From Tetraselmis striata (Eukaryota; Chlorophyta; Chlorodendrophyceae; Chlorodendrales; Chlorodendraceae), in NCBI GenBank assembly GCA_006384855.1, contig VCJN01002306.1, forward strand, positions 62,001 through 126,000: a stretch of 64,000 nucleotides of DNA, written 5' to 3'. The notes under the pieces are model-generated. The model searched no databases. It was not told where the DNA came from and saw only the letters and a program-made list of their open reading frames with translations. Position numbers and translations under genes: made by a program. Positions 1 through 64,000 of this stretch are shown one piece after another. How positions within the stretch are numbered: the first letter of the stretch is position 1; each line of letters opens with the position of its first letter.

Positions 1-1
1 G

Positions 2-517
2 TACGATATCGGGGCGCCAAACGCCGCTCGCTACTTCTGGGTGGAGTTGATCGATGACAACGCAAACTCGTCCATCACCCCGCTCGGCGTGTACACCACG
101 GAGGACAATACGCCCCCGGTCATCACGGCCCGAAGCGTGTCGCGCGGCACGCCTCCAACCACGGTTCTCAACGTCACCTTCAACGTGACGGACAACGACG
201 CCGTTCAGACAATTTACGTTTTGCTAAATGACACACAGGACACCAACCCCGGGCCGGCGCTCATCAAGACCATCGGCGATGCGTTCCCCGGCGGCACGAC
301 TTCGCACTCCTACACGGGGTTGACGCCCGACACCATCTACTACACGTGGATCATGGCGAAGGACCAAGCCGGGAACGAGACGAGCGTGGACGGCTTTGGG
401 CCCATATCCACCAACGCGGACTCCACAGCCCCGACCGTCGACTCGTTTAGTCTCGTGGCCGGCACGGATGCCGAGTCGCAGGTAAGCATCTCGCTGACCA
501 TCTCCGATACGGCATAG
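2..517 (+). CDS. Fibronectin type III-like repeat protein, C-terminal part (5' end outside window)
   Basis: The frame is open from base 2, so the gene starts left of the window and only about 171 C-terminal codons are visible. The visible part has one clear fibronectin-III/Ig-like beta-sandwich, with a linker rich in D, T and P before it. It has the typical run of a Tyr-containing loop (SYTGLTPDTIYYTWIMAKDQ) followed by an Asp-x-Ala-Gly-Asn turn. A second domain begins near the end (DSTAPTVDSFSLV) but the frame stops after about 25 residues, so the protein may be truncated by a late stop. Proteins of this kind serve as surface adhesins or virion-associated fibres; the viral neighbours favour the latter. 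The true length and N-terminus are unknown. Confidence 0.6.
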   Translation, partial: YDIGAPNAARYFWVELIDDNANSSITPLGVYTTEDNTPPVITARSVSRGTPPTTVLNVTFNVTDNDAVQTIYVLLNDTQDTNPGPALIKTIGDAFPGGTTSHSYTGLTPDTIYYTWIMAKDQAGNETSVDGFGPISTNADSTAPTVDSFSLVAGTDAESQVSISLTISDTA

Positions 518-599
518 CCTTCCGCCGCCTGCGACGGGGAGGGCTTCGCCCGATCCCCGCGGTTCTTTTTGGGCGCTTTTAGTAACACGGCGCGGATCG

Positions 600-872
600 A
601 TGCCGGCTCGCGTGGACACCACCGTCCTGATCCCGGAGTTTTCCGAGTTCCCCTTCTCGCACCTCAACGAGAACCTGTACAACGGCTTTGTCGCGGGCTC
701 GTACGATTGTCTCGGCAGCCGCATACTCGAGGACCATATCGGGTACCCCGTTCCCAGCCTAGGGGCGTTCAGCCGCATCAACGTCGCCTTCCCGGACCTC
801 GAAGAAGGGGCGACTATCAGCCACTGGAGCGGCAACCTCCTCATCCGCCCCAACACCGATGCCGGCGAATAA
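600..872 (+). CDS. Small uncharacterised ORF (90 aa), tail-to-tail overlap with methyltransferase
   Basis: This 90-codon reading frame starts at ATG 83 bases after the preceding stop. The product is acidic and aromatic, with no transmembrane segment or recognised domain. Its last 114 bases overlap the end of the methyltransferase gene on the opposite strand. It could be a remnant of the upstream adhesin-like gene in a shifted frame or a separate small gene. I do not recognise it. The overlap with a well-supported gene lowers confidence. Confidence 0.3.
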   Translation: MPARVDTTVLIPEFSEFPFSHLNENLYNGFVAGSYDCLGSRILEDHIGYPVPSLGAFSRINVAFPDLEEGATISHWSGNLLIRPNTDAGE

Positions 873-1490
873 CTCGGCGAGCAACTCCTTCGGGATTTGA
901 TACGTCTCGGCGCTGCCCGCGCTCCTGCGATACAGCGTGCCGCGGGGACCGCTCTGCGCGCACGCGTAGTGGACGCCGTGCTCCCGCTTGTAAGCGCAAG
1001 GGTCGCGCTCGCAGAACTTGAGGTCGAGGCCCGGCTTGTTGGTCCACACCGCGGTGGGCTTCTTGAAGTCGCGGCCGTACTTGCAGTAGGTGCAGCGGCG
1101 CAGAAAGGGCGCGAGGGGCTGCATGAAATCGCGCCGCTTGAGCATGCCGGTGAAGGGGTTCTCGATGAACCAGTACCGCGGCCGGTACCACTCGATGATC
1201 TCGAGACACTTCTTCGCGATGGAATCCGCGAGCTCGAGCTTGCGCACCCCGCGCGTCTTTGCCATCGAGTACTCCGTGCACGGCGGGCTGGCCCATATCA
1301 CGTCGAAGTGCCCGTGCGGGTAGGCCGCGGCGTAGTCCCATTCGCGCACGTCGAGCGTTATCGCGGCGCGCGAAGAGGGGTCGGCATCCAGCGACACGTA
1401 CTCGACCGCCCGGTCGCCAAACATCCCGCGCAGAGCCGCGCCCACGCTCTGCGTCCCGCAGCACAGGTCGAGAACGCGAAGAGGGCGCAT
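759..1490 (-). CDS. DNA (cytosine-5-)methyltransferase, viral type
   Basis: The 243-residue product transfers a methyl group from S-adenosylmethionine to cytosine C5. The SAM-binding motif I is at residues 6-20 (VLDLCCGTQSVGAAL). The catalytic motif IV Pro-Pro-Cys is at 69-71 (SPPCTEYS). Motif VI Glu-Asn-Pro is at 110-112 (WFIENP). A cluster of cysteines follows at about 132-165. The recognition domain is short, as in small viral and phage enzymes. The gene start ATG sits directly behind a TATAA stretch on the coding strand, implying a very short leader. It faces away from the recombinase gene, leaving a 91-bp divergent promoter region. It may protect viral DNA from host nucleases or silence host loci; that is inference. 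Confidence 0.82.
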   Translation of the reverse strand: MRPLRVLDLCCGTQSVGAALRGMFGDRAVEYVSLDADPSSRAAITLDVREWDYAAAYPHGHFDVIWASPPCTEYSMAKTRGVRKLELADSIAKKCLEIIEWYRPRYWFIENPFTGMLKRRDFMQPLAPFLRRCTYCKYGRDFKKPTAVWTNKPGLDLKFCERDPCAYKREHGVHYACAQSGPRGTLYRRSAGSAETYQIPKELLAELFAGIGVGADEEVAAPVADSRPFFEVREGDVDAAERP

Positions 1491-1581
1491 TTATATCCCG
1501 CGCGAAAAAGTTTCACGCTTCGCGCGCCTCGCTTAAGGCGATAGATTATTTGCTAGAGTATTTACTAAATCGCCGGACACC

Positions 1582-2898
1582 ATGCCTCGCACCCGCGCCT
1601 CCGCGGAGCTCCGCAAGCGCCGCGCCGCCAACCTCGAGTCGTACCATCGCAATGCCGATCGTCACAACAAGAAGCGCTACTGCAAGCGAATCGCCACCGG
1701 CGCCGTGTCGCGCATGCAGCTATACACGCTCGAGAAGTACAACATGACTCCCGATGATTTCAATCGCATTCGCACCGATAACGGTCTTGCGCCCGTGCCG
1801 AGCCCCCACGACGCCGCCCCGCCGTGCACGCGCAATCGGGCGGATCCCTCCCCCCCCGCGGAGGAGCCCGAGCCCTCCCCCCCCGCGGAGGAGCCCGATC
1901 GGGCGCAGCCCTCCCCCCCCGCGGAGGAGCCGAATCGCGGGCGCGACATGACCCTCGAGGAGATTATTGCAAAGATAGAGGCACTTACCGGGCGTCGGCA
2001 AATCAATGCCCACGGGGTCACAACCGCGAAGACGCTCAGCCAGACGACGATCAACAACTACATCACCACGATGAGGCGCGTCGTCAAAGTGGTCATGAAA
2101 TGCTCCCCAAACGACCTCGTCAAGTGCTTGCGGGAGGGGGACAAGGTCGTGCGCGCCATCGAGAGCCGGTACACCAACTCGAGCACCAAGCGAGACTATT
2201 TCAACCGCATCTACTCGCCGAGCAAGTACATCCCGGAGTACAAGGCCGCGATCGGCGAGGAGGCCCTCGCAAAGTACCACGCTCGCATGCTCGTGCACGC
2301 CAAGAAGGTCGGCGAGGAAACCACGCAGCGCACGGTCACCGGGACGGTGCTGGACATCAGCGTCATCAAGTCGCGGGTTCCGGCTGTCAAGGAGAAGTTC
2401 GGGGCCGCGTCGGCGGAGTACATCGCGGCGCTCCTGCAAACCAACCTATGGGGGCTTCGCGCCGAGCTGGGCACCGTCAAGGTCATCAATCGCGAGTCGC
2501 AAGCGAGAACCTACCCCAACTACTATCTGCGCCCCGAAGGCAAGCTCGTCGTGCGAAAGTTCAAGACCATGCAACAGTTTCCCGACAAGCCGTACACATT
2601 CCCTCTTAACGAGTCCCTCAAGCGACAAGTCGAGGCCTCGTTGGTCGCTCGCCCGCGAGCTTATCTGCTCATGGGGAAGAGCGTCGACAACACGGGCGCG
2701 ATCCTGAAGAAGGGGCTCGGCGTCGCCGTCAACGACATACGTCACTCGAGGATCTCGGACATGCTCAAGACCGAAGACCCGAATAACTACTCGTTGGCCA
2801 AGGTGCAAAGAGTCGCGGATTGCCATCGACACTCGTTGGCGACAACGCTCAGCTATTGGCGAGACACCGTGATCCCCAACGAGGACGAGGACGTGTAG
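1582..2898 (+). CDS. Tyrosine recombinase (integrase) of the viral element
   Basis: The 438-residue protein has a basic N-terminus (1-50), a proline-rich linker with three copies of a PSPPAEEP unit (about 89-118), a core-binding region (about 123-240) and a catalytic domain (about 250-430). Catalytic residues can be matched: Arg293 (WGLRAEL), Arg387-His388 (NDIRHS), His415/417 (CHRHS) and the nucleophile Tyr425 (LSYWRD). The first histidine of the usual HxxR box is replaced by Asn384. Such enzymes integrate PLVs and related elements by strand exchange through a 3'-phosphotyrosine intermediate. The gene ends 14 bp from the convergent fibre gene. It is intact and probably mediated insertion at this locus. 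Confidence 0.85.
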   Translation: MPRTRASAELRKRRAANLESYHRNADRHNKKRYCKRIATGAVSRMQLYTLEKYNMTPDDFNRIRTDNGLAPVPSPHDAAPPCTRNRADPSPPAEEPEPSPPAEEPDRAQPSPPAEEPNRGRDMTLEEIIAKIEALTGRRQINAHGVTTAKTLSQTTINNYITTMRRVVKVVMKCSPNDLVKCLREGDKVVRAIESRYTNSSTKRDYFNRIYSPSKYIPEYKAAIGEEALAKYHARMLVHAKKVGEETTQRTVTGTVLDISVIKSRVPAVKEKFGAASAEYIAALLQTNLWGLRAELGTVKVINRESQARTYPNYYLRPEGKLVVRKFKTMQQFPDKPYTFPLNESLKRQVEASLVARPRAYLLMGKSVDNTGAILKKGLGVAVNDIRHSRISDMLKTEDPNNYSLAKVQRVADCHRHSLATTLSYWRDTVIPNEDEDV

Positions 2899-2912
2899 AC
2901 ATGATCGCGCGG

Positions 2913-5897
2913 CTAGAGAAAGTACTCGCTAGAGGTATTAGCAGCCGTGGTGAACGTGGTTGTCCCTATCACGACGTCTTCGGTGTGTCCTTGAACCGTC
3001 GCAGTCGCGTAAGCTGTGACAGTCGCTAGTAAACCGCTCTGCAAGTCGACCGTTTGTTCCGTTGATTCAAAACCATGGAATGGCCCCGATACGACACCGA
3101 GATAAGTAAGAGCCCAATACCTGACGTACACAATTCCTCCAGTGGCCTTTGACTTTATGCGTATTTCCATGTGACCGCTCGGGGTCGCGTCGGTATACGG
3201 CCGTAAGTGTAAAAGTTCACACTTGAATGTGTGAGAAATCCCCGAAGATGAATTCAAGACTTTGCAAAACCGATCGGCTATTGCTTGTCTCTTCCATTCG
3301 CTAAACGCGGTTACGCTGCCTTTGAAAGAGTCCACATAGTTCTTCGTGGCGGCGTGGTGCGAGTTTATCGGCTCGGCCAAGTCGTAGATCACGTTCCCGC
3401 CCATTTTGAGAGACGTTGTCTCGAGCGCGGGGTTGCCGCTTGACGATTGTGAAAACTTACCGACCCAAACGGGTTTATCGGTAACATTGTTCCACGATAC
3501 CGCGGAGACGCTCGCAACCGTTTGGTCGACATAGGATTTGGAAGCCGCATCCTGCCCTTGTACGGGAGGAGACAGCCCGGTGATTGTATCGGCGACGACC
3601 GTGTCAAACGCACCTTCTACGGCGTTAACTTGGGCAAATCTCAGGTATGACACCCCGACGTATCCATCGTTGTCGGCGGGTGGAATGAGATGCTTCGATA
3701 AAACGGTCGTGTATGCGTCGAGCGTGGCAAACCCATCGGTCCACGGCGGTCGCCCGCTGAGCGTTGTCCAATTGGCGGTGGGGGGTACTACGTTGGTTAC
3801 AACCGTGTCGACATAGCCCTTGGTCGCGGCCTCGTTACTCAGCTCGGGCGACCGAGGAAGGAGCAAGGGGCGGCTCAACGTCATGAGGTTCGAGGCCGTG
3901 CTGTACGTGAATCTCGCATGGTTGGTGATTTCGCCAACATGGATATCGGTCGCAAACCGACCGCTCATGGCGTACACATATTTCCATCGCAATCCATCTT
4001 GGCCCAAGTTATACACGTCGTTGGTGGTAGGCGTTATGCTGTCGATAGCGACGATGTCGTAATTCTCGGAGGCTGTTGGGTACATTTGGGGGCCGACATT
4101 TTGCGTGTATATGAACTTGTCGGTCCAAAGCGGGCGGCCGGACAGCGAGGCCCAATCGGCGCTCGACGTTTGGGTTTTCCTCGCATATCTGTTGTCGGCA
4201 ACTCTCAGACTCACCAATTCGAAATCTCCGGGAAACGTGTTATCCGTTTCGACGGTGCTCTGTACAACTCTGATTTGACCCCCTGATCCTATATCACCTC
4301 CGCTCAGCGGTAAGTACGGGTGCGTGTGTGCTATCGGGGCGTATTCGCCCACTGGCGCCGGGTCTCCGGGGTCCCCCTTATCTCCTTTTGGACCGCTAGG
4401 CCCAGGCGGACCTTCGGGGCCGGGCACGGTCGAGTCGGCTCCGGGCGGACCTTCGGGGCCGGGCGATCCGGGCGGTCCGGCGGGCCCGGGCGCGGTTGAG
4501 TCAGCTCCTGCCGGTCCGGCGGGCCCGGGCGGTCCGGTGGGGCCTTCGGGGCCGGGCACGGTCGAGTCGGCTCCGGGCGGACCTTCGGGGCCGGGCGATC
4601 CGGGCGGTCCGGCGGGCCCGGGCGCGGTTGAGTCAGCTCCTGCCGGTCCGGCGGGCCCGGGCGGTCCGGTGGGGCCTTCGGGGCCGGGCACGGTCGAGTC
4701 GGCTCCGGGCGGACCTTCGGGGCCGGGCGATCCGGGCGGTCCGGCGGGGCCGGGCACGGTCGAGTCGGCTCCGGGCGGGCCGGCGGGCCCGGGCGATCCG
4801 GGCGATCCGGCGGGGCCGGGCACAGTCGAGTCGGCTCCGGGCGGGCCGGCGGGCCCGGGCGGTCCGGTGGGGCCAGCCGGACCCGGGACAGTGGAGTTCG
4901 CGCCAACGGCTCCGGCTTCGCCCGCCGGCCCTTGTTCGCCTTGGGGTCCAGCCGGCCCTTGCGGGCCCGTGAAGTCGACATCGAGATTGAAGCCGGAAAT
5001 GTTTACATCACTTTGAAGCTCCGTGATCCACTGAGGGGTCGCCGCGGCATCCCCTTCGAGGAGGACACGACGCGTCGAGCCGCCTTCGTCGAGGCCGTAG
5101 ATGTTGCCCGCGAAGAGGTTTGTAAAGTGCCCCTCCAAGAACGGATAAGCCATATTTCCCACGCGCGATAATGGGGGGAACCCGGCGTTTTCTTCGTGCG
5201 GTATCAGATCGCCCTTGACGACAATTCCGTTGTTAAAACTGACTTCGTTGATGCGCTCAAGCGAAACCGTGGTTGGGTGATCGGGAGTCGCGACGAGGGA
5301 TACCGCGTATTCGATAACGTCGTCGAGGTTGAAATCGCCTTCCGCGCCTTGAAAGTGTGTAAATTTTAGATTTGAGGTGTCCGAAAGAGTTAGCCCCTCG
5401 GCGTACACTTCGCGCCAAGGGTTCGTCGGCTCGCCGAGATCGAATAGAGGCCCGAGAGGGCTGCGAAGTGTCCCAAAAACGTCAATCCGGCCGGCGTTGT
5501 CCGCGTGCGCTCCTATCGCGAAAGGCTCGACGAGGTCCACGATAAATCGCGACTTCTCGCTTTGAGGGATATACGACGAGGTATCGATAGCCGCTAGCTC
5601 TTCGCTAAGGGCCGCGATGTTCGATTCGGCGGTTTCGCAGCACTCGTGAGCGAAGTTCGATAGAGCGACGATATCGTCCTCGAGCGACGATAGCGCATCC
5701 GCGGCGGCGGCGGCGTTGGAGAGGGCTTCCACATTTGATTGTGTTTCCCCGAGACCGGCCTCCAAATTCTCGGTATCGATGTCGTGTTTCGCTTCGAGCT
5801 CCGCGATACTATTGTTCACTTCGCTTAAGTCCACTTCGATCCCCCGACGCATCGGAAGGCTTCGCGGCCTCAGAGTTTGTTTTCGCCGGGCTAACAT
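2913..5897 (-). CDS. Collagen-like virion fibre protein
   Basis: The 994-residue protein has three parts. An N-terminal heptad-rich segment (about 20-110) looks like a trimerising coiled coil. A Gly-X-Y collagen run spans about residues 309-525, made of a repeated unit built on [12 protein letters not shown]. The C-terminal half has three copies of a W..LSGRP.WTD.F motif, each paired with an AATKxYVD-type motif of the kind seen in phage and giant-virus tail fibres. This layout fits a trimeric fibre that recognises the host surface. The N-terminus overlaps the upstream capsid-like gene by 89 bp in another frame; Met17 (5849) would be an alternative start with less overlap. The collagen DNA is highly repetitive, so its length may vary between copies. 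Confidence 0.8.
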
Positions 5898-6672
5898 CGT
5901 TAGTCATAACACCAGTTAATCGATAATCTACGGCGTGCGAGATGGTTTCTTTTCGACGAAGCGTAAACTCAAGGGTTAGCGAGAAGTCCGCGCCGTGGAA
6001 ATCCATGTGTCGCTGGAAGTCGTCGGTGAGATAGATGATGATGAGCGACACGTTTCGATCAGCTATCGGGAACTTGAGCGAAGACGAGTGATACTCGATC
6101 TCGTTAAAGTTCTGCGAAACGTGCACTTTGGCGAGAATATCGCTTGTCGCCTTCGACACCGGATCGCGATTACGAGTCGAAAGGTTGCTTCGGATGAATA
6201 TCGACGAGGTACCCGCGAGATCGACGCCGCGCGGCGGGGTGAGCACGCCGTCCACCGCCGCGTCTCCCGCTTTCACGCCCAACAGCTTCCCACACGTACT
6301 CATTTCTCCGATCGCGAGGCTTTCGCCAAGCACCTCGGAGCTGAATACGATACGGTTTATCGCTTCGTCGTAGGCGGCGGTGTATCCGTGCAAAAGCTTG
6401 TCGTTGAGGTACACGACGATCTCGTCCACGCTTCGATTGCCTAAAGGTAGCGATATGTATCGTGACTCGTCGGAGTATACTAGCTCGAGCAGGTTGTTCG
6501 ATTCATCGATAACCCAATGCGAAAGCGGGATTGTCGCGTGCGGCACCGCTACAAGCCATTCGTAATCTTGGCTCGAAAGAGTTAGCGGGTCGGCGAGGTA
6601 GAACACGCAAGCGTTTGCGGAGAAGTGCATGTCCGCAAATTTGCTGTCGAGGTGAATCTGAAAGCTCGTCAT
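5809..6672 (-). CDS. Putative penton / minor capsid protein
   Basis: The 287-residue protein begins with a strand-rich segment ([11 protein letters not shown], then FYLADPLTL and [20 protein letters not shown]). It is followed by [17 protein letters not shown], and near the end by a second strand-rich block around [20 protein letters not shown]. An N-terminal stretch that describes surface displacement, then a P.GNR/S turn and a hexon-like end is typical of minor capsid or penton proteins of PLVs and virophages. No enzyme motif is present. The last 30 residues are polar and probably disordered. It lies directly upstream of the fibre gene on the same strand and overlaps it, which suggests co-expression of vertex and fibre. 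The assignment rests on pattern only; a structural search would settle it. Confidence 0.5.
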
Positions 6673-6700
6673 TTATTCGTAACGGGAGTTTAAATACTAT
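6673..6700. promoter_or_regulatory. 28-bp divergent promoter region
   Basis: Only 28 bases separate the starts of the capsid-like gene (minus) and the small basic ORF (plus). The spacer is AT-rich, with TTTAAATACTATATGG running into the plus start codon and AATAAATG at the minus start. Similar AT-rich runs touch the start codons of the methyltransferase (TATAAATG) and lie 15-35 bases before the recombinase start. This suggests very short leaders and a shared viral promoter style; it is inferred, not measured. Confidence 0.35.
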
Positions 6701-6895
6701 ATGGCCAAACCGAAGACCACTCAAAAGACGGCGAAGAAGCGGGGTATGCACATCATGTCCGCCGCGAGGCCGCCGCCGCGGAAACCATCGGGTGCGAGTG
6801 CAGCGGTTATCAAACCAAGCCAGTTTCTCGCGATGCCAACTGCAAAGAAGGAGAATCGTGCTGTCGCGGTGGCGAGGATGGTCCACACAAAGTGA
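6701..6895 (+). CDS. Small basic protein (64 aa), unknown
   Basis: The 64-codon ORF encodes a Lys/Arg/Pro/Ala-rich peptide, with basic clusters at the N-terminus (KPKTTQKTAKKRG) and near the end. It lacks cysteines and membrane segments. It could be a DNA-condensing virion peptide, as small basic proteins often are in dsDNA viruses, but nothing proves this. The start lies 6 bp behind an AT-rich promoter-like stretch shared with the capsid-like gene. An ORF of similar size on the opposite strand is hydrophobic and less convincing. Confidence 0.4.
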   Translation: MAKPKTTQKTAKKRGMHIMSAARPPPRKPSGASAAVIKPSQFLAMPTAKKENRAVAVARMVHTK

Positions 6896-6977
6896 GTTAC
6901 ATGGTGTACGAAGTGCACTCCGCGATCCAATCGTGGTACTCTGTGCCCGCCGCTACCCGCTTTTACGCCGCCGCGGC

Positions 6978-7310
6978 CATAGTGCCAGTTTGCAAAGTGG
7001 CACTACCATTTTCACGTCCACACCCCCGCGGGACCACGTGGGAAACCACGCGAATGTTCCACGGCCTCTACACCCCCCTTAGTGCCACTTTGCGATCCGA
7101 GGTGGCCGCTGTTCTACGCTCATGTATGTACCGAGAGGTACAATAGTATTGTATAGTGATGCTATCATATTAAAAAAAGTGGCACTAGTGGCACTAACAG
7201 CTGGAAAACAGTACTTTAGAGATAGCAACAACGTGCTTTCCAGCATGTTCCGTAGTGCCACTTTAACTGGCACTAAAGTGGCACTAGGTGCCACTTTCAA
7301 CAGCCGCGCA
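6978..7310. repeat. AGTGGCACT iteron-like non-coding block, copy 1
   Basis: The nonamer AGTGGCACT or its complement AGTGCCACT recurs at about 6981, 6995, 7081, 7179, 7188, 7253, 7265, 7276 and 7290, singly or in tandem and inverted pairs. Between motif groups lie a GGACCACGTGG-like palindrome and TTGTATAGTGATGCTAT followed by a short A tract. The same order of elements recurs in direct orientation at 11.97-12.31 kb. Short clustered repeats like this suit an origin of replication or a regulatory site bound by a viral factor. The last bases touch the end of the polymerase-helicase gene. Confidence 0.65.
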
Positions 7311-9798
7311 TGAAGTAGCTGGCGGTCCCCTTGTACACCCTCGGCGGGGCGCGGACGGCGTTTGCGGGCTCTTCGATGAAAGGGCAATCGTCGGCCTTGA
7401 ACTTCACGCCCCTCGCGACGTTCCTCTTATGCTCCCCGTCCACCCATGTTCGGCTGACGACGCGGATGCCACGTGTCTTGAGGTACGTCTCAAAGCAGTT
7501 CTTCCGGAATCGGATGGACCCCGGCAGCCCTCTCACCGCTTTATCGTCGAGCTTCCCAATGTACACATTGATTTCGCCGACCTGGACGTAGTCGTCCTCG
7601 TTGCGTGTTATCTCAAAGTGGGCGTCGAAGAACTCGGTCATGGGGTTGTCGTCTTGTGTGAGCTCCGCGCGGAACTCGATGAGCGACTCGGGCGGGTCGT
7701 TAAGGATACTCATGCACTCTTCGCCCGCCTCCACGAAGAGGTCGAACGTGGCCGAAAGCCAACCCTGCAGCTTTTGCCCGATGAGAGGATCCACGCGAAA
7801 GGGGTATTCGTAGCCCTTCGCCTTCTTCTTGAACTCCTCGTCGGTGGCCGCCGGGATGAACTTGGACCGGTGATGGAAGAAGAGCATGCGATCGTAGAAC
7901 ACCGAGTCCTGGCCCATCATGGGCATCTGCCCCTTATTGAAGCTGAATAGCGGCAGCGCCTTGCATCGGAACTCGAACGTGCTGCTCATACCGAATCGGC
8001 GCCCGGTCACCATCGGGAAGGAGGTGAGTTCCTTGAGCGTGTGCGTCGCGAGCTGCAAGCTGCCGCTCATCTCGTCGGCGGAAATCAGAAACTTGCCATT
8101 GAGCTTTTCCATGCACGCGTCGTGTCCATTCTTGTTGTTCGTGGAGTCCTTGATCATCATCTTCTTTGCGCTCTCGCCCTGAATCGCGAGCTTCCCCACC
8201 ATTTTGTTGAGGAGTTTCATGAGCTCCGTCTTTGCGTTCCACCCGTCCGTCGCGTCCGTCAGCACCGGCATGATCTTCCTGTCCTTCCTCGGAGTGACGA
8301 TGTAGCGACCAATGGCGATGAACGCGCGACGCTCGACCTCCACGGGGAACACTTGCTCGAGGAACCCCCTCACCCCGTCCTTGCTTTGCCCCGGCGTGTA
8401 GTCGTACCCGGTGGTCTGAGAGACGTAGTCGCCCATGCGTATGTCGCGGAATGCTTTAATCGCAAAATCATAGCAGCAGTTCTTGAAGGGGAAGATGTCG
8501 AGCGAGGTGTCCAACTTGTCGGAGAAACCGTCCTCGACGCAATGCAGATTCACCACGAGGTTGACGATCTTGTCGAGGTTGTTCCAAAGCCGGCAGGCCT
8601 TCTCGCCCATCTCTTCGTCGCAATTCTGCCCGGCCTCGATGAAGAGCTTGTTAACCTCGTTGCGGCTGATCTCGGACCAAACGCCGGCGGTAAAGCGGTA
8701 GAAGGTCTGCGACATGCCATCCAGCTTCAACTTTTCGAGCACATCCTTGTTGCGAGACCACAATAGCTCCGCGAAGTCTAGTCGCGTGACCAACGTCGCG
8801 TTGTTGCCGTCTGCCTTGTCGTCGATCGGCGGGAGGTTAGTCGGGATTTTAATGTGCGTCGCGAAGGGCTTAATTTCGAAGTTGAGCACGAAGCCGGTCT
8901 TCTGCACAACGAAGCGGCGGACGAGCTCGCAGTCGATATCATCCTCGCACTCGACAATACAGCCGTCAAACATCTTTGCGATGACCCTCGCTTGCTTGTG
9001 CTTGGTGACCACGTAATCGAGCATAGCATGCAAGATTTTGTCCTCCGCCTCGGTGATAAGGACGTGCATGAAACGCTTCTTGAGGCTGATAGGGGTGCAC
9101 GGCTTGTCTTGGACGGCAAGGCTCTCCTCCGCGACTTCAACCATTTTGGGCATGGCGGCCATCAACTCGTCCATGCATGCATGGAACTGCTCGCCATACC
9201 GAACGAGATAGTCGTAGATCGGCGTTTTCTCGATACCCTCCGGAATCTCGACATCGTTCTTGTAGGCCCACCCTTGAAAGGTGCCGCAGTTGATGAGGGA
9301 CAGGAGCAGAGACTTGGCGTTGTCGCGATTGCAATTGAAATCCCGTTGCGCGGACTCCAATATCCCCTTTCTGTCGTTGACGTAGGTCACGATCGTGTCA
9401 TACTTCGCTTGGACCTTGTGTTGCTCGATGAGCTGAAGCAGCAGCACCGGGTGGCAGTTGACGATGTCTATATCCACACACCGCTTCCCGGAGGTCTCCA
9501 TGTAGTAGTTTAACATGGCGTTGCGGATCGGGCGATGGAGATTTTGAATCGACAGCGGCAACGAGGTGTAATCACGACCGTACGTGTTCCCGGCTTTGTC
9601 GCTCAACTTCTTTTTGTACCACACCTTGAGAACACCGCTCTCGTCCACAAAAGAGATCATGCGTTGCACACGGACGTCCATGCCCTTGTCGCGCTTGTTG
9701 AATTGCATAGTGGGCAGTTCGTGGTCAATGATGTACTTTAGAGCTTCCCGGGCCATGGGCTCGGCGTAAAATTTCCGCGAAGCATTGGACCTCGGCAT
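7297..9798 (-). CDS. TVpol-like DNA polymerase fused to superfamily 3 helicase
   Basis: This 833-residue replication protein has an N-terminal family-A-like polymerase module and a C-terminal SF3 helicase. The polymerase module shows motif A around residues 108-117 (DIDIVNCHP), a fingers/motif B-like helix at about 158-172 (RDNAKSLLLSLINCG) and motif C at about 275-283 (KMFDGCIVE). The helicase has a degenerate Walker A (DGWNAKTEL, about 518-526), Walker B (KFLISADEMS, 569-578) and a downstream sensor-like FSFNKGQMP. TVpol-S3H fusions are known from virophages, PLVs and some transposons, where they copy the element's DNA. The Walker A lacks the usual GxxGxGK spacing, so ATPase activity should be tested. 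The gene is intact and ends inside an iteron-like block. Confidence 0.8.
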   Translation of the reverse strand: MPRSNASRKFYAEPMAREALKYIIDHELPTMQFNKRDKGMDVRVQRMISFVDESGVLKVWYKKKLSDKAGNTYGRDYTSLPLSIQNLHRPIRNAMLNYYMETSGKRCVDIDIVNCHPVLLLQLIEQHKVQAKYDTIVTYVNDRKGILESAQRDFNCNRDNAKSLLLSLINCGTFQGWAYKNDVEIPEGIEKTPIYDYLVRYGEQFHACMDELMAAMPKMVEVAEESLAVQDKPCTPISLKKRFMHVLITEAEDKILHAMLDYVVTKHKQARVIAKMFDGCIVECEDDIDCELVRRFVVQKTGFVLNFEIKPFATHIKIPTNLPPIDDKADGNNATLVTRLDFAELLWSRNKDVLEKLKLDGMSQTFYRFTAGVWSEISRNEVNKLFIEAGQNCDEEMGEKACRLWNNLDKIVNLVVNLHCVEDGFSDKLDTSLDIFPFKNCCYDFAIKAFRDIRMGDYVSQTTGYDYTPGQSKDGVRGFLEQVFPVEVERRAFIAIGRYIVTPRKDRKIMPVLTDATDGWNAKTELMKLLNKMVGKLAIQGESAKKMMIKDSTNNKNGHDACMEKLNGKFLISADEMSGSLQLATHTLKELTSFPMVTGRRFGMSSTFEFRCKALPLFSFNKGQMPMMGQDSVFYDRMLFFHHRSKFIPAATDEEFKKKAKGYEYPFRVDPLIGQKLQGWLSATFDLFVEAGEECMSILNDPPESLIEFRAELTQDDNPMTEFFDAHFEITRNEDDYVQVGEINVYIGKLDDKAVRGLPGSIRFRKNCFETYLKTRGIRVVSRTWVDGEHKRNVARGVKFKADDCPFIEEPANAVRAPPRVYKGTASYFMRGC

Positions 9799-9827
9799 GA
9801 TTGGGTTGGCTATAGCAGAGAACTTTC

Positions 9828-10145
9828 TTACAGAGGGCTATCCGCGGCCTCCGTCTTAAGCCGGGCAACGCGGCGGCGGTATCGCTCGCGCTGGATCTCG
9901 CGGACGTGCTCCGCGTTGGCGCGATAGTACTGCCTATGATACTCGCGCACACGCTCGCGGTTCGCCTTATCATACTCCGCGCGGTACTCGCGGATACGCT
10001 CCCGGTTATTGTCGCGCCATTTCTTCTTCGAGATCTTAATTCGCTCCGCGCGCTCCTCGTCGCTGAAAACGCGGCGCCGGCCCATCTTGTGCGCGGCGTT
10101 CCTTTTATCTAGCGTCCGTTTTTTATCTGCACTTGCGTGACACAC
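9828..10145 (-). CDS. Highly basic repeat protein (105 aa), unknown
   Basis: The ORF encodes a charged protein dominated by Arg, Glu and Tyr. It has a degenerate tandem unit of about 13 residues resembling REYxxxYxxANRERV, seen three to four times at residues 45-90. The periodic Arg/Glu pattern predicts a long helix or coiled coil, perhaps binding nucleic acid. Similar Arg-Glu-Tyr repeat proteins are common in algal viruses, without known function. A second start, Met21 (10085), gives a more typical N-terminus. It lies 29 bp upstream of the polymerase-helicase start on the same strand, so the two may be co-transcribed. Confidence 0.5.
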   Translation of the reverse strand: MCHASADKKRTLDKRNAAHKMGRRRVFSDEERAERIKISKKKWRDNNRERIREYRAEYDKANRERVREYHRQYYRANAEHVREIQRERYRRRVARLKTEAADSPL

Positions 10146-10186
10146 TTAAGCCAAGCGAAACGCGGCGCTGAGCGAGAGTCTGCATA

Positions 10187-10607
10187 ATGCCATCGTCCGT
10201 CTCAGTCACCGTCTCCTTCAGCGATTCCGGCGCCGACGACACCGCGGCCTCCGCGGGCTCCGCATCGTCGCGCCGCGCTCGGTTGTGTCCGCGCTGCGTT
10301 CGCGTGACTATCTACTCGTCCAGCTACTGTCGTCGGTGCCGCGAGGATATTCTTCGCGAGGTAGATCAAATGCCCGCGAGGTGCCAAGTCTGTCGCAAGC
10401 GCGAGGTCAAAGGCGACTACGCGATGTGCTTCCCGTGTTATCGCAAGCGCGAAGCCGAGAAGACAAAGTCGTGCAAGTGTGGCGCGAAGATCCGCGCGGA
10501 CTACTTTGAGTGTTTTCCGTGCAACAAGGAGCGAAAGAAGCACCAAGCGAGCAGCAGCGCCGTTCGCCCATCTGATGCAAACGATTTTCCCTTCATTATC
10601 GTAAAAG

Positions 10608-10615
<8 letters not shown>
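10187..10615 (+). CDS. Cysteine-rich zinc-binding protein (142 aa)
   Basis: After a Ser/Ala-rich N-terminus (1-30), the protein has successive CxxC pairs: CPRC, CRRC, CQVC, CFPC, CKCG and CFPC. They suggest three zinc ribbons in residues 33-120, with basic residues between them (CYRKREAEKTK). The C-terminus is acidic (FIIVKDE). Zinc ribbons of this kind act in viral transcription or nucleic-acid binding, but I cannot name a family. Its stop overlaps the start of the next gene by 8 bp, a sign of compact viral organisation and possible coupled translation. Confidence 0.6.
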
Positions 10616-11880
<1,265 letters not shown>

Positions 11881-11969
11881 CTAAGTACTGCACCGAGTCA
11901 CGCGCTCTTCGGCTCAAGGACCGAGCGAGCCCGGCGGCGCGGCGAGCGAGCGAGCGAAAGAGCGAGCAC

Positions 11970-12310
11970 CCAATATTGCCACTTTCAAACTGGCACTAGA
12001 CCCCCCCACGTCATGGGGCGGCGAGACCACGTGGAAAACCGCGTGGTTGATGCCGCCACCGAAAACCCCCCGTAGTGCCACTGTGCGTGACAAGGCCGCC
12101 CCCCGTTATCGCTCGCTTGTACCGTGAGGTACAAAAGTTGTTGTATAGTGATGCTATTATATTAAAAAAAGTGGCACTAGTGGCACTATGAGCTGGAAAA
12201 GGGAGTGACCGCGGAAGGTGATGACGTGGTTTGTACGTGAATCCGCAGAGCCAGTAAAAGTGGCACTAAGTGGCACTGTGATGCCACTTTGAGAATGGCG
12301 CGCGGAGCAC
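11970..12310. repeat. AGTGGCACT iteron-like non-coding block, copy 2
   Basis: This is a diverged direct copy of the block at 6.98-7.31 kb. It keeps the motif at about 11977, 11990, 12072, 12171, 12180, 12259, 12268 and 12283, the CCACGTGG palindrome, and TTGTATAGTGATGCTAT followed by an A tract. Conservation of order but not of intervening sequence suggests function. It is the last viral-type structure before AT-rich DNA. Confidence 0.65.
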
Positions 12311-12319
12311 GCGGAAATC

Positions 12320-12340
12320 CATATAAAAGCGCGCGGGCAC
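12320..12340 (+). promoter_or_regulatory. TATA-box-like promoter candidate
   Basis: The sequence CCATATAAAAGCGCG follows the second iteron block by about 20 bp. It is a good TATA box, but no convincing ORF follows: downstream are three copies of a 20-bp unit (AAGCTGCTATAATCGTTCCC, 12460-12517) and an AT-rich pyrimidine tract. It may mark the element's edge or drive a short non-coding RNA. Confidence 0.3.
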
Positions 12341-12459
12341 CGGGTGCAGCGTCATTTCCACCACGCCCACGCCAAAGCACTCGCAACAACCCGACAAAAC
12401 CCGACGCGTTTGCGCGTTATGCGATAATGATCATGCGACGATGATTATGCTATAACGAT

Positions 12460-12970
12460 TTCCAAGCTGCTATAATCGTTCCCAAGCTGCTATAATCGTT
12501 CCGAAGCTGCTATATAGCAAATCGTCGCGATTTGCAAAACTCAAATCATTTTCGTTTTTCGCTTTTCGTTTTCGTTTATTGTTTTCGTTTTTGTTTTTAT
12601 TTTCCAAGCAAATACATAGCATATACACAGCATATACACAGCCAGAAATATATATATATATAAATATAAATATTATTATACATGGTACATTCCGACATAT
12701 AGTGGCCTCACACAGATTCTGCATTCGGCAAAATGGAGTTCATTCATTGGTTGGTGTGACACAAGCCGGAAAAGGTCCCACCGGCTGTAATTGCGGAGTG
12801 GTTGCATGGTAGGTCGTTGTAGGGTGGCTGCACGGTGGCTTGACGTAGAACCCCGTAGAAGCACCAAATATGGGGAGAAGGTGTGAGGAAGCATGATTCA
12901 ACAAGCTAGAGCGGTTTTCGGGAAACGAATGTTGTGGAAGAATGATTACAAGGCTGTGCTGCGGGAGTGA
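12460..12970. other. AT-rich spacer with three 20-bp tandem repeats; no gene seen
   Basis: Three tandem 20-bp units (12460-12517) are followed by a T-rich run with TTTTCGTTTTCG-like repeats (12545-12605) and a TATATATA stretch around 12650. The AT-richness contrasts sharply with both flanks. I see no coding region. It may contain the right terminus of the viral element. Confidence 0.5.
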
Positions 12971-15052
12971 CATATATGTAGTGAGCTGGACAATCGAGTG
13001 ACGGTGCGCATCAAGGCGTCTGTGGGGCTTGAGGTGCGCTTCGACAAGATGCAGGCGTACGGCGCTGACATGGAGGCCGCGCGGCGTGAGGCTCGGGCCG
13101 ACATCGAGTGGCCCGAGCTAGATGGCCATCACGGCATCGCGGTCCTGAACGTGCCGCTCGGATCGCCGGAGTATGTGCAGGCGTACATGCGCGGCAAGGC
13201 GGAGGAGCTACGAGAGGAGGTGGACGCTAGCCTGAGCAAGTTTCTGTCTGCCAAGCCTAGCCGTCGGTACACCCACGCCTTGCATCACCACGCATGGGCC
13301 CTGCTCAAGCATTGCATGCAATACAAGGCGGGGTATTGGCTCCGCAATTGTCTTCCGTCCGAGGTGGAGGCCTTTGCGGAGGCGGTGGATGCCACCATCC
13401 TCGCGGCGGTCGAACGGGTGCTAGGGGTCTCTTTTGATCCCTCCACGTACGGCACCGACACCAATCCGGTGGTCACCGATTTCTTGGCGGAGCTTTTGCA
13501 CGACCCCAACCCCATGGCAGCGGAGGTGGCTACCTTGAGCGAGGATGCAGTGGCCAAGGCGCGCAGCATGCTTCACCTCCCCACTCGATTGAAGGGAGCT
13601 GGCATCCGCCGCATGGCTACCGTTCGTGATGCCGCCTTCATCGGCTGCATGAATGCCATCCTCCCAAGGTTCCTGACTAGGAACTCCGGCACCAACACCC
13701 CCACCCCTGGGTTCTTCGACCCACAGCTCGGGTCCGTACTTGGCCGAGGCAGCTTCAACGCAAATTCTTCCGCCCGCCAGTATGATCACTTCCTCAACGA
13801 TGCTCATGGGTCGGACAGCTACGCCGCGGAGATGCGCGAGGCGTGGGGCCGCCTCCAAGCGGCTACTGCTGGCCATCTCGGCGACGCAGATGTGCGATAG
13901 ATGGAGCGGGAAGTGGAGGCTGCGTCGGGCTCGCAAAAGGAGCTTACGGCATTTCTAGACCAGGCCAACAACTCTCGGCTTCGAAATGAGGTGTGCGCTC
14001 TCCTTGCCACATGTAGGGAACGGATCTTGTTCAACCAGCTCGACGCGGCGTCAGGCATGTGGACAGTGGCCATCCCCACCGCGCGGACAGCCACGACTCC
14101 GCATGAGCTGCGGGAGGTCGCTGCCGGGTACTTCTTTCTGCCTAGCCCGTGCTTGGCCCCGGTGGTTGGGTGCCAGATCATTCTGCCCTCGACGGAGCAC
14201 AACCCCGTCATTGTTGATCTATACGGCGACGCGCTCATGAACCTCCCGGCGCCTGGAGACGCTCACTGGCGTGTACAGCACGACGCTATCGCAGATGCCT
14301 TCCGCGATCACTGTGTTCACGACCTAGGTATCGCGGTACGGCGGGAGGTGGATGACTTGTTCCAGCAGGCAGTGCCTCTCGGCAACACCGTACCCAGGGA
14401 TGAACTCAAGGACCTAGTGCCGGACGCAGAGCTCTCCCTTCCGGCGTTCAACGTCGTGACCGGGAGCTATGATCCCCGGAGCTTGAAGTCCACGCTGCTG
14501 GAGTTCAAGACGATGCGGTTCGGGGTCAAGTACACTTCAGTGCCCCGGGCCACGGCTGTGGATCGGTTTGAGCGCTCCCTGTTGGGCGACATACAATGGG
14601 GGTTGGCTGCGCGGGATGCGGCGTGGCACAACACAGAGCCCGGACAGAAGGGTCCTCTTCGAGACATCATGGATATGTCGGAGTACACGGGCATGGTCTT
14701 CGGCACAGTGTGTGAGGTGAGCAAGGGGGTGCACCGCACAGTGCGTGGTATCGCATGCTTGGCTGCGGATCGGGGTGCCCTCTCATCGCGGGGCACTCGG
14801 TGCATCACCCGGGCTCACCAGGAGGCCTTGCTCGCAAGAGATTTCCTCGGGGTCCTGAGCCTGGTGGCCGCTCGAGAGCGCGCTCGCTGCCTCATCAGAC
14901 GGCGCAGATTCGTCTGCCATCCCGTTGCTGAAGCTGCACAGCACGTCCGAGGATCACCCACACACACACGTGCTCGCGTGGCCCGCCGGACTCTGAACCG
15001 TGTGCGCATCACTCATCCATCCCGCCTTATGCGGGATGCGGGCCGCTTTTAG
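12971..15052 (+). pseudogene. LINE-like retrotransposon, 3' coding remnant (post-RT region), one in-frame stop
   Basis: One frame is open from 12971 to 15052 apart from a single TAG at 13898-13900, which is followed at once by ATG. The upstream half has the spacing of the region after the reverse transcriptase in algal LINEs (a YWLRNCLP segment, then LPTRLKGAGIRRM and DAAFIGCMNAILPRF). The second half has a GD...HDAIADAF segment, then a Pro-Asp ... Leu-Leu-Glu-Phe-Lys-Thr series that could be a PD-(D/E)XK endonuclease core, and an Ala/Arg-rich helical end. The RT domain itself is missing, so the copy is 5'-truncated, as is usual for LINEs. Family assignment is by pattern only; another reverse-transcriptase-related element is possible. 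Confidence 0.45.
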
Positions 15053-16016
15053 GCGGCTTGCTGTGTTGATTTTCTAGTTCTGGGGAACTGTCCTTTTTGT
15101 AATTCACACCAGTAATGGTATGAGTACGTATTATACTGGTACGCGCCGCGCACGCGCGCGGCAGCGTTTTCATCCGGCGGCGGTACGGGTACCGTACCGG
15201 TGGCGTTCACAGGACGGACGGATATCACTGCATGTCGCGCATGGCGCCCGCGGCCCTACCCCACCACCCCCTGCACACACACCCGAACACCAAGACTTGC
15301 CACACGTGCGATAGGCAAGGCTTTGTGCCTGCATTTCCGAGCGATATTTGGTGCTGGCGGCTGGCTATAGCTCGCTTCCGGAGGTGGCGCTGCGAAGATG
15401 GCGACTGACCTTGACAAAACCGGCCTGTTCTCCGTCACGCCGAGCACCAACGTCGGGGATCCGTACGACAAACGAGCCGGTAAGGGGCCGCTTCGCACAA
15501 CGTCACTGCAACCGTTGACGTCGCCAGCACGGCAGCGGGCTGACACCAGCGACCAGAGCAGGGCAAGCGGCTAACGTTGCTACGGTTTATTAGCATGACT
15601 AGCTGGCCAGGCCTTGTTGCACATCCGTGCCCAGCCTGAGACTGGTATTGCACGCCCGTTCGAGCATAGCGCGCATATCGTCGTACGAGTACCTGCATTA
15701 GGCGCTTCGCCTTATACTTTCACCATCCCACCATCGAGCGAGTCTAGTTCGGACACTATCTCATTATCGTGTGAATCAAGGCAGGGTAAGCAAGTGACGA
15801 TGTAGGTATGGGCAGCATAGCCCCGGCACAGCGGCTATGGAAGCGGCTGCCTACCGGGCATGCCATGGGCAACAGGGGTGCGAGTAGTGCACATGGTAGT
15901 AACCTGGTGCACAGCCATCCCCTTGCAGCGTATACGCGGAACAAGCCGCATGCCGCGGGGTATTCGTTCGTGCTGCGCGTGTCCGCACTGGATCCTGGCC
16001 CCCAATTGGCTGAGGC
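15053..16016. other. Intergenic; no gene seen
   Basis: Short frames only, with no splice-consistent coding. It contains GC-rich alternations near 15150 and probably the promoter and possibly a first exon of the following cilia-protein gene. I could not place such an exon with confidence. Confidence 0.5.
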
Positions 16017-17494
16017 ATGGCGGTTTGGCCGCTGATGCATGCAGAGCTAGCGAGGTCCGCTTACAAGGGCAAGCAGTTCCTGGCTAACGGTCAGAAATGG
16101 GGCAAACAGACGCCGGACTGCTATATTGACAAGGACTTCAAACGCCTTACAGAGGTGAGAACGGCAGAGTTTGCTTCCATGCTTCTGTTTTGGACCCCAC
16201 ACTTGCCGCAAAGTTGTTGTTGGACCAGACGGTGACATACTGTCCACATGTAGCTGTGTTTCTTATTCGCATTCTTTGCTGCATAGGGTGAGCCGTATAA
16301 GTCCACATATGATATTGAGCGGGAACATGACCGTGCCTCAAGGGCCGCCCGGGTGTCGGAGAAACCGTTCCGGCCCTCTCATCCCGCAAAGACGAGCAAG
16401 AACAGCGCCGGGCTGGACGGGTGCATTGGCGAGGTGTACCTGTCAAGGCCGGACGGGGAGGGCTCCAAGACGGACCCCAAAATCCACCCGCGGCTCGGCC
16501 CCAAAAACTTCACCATCAGCGCTCCGAAGACCGCCCCAGCTGGCTACCCGCTGGACATGGTCATGATTGGTAGGAAACACAGCCCAACTCAGACCGTACA
16601 TACAAGTTCTACGAATGCCAATAGTAAGTTTCCGCCTTGATTTATGTTGACATCGCGCCCGCTGTGCTGAGCAGGGAAAGTGCCGGAGTACATGGTCGAG
16701 CCCTACCACCCTGCTATTGCCATCGAAAAGGTCCGCTCCGCTCCTCCCCCCCCCCCCCCCCTCTCCCCCCCCCCCCCCCCCCTGCCCCCCCGGGGCAGCC
16801 ATTGATTGCGGAGGTTTGCTGACTGCAAGCTTTCCGGGCTGTAGAAACTGAAGAAGGTTGCGAGGGAGAAGATCCACAAGCCCTGGGGGGCTGTGGGCGG
16901 CAAGAGCGATGGCGTGTTTGACCGGAACATCTACGCTGCGCCGGCTGGCCCCCTGTACCGGGACGCGCCAAAGAAGAAGTCCATGCACCCCCGTCCGTTC
17001 GCTCCAAGCAGCCCCGCCCGGAAGGTGCGCTGCACACACACACACCTCAGTCCCCACCACACATCGCCCTTGCCATGCACATGGTCCCGGAGGTTGACGA
17101 GTCCTTGGTGCACGGGCCGACAGTACAGCTGCATGCATCTCCTGAGATCTCTGTGCTGGTATCCTAGGGGAATTACGCCTATGCGAAGCTCAGCGACACA
17201 AACTACATCAACTGGAACGGCGAACCTTACAAGGATCCCCCCCGTGGGGACCTGCCGGTGAGCCTAGTGACCAGTTCCCGCCGTTGTAGAGCCTTCTGAA
17301 CGCCCCTCAACCATCCGGGTTGCGAGTCCTGGCACGTGCTCATGCCGGCAAGCGCTGTACCCCCACAGGGCAAGGCACCCCAACTGGGAGACAAGCCGTT
17401 CAGGCCTATCGGAGGCGCCAAGACGGTGTACACTCCCTCCATCAACCCGTACTCGCACGATGCCATGCCCCCGCTCCCCGAAATTGTGCAGTGA
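16017..17494 (+). CDS. CFAP96-like (C4orf47/UPF0602 family) cilia- and flagella-associated protein
   Basis: Six exons join in frame: 16017-16154, 16287-16569, 16675-16730, 16845-17024, 17168-17257 and 17369-17494 (TGA), giving about 290 residues, close to the family's usual length. All introns are GT-AG. Matching family features are the early KGKQFLANG segment, a Lys-rich FRPSHPAKTSKN segment, a PKNFTI...YPLDMVMIG block, a Lys-rich helix (KLKKVAREKIHKPWG) and FAPSSPARKGNYAYAKLSD before the end. Members are small axonemal or basal-body-associated proteins without enzymatic motifs. The first exon could be preceded by another, since Met1 lies close to a possible acceptor (TGCATGCAG). Intron 3 holds a long C tract. 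Its presence suggests an alga that builds flagella or retains the genes. Confidence 0.65.
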
Positions 17495-19055
17495 GGGGAC
17501 ACCTGCCAGCCTCAGAAGGAATCAAGCAACTTGGCACTGGAAAGTGCCGCCATTACCGCTGCCCAGATCTGGCCGGGGCTCACATGCCAGAGCTATCTGT
17601 GCCGACTTCCAATATGGAAGGTCCAGCACTGGGAGCGGCGCCAGCACCATGCCCCACCCCGGTCTACTGCTTATTTAGAATAACGCATTGCCATGGGAGA
17701 CATCGAGACCCCCCCCCCCCCCCCCCCCCCCCCCTTGGGCATCGGCTGGTTGCGGCCATCCGACGACCTACGCCACATTGTGGCCACATGTACATTTGGA
17801 GACGAGCTGCGTGCCGCGCGACATATTTGAAGTTTCTGACAACTTTTTTCCTGTTGGGTTTTTCAAAGCTGCGCAGGCCAGCTGTCTCACGGCCCGCCCA
17901 CATGGGGTCGGCTGCTTGCACAATGCCCGTAGCATGCAGCCCTCTAAAGGCCAAGCAACACATAATGAAAGCGCTGCCATCAACAGCCCATGCGTACCTG
18001 CTCCGTACCCACTGCTCGGTCGCTGCTTTTGGTGTGTGGTGGTCGCGCAGCAGCCAGAGATGTGCGGCACGCAAGTCTTGCAGCCATGCACTTGCACGAG
18101 ACCAGAATTCCCAGTGCCCGCAACCGCGCTTCTGTCCACTAGCTGGTGAAATACTGCTTTATCCCAGTTTTCAACGTGTTAATCTGAATCTGCGTGTCTC
18201 GCGGGATAAATCGCATCCACAATTATCCAGGGCATAGCAATATTGGGTTTTTATTGGAGATTGCCGTAAAGTGTCTGCGCAGCCCCACACTACCGTATGG
18301 CGACGATACGGGGTTCCGAAACCCCTGCCCGTTCCGGGCGGGTGGTCTGGAAAGATTCACTGGTTTGAATGCGGAATACCCTATTGATGCACATGTCAGC
18401 AGGGTGTAACTTGAATCAGGGTACGTGCTGATGATATATCAGATTTACGAGTACGAGTATATATAGTGACGCAACGGCTTCAATATGGGGAGAACGTAAC
18501 GATCGTTACCGGGTCGTCATTCGTCAACCACATGTGCGTGACTGCATGTCTGACGCGCGAACAGTCTGTCGACAGCACCGGTAGCGGTGTCGGCTGCCAA
18601 GAGACCGCGCGCAGCATTCCTGGGCATCTGCCACCCGCTTTCGCTGGTGTGGCCCATATGTGCTGCGACCTGCCTGCCTAGGCGTGTGTGCAACTGCACC
18701 GGATGTCGCGACGAGCGATGTGCGATTACCATTTATGAGGCAGTCAGTCGGTACCATATGCTCAGGGCTTGTAAGGTAATGAATCGCCACTTAGGGTTGC
18801 TGCGCCTAAAACCAGTAGCGCATGATATGGGGTTTCATTGTAGCCAGCAACATCATTCGTTATACACGTGGTCACACGCAAAGTTTATTGTGACGACGGG
18901 GAAGAGATTTCCTTCCCCAGTACTTTCCGTATATTCTCCGGATGCTTTGCCTGTATTTTAAAACCAAACCCATCATCACGGGAAGAGTCGGGCGAAGGCA
19001 AAACACTGCTCTCCCTGTGTTAACCAAAAAGTTCAAGCAGGCAAAACACTGCATT
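17495..19055. other. Intergenic; no gene seen
   Basis: A C tract of about 26 bases lies at 17709-17734. No frame is supported by splice sites or known motifs. At 19008-19052 is one copy of a short repeat (CTCCCTGTGTTAACCAAAAAG ... AAAACACTGC) that recurs at 26615-26690 on the other side of the Copia element, so the element landed in an older repeat. Confidence 0.5.
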
Positions 19056-19060
19056 CTCCG

Positions 19061-19385
19061 TGACAAAGGGATGGCTCAGGAACTGGAAGCAGAGAAGGAA
19101 GGAATGATTACAGTTCCGGAATTCCGGGCTATATATATGTATGGTCGTGCGGCTGAACAGTCACACCTCGGTCAGCCTCGCACGCACTCTTGATGGATAC
19201 GGGTAGTTAGCCGGTATCTCTAGGGTCTCTAAGTGAAACTACTAGAACTGCTAAGCGTTGCCCTTGTATGAGGGAGGGGAACCGCCGGGTCGCCGAACGG
19301 TCACCTGACATGGTGACGATGGTGATTTAACTGTCGGGTGTAGGGTTTGACAAAGCAGGGCTAGCCAGGGTCTGACTAGCCAACA
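19061..19385 (-). repeat. Copia 3' LTR
   Basis: 325 bp, nearly identical to the other LTR. It differs at three sites (near 19160, 19244 and 19329), two of them A/G transitions. It holds a TATATATA stretch that may serve as promoter in the 5' copy. Confidence 0.95.
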
Positions 19386-19400
19386 CCCCCCCACAAACCA
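19386..19400 (-). other. Copia polypurine tract
   Basis: Immediately inside the 3' LTR the coding strand reads GGTTTGTGGGGGGG before TGTTGG. A purine-rich run at this place primes plus-strand DNA synthesis in LTR retrotransposons. Confidence 0.6.
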
Positions 19401-19486
19401 AACACCAGTGGAAGGGGCTTGATGGTGGAGAACACACGGGGTGAAAACGAAATAGCGTCTAGGGGAGTTGGGGACGGGCACGGTGG

Positions 19487-22400
19487 TCACGCATGAAGCG
19501 GGCCCGCAACTGGGAGAATCTTGGGTTTGGAATAGCCTTGGTGAACATATCGGCAAGATTGTCTGCAGACTGGATACTCCACCTGAATGGCTCCAGACGC
19601 GACCAATTCACGAACGTAGTGATATCGGATGTCGACATGTCGCAACTTCCGGCCCACAGAAAGTTGACGCAGGTTGCAAAGTGAGCCTTCATTGTCGGAC
19701 TGGAGAGTGACGGGATGGTCCTTCAGGGCAGTCGGTCCGAGAACCTCGCACAAAAACTGGCGAGAGAACATAATGACGCGTCCAGCTTCAGACGCGGAGA
19801 CATATTCTGCTTCGCATGAAGAGAGAGCGGTAGTGACTTGCTTGTGGGAGCCCCAACAGAAAGCGGACCCAGAGAGACAACCGATATGGCCGGATGTGGA
19901 GCGTCGGTCGTCGGCATCCCCTGCCCAGTCGGAGTCAACTGCGAACAATGGGACGAAGGACTGGGCTGTGGTCTGGGTATAGTGTAGACCAAGGGTAGCG
20001 GAACCGGCGAGGTAGCGAAGCACGCCCTTAGCTGCCAGCAAATGCTGGTCTGTGGGTTTGTGATTGTAAGAACAAAGCTTGGTGACTATCGCAGCGATGT
20101 CCGGGCGGGTACAGACAGAGAGCCACAGAAGGCTGCCCACCAGTTGCTTGTATAGAGACACTTGATCGGTTGGTAGGAGAGTGCCTGCAGTGGCTGAGAG
20201 ACGGGTGTCCACGCGACACGGTAGGCTCTGCGGGTTGCAGTCTGTCATGCCGAAGGTGGCAAGGACATCGTGAATGTATTTAGTTTGATGAAGGATAACG
20301 GACCCGTCATCGTCGTCCCAGTCGAGGCCCATCCCCATGAGCCAGGTGCAAAGGCCAGCGTCGGTGCAGTCGAACTCGGCCAGCAAACGAGTCTTGAATG
20401 CCGGGTACCACGCGGGATCCGCGGCCTCGAGGATGATGATGTCATCAACGTAGATTGCAACAGCTGCGAAGTCCCCGTCGGTGCCAACGAGTTGTACATA
20501 CACACACCCATCCGATGTGCACTGTCGAAAGTTATTGCGCTTGAGATAGTTGTCGAGCTCTGTGAACCAAAGGCCGGGTGACTGGCGGAGGCCGTAGAGA
20601 GCGCGGAGGAGTCGACCCACCATAGGTTCGCCACTCTCAGAAAATTCCTCCATGCCGCGGGGAAGTTTTATGTAAATTTCCTCAGTGACCTTGGCATTGA
20701 GAAACGCAGTGGTGACGTCCATGTTGTAGATGCGACGACGAAGGTAAACAACCAGGGCGAGCAGTATGCGGATGGAGACAAAAGAGACCACAGGCGCATA
20801 CAGCTTGGTGCTGTCAAAGTCGATGCCAGGGCGTTGGTGGTTGCCCAAAACTACGAAACGAGCCTTGCGCTTGTCAACGTACCCATTCTTTAAGAATTTA
20901 GTCCGAAAGGCATACCGGGTGCCGAGCGCCTTATGCCCAGGAGGGAGTGGACACACTTTCCACGTCTGTTTAGCGAGAAGGGCAGTATTTTCTGTCGCAA
21001 CGGCAGCCTGCCACTCCGCAGCGTAGGGGGAGCGCATGGCTTCGTCACAAGTGAGCGGGTCAGGAGGTAGATCTCCACCAGGGGAATGGCGAGGTGCTGA
21101 GGCTGCAAGGCAAAAGCCGGAGGTAGGAGCTGGAGAACGGGAGTGAAATTCCCGGCCCGCGGTGTCAGGTCGAGGTATCGCGCACGCCAAGAGGGCGGTT
21201 GGCACACCGGCGTCGCATGGGATGTCGTGCTGAGAGAGGGTGGAGGGAAGCGAAACGGAGTCCACGACTGCAGCCGGGGCAGCCGGGCATGAGGACTTGG
21301 TGGTCCCATAGTAGACGTAGGAATCATCGGTGGTGCTGGAGCGGATACGAGTGCTGCGACGCAGTGGCGGGGAAGACGGTAGCGGTGGCAGCTGGCGGAT
21401 GTCCACGGCAGCGTTGTCGGCGCCGTCGCTAGACGAAGAATCAGCCACAGCGTGGGGGCTGACGTTGGACGGGGTAGTGGGGGGCAGGGAAGAACCACGT
21501 TGCAGGGGCGACGTGGGGGTCTCCGCAGAGAGGAGAGGTGACGAAGGTGAGGCCAGTGAGGAGGGCAGCTGGGGAAGAACCGGCTGCGGTGCGGGGGTAT
21601 GGTCTTCGTTGTCCACGGAGCGGGGAGGCGGAGAGGCAGGCGATAGTGGAGAGTCCACAGATGGGTGTATGATGCCGGTGGAAATGTATGTGGGGGTTTG
21701 CGCATGGTCATCGTCGTCATCAACAGAGAGCGCTGGCGACTGAGGGTATAGCGTCGCCGCCTCACTCGGTGACTCCAACAAGGGCTCGCTGGAAAAGGAC
21801 TGGGAACCGAATGGAAAGGTGTGGCCCTGCCTCCAGCTCTCGCAGAACACCGCACTGCGTGTTACCGAGATCGCGCCGGTGGTTGGGTTATACACCTGCC
21901 AGCCAGGAGAATTAGGCGACTGACCGACGTATATGCCCTTCCATGCCGCCACGTCCGCCTTTCGGCGAAGCGTACGGTCGAGGTGCACGTAGGCCGGGCA
22001 GCCGAAGACCCGCATGCCGGAGAGGTCTACCTCTTGACCAGCAGCGAGCAACGGAACATCTCCGGGTCTTGCGCTCCACTTGCGATTAATGATGTAGACT
22101 GCATGGTACCAAGAGAGCTCCCAGAAACTAATGGGTAGACCGGCATAGAGCAGTTGGCATTTGGCAATGCAAGCCAGGGTTCGCCAAGGGCGCTCCGCAC
22201 GCGCGTTCTGATGAGGGCTATAGCTGTCGCACGTCTGCATATCCACATTAGCGTCTTTGCAGATCTTCTCAAGAGAAGAGCACAGGAACACAGCAGCGCG
22301 GTCAACGCGGATCTGGCGGACAGTGAAGCCCTTGTGGCGTGCAAAAGCCAAGAAGCGATCCACGGCACCTGCGGCCTCGGACTGCGTAGCAAGACTGCCC

Positions 22401-25400
22401 GCCAGGTGAACATTCGTGCGCCGGCAGTTGGCGCCAATCATCCAGCGGCGACCGTGAAGCGACGGAGCCATGGGTCCCCATATGTCGAGATTGAGTACGG
22501 CGAATGGTTCATGCTCGAAACGTGAGCCGACGGTGCGAGGAACTGCAGCAACGGTGGACTTGACGAGTGCGCATACCTCGCAGAATGGCGGGGCACCGGT
22601 AACATAGGGGAGACTGGGCACCAGTTTGGCGGTTCGCAAGATGCCGTCATGATGGGTGTGACCCATCCGCGCATGGAGGAGTGCAGCCTGGGCACGAGAG
22701 CCAGCAAAACCGCCCGAACGGCCGACAGCGGCCGCCGCTACCGGCACGGGAGAGGCGAGTGTGCGAGCACTAGCTTGGGGCGTATCGGCAGAAGGGGTCA
22801 CGACAGCGTGCAATGCGTAGAGTCCGACATCGTGCATACGTTCCACATTGACGTCCGCGCCGCAGGGGAGCGTCATGGTAGAAGCGCTGGGGCCGAAGTA
22901 GAAAGTCGCGCCGGAGGACTGCGCTGCGCTCTGGCTGAAAAGGAACTCCACTGCGTGCGGAAGAGCGGCGGTGAGAAGGCCGGGAGCGTGGAGTACATTC
23001 CGCAAAACGGAGACGACTGGTTGACCGGCGGTAGATGTGTAAGTAACGTGTAAGGTACCCACACCGTAGACTTTTGCGCGTAGGCCGCCAAGGCGAAACT
23101 GGTCCGAGGATGTCAGTGTCGTGTAAGTATAGAAACGACGACGCCGCCCAGCGACGTGCCACGATGCGCCGCTGTCCAGGAGGAATAGCTGAGGACTGGG
23201 AGGTGCGGTGTTGGGAAGAACAGCACACGCGGGTAGAGCCGCACATGGTATAGATGTGCAAAGATAGGCCGCCACGGCCCGGAAGAACCAGACCGCGAGG
23301 TTGCGGTCGACGCAGCCTCCGAGGGCTGCACACAACTCGTTGTTGGGGATAGATGTGCAGAGCACCGCGTTCCTAGGGAAACCCATGAGGAGAGGGGGCA
23401 CTAGAGCATCCGGTTCCTCCATCTTTCCAAAATGCATCAGCATGCCAGCACCAGGAGATCCGTCCGGCTGAGGACGAAAGGCATAACTCCCTGCCGTTGC
23501 GACTAGTTTAGGGAGGTGATGTTGGTCAGGGCGAATGCATGTCCATTCGGGCGACAGGCCGTGCGATGACAGCACCGACGCCAGTGGCGGAGCCGAGTGA
23601 CGTTGAGCGGCGTAGTGGTCCATGAGAGAGCTATAAGGAGCGGCGTTGGTCCACAGGAGTGTACGCCGGGCAGCCGACGAACCGCAGTCCAACGCGTTCA
23701 CGATGAGAGGCTCGCCAAGAGAGAGGATAAGCTCCGGACACTTCAGCGCTCCCGGCACATTTTCTATTATGTAAGAAACTGAGGCAGGCTGCGCATCCGC
23801 CAGATGCCGTACAATGCGAATGACGGCTGCCATGACGCCGCTGCGCATATCCTCCCATCCGCGACCGCAGCCAGCACTAGACCAGGGCTCGCAGCAGGGC
23901 CCCGCAGCGACCAGGGTGACTGGAGGCATGGCTGCAAGCACATCCTCAGTGATTAAGGTCACGTCCTGCGGCGTAGAGGAGAACGCCTCCTGAAAGGCGT
24001 CCTCGTGGAGCTGGGTCGGGTACTCGGCAGACAGCATCCGAAGGCGGTCCGCAGCCCAACGTCTCCGCACGGGACTAATTTCGCAAAGTGTCACCCTAGT
24101 GACCGCGAAGCCTGCCGTCAGCATGCCGTCGAGCAGAGAGAGCGTCCCGCCGCAGCACAGCCCGAAGAAGTGATTGATGATGAGAGCATGAGGAAGAGGC
24201 ACCAGGCCCACGGTCTGAAGGGACGGAAGCTCCGGGGCGGAGGCGGGGGGTGCAGCAGCAGCTGTGAAAACCAATGCGGATGGCGCGCACATGTCCATGG
24301 TTGCGGTGCAGCCAGTCGGAGTCGCGGGGCCCGTGACTGGTGAGTGATGGTCAATGGCGGGTCGCTCCAACGGCGGTGATACGCTGTCATGCGTGTAAAG
24401 TGAGGAATGGCCACGTGGCCGGAGTGGACCAGCGGCAGATGGGGCATCAGTGTAGAGAGAGTAGTGACGCCCGCAATTTGTGTGGTCGATGAGGGGTGAG
24501 GCCGATCCACGTAGGGCACATGTGTCGTGCTGACCGCCGCGCCCAGCCAGACCAACGCCGCCACTCCGCGCGGCCGTGGTGTCGTTGAGGAAACCGCAGT
24601 CACTGCAGTCAGTATAGGTGGCGCACTCAGCGCCCTCTCCGCCAGCACGCGTTCCATCCATCACGTCGAGCAGCTCATCGAATCCATCACAGCCGGCCGA
24701 GACGGAGTAACTGCGCTGTCCTTGCGGGAGCTCAGTAGGTGTAGTCTCGGCGACGGTGGGGAAGGGCACATTGAATCCGTCGCAGATGGGAAGGGAGAGC
24801 GGAAAAGTGGGGGCGTGAGCCATGCACACGAAACCATCCCCAGGCAACTCCACGGTGGGGGGGGCGCTGGCGATAGCGCCAGTGGGCCGCCCGCCAGGGA
24901 ACACAGGCGGCTGGGACTTGACAGGGTTCGGGCGTGCTCCCGCTGAAGTGCGAAGGCCGCCGCTGGCAAGCCACGCAGGTTTCTCCGCCGGCGGGGAATC
25001 AAGGAGCATGGAGCCGTTGACGTGCCGTGTTTGCCAGCAATACGGTGCTGTGTGACGGGAACGACCACAGCGACTGCATTCACGGTCTGGGTAGGACTGG
25101 GTAGGGAGCGACGCCGACATTGCCACTGGTGGTGGGGTGACGGGAGCAGGAGCGCGAGTAATAAGGTCAACGTGCGGTGACAATGACGGGCGCCTGGCGG
25201 CCTCACGAAGAGCCTTGATCACGACCTTGCCGCGAAGCGCTGCGTAGTCGCAGTGGATGCCATCTGCCCGTAGCTCCTCCAAGTCGTCCCGCAGTTTCTC
25301 ATAGCGCTCGTGAATACCGGGAACAAAATATAGATCCATGAAGTCGTCGTCCGTAAGCTCCGCCTCCAGGGTTGTACGCAAGGTACGGCGCGCAGTCTCC

Positions 25401-25918
25401 ATGCGATAAAGGTAGGCGCCTAAGTCTTCATGTGCGAGTTGACCACGGCGCAGGCCGTCCAGTACCGTTTTAACGTGCCTATGCTTGTGCTGCTGAAACA
25501 TGTTTAACACCGCTCCCCATGCAGCCGCGCCATGGTGGTTGTCGATAGCGAGGACATCGTTGTCAAGAGGGGTACAATAATTGACCTCCGCAGTTGCAAG
25601 AGGATTTTGTTGAACGGCTGCCTCCACGCACTCGAAGAGAAGATTCTGACGCAGGTAGCCACTGCCCCCGGCCAGGGCCTCAGCGAGGCCGTTTCTGGCA
25701 GCCCAAGATGTAAAGGACTTGCGCCATGTGATAAAATCTTCAATGCTTGCCCGGTCCGCAAGTTTGGGAGCGCGCTGTGGCTCGACACGTTGCATGGTGC
25801 TCTCCTCAAGAAGGACAGCGGGGGATGCGCCGGAGGTTACCGAAGTCATGTTTATGGGGAAAAGAATGGGTTGAAAGGTTGAAAGTCGTCCCGCCAGTGG
25901 CAGTGAATGTGATGACAT
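19487..25918 (-). CDS. Copia Gag-methyltransferase-Pol polyprotein (2143 aa)
   Basis: Domains in order are: Gag (about 25-250); CCHC zinc knuckle (281-294, CSRCGRSRHTAPYC); a low-complexity linker (300-575); a C5 DNA methyltransferase (about 580-885); aspartic protease (LLDSGASWH, Asp915); GAG-pre-integrase HHCC (about 1080-1120); integrase with Asp1145, Asp1206 and Glu1242 (35-residue spacing); a Pro/Ser-rich spacer (1370-1600); reverse transcriptase with YVDD at 1823-1826; and RNase H (Asp1995 to Asp2075). All catalytic residues are present and the frame has no break. Met24 is an alternative start. Everything but the methyltransferase is standard for Copia; at over 2100 residues the product is several hundred residues longer than usual. 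Neighbouring LTRs indicate a young copy. Confidence 0.93.
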   Translation of the reverse strand: MSSHSLPLAGRLSTFQPILFPINMTSVTSGASPAVLLEESTMQRVEPQRAPKLADRASIEDFITWRKSFTSWAARNGLAEALAGGSGYLRQNLLFECVEAAVQQNPLATAEVNYCTPLDNDVLAIDNHHGAAAWGAVLNMFQQHKHRHVKTVLDGLRRGQLAHEDLGAYLYRMETARRTLRTTLEAELTDDDFMDLYFVPGIHERYEKLRDDLEELRADGIHCDYAALRGKVVIKALREAARRPSLSPHVDLITRAPAPVTPPPVAMSASLPTQSYPDRECSRCGRSRHTAPYCWQTRHVNGSMLLDSPPAEKPAWLASGGLRTSAGARPNPVKSQPPVFPGGRPTGAIASAPPTVELPGDGFVCMAHAPTFPLSLPICDGFNVPFPTVAETTPTELPQGQRSYSVSAGCDGFDELLDVMDGTRAGGEGAECATYTDCSDCGFLNDTTAARSGGVGLAGRGGQHDTCALRGSASPLIDHTNCGRHYSLYTDAPSAAGPLRPRGHSSLYTHDSVSPPLERPAIDHHSPVTGPATPTGCTATMDMCAPSALVFTAAAAPPASAPELPSLQTVGLVPLPHALIINHFFGLCCGGTLSLLDGMLTAGFAVTRVTLCEISPVRRRWAADRLRMLSAEYPTQLHEDAFQEAFSSTPQDVTLITEDVLAAMPPVTLVAAGPCCEPWSSAGCGRGWEDMRSGVMAAVIRIVRHLADAQPASVSYIIENVPGALKCPELILSLGEPLIVNALDCGSSAARRTLLWTNAAPYSSLMDHYAAQRHSAPPLASVLSSHGLSPEWTCIRPDQHHLPKLVATAGSYAFRPQPDGSPGAGMLMHFGKMEEPDALVPPLLMGFPRNAVLCTSIPNNELCAALGGCVDRNLAVWFFRAVAAYLCTSIPCAALPACAVLPNTAPPSPQLFLLDSGASWHVAGRRRRFYTYTTLTSSDQFRLGGLRAKVYGVGTLHVTYTSTAGQPVVSVLRNVLHAPGLLTAALPHAVEFLFSQSAAQSSGATFYFGPSASTMTLPCGADVNVERMHDVGLYALHAVVTPSADTPQASARTLASPVPVAAAAVGRSGGFAGSRAQAALLHARMGHTHHDGILRTAKLVPSLPYVTGAPPFCEVCALVKSTVAAVPRTVGSRFEHEPFAVLNLDIWGPMAPSLHGRRWMIGANCRRTNVHLAGSLATQSEAAGAVDRFLAFARHKGFTVRQIRVDRAAVFLCSSLEKICKDANVDMQTCDSYSPHQNARAERPWRTLACIAKCQLLYAGLPISFWELSWYHAVYIINRKWSARPGDVPLLAAGQEVDLSGMRVFGCPAYVHLDRTLRRKADVAAWKGIYVGQSPNSPGWQVYNPTTGAISVTRSAVFCESWRQGHTFPFGSQSFSSEPLLESPSEAATLYPQSPALSVDDDDDHAQTPTYISTGIIHPSVDSPLSPASPPPRSVDNEDHTPAPQPVLPQLPSSLASPSSPLLSAETPTSPLQRGSSLPPTTPSNVSPHAVADSSSSDGADNAAVDIRQLPPLPSSPPLRRSTRIRSSTTDDSYVYYGTTKSSCPAAPAAVVDSVSLPSTLSQHDIPCDAGVPTALLACAIPRPDTAGREFHSRSPAPTSGFCLAASAPRHSPGGDLPPDPLTCDEAMRSPYAAEWQAAVATENTALLAKQTWKVCPLPPGHKALGTRYAFRTKFLKNGYVDKRKARFVVLGNHQRPGIDFDSTKLYAPVVSFVSIRILLALVVYLRRRIYNMDVTTAFLNAKVTEEIYIKLPRGMEEFSESGEPMVGRLLRALYGLRQSPGLWFTELDNYLKRNNFRQCTSDGCVYVQLVGTDGDFAAVAIYVDDIIILEAADPAWYPAFKTRLLAEFDCTDAGLCTWLMGMGLDWDDDDGSVILHQTKYIHDVLATFGMTDCNPQSLPCRVDTRLSATAGTLLPTDQVSLYKQLVGSLLWLSVCTRPDIAAIVTKLCSYNHKPTDQHLLAAKGVLRYLAGSATLGLHYTQTTAQSFVPLFAVDSDWAGDADDRRSTSGHIGCLSGSAFCWGSHKQVTTALSSCEAEYVSASEAGRVIMFSRQFLCEVLGPTALKDHPVTLQSDNEGSLCNLRQLSVGRKLRHVDIRYHYVRELVASGAIQVEYPVCRQSCRYVHQGYSKPKILPVAGPLHA
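23264..24181 (-). other. C5 DNA methyltransferase domain embedded in the Copia polyprotein
   Basis: Residues about 580-885 carry the C5-methyltransferase motifs in canonical order. Motif I is FFGLCCGGTLSLLDG (584-598). A motif II-like acidic residue follows in VTLCEISP. Motif IV is AAGPCCEPWS with candidate catalytic Cys676. Motif VI is YIIENVPG with Glu719. Motif VIII is ARRTLLWTN (750-758). Motifs IX/X are LLMGFPRN ... LGGCVDRNLAVWFFRA. The short distance from motif VIII to the GFP motif and the VSAAHRARYFWGN-like spacing resemble DNMT3-type de novo enzymes more than bacterial ones. Motif IV has Pro-Cys-Cys-Glu in place of Pro-Pro-Cys-Gln, so activity needs a test. No break interrupts the domain. 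Confidence 0.88.
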
Positions 25919-26269
25919 GAAGAGGTTGGTGGTAATGTTGCAGAATTATATGCTTTTCGGCGAGCTGAGATGATGTCGACCGCAAGCTTGTAGAGGATGA
26001 GCAAGGAGAAAGCCAAAGACGTTGAGGCTGAGGCAGACACGAAGTGGCAAAAAGTAGAGACGACGTCTGAAGACGTTGTCGACACGAGGGTGTTGAAGCA
26101 GGTGTCCAAAATATAGGAAAGGGGGAAGGAAAGTCGATCAGTTTTCGAGCTGCTTTTCAGGTCGGCGCGCTTGTTGGCAAGTAGCTGGAGCGGCCGAGGC
26201 AGTGCAAAAGGAAAGGCAAAGGAAGTCGGTGGAGTTCACTCGATGCTGTCGAGGAAGTCTACCAAGTGA

Positions 26270-26283
26270 GAGGGCCCATAGCC
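26270..26283 (-). other. Copia primer-binding site candidate
   Basis: Directly inside the 5' LTR the coding strand reads GGCTATGGGCCC. Its complement, GGGCCCATAGCC, resembles the anticodon arm of eukaryotic initiator tRNA-Met (GGGCCCATAACC in some species), not a tRNA 3' CCA end. Drosophila copia is known to be primed by a half-molecule of initiator tRNA-Met cut in the anticodon region, so the same mechanism is plausible here. Confidence 0.5.
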
Positions 26284-26608
26284 TGACAAAGGGATGGCTC
26301 AGGAACTGGAAGCAGAGAAGGAAGGAATGATTACAGTTCCGGAATTCCGGGCTATATATATGTATGGTCGTGCGGCTGAACGGTCACACCTCGGTCAGCC
26401 TCGCACGCACTCTTGATGGATACGGGTAGTTAGCCGGTATCTCTAGGGTCTCTAAGTGAAACTACTGGAACTGCTAAGCGTTGCCCTTGTATGAGGGAGG
26501 GGAACCGCCGGGTCGCCGAACGGTCACCTGACATGGTGACGATGGTGATTTTACTGTCGGGTGTAGGGTTTGACAAAGCAGGGCTAGCCAGGGTCTGACT
26601 AGCCAACA
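26284..26608 (-). repeat. Copia 5' LTR
   Basis: 325 bp, TG...CA ends, flanked on the outside by the duplicated target CTCCG. It drives transcription leftward into the polyprotein, whose first ATG lies about 365 bp downstream of the LTR. Confidence 0.95.
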
Positions 26609-26613
26609 CTCCG

Positions 26614-27435
26614 GACGCTCTCCCTGTAACCAAAAAGTTCAGGCAAAACACTGCTAGCGACTTTACATTCGCTCTCCCTGTAACCAAAAAGTACTACACA
26701 TACCCCGTGTACGCAAACCCATCTTGACTCACGTCGGCCTTCGCTCTATTGTTCGATGCGGGCGCCTCACTGGTGGAGTACCGAGAAGGTGCCGTCATAT
26801 CATCCAAAAGGCAACTGACCAACGTTGCGTCATTATTGCGTCCACCGTGACAGGCCATACCACGAGTTGCCGAGTTACGGTGCGTACTTCTGGCGGTGAG
26901 GTTTAGAACCACTCACATAAACCGCGAGCCACAGGGCGCAAGTGCGGATATTCCGTAACGGAGCCGCCGCAGCGCCAGCCGTGCTGTTCCTCCCGCTGTC
27001 GGTTCGCTGTTGTCTGGTCAGGTTTTCTCCACCTCTCCGCGAGCGCTGGGTAGCGGGAGGAGACAGAGCTGCACGCAGCGGCGCGGCCCCAGGTGCAGGC
27101 GGCTGCATACGTCAGGGGCGATGGGGGTCCGGCGGCAGCGGCAGCTGCTGGGGCGCATCTGAGCCTAGGCGGACCTGACGCTGCACGGCTTCCTGCTGGG
27201 CCGCCACGCAGTGAGCGCTAAGGTCAGCTTGCACCAATCCCATCCGAATGGCTTGGGGTGGTGTGGGGGGCAGGCAGAGGTGTGCACCGAATCGCGGGCT
27301 GGACCCGCACAGGAGTAGCCCTGACACTCCCTCCGCGCCACACTGCTGGCCTGAACTACTGTGCGAGACAGGGGCAGCCGACTGCCGGAGGGGAGGGGGG
27401 GGGGGGGGGGGGGGGGGCTGCCGGCCGCAGGCGAA
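26614..27435. other. Intergenic with two copies of a short repeat and a G tract
   Basis: Two copies of the repeat CTCTCCCTGTAACCAAAAAG lie at 26615-26700. A run of about 28 G sits at 27391-27418, immediately before a splice-acceptor-like CCGGCCGCAG and the ABC gene's ATG. An upstream exon of that gene, perhaps coding a targeting peptide, is possible, but no frame with a start codon joins it. Confidence 0.45.
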
Positions 27436-28740
27436 ATGTCGTGGGTGCTGGAGGTGCGCAGCCTGCGCCGGGTGGTCTCCAACAACGCGGTGCTCTCCGA
27501 CATCAGCCTGACCGTGGCGCAGAAGGACATCCTTTTTGTGCGCGGCCCCAGCGGGGTGGGCAAGAGCCTGCTGCTTCGCTCCATCGCCGGCCTGGACCCT
27601 ATGCAGGCACGCACGGGCCCTATGCCCATGCAGTCCTCCATCCCAACATCTGAAACCCCTGAGCGCCACAGGGCCGCCACCATATAACAGCAGCCCCACC
27701 AAAGGGTTCCAAAACCCTAGCACTGACACGCGCTCCGCCCTCCTTGGGACAGGGCGGGCGGCTGACCTTCAACGGACGTACCCCGGAGGAGATTGGGCTG
27801 CCCTCGTGGCGCTCCCTGGTGGCCTACGTTGGCCAGGCGCGCGTCAACTTCAAGGGCACGCCCGCGGAGTTTTACTTCCAGTCGCAGGTAGCTGCCGCTG
27901 CACCACCGCGCACAGCGGCTGCTGTACTGGACCCCGTGCTCGTACCACAGGGCAGTTGCATGATGCATGTGCCCCCCCCCCCCCCCCTTTCACGTTGCTG
28001 CAGCGCTTTGAGTCACAAAAGGGCCGGTCGCGAGGAGACCTGCCCGCGCTCATCCACGAGATGGGGCTGGAGCAGCTAGTGCTCAACCAGCCGTGGGCCG
28101 AGCTGTCGGTGCGCCCCCCTTCCCTCCTGCTGTGGCTGCTTCAGAGGGCTGGTGCCAGCTGGGGCACTGGGCGCTTAGTGCTGCTGGGCGCGAACCGGCG
28201 CTGCTGGGCAGGGAGGGCAGGCGCAGCGCGTGATGCTGGCGATCGCCATCGCGCTCAAGCCCGCGGTGCTGCTGCTGGACGAGCCGACGGCGTCGCTGGA
28301 CCCGCAGTCGGTATACAGGTGAGGTTGTTTGCCGCTCCCCGGGAGGGGGATGGTGGGAGGCTCAGCTTGATTGCCTGCCATCTCATGAAACCGCGGCTCC
28401 CAATGTTTGCCTGGGTCACGTGCTACTTGAATTCTCGCGGTGCAGGGAGTCCTGTATGTATGTAGCGCTCCTCCTGTGATCGGCACGTGGCATACAGCGT
28501 ACTGTGCATAGGCTGCATCCCCCTGGCGCGGCCTCTTCTTGCGGTTTTGCATAGCGCAAAAGGTCCCTGAGGCCCGGTGCGCTCCTCCCCAGGGTGGAGG
28601 ACTGCCTGCGGCGCTGCCCGTCCTCCGTGATCTGGGTGAGCCACGACCCTGAGCAACCGCAGCGCGTGGGCGGCAAGATCCTGGACCTGCCGCTGGGCAC
28701 GGTGTCGGTGCTGCCGCCGCCGGACCCGCGCAGGACATAA
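27436..28740 (+). CDS. Stand-alone ABC transporter ATPase, STAR1/FetA-like
   Basis: Five exons join in frame: 27436-27606, 27753-27887, 28004-28108, 28212-28318 and 28593-28740 (TAA), giving 221 residues. It has the Walker A GPSGVGKS, a Q-loop in [14 protein letters not shown], the signature split by an intron (ELS|GGQAQR), the Walker [12 protein letters not shown] and the H-loop WVSHDPEQ. There is no transmembrane domain. The size and the VGQ...F.GT segment fit the FetA (YbbL)/STAR1 group of soluble ATPases that pair with a separate membrane subunit; plant STAR1 acts in aluminium tolerance and bacterial FetA in iron export. The first intron starts with GC (CAG|GCACGC). A 5' exon with an organelle-targeting peptide cannot be excluded. 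Confidence 0.8.
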
Positions 28741-29032
28741 CACCCGCTCCGCCCTGTCCCTCTCACGGCTGCCTGCGGCAGCCCGCCTAGTGGGTAGTAG
28801 TCGCGTGCATGGGGGAATGCAACTGGTCCAGGGGCTCTGTAAGAGACGGCAGAAGACAGGGAAGATGCGCGATGCGTGTTGCCGGCTCGGCTGCCCGCAA
28901 CTTGTCCCGTATGAAACCGCTGATCACACCCCCAACTTCAGCTACACTGTCCTCTGCCGCAGTGAAGAGGCGCTTAACTTTACATTCTACACTCCCAACT
29001 ATACACCCGCACACCGCAATCGCGCCTCAGCT

Positions 29033-30310
29033 CTAGCTGCCACCGCCCCTGCCGCCGCCCAGAAGCGCCCCGATCTGCTGCGCGAGCGTGGTCGCCGCTG
29101 GCGCCGGGCTACTGCCGCCGCTGCCCATGCCCTGGTACAGCTGCATCAACAGGCTTGACAGGTTGTCCCCACTAGGCGGTTGCGGCGTCGGCGCTGGCAC
29201 TGGGGCGGGAGCCGGCGACCCCAGCTGGCTGAGCAGCCCTGCGAGGGTGCCGAGTCCGCCGCCAGCGGGCCCCTGTTGCTGCTGCTGCTGCTGCTGCTGC
29301 GGAAGCTGTTGGTTGCCAAAGAGGCCGCCTCCCCCACCACCGCTGCCGCAGCCCGCCAGGCCGTTGAGATAGGAGGTGAGCTGTGCAACGTCCAGGCCGC
29401 CCGTGGGCGGGGGGCGCTGCGGTTGCGGCGGCGGCGGCGGCTTGCTGCCCGTGATGGCCGCCAGCAGGCTGACCAGGCTTGCGGTCTGCTGGCTCTGCTG
29501 GCTCTGCTGCTGATTGGCCATCAGCTGGTTGTAGGTGCCCAGGAGCTCGGTGAGCTGCTCCAGGTTCAGGTTGCCCCCGCCGCCGCCGCCCAGCTGCTGC
29601 TGCTGCCTGGGGGCCGGCGGTGGCGCGGCTGCCTTGGGCGGCTTGGTGGCCACTGCCTGCAGAGCCGCCACCGCACCTGCCACGCCGTTAGTACCCATGC
29701 TTCCCAGCACATCGGCCGCCGACTTGAGGAGAGCCGCGTTGGCAGGAGGCGGCGCAGAGGCAGGCGGCGCGCCGGACCCTGCGTTCAGGAGCTCGTACAA
29801 CTTGGAGAGCATGGCGTTGTTGCCGCCGCCACCGCCCAGCAGCTGGGTCAGGGTCGCGGTGTTGACGGCCGGGGCGATGGCGAGGTCGGCGCCAGCGGGC
29901 GAGCCGGCATCCAGCTGCGGCTGCCGCTTCTTGCGCCGCCGCGAGTTGTGAGAGTTGAGGCGGTTCTTGCAGCTGCGCTTGGCGCCATCAAAGCAGTCCA
30001 GCTCGTGCAGGCTGGTGCACTGCTGGCAGAAGCGCATCATCTTGCCCTGGGTCAATATCTCCGGCGCCTTGAGGTGCTCTTCGCAGATCTTGTAACGGAC
30101 ACGGTAGTCCGACTTGTTCTCCGTCTTCAGCTCGCTCAGGTCTGCGCCGCAGCCCTCCACGCGGCATTCCAGCGGCAGCTTGCGCTTCACACGCTTGCGC
30201 TTCTCCTTTACCGGCGGCGGCACGCCTTCCTCTGGAGGCATTGCGCCTGCTGCCCCAGCCGCGTCCCTGGTGGCCTCTGCGGGGCATGCCGCATCAAACT
30301 GGCTCATCAA
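29033..30310 (-). CDS. SBP-box (SQUAMOSA promoter-binding-like) transcription factor
   Basis: The 425-residue, apparently single-exon protein has a basic stretch (KEKRKRVKRKLP) followed by a complete SBP DNA-binding domain at about 49-128. The first zinc site is Cys49, Cys54, Cys76 and His79. The second is Cys95, Cys98, His102 and Cys114, with the RFCQQC signature. A bipartite nuclear localisation signal overlaps the end (KRSCKNR...RRRKKR). The rest is low complexity: Gly, Ala, Pro and long Gln runs, typical of activation regions. SBP proteins bind GTAC-core promoter elements and are restricted to green plants and green algae; CRR1 of Chlamydomonas is a known member. The gene converges on the ABC ATPase gene with about 290 bp between stops. 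Confidence 0.9.
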   Translation of the reverse strand: MMSQFDAACPAEATRDAAGAAGAMPPEEGVPPPVKEKRKRVKRKLPLECRVEGCGADLSELKTENKSDYRVRYKICEEHLKAPEILTQGKMMRFCQQCTSLHELDCFDGAKRSCKNRLNSHNSRRRKKRQPQLDAGSPAGADLAIAPAVNTATLTQLLGGGGGNNAMLSKLYELLNAGSGAPPASAPPPANAALLKSAADVLGSMGTNGVAGAVAALQAVATKPPKAAAPPPAPRQQQQLGGGGGGNLNLEQLTELLGTYNQLMANQQQSQQSQQTASLVSLLAAITGSKPPPPPQPQRPPPTGGLDVAQLTSYLNGLAGCGSGGGGGGLFGNQQLPQQQQQQQQQGPAGGGLGTLAGLLSQLGSPAPAPVPAPTPQPPSGDNLSSLLMQLYQGMGSGGSSPAPAATTLAQQIGALLGGGRGGGS

Positions 30311-32430
30311 CGTGAAGGCCTATGAAGGAAATCCCTGTGAAGGCCTATGGTAGGTTTATAATACATGCAAACCTTAACAGAATACCAAATTCAGAGGCAG
30401 AAGACACCACGCTCTGCGGGACTGCGTGGCACTCTTGACGAAGTGGACTTAAAGCCGCACCCAAAAGACCCGGTGTCGCCGCTGCGGCAGCGGGGCGGAC
30501 GGTGATCATGACGTGTGAGCGCCGCCTCGGTAAGATTCCGAATAGTACCCGTACCTCCCGTACCCGAAACCTGTCCGGGCTGCGAATAGACTCGGCAGCA
30601 ACCTCGCGGCCCGACGGGGCGAGCCTGGAGGGCAGGCGCGCGGCAGCCTCTCGCTCATCCCGTGGCACGACAAGGACAATGCGGCGAGTTGGTAGTTAGG
30701 GCCGGGGTGGTGCCAGGGGAAGGATGAGCAGGAACGGCTGTGTCAGGTGCGAGGTGTGCGGTTCATCCCGTACCCTAAACGGCACGGGCTTTCCCCGTTA
30801 TCCCGTGCCCGGCCGCCCGCATCCCCGACAGCACGGGTCAAGCTTTGCGGGGACCCAAAAGCGGACCGCCGGACTGGGCGTGACCGTGCTGCCGATGGCG
30901 ACTCGCGTCCCCCATCCGGACCCAGGGCCAGCCGCCCAACCCGGCCAGCCCGAGGCTGCGCGCACGGGAGGGGCCGCGTCACGGCGGCGGTAGTGCACGA
31001 GGGGTGACGGGCAGAACAGTAGTTTGAGTTCTGTATTGCACTCAGGGCCCCCGCCCGACGCTGTGCAAAGCGGTCGTCACAACAACGGTACGGCGGGCCA
31101 CCACGCTGTACAATAATCGCCGCGCTTGCTTCCAGCGGCCGACAACAGCGGACTTTGACCCCAGCAGTATCCAGGGAGTAGTGGGCGGGGAGGAGCGGGT
31201 GGTCTGCCGGGAGCAACAGTGCGAGTATCGTCCGGTCCGATACTGTACTCCGTTGATGCGTAGCCTGAACGCTCCGGACCTGACCCACCAGACCGAGACG
31301 GCATAGCGGGCCCCTTGCGTGTTGGCGGCGCTGCAGGACGCGTGAGGGCGGTGCATACCTTGGTGGCCTTTCAGACACCGACGGGTTCCCTGGCCGTTTA
31401 GATAGTTCCACGGCTCGCGACCGCCAGCAGATAGGACGGCGTAGACGGTGTGCTGGAATAGTAGCGCAGGCTGTCGCGGCAGTGGTCGAGTCTCGTTCCG
31501 CTGGCGAGCGTGGCGGTACCGCCCGATAGACCCATAAATAACCCCGGCCCAAGGGATTGATCCTTACCAGTACAGTACTGTACCAGCAGCACAGGTCCCG
31601 CGGGGGCATGAAAAAAAAGGTAGAGGTACGGGTACTGGCAGCGGCTACATGGTACCGGCTAGAGAGGCGGCAATCCAAGTAGCAACTGTCCTGTCCTGTC
31701 CTGTCCAGATTGTCCGCGAGCGCACGGGCCCGCTAGCTCACTTCTGCAGATATGTTCACGACTAGAAGATGGGGTTCCTTCACTCGTCTATTTCGCAGGC
31801 ACGGTACCTGTACCGCCCGAGGGGCTGCATCGGCCCCGCATCGCCGCCTCGAGGAGCTGCATCATTGTACTCCCGTACAACACCATCCGTGTGCGGTTCC
31901 CCATGCAGCTATTTCGGGTAGCGTTGCTCCCGCATGCTGCTTCGTATTGTGCTTCGAAGGACCAAGGGGCTTGTCTGTCCCCACTACTCTTTGTCACGGC
32001 CCACCCACCATGGGGCCGCGACAGAGCTCGTGTCTTCGTGACATGCGAAGTCTTTGGTTTTACAAGTCACTCAGAAGTGATGCCATGAGCCAAGCAGCTC
32101 AAGGACATGTCTTGCTGGATGGGAGGCAGTCGACGCTCGTTAAGAGGGCACCGTGCGCCGGCTCTTGGCGCCGACAACCAATGCCCTACACGGACAACCG
32201 TTCGACTGCTTCGGGGGGTCTCTTCACGCCTCGCTACAAAAGAGCCCCCCATACCGCCGGCCTTCGGCTCGCCAGTGAAGAAGACCGCCATTTCCGGGCA
32301 GGTACGATTCATAAGCCGGTGGGACTTCCGGCTTCAACACCCTACTCCGCGCCACAATCGGGCTGTCCCTCGCAGCCCTAGGAACACAACAGCTGTTCGG
32401 CGCTACCCGGCCACCACTAAATTCCACCTC
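30311..32430. other. Intergenic; no gene seen
   Basis: The SBP-gene promoter should lie in the first few hundred bases. Frames up to about 310 codons exist here by GC bias but show no domain, no splice support and overlapping rivals on the other strand. A small tandem CTGTC run lies at 31688-31707. Confidence 0.45.
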
Positions 32431-33570
32431 CGGGCACCCGCGCTGGTCGGCGCCACTAGGCCGCCCCTGCGCCATGTGCCTCCGGTCGCCTCCGCGGCCT
32501 AAACAAGCAGGTGGCCGTCGCCGACGGGCCGCCGCTGCACGTGCTTCGATGGCCTTCGCAGCTCCCGTTACGCAGTTGGTCGGCACCATCATGCCGCCAC
32601 TGCACCTTGTGCGGCCCAACCTCATCCACGGAATGCACACGCAGTTGGGCGCCGTCAATTGGCAGTCACTGCAGCATGCGCCTTGGTCTCCTCTGCGGCA
32701 TGCGCACACAGTTGGTCGGCGCCAATGGGCCGTCACAACACCATGTGCCCCGGTCGCTTCCGCGGCCGGCGCACGCAGCTGGTCGGCGCTAGCGGGCCGC
32801 CACTGCATCATGTCTCCTAGTCACCTTCGCGACCCAAGCACGCAACTGGTCGACACCCAGGGGCCGCCGCTGCACGCTATGCCTCGGTTGCTGCCGCAGC
32901 CTTTGGCACACATTTGATCGGCGCCATCATGGCGCCACTGCACCATGTGTCATGGTCGCTTCCGCGACCCGAGCCCGCAGCTGGTCGGCGCCAACGGGCC
33001 GCCACTGCACCGTGCGCCTCGGTCGCTTTTGCAGCCCGTGCACGCAGCAGGTCGGCGCCGTCAGCCCGTCCATGCATCATGTACCCCTGGCCGCCTCCGC
33101 GACCAGCGCACGTAGCTGGTCGGCGCCAACGGGCCGTCACAGCACCTTGTGCCCTTGTCGCCTCCACGGCCCATGCACGCAACTGGTCGGCACCGTCAGG
33201 CCGTTCTCGCACCCTGTGCCCCGGTCGCCTCCGAGACATGCGCACGGAGCTGGTCGGCGCTAACGGGCCGCCATTGTACCCTGCGTCTCGGTCGCTTCCG
33301 CGGCCCGCGCATGGAGCTGGTCGGCGCCAACGGACCGCCACTTCATCACGTGTCCCGGTCGCCTCCGCGGCCCGGGAACGCTACTGGTCGGCGCCAACGG
33401 GCCGCCGCTGCACGCTGTGCCTGAGTTGCTGTCGCAGCCTCGAGCACGCAGATGGTCGTTGCCCTCATGCCGCTAATACACCCTGTGCCCTATCCGCTTT
33501 CGCAACCTATGCACGCAGCGGGTCGACGCCAACGGGCCGCCGTCACAGCACCCTGTGCCTCTGAGGGTGG
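32430..33570. repeat. 67-bp minisatellite, about 17 diverged copies
   Basis: The core CTGGTCGGCGCCAACGGGCC recurs at about 32442, 32577, 32709, 32780, 32847, 32914, 32981, 33048, 33116, 33183, 33250, 33317 and 33384, almost always 67 bp apart. The rest of the unit carries TGTGCC(C/T)CGGTCGC and CCGCGGCC. Because 67 is not a multiple of three, the frames running through the array are not meaningful genes. Confidence 0.85.
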
Positions 33571-35894
33571 CGCTCGCCGGGTGGCGTTGACATGACCAGG
33601 AGCGGCGCGAAGCTGATGCCACGACGGCATGTTACAGTAGCCGCTGACCTCGTAGCGAGCGTCGCATGAGTACCGGGCTCATCTAGCTGCCCGTGAGGGG
33701 CCGCTGCGCTGACGGCGGGCGAAAAGGGTTAGTGCGGTAGTTCGGGGAGGTAGGCCGCGCCAGAAAGGGGGTCGGTGTAGACTCGTGATGTGGATGTTGA
33801 AGGACAGAGTATAGAGTATAGATGTTGTATGACCCCGGCGAGGGTAAAAGGGGGATGACGGCTCGCGTAGGAGGGTCAGCGGTGAGGGATGGAGTCCCGC
33901 TCATGCCGACGACTCCAGTGCAGCGATACTTGGAAGGCGCGCCCAGAGGCGTATCCTCGAAACGCAGCTGCTTGGGGCCGGCACGGCGGAGCACTCCATC
34001 ATTCGGTCTTGTCGACCGAAGGGGCCTCAACCTTCGCCTTGCCCTTACCATAGTCCTTGGTGGAGTCCTTTGCAACGGTGGCTCGTGGCGCCACCACCTC
34101 GCGCCCTGGGCGCGTAGTCTTGAAGTTAAATTATCGCGGCTGCCGCCGCCGCCATCCCGGTTGCGGTCGTTGCGCCGGACGATTGCGCCACCGAAGCGCT
34201 GGCGGGCGGTGGTTTTCCCGGTGCTCGCGATGTTGGCGTCGTAGACACGGTCCTTGCTTGTATAGCTCCAGTAGCTCGGAGAACTCGGGTAACCCCAAGG
34301 TCTCTGTACCGGGGCGGAGGTAGCGCTCCCCTTACGATGTCGTGCGCGAAAGGGTTGCCGTGGTGCATCTGTGCGTCCTAGTGCTTGCGGAGGTACGCCA
34401 AGCGGAACCGATGGCCGCCGTCGATGGCCTCCATGCTATGGACGATGCCCTCGAGCCGCTGCCCGAAGGCCGGAGTAATTCCCTCGGTGACGCATGCCGC
34501 CGCCAACAACTCATCATGCAACTCAATTGTTGAGCCGGCGATGAAAGCCCCGCCCGTAGCACGCGGCATGGTCATACTCATCCGCTGCCGGTTGAAGACG
34601 AAGGATACCAAGCAGGTACTCGAGCACGCGGTCGAGGGCGATGGAGAAGAGCCCCGGGCGTCGCAGAATGTCGGGAGGCATCCCGTTCTCAAAACCGGGC
34701 AGAGCCGTAGCGAGGGCGGTTTTCCAATCAAGGTAGTATGGTTCGCTCGAAGGGGCGAAGGGCGCACGGACGTTCTGGTCCTGACCACCGGCGCGGGATT
34801 CGTTCCCACCCGGAATGGCGTTCTCTTATTCACCGGCGGTTGCCGGCGGCATAGGACTTTCTTGAGTGGCGAAGAACATGAAGAGCTGCTCCTGGACGAG
34901 TTGCTTCGATCTTATATCTTCTGCCGCGTTACGACGCGCCGCCTCGATGGCGTCTTGCCCAGTAGCTGTCGTTCCGACTCCCGACAGCCGCCGCCTTGCC
35001 GGCGTCGACCATCTTGGGAGCGGTAGGTGGGCCGTTGTTATAGGTATCGCAAAGGGATCGCCCTAGATGAGGGAGCCGTGTGGAGAACAAAGAAAAGAGG
35101 AGCTATGACTTGAGCTGGTCATGTCGCAACAACGCGAGCGGAGGGTGGAAGGTTTAGTACTCTTTCCGAGGGCAGGAGCACTATGCACGGTCCGACGCCG
35201 CGAGATAGTGTTTTGTTGTGGGCAGGACGAGGCCATCACAAAACGAAGTGAGTGGTCTAGTCTAGGGGACGATGATGGTTTTATTAGATTTGATGGGTAC
35301 GAGGGCGACCGTTGTTCTCGCCGTGGGCGGCACGCAAACTGCCATACATCGGGGTTTCTCAATGCTGAAGCACTAGTGCCAAAGCACAGGACGGTGCTAA
35401 TAAAGCACCGCCAATACTGGTGTCGACACTCAAATACCCTAAGGACAGGGAGGGACAAGTAAGGAAACCCCAAGAGCACAACTCTAAACAATATTGGGCG
35501 GTGACGTCAGCATCGGCGCGACACGTCAGCGCGTATCCCCTCGCGTACGACCAAATTGCGCAGACCGGTCCAATATGAGCACATATTGGGCGGACCGGGC
35601 ATTCTGGGCGTGACATCATGAAGACAGTTCGCGTATGGAATTTGCATACTGTTCGCGGTATCCGTAACATTGACGAGTACTCGCGAGTGCTCGTTCGCAA
35701 AAAGTTCGCGAGGTGTTCGCGAGCTATAACGGGAGCCCCGAACCCTGATATTCTTACGGGTACTGTATGTATGCGTGGGACTCCTGCCCCCCCCCCCCCC
35801 CCCCCGCCTCCGGCTCCGCCGACCACTGCGCGCCTGCGCTCTAGTGTCATACATACGCATAGCAGCGCAACTATTCGTCCCCGCGGGGGTTGTG
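33571..35894. other. Unassigned region with possible decayed retroelement traces
   Basis: On the minus strand, about 35.0 down to 33.8 kb, short stretches in shifting frames look protein-like: an Ala/Arg-rich helix (AARRNAAEDIRSKQLVQEQL) followed by Pro-rich and RPGLFSIALDRVLEYLLG-like segments. They resemble a decayed Gag but I cannot assign them. A C tract lies at 35787-35806. No intact gene is seen. Confidence 0.25.
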
Positions 35895-36359
35895 GCCGGG
35901 TTGCACATTATGATACAATTACGCACCCGAGTATTTCCCACTGCCCGCCGATTGGCCCGGATTCATGCCATGCCTGAGCGGTTCCTTGAACACTGCCCTG
36001 CATGTGGCGGAGGTGAATCTGAGACTATCGAACATATGTTGGTGGAGTGCCCGCGGTGGGGGTATCACCGTCATAATTTTGGGTTGTTAGTTCCGGAGTT
36101 CGGGGATTTTATTAGTAGTCAGGTTAGTGCGTCAACACCTGAGGACTTAACTGCCTTTATTTTGGGCGGGGTCCCCCCCTCCCTTCACGGCGCCCTGGAT
36201 TTTACTGGGAATGGGAAATTTTTCCAGCTATGGCGTCAGGCCCTCCCTCACATTGCCTTTTTTGTTGCACATGTATCGCACTCCCGAAATGCTTTGCTCC
36301 GCGGGTTGGGGCTTGCCCCAACTCGCATTACTCGAATGGGCCGACGCCCAAACGGGTAG
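35895..36359 (+). pseudogene. LINE-type non-LTR retrotransposon, C-terminal remnant
   Basis: The frame ending at 36359 carries the zinc-knuckle tail of non-LTR reverse transcriptases: Arg-rich helix (LRTRVFPTARRLARIHAM), then C-x2-C, ET.EH and a final Cys (HCPACGGGESETIEHMLVECP). A further 100 residues without motif follow. The reverse transcriptase is missing, so the copy is 5'-truncated. About 190 bp downstream is a tail ending GTCCCGGGGGGCG followed by ten A, probably the element's 3' end. Confidence 0.7.
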
Positions 36360-36547
36360 GGCGGACCTTTCGTGGTCAGTGCCGGGTATTTTGATGGCAG
36401 TGTTTTAGACGGTGATCCAACAGTGTTGGAAATTCCGTCACTGGCCTTCAATTAGTCTTGCGAAATGCTTCGGCAATTTGCTTGATGACTATAACGGAGC
36501 GTCGCCTACCCAGGGCTTTCCGTAACTGGATTGCTGCCTAAACGGCC

Positions 36548-36610
36548 GTCGTAGAGACGCTGCAAGGGTTTCACTGGTGCCAGTCCTGTCCCGGGGGGCG
36601 AAAAAAAAAA
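36548..36610 (+). repeat. LINE-like 3' tail with A tract (copy 1)
   Basis: GTAGAGACGCTGCAAG is followed by CCTGTCCCGGGGGGCG and ten A. The same two blocks appear inverted at about 39949-39992. They bracket the F-box gene in opposite orientation, as expected for two independent 3' ends of one family. Confidence 0.55.
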
Positions 36611-36940
36611 GCAGCGCGACTATTCGCACCGCCCAGCAGCAGCAACAGCGCGGGCAGGCCCGCCGCTACAGTACTTGCCTCGCCTCGGGGGACGACGTAT
36701 GTGCGCTTGATGAGCTGTGCCCGGCCCGTGCGCGCACCACGTCGCGACACCTCAGTATCACCCGGCACACCAGTGCGGCAGTAGGGTCTCCTCGGGTTGG
36801 GACGTCATTCCGCCTCGCGCTCGTCTCTCAGCTGCGCACACAGGCAGACGGCTGATAGGAACGGACCGGTAGGATACCCGCAGGCCTGCAGCCACGGGGC
36901 AACGACGCTCCTGCAGTGAAACTCGTGATCAGTTGCGAAC

Positions 36941-38950
36941 ATGGACGAGGCACGCAAGAATCAGGCCCTGATCAAAATGATATTGGAGCGCGCCAATTCT
37001 ATCAGCTCTACCATGACGGACGTGAATGAGCGCCTGACAACACTGAATCAGGTCAGCTGCAGCGGAATCGATTTATTGGCAGGTGGGGGGGGGGGGGGGG
37101 GGGGGGGGGGGGGAGGGGGTATGGCCAATGGCTTGCGTCGTTGTATATAAGAGTATCGTTTTATATGTCCAAACTCCTACACCTCGTGAAGATTGCCAAA
37201 TGGGAGCGAGGGGGGGGGGGGGGGAGGCGCCTTTCAGATATCCATCCACACGCTTCACGCATGGTGGACTTGGGCAGGTGGGGGCCAGCCGCCTTATTTC
37301 CTTGCCTGGTTTTTGCCGCCTACAGAAAATGGAGACTCAGCATATCCGGGAACCTGCGCGCCCCCCAATGGAGCTGTTGGATCTCCACATGTCGATTTTG
37401 GCGCACGTTGTCAGCTCACTGACAGAAGCGAAAGCGCTGAGCGCGCTTGGCATGACCTGCCGCACCATGAGTGAGCTCACCAGCACGTACGATTGGAAGC
37501 AGCTGTGCCTGGTGCACTGGGGTATTACGCAGAGTAACCCTCGTGCTGTGCGCTGCATGGATTCAACCCTCATCAGCGGGTATGCGAAAATTGACAAGCA
37601 CGGTGATGCATCCGTGATCTGGGAGCAGCGCATGCGTGGGAATCCATGGCGGAACATTTACCGGGATCGTACCTACGGTATGCACGACACCTCCTGCATG
37701 TGCCCAATGGATAACTTGGACCCGGATTCCATTCGGGGTGGAAGGGCGGGCGGCATGACCCATCTCTGTGGCCTTCAGGCTGGCGCATCGTCATTCGCAT
37801 GCTCCGATGGCTGCGCATGCACAACCATCCAGTGAACGTATCCGGGGTGTCACATCGTTTCCAACTGTACCTGGCACTGTGCTACATGGACATGTGCACA
37901 TCAACAAATCAGGGTTTGCCCCCCCTCTGTCATGTACACCCTGTATCGGGGCCTGCGTGGTTGATCTCATTCGCGCAGGGGCTGCTGCCTCATGCCGCGC
38001 TGCTGTGCAATCCATGCGCCGCGCACAGAGGCGGAGCGCAAGGCGGAGATCGTGCAGTACCAAGGCGTGCCCTCGCTCATCGCCCTGCTGCGCGCCACTC
38101 ACCCGGCGTTCAAGGAGCAAGCGGCCGCCGTGCTTGCCAACCTGATGTATGATTCACCAAGCACCAAGGTGCTACAGCGGCGCACTCCAATCTGTGCCAT
38201 TTCCGCGATCCTGCCCGCCATCTGGGTTGGCACCTCACAGTCCATGGCATATGTCTGTGGTCTCAGGAGAAGGTGCTGCTGGACAGCTTCGCCGGTAAAA
38301 GCTTCTCGGACTCTCTTGGCACCGAATTCACCGGGGTAACACAGCACATGTCTCGGGCCCTCCTAAACATGTGGGCGGACCCCGACACCGTGCCCCAAGT
38401 CAAGATGTACAATGCGGAGGGCGAGGTACAGGCGGCCACCCGCTGACATGCTCTGTTATGCATGCGTGCATTGGGGTGGATGCCATGCTTGTCGGGTGAA
38501 CCGGCTTGTGTTTTGAGCGGCCCTGCTCCGCTGGCAGCTGCTGCTGCCGATCTTGGAGTCTGGCGTGTGGTGCCTCCAAGAATACTCCCTCCGCGGGGAG
38601 GCTTTTGGGTATGAGTTCATTGACCGCGACTTCTTACTGTTTCGTGCTGGTATTCACATGGTGGACCATGCCTTCATGCTGACATTGCCGGCTCATGTCC
38701 TGCAATCCCCAGGAAAATAACGATGATGCTGTCCTTCAATGAGTATGGGCAAATCTCCGGGCTCGGGACGGAGCTCGTCGGATATGAGGAGCCCGAAGAG
38801 TTCACTGTCAATGGGTACATAGACACTGGGAGGAAGTGGGAGTTTATCAAGGAGTACAGTAGCCAGCATCGGGTTGTCTACAAGGTGCAGACATGCAGGC
38901 CACCAGCCGCATCTGACATTTCCCCCTGTTTCTTCAGTGTTAATGACCCC

Positions 38951-38981
<31 letters not shown>

Positions 38982-39382
38982 TTCCATTCCTCTCCACACC
39001 CTTTCGTGCAGGGCCAGAGTGACGAGTTTGGGGCATTTGGTATCTACTATCCCTACCGAGCGAACGATTCATCCAGGATGTTCCTGGTCAGCGGCGAGAC
39101 GGCCCCCAAGGCACGCCCGCTCTGCCGCGCCCCTGAGTGGGCGCTGTAGTGCAGCTCGTGATACCTTTTCACAGGAAGTTTCCATACCCCCATTGACGAT
39201 ACAGGCTGATGTGCATGCGCTCACCGCAGGTGTTCAGGCTCTTCCGAGACGATGCCATGGTGAGAGCTATGGAGAACAGCGACCGCTACGCCAAGTCGAT
39301 GGACCATGCTGATATCGTCAAACTGCTGGGTGAACTTCAGCTCGGGCCGCGGCTCCAGGACGACGGGCCATCGACATCCTGA
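36941..39382 (+). CDS. F-box protein with armadillo-like repeat and C-terminal beta-rich domain
   Basis: Nine exons join in frame: 36941-37051, 37326-37677, 37779-37831, 38031-38168, 38267-38425, 38538-38608, 38713-38884, 39012-39110 and 39230-39382, giving 435 residues. After a short helical N-terminus comes an F-box-like helix bundle (MELLDLHMSILAHVVSSL ... WKQLCLVHWG, about 50-100). A longer segment follows with a WEQRMRGNPWRNIYRDR motif. Next is one clear armadillo-like helix pair (YQGVPSLIALLRATHP ... AAAVLANLMYD). The C-terminal beta-rich domain has GQISGLGTELVGYEEP and FTVNGYI, like a lipocalin-type barrel. F-box proteins recruit substrates to SCF ubiquitin ligases; the barrel may bind the substrate. 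The last intron starts with GC (AAG|GCACGC). The first intron holds G tracts. Confidence 0.65.
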
Positions 39383-40676
39383 CAGCGATGAGCCGGGTAT
39401 TGCATTCAGTATCATACAGCCAAAGCACTGCGGTGGTGCTCGATTATATTGTTCATCATGGACGTATTCACGGTGTGCCGGCGCAGCAGGCTGTCGTGAT
39501 TAACTATCCGTCAAACAGTGCAGTGTTCTCAAGTAGCAACCAAATGTCTCATCCGTGACATAGAAATTCCTTACAGTAGTATGCCGGCCGGCCTATCTGG
39601 CAGCATCGTTGACATATACAAGTGTAACCGGGACATCGCGCCATGCAACGGCGTGGATTGCACTGGGGGCGGAAATATGATACGCTGTTCACACGCACGC
39701 CCCTTGATATGAATGCAGAATACGGGCGCACGCAGTCGAGTAGGCATTTATACTGGTTGGTGTAGTCAGCATGCAAATCCATATTACTGCGCATGGGTGC
39801 TGCCGTAGTAAATCGCCGCAGGCGCTTTTAGTCTTGCATTTTGTAACTGTTTTTAGTGATACCACCGCTGGCGGGCCAATCGTCATGGTCGTAGCGGTAC
39901 CCGTAGGTTCTGGGGTGAATTAATAATACAAAAAGCGGCATTTTTTCAAGGTATTTTTTTCGCCCCCGGGACAGGATTGCAGCGTCTCTAGGTACCCGGG
40001 TATGTCCTGATACTGGTAGTAGTACTGCGCACTGGTACTCGAACTCCGAATGATATATTAATTTACATTCGGCCTAGTGCCGCTATTGGAGTGGCCCGGG
40101 ATTGTGTGCTGAGAAGAGCGTGTCTACTGCGTGGAGCGGCGGCTGGCGGCTGGCGTTGTGGCGATGCCTGGTCGGTGGCTGCCTGGGGGTTCCCGCCTCT
40201 GTTGGCCCGTAGCTGGATTTCCATCTGGATTTCCTTCTGGATTTCTGCATGGATTTCTTGAATGTTGCGTCTAGCACCTGTAAGCGGGACGTATTACTAT
40301 TAATTAAATCCTCCATAGCGACTAATAATATTTCTTCGCCAGCAATGATAAAACCTGAACACATGACAATTGACAAAAAAACAATATTTTATCGCAATTC
40401 CGGGATGGACGATGGACATTAGCCATTTTTAAACGGCGTTCCGGTCTATCCTCGTAATAATTGTACCTCGTGCAAAGATAATTCTATGCGGTCTGCTAGG
40501 CGCCTAGGCTGCTCGGTTTGTACAAGTACTACAGGCGTCAAAAATAAATGAACGGGTTTTCATAACAGCTCAACTTCAAATCGGTCCCCCAAGTGGTACA
40601 GCGAGCCGTTGTATTCGATTGTATTGTATACTTCTATTGTATATACAATAAACAAAGCATCATTGTTACTTTCGGG
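39383..40676. other. Intergenic with repeat fragments; no gene seen
   Basis: It contains an inverted copy of the LINE-like tail (39949-39992). At 40200-40285 a stretch of CTGGATTTC-type repeats ending GATTTCTTGAATGTTGC is shared with 50500-50575. No coding region is supported. Confidence 0.5.
39949..39992 (-). repeat. LINE-like 3' tail (copy 2, inverted)
   Basis: Read on the minus strand this gives TAGAGACGCTGCAATCCTGTCC, then CGGGGGCG and seven A. It matches the tail at 36548-36610 with an internal deletion. No coding part of the element remains beside it. Confidence 0.5.
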
Positions 40677-40745
40677 CTGCGGCCTGAGCGTAAGCGGCGC
40701 TCTCGGTGCGCCCGTGCGCAGGTTCGATTCTCGCAGTGGGCAGAT
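40677..40745 (+). other. tRNA-Ser-like promoter sequence (possible SINE head or tRNA remnant)
   Basis: GCGCAGGTTCGATTCTCGC is a strong RNA polymerase III B-box/T-arm, preceded at the right distance by CTGAGCGTAAGCGG, an A-box-like stretch, and a GC-rich segment that could be a long variable arm of serine type. The acceptor stem does not close, so it is not a working tRNA. It may be the head of a tRNA-derived SINE. Confidence 0.35.
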
Positions 40746-40829
40746 TTCCGAGACGGGCCCACCGCGCGCAACCACGGTGCGCGGACTTAGAGCGGACCTA
40801 GCGAGTGCGGGTGCACCAAAATACCGCAC

Positions 40830-41085
40830 ACAGCTTACAGCCCCACTGTGGCCGTTTGTACTGCGCGCTTATGTTGCGATTTTTGCGCATTTTATTGCTG
40901 ACCGGCAATTACTTTCCGTTTTTCCGGCGTGCACTAGCGGACGGGTATCACTGATTTTGAAGCGCATACGCGAAGCACGGCCATGGCTCGCGACGCAAGA
41001 TAGCCGCAACATGACCCCGCATTCTTTCAGAGTAGGGCATAGAAACACCCTAGATAATCATAGACGTACACCGCATAATTTGTAA
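40830..41085 (+). pseudogene. Tyrosine recombinase fragment (DIRS/Crypton-like)
   Basis: The frame includes LILKRIREARPWLATQDS followed by NMTPHSFRVG. A TPHSFR box is typical of the catalytic domain of eukaryotic tyrosine recombinases in DIRS and Crypton elements. The tyrosine-bearing end is lost soon after (frame stops at 41085). It is too short to place in a family. A more complete relative lies at 59.2-60.4 kb. Confidence 0.4.
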
Positions 41086-41579
41086 CGCATTTGCATTTGG
41101 CAAGATATGGCATATATCACCCATGCTAGATGTAAATGCGTATATGTCCACCATACGCCGCCGTATTCATTGTGCGACCACTAGGGGCGGCTAGCTCGAG
41201 GGAAGATGAGGATATGCGCCCACAGGGCGGCAATCACTTTGGCGACATGTGGCTTGCAGCCCGCACACGGATTAAGACCATTCATGAATTTTGACGCCTG
41301 TAGTATGTGGCTCGCGGCACGCGCTGGGTTGACCGCCGTGCCGTTCAAGCGCAGCAGCATATGCGCCCTGAGCGGCACCACACCAGCCGCAATGCACCCG
41401 CTCTCAGCAAGGGCAAGCAGGTGCTCGTCAGAGCGCCCCCGCCCGACACGAGCGACGGGTAGCAGGCCAAGCAGCGTCTTGTCTTGCTTGCGTTGGATAG
41501 CGGTGAAGAGGGTAAGCTTGCGTGTCACTGCAGTTTGCATCGCGGGTTTTTTCGCGGGTTCGGGCAAGGAGACGCCGGC

Positions 41580-41947
41580 ATGACGCCCCGGGGTCGGCTC
41601 GGCGGTGCGCTGACCGGCAGAGGCAGACCAGTTACTGCCGCCACGACTCTGGGATTCCTCCTTGTCCTGGGAACGGCGGCTGGTGGCTCCCTGGCGGCTG
41701 CCTCTACCAAGGCTGGTCTGCGCAACGTGCAGACGAGCACGCCCTTCAGCACGTGCGGGCTGGCAGCCGTGGGCGCCCCGGCCGGCGGGCAGCCACTGGA
41801 GGTCGCCTTCCGCCCCGCCTTTGACGGCGCGACGCCCTCGCTCTGGCTGCTTAGCGAGCCCGCGAGTGCCCCAGCAGGTTTCTTTCGCGTGGGGCTCGAT
41901 GGCCGCGTAGAGGAGGACGCCACCGCCGCAGTCGCCCCGCCCGGTGA

Positions 41948-41982
<35 letters not shown>

Positions 41983-44900
41983 GCATGTTAACTACCAATA
42001 CCTATCGGGACCCTGCCAAGACGCCCCGGCCGATCCTCACTCCAACCGCGTCGCCATACAGTCTAAGGTCGCAGTTTTTGAAGCGGTCTCTAAGGTCGCC
42101 GTGTGTGTAGTAGGTTGTCACGCCTTCTTACTCTCTGTCACTGCTACTTCCAGGCACGACTGCGGTGAGCTTCACCGGCGAGGGAACGGTGACAGCGCTG
42201 TGGGATGGCAAGCTCCTCAACAGCCTTGAGACAGACGGGCGGCTGCAGGCGGCTCGGAGCCGTGACATCACCCCCATTTGCTCCGCCGCTGGGGCGGCCT
42301 GCCTGAGCGACAGGGGCACGGCTGAGCGGCTGACCAGCCTGACGCCTGCGGCGGGGCGCTTGGGAGCTGCGTACTTTGGCGTCCTCAGCACTGCAGGGGG
42401 CGGCCAGGTGCTGATGAAGATCGGACGCGAAGGGCGCATGACGCCCCTCTTCTCCCAACTCACGCCCCTTGCGGGGCAGGCCATCCAGTACACCGACATC
42501 CACTTCTCGGAGGCCACCGACACCCTGTTTGTGCTGTGCGCGCCCTGCGGCGCCATCTTTGAGGCGGACCTGTATGGGGAGGTGCTCTCCGTGGACCGGA
42601 CCAGCCTGCTGTCGGTGCCGTCCACCATGCGCGCGGCCGCCCTCGCGGTCTCCCCTGACGCGGAGCAGATCGTGGTTGTCTCCGGCGCCGTTGGCGGCGG
42701 GAACATCTTCCTGCAGACGCTCTGCCGCGGGGAGCCCACCGTGGCGGCGCTGTCCACGCAGAGCATGGTGTGGCCTGCGGAGCTGATGGACGATGGCGCC
42801 ACATGCTGCTACTTTGGCACCTTTTGCCACCCAGACAATTGCCTTATCCTGGAATCTCAAGGCTGGCAGGTAAACCTAGCGAACGGCTCCGCGCTGCCGG
42901 GCTCCGACTTTGCGGTTTGGTCAACGGGCCTCATGAACGAGGCGCAAACCTGCTGTGTGCTGGAGGTGACCACCGCCAAAATCCCCGCCCTGGCAGTGAT
43001 GCCCCATGTGCCTGCCTCTCCGCTTGCGAACGCAGCGCGTGCTTCCCGCCATACGACGACAACGTATACGTATGATTTTAAAACACCGTCATCGCCTCTT
43101 TTTTAATGCGAATGCCCCCCCCCCCCCCCCCCTTTATGACTTTGCAAAGAAGGAAAGTTGCCTAGATGACCCGGTCAAATGTCACCATATACAGCAATAC
43201 ACCCGTCCCGGTAGTCATTATACATATGTATATCGCTACTGGGCCATGGCAAGGGTCACTGTCAATGCTGCTGGCACTGTGTGAGCTTGGTGTGGAGCTG
43301 ATGTATGTTGCAAGGCTTGCGCTGTCCCGGGCAACAACTGCGGGCGATGGGTGTGCTCACCATGATGTGGGGCGCTCTGCACTCCAGGAGGTGTGCTCGC
43401 CCTACAACTGCGACTACCTGCTGTCCAAGGGCTGGGAGGTGCCGCTGGCGAATCCACGCCCGGAGCCCGAGCCGGTGCCGCCCTTCGACATGCAGGCGTG
43501 CGCGCCACTCCGGGTGGCGCCGCCCGCCGGTGTCAGTGGCGTGCCCACAGGGCTGGCCATTGACGACGTCAGCCGCCGCTATTGGGTGCTGTACAACGAC
43601 GCTGCCGGCCGTGGGAGGCATTGGCTCGTGGAGACCCGATACTCCGGTACGGTGCTGCGCGCGATCGAGATTTTTGGAGTGACGAACCCCACAGGCGAGG
43701 CCACCCCCCGCGGCCCGGTTGTCTTGAGCGCTTCACGTGTTGCGGTGATTGACCAAAATGCTGGACGGAGATACTCGCGTCATCGCCGTCTGGATCGAGC
43801 ACTGACCGAAGGGCTGAGACCCCGAGAGTGAAACGCACTCACCTGTCTGCTTGTCACAGGGCTCACATGGATGGGTGGCAGCCGGCTGGCAGTCATCGAC
43901 GGAACACAACTCTCCATCAGCGAGTTCGACGCCGCGCCTGGGTCAACAAGCCTGTCGCCCGTTCGCGGCATGTTTTTCCAGAGCGCCGCGTACGCGGTGC
44001 CTGAGGAGCCGCTTTCTGGACTTGCCTACGATTCCGCGTACGACTGGTTCTACGCCGTGAAGGCCTCCGCGCCGCGATCGGTCTTCCTGCTACGCTGGGA
44101 CGGAACCGGTAAACCCTACAGCTGCATAGATTCACCCGGGCGCCTCTTTTGGGCGAGTCAAAATACTTTCGCGCCATGCCGGCTGACTCGTACCGCCCTT
44201 CGCAGGTGACCACTTATTCGAGATGGACGAGTCGTATTGGAACCTTGGGGATGCCAGGCTGCTTGGCCTGGACTTCAGCAGCGCGACCAGGTCGCTGTTT
44301 ATTCTCGCCGACGAGGTCTCCTCGGACGGGACGACCGTGCGCACCACTGTATGGGAGACGAAGCTCAACGCCACCATGGTCGGCTTCCTTAGCTTTGAGC
44401 GCAATGTGCCGGTCGCCGCTCAGGTGCGCCCTGCCCCCCACCCTCGCTTGGATTTGCGCCGTTTAAGCTAGTTCGCAATAGCGGCTCACAGCGGGCAATG
44501 ACACGGCTCGTCGCTGGGCCGACTCGGTGCGCCAGGGCCTGGCCGTTGTTGGCAGCGGCAGCACTATTGTGCTTGTCGCCGGATCCGATCTAGTCAGCTA
44601 CACAAGCAGCCTGTGCCTGGACTCGTACGACGGCCTCGCGCTTCAGCAGGAGCAGTTCAAGGTGATCGCCGCCTCGCCCGGGTTGCACCTCGGCCCGGAC
44701 CTTTACGCTTTGTCGTCTGCGTCGGCCTTTCTGTCCTTCTAACTGCATCATTTTTTTTCACAGAACCTGCCGGCCACTGCCACCCGGTCCGGGCCCTGGA
44801 TTCCGGATGCCTCGGCGACCATTCAGCTGGAGCAGCCCGGTGGACGCGTCAGTCCGAAGGCTGCCGACGAGACGGACCGCAGCTTTGGCTTCCCCGCCGG

Positions 44901-47334
44901 CCTGCCAGGTGGACAAGAGACTACCGGCGGCGGCCTCTTCTCGTTCCAGCGGGCGGCGGAGCCGCGGGCAGACCCGCCTGTGGCGCAGGCCTCCACGCGC
45001 CTTCGCACTTCGGACCTCGCGAATACCGCCTCCGCGCTAGATCCATTCATGCCCAAGTCGCTGCTGGCGATCCACAACGCGGCGCGCGTGTGGCATGGTG
45101 CCGCAAACCTCACGTGGGACGCCGACCTCAAGAGTGTGGCCGCAGACGCGGCCGAGCAGTGCCGCACGGCGTCGGCGTTGGGCGGCACCATGGTCTCGAT
45201 AGGGCAGGGGCTGGACTTTGTGCAGGCCGGCCTCAAGTGGTACGCCGCCTCTCCCAAATCTCTCTGCCGACAACCGAAGCCGCCCGCCCCTCGTGCACAT
45301 TACTATTTCATCAGGACACCTGACGGATATTATTTTGTTATTTATGGCAAGGTGGCGGCAAACCAGCATCCCCATGGTTATGGACAGTACTGAACATACA
45401 CATAGATACTTATTATAGTGCATATACAAAGCATTGCATGCATGCAATGACGCATTGGCTACTATCGGTGATTAGATGAAAGAGCCAAGCTGCGGCACCT
45501 GAGGCTCGCTCACCGTGCTGTGCAGGTATGGCGAGGGACGCTTCTACTCCTCGGCCGGCACAGCTGAGACCTTTAGCCAGATGCTGTGGAAAGATACCGA
45601 GCGCCTGGGCTGCGCGATGGCCGTCTGCAGACAGGGCACCGCTATTGCGTGTGCGTATGACCCGCCGGGCAACGTGTGGGGCGCGTACGAGTCCAATGTG
45701 CAGGCGGTGCCGGGCTCTGCCAGCGGCATGGGGCGCTCTGTCAGCGACGAGGAGCTGCCGCCCTGGCTGCAGGAGCAGGCGCGGCAGCAGCGCGCGGCAG
45801 AGGAAGGGGCGGAGCAGCCGCCGGAAGCTGCCCGCCGCGGGACCCCATTCATCCCTGCCCCGGGCGGCCCGTCCTCCTTCATTGCGGCCTCACGCAAGCG
45901 TGCTGGCGAGCTGGCCGACCCGCTGCAAGCACCCAACCTGCTGCTCAGCGCGCCTACGCCGGCACTGAACTTCCTTACAACGCCCTACAGCCTGCCCAAC
46001 TTCACGGTGAGCCCCTGCGCCGTTGGGGGTATTATCACTTTTGCCGCAGGATATTTGTGTATTCTAGCGACTGTTTGCCAACAAGATGAGGGACGTTTGG
46101 CAATACACATACATATGCATTATTATTGATATTATAATGTACATAATAATGTACATAATGTTCTCCAATTATCTTATATATATGTATGATATATGATCTT
46201 ATATATGTTGTCTTGAATTGTAGATGGTATATAGATATATAGTAGTTTAACTCATTACTATGTTACATGTATGTACATGAAAATACATACATATATATGT
46301 GTACATAGAATATATATCTCATACCACGTATACAATATGTATTCATTATCCTGCAGCACAAACGGCTCTGAGCTTGCCGCCCCCGCCCCACCCCAACCTG
46401 CAGCTGCCCGAGGGCTACGCCCCCAGCGGCGTCGATATCGGCTGCCTCACCCAGTCTCGGGGACGTTGCCCCACCGGCTTCTTCGAGTGCCGTGGGCTGT
46501 GCTACACCCTCGTCCGGCGTGCCACGATGCCGCCGTCGACGTACTCCGGCGAGGGGCAAGGGGTGGAGCTGCGGTGCGGCGTGTGTGCCAAGTCGCGCGT
46601 GGCCTTTGTGGGGCAGGACCTCGCCCTCCTGTCCGTGGTTGGCAAGATCGCAGAGGTGGCCAACCGACCGGTGCTGGTTCGTAAGCGGCGCTTCCTCACA
46701 TCGCCCAACCCTCTCGCCGCGGAGCAGTACCAGCCCTGGTACACGTTCACCGCGTACAGGTGCCCCCCCCCCCCCCCCCCCCCTTCCGCGCGTGCGCCCT
46801 TCTTGTTCCCCCTTTGCATATGTACGGATGCCGACGCACCCATAAGAAGCATTACAATAAGCCTCAAATCAGGGCGGCGGCTAGCAGCGTGAACGAACGC
46901 TCGCAATATAATAGGTAGGACGTATTATATATCTGTCTTTATTTGACCTCTGGCAGGCAGGGCAGGTCCGTAGTCGCAGTGTCCATACTTCCGCGTCGTC
47001 ACCTATACATGTATATGGATGTATACGTATGCACTAGTATGCGCTGCAACAAAGCAGCCTAATCCCCCCCCCCCCCCCCCCCCCTTTTCCGTTCTGACCC
47101 AGCGGCCTGGGTGATGAGGACTCCCCGACATACGACCGCGTGTCCCGCAACGGCGAGTACGACGGCGTGGCGCAGCCGGGCGCGTTGCTCTGCGTCAACA
47201 CGCTGGAGCGCCTGCGGGCGGCGGACGCCGTCGGCGAGGCGTCGCACTTCAGCTGGGGCACTGGGTGCGAGGAGCCCACGACCGACAGGCACCGCTTTTG
47301 GCCCGAGGACAACTGGCCCCTGCCCGGCTGGTAG
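41580..47334 (+). CDS. Large secreted CAP (SCP/PR-1)-domain protein
   Basis: Ten exons join without a frame break: 41580-41943, 42154-43007, 43388-43646, 43860-44108, 44206-44423, 44482-44661, 44764-45239, 45526-46006, 46404-46759 and 47103-47334, giving 1222 residues. A hydrophobic signal segment lies at about 20-42 (TLGFLLVLGTAAGG). Residues about 50-820 are beta-rich, with a twice-seen C..NC..L.S.GW.V.LAN motif, perhaps a propeller. The CAP domain follows (LLAIHNAARVWHGAANLTWD, then ETFSQMLWKDTERLGCAMAVC). The end is Cys-rich (RGRCPTGFFECRGLC). CAP proteins are extracellular; this one probably sits in the wall or matrix. The exon 3-4 junction is the least certain. All introns are GT-AG and several contain C tracts. 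Confidence 0.75.
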
Positions 47335-47502
47335 CCTGGCGAGGCGCAGCCCGCTGCCGGCTGCCCCACTTGTACATAGTCATCGGAACGTGATAACAGG
47401 AATGGCGAGTGAATTCTCCGCTTCTTCTCGCCGCTTCTTTTCCGTTGTTTTTAAAGAAAGCAGTCCAAAAACACCCCCAACCGCCGGGGCGCCGTGCCGG
47501 CG

Positions 47503-49685
47503 CTACAGTTGCAGGCGCGCAGCGCTGCCGGCCTCAAAGGGCAATCCGGGCCGGATCTGCCCGCAGTCGGAGATGACGGCGCGCTCAGCGGCGGTGGCGG
47601 TGTTGTCGGGCTTGCCCTTGGCCAGCGCGTTGACAGCACGCACCACATCCATCCCGTCCACCACCTGCCCAAACACGGTGTACTTGCCGTCCAGGTGCGG
47701 CGCGGGGTTGAGCATGATGGACATGTGCGACCCGTTGGTGTCCGGCCCCATGTTGGCCATGGACAGCAGCCCCTGCCCACCGCACCCAGGCAAGTCGGAG
47801 GAGATGCACCGGCGGGCCGGGGAGGAGCGGGGCGGTGATCGGGGAGGGGGGAGGGTGGGGTCAGAATTACACAGCCTTCCATACTTATGGCTGCGGCTGC
47901 ATGAATGGGGGGAGAGAGAGAGAGGGGGGGGGGGGGGGGGGGGGGGCAGCTCGCCTTCTTTTCGTGCTTCAGCTTGAGGCCTCCGGGGTCGTCCTTGAAC
48001 GTGCCGCCAAAGACGCTGTCGGTGCCCGCGCCCGTCTGGATGATGAACTGGTCGATGATGCGGTAAAAGGCGGCGCCCTTGAGGTGGTACGGCTTGCCGG
48101 CGCCCTCATGGCCGGCTGGGGCCACGCCCCGCTCGCCTGCGCACCAGCACCGGGGGAGCGGGTCACCGGCAGGCCGGAGGGGGCTGAGGGAGGGAGCTTT
48201 GGAGGGAAAGGGAGAAGGTCACCGGTGATGAGCTGCCGATAGTTCTCAGCGGCGCGGGGCGACTCCTTGTTGAAGAGCACCTGTTGCAGCGAGCAAAGCA
48301 GAGGGGGGGGGGGGGGGGGTCAGCGCAGACATTGTCCTCGCTATGCCAGGGCTAGCACGAATGCGCGGGGGCGCACGATGGTGACGCGGCCCACATAGCG
48401 CCCCTTGATGCTGATGTCGAGCCACACCATGGGCCGGCTCAGGTCCGTGCGCAGCCGGTCCAGGTACTCCGCCTCCTGGATCGCCTGCTCCGCCACCTTG
48501 GCCTCGTACTCCGCCTTCTGGCCCGCGGTGTAGATGGCGCCCGAGGTCCACGGCACGCCCGCGTGCCGCTGCCCCTGTACCTGCCCCGGGTTGAGCATGT
48601 TCTGGTGCTTGAGCCAGCACTCCTGCGCCCCGTCCAGTCCCAGCCAGGCGCACACCACAGCGGTCAGGCCTGCGGGCATATATATATCTGCAGCCCTGCC
48701 CTCCTCCCCCGGCAAGCGAGCGTTCACCTTGTGCTTGCGTCCGTAGCAGCCGTCCGGGCTGGCGCACCACACCCACACATTGCAGCCGATGGGGCCCTGC
48801 TCACCATTGGCAGCAGACACTCAGCCAACTCGGAGACCTTGCAGCTGGGGGTTGCCCAGGCGGCAATGTGGCGGGCGGTGATTTTTTTGGGGGGGGGGGG
48901 GGGGGGGGGGGGGGTCGCACCGCGGACTCCTCCTTGCACGCCTCGCAGCACTCCCCAGCGCTGCCCTGCCCACACGCACCCCCTTGTCAGTGTCAGGCCC
49001 CGCTAGCCGCCCGCTGCAGAGGCGGTGGGGTGGGCGAATGAAGGGCAGGCCACAGGTAGGCGCGCACAGGCGGCAGTGGCAGCTCGCCTTGAGGTGGTTG
49101 TCCCCCCAGTGCACCACGTGCTGGCCGTCAAACTCGGTGTGCGGCTCGATGTGGCAGCTGCCGCGCCCATCGGCCCACTCCACCGGCGCACCCGCCTGCA
49201 GGCCCGGCGGCGCCTGCGGCGGGGGCGGCGGCGGCGGCACAAACTTCCGCCACAACCGCGGCTCCTCCAGCGCCCCCGCGACCCCCGCCGCCCCCGCCTC
49301 CTCTACTGCAGCCAACAGTGGCATCGTCGCCACAAGCATCATTGCCCCCTCCCCGGGTGAGGGCCGCCGCACACTCCAACCCCCTCGCATGGATCGATGT
49401 TCTCAAGAGAATGCGCTACCTCCCTGCCTTTCTCAGGACGGTGTTGCACCGTCGCCACAGCCATTGACCATATACCATTATGATGCGGAGGTGTGGGTCG
49501 GGAAGGTGAATACCTGCGGCGCCCCCTCCGCGCAGCGGCAGGTGCCGCAGAGCGGCGGCCTCCTGCGTGCGGTCCCGCCGCGCTTCGGCGTGCTGCGTGA
49601 GCCGCGCCAACGTGCTCGTGAGGTGGAAGGCGGATATGAAGGCCGCCAGGCCCAGGCTGGCGGCCACCACCACCCGCAGCCCCAT
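47503..49685 (-). CDS. Membrane-anchored cyclophilin-type peptidyl-prolyl isomerase with Cys-rich domain
   Basis: Eight exons in coding order: 49514-49685, 49088-49305, 48921-48965, 48728-48796, 48377-48622, 48223-48280, 47955-48115 and 47503-47772, giving 412 residues. An N-terminal membrane anchor (about 3-22) is followed by a coil and a proline-rich linker. Then comes a PAN/apple-like Cys domain ([11 protein letters not shown] ... GCNVWVWC ... ECWLKHQ) and a cyclophilin domain. The catalytic Arg ([13 protein letters not shown]) is kept. The usual QFFI is HMSI and the Trp of the cyclosporin site is His (PHLDGK), so activity and drug binding are probably changed. Two introns (2 and 7) start with GC (AAG|GCGAGC). 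The gene converges on the CAP gene, with 168 bp between stops. It likely acts in the secretory pathway. Confidence 0.8.
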
Positions 49686-50635
49686 CTGCCGCCGGCCGGC
49701 AGGAGGATGAACACTTGTATGCCGAACAGCGAGGTGTCCGGATTTTGAGCGGCAACTCCCGAGAGCGCGACGGCCGGCTTTGTAGCTGAGCGCTGTTTGC
49801 GAGGAGAGCTGGGTGAGCTGGGTGATCTACAAGTGCTGCGCAGAGCTCCCGTGCGGTTAACCACGCCTGCTGCGCGGTGGGGCACACCCAGCCTGGCCAG
49901 CTCGGAATTCTGATACCTGTAGCGTCGCTAACTCCGCCGTTAGGCTACGTCCGGTACTCCGCCGCGCAGATTTTTGTACGGGTACGAATAATCTGACATG
50001 GCGGTTCCCGCCTCTTGCACACCGGTTCGCGTAGGTACTCGTTTCTGAAGACCGTAAACGGGCCTCAAATCCGAGATGTGTAGCTGGCAACGCTTTTTGG
50101 CTACGTGGCACGCTCTACGTGCGTAATATTAGCACGTGACCGCTCGCGCTCCTCCCTCATCATCCCGCCGCCAGCCCCATCCCTGCCCGCGACACACAAG
50201 ACGAGGCACCTGAACGCCACCATATGCCTACGTTAGCGCGCTGCTACCGCGGTATGCGCGTGATGGTGCCGGCCGGTGTGTTCGATTGGCATCGGTGGGG
50301 CTGGATGAGTTGGCGAGACGGGTGGTCACGTGGGCTCTGAGTTTTCATCAAATGACGTTATATTTGACTATATCAACCGGATACTAATCACTATTCGCAG
50401 TCGTTTCGGTAGTTGCATCTCAGGATTGTGACCCCTCTTTCCACAGCTTAAACCCCGGGAGGATTTCATTTAGAGAGTACCCGGGGAACCGGTGTGTGGC
50501 CCGTAGCTGGATTTTCTTCTGGATTTCTGCATGGATTTCTTGAATTTTGCAGCTAGCACATGTAATCATCTGACGGGCAATAGGTTTCGCAGATATGCCA
50601 CATGTCTTCCGCTCCATCCGCGCGCAGATTTTGTC
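49686..50635. other. Intergenic; no gene seen
   Basis: It should contain the cyclophilin gene promoter. At 50500-50575 it has a second copy of the GGATTTCTGCATGGATTTCTTG repeat found at 40.2 kb. No coding region is supported. Confidence 0.45.
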
Positions 50636-50827
50636 TTCTAAACGTGTTTATGGGGTTTATTTCCTCCTTTCCCTAACCGCTTTTCCGGCTACCGTGCTGC
50701 TCAGTGGTACGGGTTACTAGGCACATGTCGTTGCGCCGTTTTTGGGTGCGGCAAGAGTAGACATGCATAAAAGCAGTAGCCATAAAAGTTGAGCATGCCA
50801 TCTTTCAGTTTCGCTGCGTTACACAGC
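50636..50827 (+). repeat. Left direct repeat of the tyrosine-recombinase element
   Basis: About 80-90% identical by eye to 60443-60623. Shared landmarks are TTTCCCTAACCGCTTTTCC, AGTGGTACGGG and TGCGCC(G/A)TTTTTGGGTG. The Gypsy element is inserted at its right end. Confidence 0.75.
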
Positions 50828-51358
50828 TGCGACAGTCTCGGGTGCCTCACGCAGGTCAAGCAGACAAGGCTGTCGTAAACACAAAGAAGGCAGCAGAGAG
50901 AGAAAGAAACAATGGTTACAACGTTGTCACCACCCGCCGCTATTTATGCGTATGGCTAGCTCACAGCTAGCCACCACCAAGCGGCACGCGCACTGCTAAG
51001 CGCGTCACCGTGGAGAGTCGTGCCTTGAAGTGTCGAACAGGAGGTCGTCGCTTAGAGACCTCCGCACATGTAGTTGACACATCAGTTTATACACAAGTAT
51101 ACAACTGATGTTACAGAGGCAGGTGCATATTATACATATATGCCCGCTACGGGTACGCACATGCGTATTATCCCGTAACTACTACTGAACAGTGTACCGG
51201 TACCAGTAGGACTCGTCTCATGATTCATCATCCACCAGTACTGTACTCGTATTGTGGCGCGTGACACACGCGCGCACACATACGATACAGCAGGTACTCG
51301 TACATGAATGATGCTACGATCATACAGTACCCGTACAGAGTATGCCATTATTGTCACA
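50828..51358 (-). repeat. Gypsy 3' LTR
   Basis: 531 bp, matching 57171-57701 almost base for base; one difference is near the outer end (GCGAC versus GCGGC). It contains TACTGTACTCG-like alternations and an A/T-rich stretch. Confidence 0.95.
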
Positions 51359-51380
51359 CTACATCTCTCCCCCCTTGACA
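51359..51380 (-). other. Gypsy polypurine tract
   Basis: The coding strand reads AAGGGGGGAGAGATGTAG directly before the 3' LTR start TGTGACAATAATGG, the expected place and composition for a plus-strand primer. Confidence 0.75.
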
Positions 51381-51409
51381 ACAGTGTGAAATAGCATTCC
51401 ACAGGCAGT

Positions 51410-52945
51410 TTAATTTGCAGTCGGCACTCGGGCCGGGTATTTATGCATATGCTCCACAAATTCAGGTGACTTTACAAAGTCCAACCATTTGGGAGTAGCC
51501 ATAAAATTCTGCAATGCTATTGTCCTTTTAACATCAAACAAACGATGCCAAACAGGGGCAATAGACTCATCCGCAAAGTGAACAAGAAATTGCAACTGAG
51601 TACCACGTAAACCGGGCATGGAACCGATCTTAACGTTGGTAATCTTGTCAATCTCATACTCATCATCAGAGTCGTCACCGGTACCAACAACAAGAGGTAC
51701 ATGCGGGCGCAACGGCGCAGTGGGACAGGGTCTCAAGTTATTAACATGAAATACTGGGTGCAACTTAACACCAGCAGGTAATTTCAGTCGATAACTATGA
51801 CCGCCAATTTTCTCTACAATAGAAAATGGGCCAAGCTGCTTGTCCATCAGCTTTTTGCAAGGCTGACCTTTGACCTTAAGCAGACGGGTATCCACAGATA
51901 CTCTATCTCCAACATTGAAGATAGGAGGATTGCGCTGTTGCCTAACACTAGGTCGAACAGTCAATTCATCTTTATGGACAGCCAACACTGACCGAACCAA
52001 CTCATGAATCTCCTTCATATCTTGGATACGTTGCTGAGCATCACGAGAGAATGCTATTGTTGGTCTCATACCAAACAATACATCCGGAGGCGTTTCAGGA
52101 TTGAAACCATACATAACCTCAAATGGTGCATGCTCAATGCCAAGTGCTTTGTTGGAATTATACGCAAATTCCATCAATGGTAACTGGTCTACCCAGTTTG
52201 AACCATCGAAACAACAAAACGCACGAGCCAACTCAGTGACTATGGCATTAATGCGTTCGGTCAAACCATCTGTTTCAGGATGTTGGCCACTAGACATGTT
52301 CAATTTAGTGCCAAGTCTCCGCCACAGAGTTTGCCAGAATGCAGACAGGAACCGTGGATCTCTATCAGAGACGATCACACGAGGTATTCCATGCAGCCTG
52401 AATACTTCCTTCAGAAATAATTCAGCTGCCTGTCCACCAGTCACGTTGACTGTGGTTGGAATAAAATGTGCTTGCCGGGACAGATGGCAACACACAACCA
52501 ACATAGTATTATAACCATTACTCTCAGGTAACTCGGTTATAAAATCCAAACCAACCGTATGCCATGGACGTGGCGGTACTGGTAAGGGCTGTGTTGGTGC
52601 AGGTGGTTGCGGACGTGCACGAACACGCCGGCACACCGAACATTGTTCACAATAGGTTTTCACGTCATGTCGTATGCGTGTCCACCAAAAACGGTCCAAG
52701 GCACGTGCCAAGGTGCTTGCATAAGCACGGTGACCAACAGAATCATGTAGCTCATACAATATCTTATTGATGATGTCACGATTGGTTGGTATGCAAAGAC
52801 GTCCATGTCTCCAAAAATAACCATCGTGCTCTACCACATGACCGGACTGCTTCCACCCCCCCCCATAAGGAGTAGAACGCGTCCTCTGCATATCCAGCCT
52901 TAATAAGGTGGAGAATATTGTCATCAAGGCTAAGTGACGACGCAC
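51410..52945 (-). CDS. Gypsy integrase ORF (511 aa) with chromodomain-like C-terminus
   Basis: It has the zinc-binding HHCC domain (His67, His72, Cys99, Cys102), then the catalytic core Asp134 (VGLDFITELP), Asp194 (VSDRDPRF) and Glu230 (TDGLTERIN) with the usual 35-residue last spacing. A GPF motif segment (DKQLGPFSIVEKIGGHSYRL) follows. The C-terminal YEIDKITNVKI ... LQFLVHFADESI region looks like a chromodomain, which targets some Gypsy elements to marked chromatin. The first 30 residues overlap the end of the upstream pol ORF in another frame, so the integrase was probably once continuous with it. The catalytic triad is intact. Confidence 0.9.
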   Translation of the reverse strand: MRRHLALMTIFSTLLRLDMQRTRSTPYGGGWKQSGHVVEHDGYFWRHGRLCIPTNRDIINKILYELHDSVGHRAYASTLARALDRFWWTRIRHDVKTYCEQCSVCRRVRARPQPPAPTQPLPVPPRPWHTVGLDFITELPESNGYNTMLVVCCHLSRQAHFIPTTVNVTGGQAAELFLKEVFRLHGIPRVIVSDRDPRFLSAFWQTLWRRLGTKLNMSSGQHPETDGLTERINAIVTELARAFCCFDGSNWVDQLPLMEFAYNSNKALGIEHAPFEVMYGFNPETPPDVLFGMRPTIAFSRDAQQRIQDMKEIHELVRSVLAVHKDELTVRPSVRQQRNPPIFNVGDRVSVDTRLLKVKGQPCKKLMDKQLGPFSIVEKIGGHSYRLKLPAGVKLHPVFHVNNLRPCPTAPLRPHVPLVVGTGDDSDDEYEIDKITNVKIGSMPGLRGTQLQFLVHFADESIAPVWHRLFDVKRTIALQNFMATPKWLDFVKSPEFVEHMHKYPARVPTAN

Positions 52946-55919
52946 TTACAGCCGACAATACCGCAGTACATGGGCGATGTTCACTCACGAGTGATTCAGC
53001 CGCGTCCGGCACATCCCCGGTCCAATATAAGCCACCGAAACCAATCGGCTTAAAATCCGGTCTACGCGACAACGGATCGGCTTCATTCCACTTGCCCTTT
53101 CGGTATGCAAGAGATATGGACCCAACAAACGGCTGCAAGTCGCGTACATAGCGCACTTGTCGCCGGTTCAACCTTTCTGCCGGTTGCCTGAGCAGATGAC
53201 GCAGGGTGTCATGATCTGAGACAACAAGGAATCGACAGCACCCTTCAAGGTAACAACGCCAGTGCTTAATTGATTCACAGACAGCCCAAGCTTCCAAATC
53301 ATAAGCACTGTAGGTATTACCACGCTCAGCTGCATTCAGCTTTCGCGCCCAGTAACTCACTGGTTGAGGACCTCCTCCTTGGTCCTGCAGTAGTACTGCA
53401 GCAAGCCCTACGTTGGACGCATCTGTCGCTACGGTGAACGTCGCATCCGCCCCCATGGAAGGAATGGAAAGACACGGAGCGGAAATCAGTCGCAGACGAA
53501 GGGTCTCAAAGGCTTCCTGACACGCCGGTGACCAGTCAACATGAACTGGTTTAGACTTACGCAATAAGTCAGTCAATGGTGCAGTTAAATCACTGAAATG
53601 ATGAATTAACTTAGAGTAGAAATTGCAGAATTGTACAAAACTTCTGACTTCACTCTGAGTTTTAGGGACAGGCCAATCCCTAACTGCAGCCACTTTGGCC
53701 TCTGAAACAGACAACTTACCATCAGCGACGGTATACCCCAAATAATCCATAGATTGCATGCCAAAGAAACATTTCTTTAATTGCAACCTCAGATTATATT
53801 CATTCAGTTTCTCAAAAACTAAACGAAGGTGCTTTATGTGGTCATCATAATTATCTGAATATATACATATATCATCCAGATACACCACCACAAAGTCACG
53901 CAAAAATGGTCTCAAGATGTCATTCATCATGCGCTGGAAAGTGGCTGGGGCATTGCACAAACCAAATGGCATTGCAGTCCACTCCCATAGACCATCAGGT
54001 GTCTGAAACGCTGTCTTGTGGATGTCCTCCTCTGCAATGGCAACCTGCCAATAACCTGATGCTAAATCCAGATGGGTATAGCAACGGGCATTGCGGAGAG
54101 AATCCAACGTTTCATCAATTCGCGGCAAAGGATACATATCCTTTCGAGTGACCTCGTTCAGCCCACGAAAATCGACACACAACCGAAGGGATCCATCTGC
54201 CTTCTTAACAAAAAGAATAGGCGAACCAAACTCAGATTGACTAGGACGAACAAGTCCAGCGGCAATCGCATCTTTGAGTTGGCGATCCAATTCAGCACGT
54301 TCAGCGGGAGACAAACGATTAAGTCTTTGGCGTTTCATTTTGCCAGTTAACTCAATTTTGTGATCCCATGGCCGATGAACAGGCGGCCTGTTGACTGGAC
54401 GCAAAATTTCAGGAAACTCGTCATACAACAAATGACGAATAGCATCCTTTTGCTCTGGTGTCATAGCATTGTCTAAATGCAGGTCAGGATCATCCTTTAT
54501 AACCGACATTTCAACGACATAGAATTCAGCCAAAGAATTATGCTTAGACGCACGAGCAGTTTTGCGCATCAACTTTTGTACCCTAGTGGAAGTAATCATG
54601 CTACATGCAGGAGTACGACCCACTATTACAACAGGTACATGGGTTCCATCCATTAAAGTCATGATACGTTCCGTACCATACTTAATGGTAACTTGCGCTT
54701 CATCAAGCCAAGTTAAACCCAATACAATGTCGGAGACTTTGAGCTCACGCAGTATATAAAATACTCGATTCTCAAATACATGTCCTCCAACAGACAGAGA
54801 CACAACAGTTGTATGGCAACATGAGACACGTTGACCATTAGCCAAACGGACAGGTGTTCTGGCTTTCAACTTTTGTATCTGCAAGTTGTTTCTGCGCACA
54901 AAGTCCTCAGATATAAAATCTAAAGATGCCGCATTATCAACCAGTGCATCCACAACGGCGTCATCGTTAATTGTCACATTGACTTTCAACAATGGCCTGG
55001 GGTCATCCCAACGAGTCAAAGAAGCAATCTGAGGCAAACTTTGCCTTTGCATACTCCAAAATGATGGATCAGTCACATTGACAGCATCACACTCATTTAT
55101 AGACTCAGATGCACGTTCACCAATACCAACGCTAGAATCTGCAACTTTTGCAGAGTCCACGTTAAAACTCACATTTGGACTTGTGACAGTTTTAGGTACA
55201 AAGTCATCAGGAAAATCACAGTTAGCATCAACTAACCAAATGTTAACCCCATACTTTGGCGGTCTAACATCTTCCTGGACTGTGGCATTTTTATCAGACC
55301 ACCTGGTGAACAAAGGTGTCTTTGCCGGGTATTGCTGCAATAGTTTCCAATGCTTTGTCAAAGCACTGAATCTATCAAATGCAGGCAATACAAACACTCC
55401 TACAGTATGTTCTTTAGCCCTACTGCGGCATTGCTCAAAATGCCTCGCAATAGACTCAGTCATATGCCATGGAGGGTGAATAAACACACGTTCATTCGAC
55501 AAGTCGCGCGATAATATCGAATCTTGTTCTGAACAGAACGGCAAGTTTCGATGGGTATTCAGACCCTCATTATCCGCACAGCCCTCCAGCGTAAACTGGA
55601 ACATCTCATGTAAGGGATCGAAGACTCTATCGACCAGTCGCCACTCGGCACTGACTGTAGTCTTTCTAGGCATTCGACGCCTTAGAGCCTTTACGCGACG
55701 ATGAGTCGAAACTTTCCGAGCACCCGTTACATGGGCTACTGGCAAAGTCGTACCAGACTCGCGTACACTATTCGAGTTCTCATCAGTAGGCGACTCAACA
55801 TAGTCGTTACTACTCTCAGAGATGACGACATCGTCACTCGAACATGTACTCGTCACAGGTATATCGTCATTCAGACGTGCATTAGACAATAATGCGGATA
55901 CCTCAGGTGCCAATGACAT
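52776..55919 (-). CDS. Gypsy Pol ORF: Dam-like segment, protease, reverse transcriptase, RNase H (1047 aa)
   Basis: Residues about 95-210 form a methyltransferase-fold-like segment with VFIHPPW (145-151) and GVFVLPAFDRF, resembling Dam-type adenine methylase domains in other retroelements. A retropepsin-like domain follows at about 315-410; its active site reads LVDNAAS (Asp328), with Ala where Gly is normal. The RT spans about 565-735 with YLDD at 680-683, and RNase H about 826-955 (TDAS, DLEAWAV, DHDTLRHL). The last 50 residues before the stop overlap the integrase ORF in a different frame; continuity changes at a run of nine G (52856-52864 on the plus strand). The other frames give no comparable domains. 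The altered protease loop deserves attention. Confidence 0.88.
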   Translation of the reverse strand: MSLAPEVSALLSNARLNDDIPVTSTCSSDDVVISESSNDYVESPTDENSNSVRESGTTLPVAHVTGARKVSTHRRVKALRRRMPRKTTVSAEWRLVDRVFDPLHEMFQFTLEGCADNEGLNTHRNLPFCSEQDSILSRDLSNERVFIHPPWHMTESIARHFEQCRSRAKEHTVGVFVLPAFDRFSALTKHWKLLQQYPAKTPLFTRWSDKNATVQEDVRPPKYGVNIWLVDANCDFPDDFVPKTVTSPNVSFNVDSAKVADSSVGIGERASESINECDAVNVTDPSFWSMQRQSLPQIASLTRWDDPRPLLKVNVTINDDAVVDALVDNAASLDFISEDFVRRNNLQIQKLKARTPVRLANGQRVSCCHTTVVSLSVGGHVFENRVFYILRELKVSDIVLGLTWLDEAQVTIKYGTERIMTLMDGTHVPVVIVGRTPACSMITSTRVQKLMRKTARASKHNSLAEFYVVEMSVIKDDPDLHLDNAMTPEQKDAIRHLLYDEFPEILRPVNRPPVHRPWDHKIELTGKMKRQRLNRLSPAERAELDRQLKDAIAAGLVRPSQSEFGSPILFVKKADGSLRLCVDFRGLNEVTRKDMYPLPRIDETLDSLRNARCYTHLDLASGYWQVAIAEEDIHKTAFQTPDGLWEWTAMPFGLCNAPATFQRMMNDILRPFLRDFVVVYLDDICIYSDNYDDHIKHLRLVFEKLNEYNLRLQLKKCFFGMQSMDYLGYTVADGKLSVSEAKVAAVRDWPVPKTQSEVRSFVQFCNFYSKLIHHFSDLTAPLTDLLRKSKPVHVDWSPACQEAFETLRLRLISAPCLSIPSMGADATFTVATDASNVGLAAVLLQDQGGGPQPVSYWARKLNAAERGNTYSAYDLEAWAVCESIKHWRCYLEGCCRFLVVSDHDTLRHLLRQPAERLNRRQVRYVRDLQPFVGSISLAYRKGKWNEADPLSRRPDFKPIGFGGLYWTGDVPDAAESLVSEHRPCTAVLSAVSASSLSLDDNILHLIKAGYAEDAFYSLWGGVEAVRSCGRARWLFLETWTSLHTNQS

Positions 55920-56036
55920 ATCGGCAACAGTAACTTCGCAGTCATGCGACTCGACAGTTACTGGACAGCATGATGTAACACAAACATCACTTACATCCCT
56001 ATCTACTGAGCTGTCAGCAGCAGAATAAGGGCACCC

Positions 56037-56309
56037 CTATTTCATCTTAGGGCAGTCTTTCAGAAGGTGAGCCTCACCACACTTAAAGCATGTTTTAGCA
56101 GCCAGATGCTTAGCATACTTCTCAGGCTCATGCATTTTGACATGATTAAGATAATCTACTATCTTTCTGTCAGTTGTCATAGAGGTCTTACCGTAGACCT
56201 TCTTGTCGCCAAAATGTCGACATATTCTTGGCGCGTACCCAGCGGAAGTCGCCGGTACTCCATCAGCACGTCCTGCTGTCATCTGTAGTAACAAGTTACC
56301 TGCATGCAC
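56037..56309 (-). CDS. Gypsy Gag C-terminal ORF with zinc knuckle
   Basis: The 90-residue frame has a helical, basic stretch (KIVDYLNHVKMHEPEKYAKHL) followed by a CCHC knuckle (CFKCGEAHLLKDC). Such knuckles bind the element's RNA in the particle. It overlaps the preceding repeat-rich ORF by 31 bp in another frame, so Gag may be produced by frameshifting or splicing, or may be damaged. Confidence 0.7.
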   Translation of the reverse strand: MHAGNLLLQMTAGRADGVPATSAGYAPRICRHFGDKKVYGKTSMTTDRKIVDYLNHVKMHEPEKYAKHLAAKTCFKCGEAHLLKDCPKMK

Positions 56310-56506
56310 ACTATAAATGCAGATGCGGATGCTACTATAGATGAAAATGCAGGTGCAGATGCTACTATAGATGCAGATGCAGATGCAAATGCTACTATAG
56401 ATGCAGATGCAGGTGCAGATGATACTATAGATGCAGATGCATATGCAAATGCTGCTATAGATGATGCAAGCTTCTCGTCGAGGATCTTGTACTTGAGCCG
56501 AAACAT
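56279..56506 (-). CDS. Gypsy Gag-like repeat-rich ORF (75 aa)
   Basis: After FRLKYKILDEKL, a segment that resembles the start of a Gag helix, come about five copies of an Ala/Ser-rich unit (ASASIVASAPA) encoded by the GATGCAGATGC tandem array. It lies between the Nudix-like ORF and the zinc knuckle. Whether it is translated with its neighbours is unknown. Confidence 0.4.
   Translation of the reverse strand: MFRLKYKILDEKLASSIAAFAYASASIVSSAPASASIVAFASASASIVASAPAFSSIVASASAFIVCMQVTCYYR
56320..56470. repeat. Hexamer-based tandem array (AGATGC, ACTATAG)
   Basis: Units of AGATGCAGATGCAGATGCTACTATAG of slightly varying length repeat about five times. It falls inside the Gag-like frame and preserves an Ala/Ser reading there. 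Confidence 0.8.
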
Positions 56507-56647
56507 GAACGGCTATACGACGAGCTCCCAGGTCGCAGTCACAGCAGGTCGTTGATCAGCATGTGCAAGTCCGGCAGTAGTCGTCGACTTCAGTCCCACT
56601 GTACCGAGCTGCTCCGGCAGTCCAGTACAGCGCAGCTACTGGTGCAG

Positions 56648-57091
56648 CTAGGTGCGATATATGACTAGAGCGTGCGACCTTTCTGGCGTGCTCATTTCAG
56701 GCGTGCGCATTTCAGGCGTGCGCATCTCACTGACTATCTTTCTGGATGATAGCCTAGATGCATATAAGAAACATTTCATGCCATCTATGATGAGAACGTC
56801 AAACAGTTCTAAGTCGTCCTCAGAGACAAGCAGACCAGTTTCCTCGCGGAGTTTCCGCACAGCCGTGCCGCGCACAGATTTGTCAGACGCTATCGACTTT
56901 CCGACAGGTAAGAAGAGAGTCGATCTAGCGTTCGGTTCAGTCGTTAGAATCACTTGGCGTTCGACCGAGTGACCCTTACCGTAAGTCACCACCACGGCTG
57001 CACAAACCTTGGTAGTCGACAGGTCGACAGAACTTTCCTCGTTGAGCAGCAGCTCTCGGCTCTTGCCAGCAGAATTCATCGACTCAGACAT
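56648..57091 (-). CDS. Nudix hydrolase-like ORF, first gene of the Gypsy element
   Basis: The 147-residue protein starts 80 bp inside the 5' LTR. It has the Nudix fold order: a beta strand (KVCAAVVVTYG), a second strand (RQVILTTEP), a loop (TLFLPVGKSIASD, where PGG is usual) and the Nudix helix (AVRKLREETGLLV). The canonical box is G-x5-E-x7-R-E-U-x-E-E-x-G-U; here the two central Glu of EE.G are kept but the preceding Glu is Lys and the first Glu is Asp/Lys. Nudix enzymes cleave nucleoside diphosphates linked to another group, including RNA caps; with this box, activity is uncertain. The end carries three MRTPE repeats. I know of no standard Gypsy element with this domain. Confidence 0.6.
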   Translation of the reverse strand: MSESMNSAGKSRELLLNEESSVDLSTTKVCAAVVVTYGKGHSVERQVILTTEPNARSTLFLPVGKSIASDKSVRGTAVRKLREETGLLVSEDDLELFDVLIIDGMKCFLYASRLSSRKIVSEMRTPEMRTPEMSTPERSHALVIYRT

Positions 57092-57152
57092 GTCGAACTG
57101 CTCAGTCGAGTTATCTCAGATAAAGCAGTGGAAGCTAAGATAAGGAGCGCAA

Positions 57153-57170
57153 CAGTCGCTCCGAAACCAG
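57153..57170 (-). other. Gypsy primer-binding site
   Basis: One base inside the 5' LTR the coding strand reads TGGTTTCGGAGCGACTG, starting with the TGG that pairs with a tRNA CCA end. The matching tRNA would end in CTCCGAAACCA; I cannot name it. Confidence 0.55.
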
Positions 57171-57701
57171 TGCGGCAGTCTCGGGTGCCTCACGCAGGTC
57201 AAGCAGACAAGGCTGTCGTAAACACAAAGAAGGCAGCAGAGAGAGAAAGAAACAATGGTTACAACGTTGTCACCACCCGCCGCTATTTATGCGTATGGCT
57301 AGCTCACAGCTAGCCACCACCAAGCGGCACGCGCACTGCTAAGCGCGTCACCGTGGAGAGTCGTGCCTTGAAGTGTCGAACAGGAGGTCGTCGCTTAGAG
57401 ACCTCCGCACATGTAGTTGACACATCAGTTTATACACAAGTATACAACTGATGTTACAGAGGCAGGTGCATATTATACATATATGCCCGCTACGGGTACG
57501 CACATGCGTATTATCCCGTAACTACTACTGAACAGTGTACCGGTACCAGTAGGACTCGTCTCATGATTCATCATCCACCAGTACTGTACTCGTATTGTGG
57601 CGCGTGACACACGCGCGCACACATACGATACAGCAGGTACTCGTACATGAATGATGCTACGATCATACAGTACCCGTACAGAGTATGCCATTATTGTCAC
57701 A
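57171..57701 (-). repeat. Gypsy 5' LTR
   Basis: 531 bp copy of 50828-51358, followed outside by the duplicated target CAGC. Near-identity of the LTRs indicates recent insertion. Confidence 0.95.
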
Positions 57702-57739
57702 CAGCGATTACGCAGCGATTACCCGTCTCGTAACATGTT

Positions 57740-58620
57740 GCAAGGTCACCCCAGGTTGTTCAAGACCACACCCGACTCACCACCCGTGTATGAAATTCAC
57801 ATCCGTACGTCTGTGCGTCATCATGTTAGATGGAGAAGAACCCGTCGTTGAGCCGACGCTCGAATTGCTACAAGCAGAGATGAAGGCCCAGTCTACATTG
57901 TTGTGCGAGATTGTAACATCGTTCGCTCAATTGACAGCTTGTGACCGTGTTGTTGACGGAGACGGAGTACATGGCCCCGGTTCCGGGCAACGCGTCACGG
58001 ACAGCCGACATGCAGCAGGGGAGCCGCAAGGCGCCCCGACTTGCTAGAGCTAGCCCATCATAGCGGCCGTGTCGGAGCAAAATCCGTGAGTGACGAGGAC
58101 GACTACCTTGCGGTGCCAGAGCAAGTGCAACGAGTAGAGTCTGGTTACGAGGTAATTGGACCGGTCAACCGAGTGCCCGGGCTCTTTCCCATGAGTACCG
58201 ACCTGACGAACGAGTACCTCAAGCAGGATGGCCAGCGTCTGCCGGCCTAAGAGGAGTATATGTGGATGTCCTGTTTCGGAGCCCACATGGCCGCTCTCTT
58301 CGTAGCTCTCGACGAGCTGCTACCTTACGTCCCTGCTGCGAATCAAAACCTCACCCCCTACCTCGCGCACGCTCGGAATCACGCCGAGGCCACCGCCAAG
58401 GCGTTTCGCTTTCGTCTAGCCTTCCTGCGGAGGCTAAACGAGATCAAGCGTGTACACGGTGACCAAAGCAAGGTCGTGTTCGGGACGTGCTTTTGGCCCA
58501 AACTAATTTTCCGCCTGCCGGCGACCATCTTGGCTCTTCGATTTTCGGGCACACGATGATGAAGGACAACAACCGTCGCGTCTTCGAGGCGACGGTTGCC
58601 AGCAGCGCATAAGCTATCGC
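57740..58620 (+). pseudogene. Gag-like remnant of the tyrosine-recombinase element
   Basis: Three short frames in sequence (57685-58047, 58041-58250 and 58260-58559) look like one decayed protein: an acidic helix (TLELLQAEMKAQSTLLCEIV), then DEDDYLAVPEQVQRVESGYEV, then a helical domain with LFVALDELLPYVPAANQN and FRFRLAFLRRLNEIKRVHG. No zinc knuckle was found. Position before the recombinase suits a Gag-like ORF1. Identity is inferred from context. Confidence 0.4.
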
Positions 58621-59220
58621 TACTGCTCGGGTGGCGGCGGCATCTGCATGACGCCGGCGTGGACGTGGGCATGGTGGCGGTGGCGGGCGTAGTGGCCGCG
58701 AAGGTGAGCACGAGCGACGGTGTGGGGCGCCTTTCGTCGGAGCTGTTGGCGCTTTGAGAGGTCAGCACGCACCTTTCGGCGACCGCCGCACGGCGAACTC
58801 TAGCAACTCAACGGCGGGATGAGCGTCTTGTGTCCGGACCGGACCCTCCCACCTTACAGACTCCATTTAGACCTTCCTCGGTGCGGCGCTCTCTACAGCT
58901 ACAGCCGAGTGCGGCTCAACCATCCGCACACCTGCACATGGCGGTTCAACAACCCGCCTCCCGTACCAATCATCGTTGTGTCCGTCGGTTATTGAACCAC
59001 GTGTTACAACTGGTTCGCAACGACCAAGCTTCGCGCGTGTACGTTATGCGCGTGACATGCGCTATACGAGCGTGACGCGCGCAGAGGGCGGCCCTCCTAC
59101 CTGAACCTTGCCCCGCACACCCGTAGTGATGATGTTACAAACCCGTCTAGCAATTAGCGGCCAGCCGCCGGGAACCTAACCGCCGCCGCCTAGTGTATTT
59201 TGCTAAAATGAACCGGCCCC
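58621..59220. other. Element interior; no further coding seen
   Basis: No reverse transcriptase signature (YxDD or RNase H) is present between the Gag-like and recombinase remnants. The spacing is too short for one, which argues for deletion or a Crypton-like organisation. Confidence 0.4.
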
Positions 59221-60360
59221 ATGTTACTCCGTCGGCCAAACGCCGTACTTTCGTACTTGACGAGCCCTTGGGCTGCTCTACCCCGGTCTCGTTTACATGA
59301 GGCGTTCGGATCAGACGAGCTAGGACAGCGGACTCTCAACCTACTCTCCAGCTCCCTCACCGCCGAGACGCTCAAGAGCTACGCCTGCAAACTGTCTCAA
59401 TTTGCGAGGTTTTGCCACGACTCCGAGAACATCAATCCGCTAGAGGCGACCGCTGCCACTTTCGTCCGGTGCGTCGCTTGGATATTGGCGAGCGGGGTCA
59501 CATTGGGGCTAAGTCGTTACAACCCTACCCAAGCCATCAGCAATCAACACGTTCATTGAGCTACACAACCTCGAGCCGATCGCCAAGGACAGCCTACACC
59601 TTACTGCTGCTCGTCGTGGCATGATGCTAAGGCAATAATGCTGCCTGGAGGCTGTCCTTTTGCGACCCCCTATGCATGCTAATGTCGCTTACAACTTAGT
59701 TGAGCGCGCAGGGTTGATTGTGTCTGCTCCCCCTTCCGAGTACTAGTACGACTTCCGAGCCCTCATAGCCTCGGTTGTCAACTTCATGTTCTTTGCCAGG
59801 GGACTTACTGGCGTCTTCTCCTGAGTGCGGAACGTGCATGTCGACGACTACAACATTACCCTGCATGTGTACCGCGAGAAGGGACGCGCCGATCGACGCG
59901 GCCCCGACGACTTGCGCGTACTGCTCCTTTCAGTATCGGAGCAACCCCGCGTTGCCCGTCTCCTGCACCACTTCATCGACCATGTACAGTCTGCCCGCTT
60001 GCCCTTATTGCCTTGGCCAAAACAAACTTCTGGGCGGTCACCCCGAGCGACCAGTCCAAGTCTTGGACTGCCGCTACAATATTCGGACTGGCTTTCTACG
60101 GCCGCTCGTCTTTTCGGAGCGCCCCCCCCCCCCCCCCCCCCCCCCCGCCGGCACTTCCTGGAGCTCACACAGCCTTTGCAAGGGAGCAGCAACTGCTGCT
60201 AAATAACGCCATCAGAGCTCCACTGTCCCACATCCTTCCTACTTCGTTGGACTACATCGACCGGCGCGCGTGGTTCTTCTTCGGTCACATCGCACCCCTC
60301 CGCCACTTCCAAGTCCACCAAAACTCCGCTGCGGTGGCCTTCCCGGTGCCCCCTTCGTGA
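59221..60360 (+). pseudogene. Tyrosine recombinase (DIRS/Crypton-like), decayed
   Basis: The first frame (59221-59559) carries a core-binding domain (SLTAETLKSYACKLSQFARFC, then EATAATFVRCVAWILAS) typical of phage-integrase-type N-terminal helices. Similar sequence goes on in other frames through a helical AINTFIELHNL segment, AFRALI-like sequence and NVHVDDYNITLHVYREKGR, with several stops (for example near 59640 and 59822) and a C tract at 60121-60147. The catalytic RHRY box was not recognised. At least two shifts and three stops make it a pseudogene. Confidence 0.5.
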
Positions 60361-60442
60361 CCTGGCGCTACCCCATTCTCCGTCAATCTACCGCTCTCTC
60401 CGTTCGCTCATCACAAACAAAACCAGACTCAACTTTGAAATG

Positions 60443-60623
60443 TTCTAAACTTGTTTATGGGGTTTCCTCCTTTCCCTAACCGCTTTTCCAGCTACCGTGT
60501 TGCGCAGTGGTACGGGGTACTAGGCACCTGCCGTTGCGCCATTTTTGGGTGTAGCACGAGTAGACATAAAGCAGCCATAACAGTTGAGCCTGCCATCTTT
60601 TAATTTCGCTTCGTTATTACACG
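60443..60623 (+). repeat. Right direct repeat of the tyrosine-recombinase element
   Basis: Diverged direct copy of 50636-50827, with several small indels. Its greater divergence compared with the LTR pairs shows that this element is older than the nested Gypsy. Confidence 0.75.
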
Positions 60624-61364
60624 CGGATGGAGAAGAGCAAGATGAGGAGGGCAGCAGCTATGGCGGTGTCGAGGAGGAGGAGGTTGGTGGTGACTTGCTG
60701 GGTGGCGGAGAATGGCGAACGGCGCGGGGCCGCGTGGACGTTTTTGTTATTCTGAATCCATGCGCGGTAGCGTACGTACCTACTGGCTAGAGGCAGTCGC
60801 TATATTAGCGAGCGCGCTGATCATGCTCTACAAGCGCGCTGATCATGCTATGTAGAGCATGATCAGCGCGCTCGGCGAGAAAGAGAATGTGCGTCTGCGG
60901 ACGGACTACCGGACGGGCACTGCTTCGAACTAATGGTACTTGTATACCGCGGATGCGAATATTATATCATTTGCATGTAGATTAGCTTGGAATTGCCGTA
61001 CGGGTACTGAATAACAGTACCGACGAGATCGGATATGCGTATGCGCCCGGATGAGTATCGGACGTAGCCTATATGAGACCGAAGTTGGTAAAGATTGGAA
61101 AACATTTTTCGACCATGAATCGTCCCCGAATTTTCCCAGATCAAAATCCTCACCTGCCGGTGTCCGCCCGCCGCGAAGTTGCGAACCCCCAAACTCGCTG
61201 TGAAAGCCCCAAATCTTGAGATGCGGCGGACACGGAGCTCGGCGGATTTGGCTCAAATTTTGCTCAAATCCTGCGGCCGCCACCCGCATCATTTGGCACC
61301 GCACTATTTCAGGTGAGCTCGCCAACCCCACCAGCTCGGCCACACCCGATATCCCACCTAGGAT
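60624..61364. other. Intergenic with a perfect hairpin; no gene seen
   Basis: A GA-rich stretch (60624-60710) precedes the 24-bp hairpin at 60809-60874. The following sequence has short frames only. No gene is supported. Confidence 0.45.
60809..60874. repeat. 24-bp perfect inverted repeat with third copy in the loop
   Basis: CGAGCGCGCTGATCATGCTCTACA (first 20 bases shown by positions 60809-60828) is matched exactly by its reverse complement at 60851-60874. The 18-base loop is itself a direct copy of AGCGCGCTGATCATGC. A stable cruciform or RNA hairpin could form. Confidence 0.9.
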
Positions 61365-62945
61365 CAAGAACTGCTTGGTGTTGTTTGTGCGCTAAATAAT
61401 GAATGGCGCTGCTACATAGAGGGCAATTCAAAAATCACTGTTATTACTGATCATGCCACTCTTCGTCACCTCCTTACCCAACTGGCGTTAGGGCGCCGCC
61501 ACACACTGTGGTTACACACCGTCTCTCCATTCTTGGCCAAACACGCCCTCAACGGTGAACCAGTGCTTGAAATTCTGTACCGCGAAGGCTCTCAGAATGA
61601 GGCCGATGCCATGTCACGTCGCTCCGATATGCGCTATGACCTATCAACACTAGACCAACAATTTCTTGACAGAGACCTCAGGATTTCTTATCCACCATGT
61701 GCCACTACAAGTGGACCGTGCGTGCTCTCGTTACCAACATTAAATCTGATTACAAATTCGACCCTACCTATGCGGGATCCCGCTTGCCAAATGGAGTAGT
61801 TCGCTTTGATTCCGCTGATGAGCTTTATTGCTGGATGGCCGATAAAATCTGCCTCCCCAATTTCGATGATACACCATTAAATCTGATTATATATCGGCGA
61901 ATTTCATGATGCCGCCGGTCACCCCGATTTCGAACGCACACTCCTCAATATTTCGCGCACTTTTTGGTGGCCACCCATGCGCAGCAATGTTCACCGTGAC
62001 GACAAATTTTGCCCGACCTGCCAACGTATCAAGAACTCGACCCCAGAAACCGATAAGCTCTCTGTCACCACTGCCTAAAGGTTTCCGCCCCTGGGAAATA
62101 ATTTGGATGGATTGTATAACCGGCTTGCCTCTACAAAATGGTTTTGATACAATTGCCGCATTCGTTTGCAACTTCACTGAGCATGCCCACTTCATCCCAC
62201 GTAGTATTTACACTACTGACGCCCCCCAACTCGCTCGGTTATTTATTGACAACATTTTTATGAACCATGGCTGATGTCGCACAATTATATCCGATCGAGA
62301 TGCACGCGTCACCTCTGCATTTTGGAGAATAATATTCCGCTCCCTTAGCACCAAATTGAATATTAGCTCGTTATTCAACCCCGAGACCGACGGGCAAACC
62401 GAACGCACACACCGCACTATTGAACAACTTTTGCGCTCATATGTGCATCAAAACAATGACGACTGGCTCAATAATAACCTGTCCCTTGCTGAGTTTATTG
62501 CCTACAGCAACAATTACCATTCCGCTATAGAACGCTCGCCCTTTGAGGCTCGGTATGGCATGCTCCCCCTTATTCATGCTGCCTTATTATCCCAACCATG
62601 TCGATATTGTCCAACAAATGCGTAACACCCATGCCATGATACCCGAAGTATAAAACTCGCTGATGCTTACCAAATTGCTTCGGCTAATTGCTTACCAAAT
62701 TGCTCCCGACCTGAGGAATTCAACGAGGGTGATACAATTATTTGGTTGTCCACCGGTAATTTATTATTGCGCAACCAACATGTTCGCAAACTCCGCCAGC
62801 GATTATTCCTCGGCCCGTTTCCGATGATCGTCCAAAAATATCCTCTCAGGCATACCGCATTCAAGTTCCCCCAACCATGGAGTGTCACCATGGGTTTCTA
62901 TTCTCATTTCCAAGTTTCGCCGCTGCCTTATTCGGAAACTCATCC
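61365..62945 (+). pseudogene. Decayed second Ty3/Gypsy pol (RNase H end and integrase)
   Basis: The first frame continues an RNase H end (WRCYIEGNSKITVITDHATL, RHLL, then YREGSQNEADAMSRR). Further right come an integrase zinc domain (HPDFERTL ... CPTCQRIKNS), core motifs (MDCITGLP, ISDRDARVTSAFW, PETDGQTERTHRTIEQLL) and a GPFPMIVQK segment, spread over several frames with many stops. It belongs to another family than the Gypsy at 51-57 kb. The 5' half and LTRs are absent. Confidence 0.8.
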
Positions 62946-62949
62946 TTGA

Positions 62950-63559
62950 ACAATGGGACATCCACAGCACCTACCGCCGCAACTTCAATGCTGTGGATAT
63001 GCACAACTCAAAGCGCCAAGGCCCAGCCTGCTTTGAGGATTCGTGGAAAACACACCGTTGGTGGGTGCGTGACTTTCAAATGCTTGTTGGCATGTCCGAG
63101 ATCAACGCATTCCTGTGCTGGCGGCGTTTCAAGCCTGGGGAGCGGCATTGCAGTCCGGATCTCTTCCGCCGCCGGCTGGTACACCAGATGATGTACCATC
63201 CTATCCTGATGCGAGAGATAGGTGAGACACAAGCCCTCCGCTCCATGCAACCCCGTAATGAGCACTACTTGATCAAGAACCCTGTCTCCAAGAGTGTTAC
63301 GAAGAATAGCAAGGGGCGGTGCCAGCGTAGAGTTTGTAGGTTCTGCGACAGAAAGACAGGGTACCACTGTGCATGCACGCCATGGGTAGAGGGGATGGGA
63401 CAAGAAATGGTCATGTTCATTTGCGGTCCAAAGCAGGACCGGGAATGCTTCCGCAAGCACAATGGTGGGCACAAACCCGTCAACAAGCGCAGTGCTGCCC
63501 TTAGAAAGCATTGGGAACAATTCAAGCGCCCACGGGGTGAGCTTGACACAACGGCTTAG
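62950..63559 (+). pseudogene. PiggyBac-like transposase, C-terminal fragment
   Basis: About 200 residues match the end of PiggyBac-type transposases: YRRNFNAVDMHNSKRQG with the last catalytic Asp, then EDSWKTHRWWVRDFQMLVGM and NAFLCWRRF. After a linker comes a Cys-rich zinc domain (GRCQRRVCRFC ... YHCACTP ... FICGPKQDRECF) as in the family's C-terminal finger. The first two catalytic Asp lie in the missing N-terminal part. The frame itself is open, and its first 24 codons come from the adjacent Gypsy debris, so the junction near 62950 looks like a chimera. It cannot act alone as a transposase. Confidence 0.8.
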
Positions 63560-64000
63560 CAGCGTGGGCTAGTGGAAGCGCGGGTTGGTGGCGCACAACC
63601 ATCATTAACATATCTATTGTGTAATGGATTGCTCACACATTTGCATGCATCAAATGTAGTGTTTCCCAATATCATTTGGGTCATTGCAAATGTGCCACAA
63701 CCAGCGTTGGTATTTTTCCGGCATATGGTTTGGTGTCACGTAGCCGCTGAAGTTGGATATAGATACAGGTCACATGTGACCTCTACCAATGCCTTGCAAT
63801 GCTACCACTAGACTTAGCTTTTTTTGCCCCGTGCTGATTTATGTTGTATGACAAAGGGTTTACTACATTGCAAACCCGTGTGGTGCACATGAGACACAAA
63901 AGCAAGATGAATATTGGGTATGGGGCGGAATGAGGTGTGACACCCGCGATGATCGACCCCGGCGCCTTGCTACCCCCCGGGTAAGCAAGGTGCGCAACAC
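63560..64000. other. Region after the PiggyBac-like fragment; no gene seen
   Basis: AT-richer sequence with short frames only. It may hold the 3' non-coding end of the PiggyBac-like element, but no terminal inverted repeat could be tested because the left end is missing. Confidence 0.4.

Follow-up and report, generated by a model that had tools for sequence, protein, structure and literature searches.

A predicted DNMT3-like cytosine-5 methyltransferase in the Gag-Pol polyprotein of Copia retrotransposons of the green alga Tetraselmis striata

DNA methylation is usually a weapon of the host against transposons, which raises the question why a transposon should carry an enzyme of the very kind that silences transposons. 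The question becomes testable in Tetraselmis striata, a chlorophyte of the class Chlorodendrophyceae, where a stretch of 64,000 nucleotides (contig VCJN01002306.1, positions 62,001 to 126,000; hereafter the window, to which coordinates refer unless a contig is named) holds a Copia element with a methyltransferase domain in its polyprotein. A first-pass annotation, made from the sequence alone, had described this element as young and apparently intact and its domain as a DNMT3-like C5-methyltransferase, new for Copia.

The window element and its methyltransferase domain

The element lies on the minus strand and comprises the following features:

19061..26608, minus strand: complete Copia-type LTR retrotransposon, 7548 bp (LTR pair, target site duplication, single ORF with Copia domain order)
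26284..26608, minus strand: 5' LTR, 325 bp, with TG...CA ends and 3 mismatches to the other LTR
19061..19385, minus strand: 3' LTR, 325 bp, its partner, with TG...CA ends
19056..19060, no strand: left target site duplication CTCCG (direct sequence reading)
26609..26613, no strand: right target site duplication CTCCG (direct sequence reading)
19386..19397, minus strand: G-rich stretch adjoining the 3' LTR (direct reading), which we take to be akin to a polypurine tract
19487..25918, minus strand: unbroken single Gag-MTase-Pol ORF of 2143 aa (ORF translation)
25037..25078, minus strand: Gag zinc knuckle CSRCGRSRHTAPYC, residues 281-294 (pattern; Pfam zf-CCHC_5 well below cut-off)
23264..24181, minus strand: DNMT3-like C5-methyltransferase domain, residues 580-885 (Pfam, alignment, trees, structure, dN/dS)
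23891..23893, minus strand: codon of C676 in GPC-C-EP (motif IV), the counterpart, by alignment, of the cysteine in motif IV of DNMT3A and presumably catalytic like it
23756..23764, minus strand: ENV (motif VI), residues 719-721, invariant in 10 of 10 aligned domains
22976..23185, minus strand: aspartic protease region, Pol_BBD and DSGA motif (Pfam)
21836..22699, minus strand: integrase region with gag_pre-integrs, rve and SH3 (Pfam; only SH3 above cut-off)
20216..20968, minus strand: Copia-type reverse transcriptase (RT), RVT_2, residues 1651-1901 (Pfam, E 3.5e-50)

The Pfam matches along the ORF come in the order zinc knuckle, DNA_methylase, Pol_BBD (residues 912-981), gag_pre-integrs, integrase core and SH3-like (together 1074-1361), and RVT_2. 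The element is of Ty1/Copia type both by the succession protease, integrase and RT (RVT_2) and by its TG...CA LTR ends (325-bp LTRs) with a short target duplication (5-bp CTCCG). Direct reading recovered the 325-bp LTRs with three differences, the CTCCG duplication and the open frame as first annotated, and the methyltransferase does lie between the Gag zinc knuckle and the protease, with residues 281-294, 580-885 and 915-918 (the DSGA motif) following one another.

Elsewhere in the window, on the minus strand, lie a 994-aa ORF with a collagen-repeat match (2916-5897) and an 833-aa ORF with a match to D5_N, of primase-helicase type (7300-9798); judged by these matches, the two possibly belong to an endogenous DNA virus, e.g. 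a polinton-like virus. Gypsy-type pieces (protease, RT, RNase H, integrase) at 51413-55919 (minus strand) have no methyltransferase match, and a repeated ORF at 57999-58466 (plus strand) matches residues 60-214 of the Tetraselmis gene model P0002 at 85%, a part that lies outside the Copia part of that model.

Residues 580-885 of the 2143-aa ORF map exactly to 23264-24181. Pfam DNA_methylase (cut-off 22) scores 27 bits (E 3.9e-6) when the polyprotein is scanned entire, and the excised stretch by itself gives 30.5 bits (E 3.2e-7). The profile searches bear out a C5-methyltransferase domain, where a failure to align would have refuted the first-pass annotation. The match spans only profile positions 37-116 of 324, and the full extent of the domain therefore comes from the alignment with its relatives and from the predicted structure. 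The latter has a DNMT3-type catalytic fold: it aligns with DNMT3A over model residues 21-330, and the top 33 rows of the structure search are all DNMT3A, DNMT3B or DNMT3C. The conserved stretches are an I-like region, GPC-C-EP, ENV, a VIII-like ARR..LLW.N and MGFP...GG.VD.N, which we take to be motifs I, IV, VI, VIII and IX/X of C5-methyltransferases. In an alignment of ten rows (six Copia lineages and a LINE), C120, E163-N164-V165, R195, W200 and N202 (domain numbering) are invariant, and the combination expected of a DNMT3, i.e. the motif IV cysteine, ENV and the motif VIII arginine, occurs in all ten. The family of the window element (lineage A) has some residues of its own: its motif IV reads GPCC-EP where the other lineages have PPC.P, and its motif I has a cysteine where DNMT3A has a phenylalanine. 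The cysteine at the presumed catalytic position is kept in 20 of the 21 lineage copies examined, the exception (L021) having a serine.

Bit scores alone are indecisive on the class of the enzyme, being nearly equal for DNMT3A (38.9), HaeIII (38.3) and DNMT2 (36.3). Trees with a single DNMT3 reference, and with DRM, DNMT5, DNMT6 and ChloroDNMT left out, group the retroelement domains with DNMT3 and not with DNMT1, DNMT2 or bacterial-type enzymes, at 100/99 in two trees of nine references each and at 100/100 in a third with six. An AU test rejected a grouping with DNMT1 instead of DNMT3 (p 0.0002, the groups having been picked after an earlier tree). All retroelement domains together to the exclusion of DNMT3A form a weak group (67/56 and 78/73 in two trees). 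Capture of a bacterial- or phage-type Dcm enzyme was considered and rejected: HhaI, DNMT1 and seven Dcm-type enzymes from viral contigs or the host lie across the 100/99 branch. The viral-contig scan, with at least 14 loci, served only to supply such Dcm-type references. Tree and predicted structure thus agree on the DNMT3-like label first proposed, and they support, with one DNMT3 reference sequence, the reading that the window Copia encodes a DNMT3-like cytosine-5 methyltransferase in its Gag-Pol.

Copies, Copia lineages and selection

The genome (224,097,584 bases in 2903 contigs) gave at least 133 matches to the domain, which excludes chance; 20 places carry it at 85% identity or more over at least 305 of 306 residues, 16 of them without a stop codon. 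A search with the RT found at least 24 lineage A places at 72% identity or more (best first), and 23 of the 24 listed have the domain upstream on the same contig and strand. In the stretch read, the remaining one (C1098) begins to match the element at position 3475, just past the end of the domain at 3345, and is therefore a truncated copy and not a domain-free version. The first-pass annotation had allowed for other family copies lacking the domain and the window copy being a chimera; what was found are domain-bearing copies genome-wide. Lineage A consists of two subfamilies, told apart by some 63 nt of in-frame sequence that lie between integrase and RT (about element position 5090) and are absent from the window copy. 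EukProt gene models with the tag Tetstr1 (presumably JGI's label for Tetraselmis striata) lie very close to this genome: P0010, of 612 residues, agrees with the window at 100% identity along 205 of them, and in the stretch searched P0013-P0015 share 98-99% identity with lineage C. A protein search with the aligned domain (8000 candidates scored) returned four proteins, all Tetraselmis gene models.

The domain is also present in Copia lineages B, C, D, E and F, at 31-38% identity to A. Lineage F is a degraded copy, called Copia from a downstream RVT_2 match; lineage D, one copy of which has identical 445-bp LTRs, scores 18.5 bits with Pfam DNA_methylase, under the cut-off of 22, and is assigned from alignment and tree. 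Wherever the whole ORF was read, i.e. in A-D and in P0001 and P0017 (Copia proteins from outside this genome with related domains), the order is zinc knuckle, methyltransferase, protease; similarity to the A stretch runs out 9-30 residues ahead of the protease motif in B, C, D and P0001. The Copia methyltransferases occupy one side of a branch (98/96 and 97/94 in two trees). Methyltransferase and Pol trees share the pairs (A,B) and (C,E), the A/B pairing in the Pol trees being possibly false because two long branches meet there. They conflict on D and P0001: one Pol tree joins D and P0001 at 82/89, and one methyltransferase tree places D with C and E at 94/92. On the whole the two sequence histories match broadly, as would be expected if an ancestral Copia had captured the domain and its descendants had inherited it. 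Judged from these comparisons, the domain has long belonged to several Copia lineages. Of the original picture of a domain in a young element, the youth of the window copy stands, with LTRs that differ at 3 of 325 positions, but the domain is not confined to one young element.

One Copia family of the same genome, with an ORF of about 1561 aa, has no methyltransferase (no Pfam DNA_methylase match up to E 1 in the copy read). It is very abundant, with several copies on some contigs, and is a natural control. In the Pol tree this family has the A/B group on one side and C/D/E/P0001 on the other, and the domain was therefore lost there or the root is nearby; the tree is unrooted for want of a Copia outgroup, so that loss in this family is indistinguishable from later gain elsewhere. 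Its copies form clusters on C411, C440, C805, C1303, C1776, C2881 and other contigs, which are possibly centromeric.

Selection was assessed from pairwise NG86 ratios in a sample of 20 stretches and the window copy, using the copies that cover at least 90% of a region (18 for the methyltransferase, 12-17 elsewhere). Within lineage A the dN/dS of the methyltransferase is 0.352 (95% CI 0.24-0.55; 18 copies), as against 0.684 (95% interval 0.45-1.04) for the linker before it. RT has 0.261 and the linker before it 0.51, and the other regions have 0.16 (gag), 0.29 (protease), 0.21 (integrase) and 0.26 (RNase H). Compared with three copies of an 85% subfamily, the values are 0.338 for the methyltransferase, 0.490 for the adjacent linker and 0.247 for RT. 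The methyltransferase ratio was below that of the linker in 982 of 1000 within-lineage bootstraps (the linker value was reached in 1.8%) and in 936 of 1000 against the subfamily (6.4%), a modest contrast with overlapping confidence intervals. Pairs of open copies gave 0.27 in lineage B, 0.21 in lineage C and 0.34 in a close third pair. The methyltransferase is thus constrained much as the other enzymes of the element are, and by these ratios purifying selection is shown to keep it in the Copia lineages tested. Fused in the element's ORF, present in many copies and under purifying selection, the domain has the marks of a retrotransposon-encoded DNMT.

Related domains in LINE and Gypsy elements

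Within this one genome the related domain occupies different places in the polyproteins of Copia, LINE and Gypsy elements. The LINE family that carries it has three near-identical places and a broken one, and its frame of 3505 aa comprises an endonuclease match, RVT_1, a PCIF1-type match, the DNMT3-like domain and RNase H. Two trees place the LINE domain among those of Copia (96/94 and 91/88), a grouping with A/B in particular reaching only 58/16. PCIF1 is the RNA methyltransferase of cap m6Am. The LINE L034 with L070 (C2687, about 12300-23200; PCIF1_WW match, E 7e-15) thus holds two different methyltransferase-type domains within one retroelement.

Of 136 rows, 38 belong to the Tetraselmis Gypsy family with an identity of at least 95% across 295 or more of 303 residues. 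In the one copy read (L072, C1950:2200-8600) a DNMT3-like domain precedes the RT, and a PHD finger lies near the C-terminus. The Pfam methylase score of 21.6 bits is just under the cut-off of 22, for which reason the assignment rests on the tree, where the domain is placed only as DNMT3-like (joining the other Gypsy domains, p-AU 0.34). In L072 the domain is split between two frames, with a motif I-like stretch in one and the remainder in the other; several copies share an open frame of 1771 aa, and frameshifting or a separate ORF is therefore possible. Near the C-terminus of L072 there is also an SPWF-type stretch, which to our mind recalls N6-adenine methyltransferases; P0008, one of the Gypsy proteins described next, has a D12 match below cut-off.

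The Gypsy proteins P0003-P0008 (P0007 from Haematococcus lacustris) combine a related domain, 27-31% identical to that of the window, with a PHD finger, a type for which we found no description in the open-access full-text literature. In the two that were scanned, P0004 and P0008, the domain is placed after RNase H and before integrase, unlike its position in Copia; P0008 scores 12.9 bits with Pfam DNA_methylase, below cut-off, and is assigned from alignment and tree. When P0004 was used as query, other Gypsy families of the Tetraselmis genome matched its integrase-PHD part, but their gap between RNase H and integrase is about 60 residues (e.g. on C1905) as against about 590 in P0004, and they are therefore without a methyltransferase there. 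A further methyltransferase ORF of the genome is HhaI-like: a 325-aa form occurs at six places (L009, L010; C1993, C776, C1647, C2337, C355, C1455), the two that were read being near-identical, and C1230 has three instances of a 341-aa form. Clusters of several Copia copies occur on C776 and C1230 as well.

Human DNMT3A as query gave 89 rows up to E 1, the best at 24 bits (E 0.0018, 28% identity), and 44 of the 89 share the match range of the Tetraselmis Gypsy family. No conventional DNMT3 gene stands out among these 89 rows, a result to be read in view of exons that split the signal, a distant query and a possibly incomplete assembly. In the available text of PMC9998398, likewise, DNMT3 is not found in any green alga of the MMETSP transcriptomes. 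All this suggests that in chlorophytes DNMT3 may persist mainly inside retroelements. More tentatively, and with somewhat less than even confidence, we propose that in Tetraselmis and other chlorophytes the DNMT3-like module is mobile among Copia, LINE and Gypsy elements, having been passed between them and not recaptured, and that these elements hold the only DNMT3-type activity of the genome.

Possible roles and known systems

In a single unicellular green alga, retroelements of the Copia, Gypsy and LINE types themselves carry an enzyme of the de novo type, and its mobile DNA may set epigenetic marks of its own. The explanation that we prefer, and consider an evenly balanced proposition, is that the DNMT3-like enzyme, made as part of Gag-Pol, is packaged in particles and methylates the element's cDNA de novo. 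The methyltransferase would enter the virus-like particles together with nucleocapsid and RT, the protease would free or hold it, and it would add 5-methylcytosine to the double-stranded cDNA before or just after integration. The new copy would thereby be marked as already methylated DNA, and the mark could shield it from host defences against foreign DNA or temper its expression. What speaks against such self-methylation are the unusual motif residues of lineage A and the missing CpG footprint. A CpG-decay footprint was looked for in LTR pairs and in CpG o/e and had to be discarded as evidence. Between the LTRs (16 pairs found in 26 stretches) there is no excess of CpG transitions, with 6 at 574 CpG and 29 at 2364 other C/G positions. 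CpG o/e is 0.97 in A, 0.89 in B, 0.81 in C, 0.84 in D and 0.81 in the methyltransferase-free Copia (one copy each save A), i.e. depletion is no stronger in the elements with the enzyme. The abundance of that methyltransferase-free family also means that the domain is not needed to spread.

Other explanations share part of this evidence. The enzyme might act in trans on the host genome or chromatin and shift host methylation or silencing to the benefit of the element; the many open-frame copies would amount to a large dose, and since the search for a conventional DNMT3 gave no strong match (best 24 bits), the genome could depend on retroelements alone for DNMT3-type enzymes. We nevertheless regard action in trans as unlikely, for Pfam shows no chromatin-targeting domain beside the lineage A methyltransferase, and outside the element the window has a CpG o/e of 1.05, so that no CpG decay is visible in it. 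The odd motif I and IV residues of lineage A, and the serine at the presumed catalytic position in one of 21 copies (L021), would suit a domain that is non-catalytic and kept as a DNA- or protein-binding module, like mammalian DNMT3L. The catalytic cysteine in the other 20 copies and in 10 of 10 lineage rows, together with ENV and the motif VIII arginine in the same ten, makes such a module improbable, DNMT3L itself being without several catalytic motifs. The domain might instead methylate RNA, be it the genomic RNA or the tRNA primer, in the way of DNMT2 with tRNA: it comes after the zinc knuckle of the nucleocapsid, an RNA-binding module in such elements, the LINE family of the genome has a related domain together with a PCIF1_WW match, and the missing CpG footprint would fit. 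Yet tree and structure point to DNMT3, and DNMT2 lies across a 100/99 branch in the tree that includes it, which leaves RNA as a quite improbable substrate. An assembly chimera, a single-copy accident or a host gene fragment inserted by chance in one copy, finally, has practically no likelihood, given the 20 domain places at 85% identity or more, the domain at 23 of 24 RT places with the 24th truncated at its edge, and the selection on the reading frame.

For self-methylation of cDNA, our preferred explanation, the closest precedents are in PMC5890265 (de Mendoza 2018), cited here from a part of its text, where the same mechanism is proposed for retrotransposon DNMTs. According to that text, de novo methylation of CG was seen in yeast with two SymbioDIRS-Dnmt3 domains, and the KnitGypsy-Dnmt3 and SymbioLINE domains had no activity in the yeast assay, which is called inconclusive there. 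It describes Gypsy, DIRS and LINE elements with a DNMT and states that Symbiodinium Copia is without any DNMT domain; the precedents in dinoflagellates (Symbiodinium DIRS and LINE) and in a streptophyte alga (the Klebsormidium nitens Gypsy), mentioned in the first-pass annotation, are thus on record. Its claim of novelty for Copia needs tempering. We found no description of a cytosine-methyltransferase Copia in a chlorophyte in the open-access full-text literature as far as its text was available, but the nearest mention, one sentence in the accessible part of PMC12344493 (Mol Biol Evol 2025) citing the 2018 paper, names DNMT3 members in 'LTR Copia and DIRS'. That sentence agrees with our finding of DNMT3 in LTR Copia, but gives no element, host or architecture; it may refer to this kind of element or be a slip, the cited paper, in the part available, describing Gypsy.

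Compared with the catalytic domain of human DNMT3A and DNMT3B, the window domain is only 15% identical; lineage A has no PWWP or ADD match (Pfam), and its domain has a longer region ahead of motif IV. The SymbioDIRS-Dnmt3 and SymbioLINE-Dnmt elements (PMC5890265, in the text available) are, like those described here, many-copy retrotransposons with cytosine methyltransferases, one type likewise being a LINE, but they are DIRS and LINE elements of a dinoflagellate host as against Copia in a green alga. The SymbioLINE enzymes form an orphan lineage according to the same text; the domain of the Tetraselmis LINE, by contrast, falls with those of Copia. By its description in that text, KnitGypsy-Dnmt3 differs in being a Gypsy of a charophyte and not a Copia of a chlorophyte. 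It shares with the window element a DNMT3-related domain in an LTR polyprotein of the green lineage and is reported, like the Tetraselmis Copia, to be multi-copy and under purifying selection.
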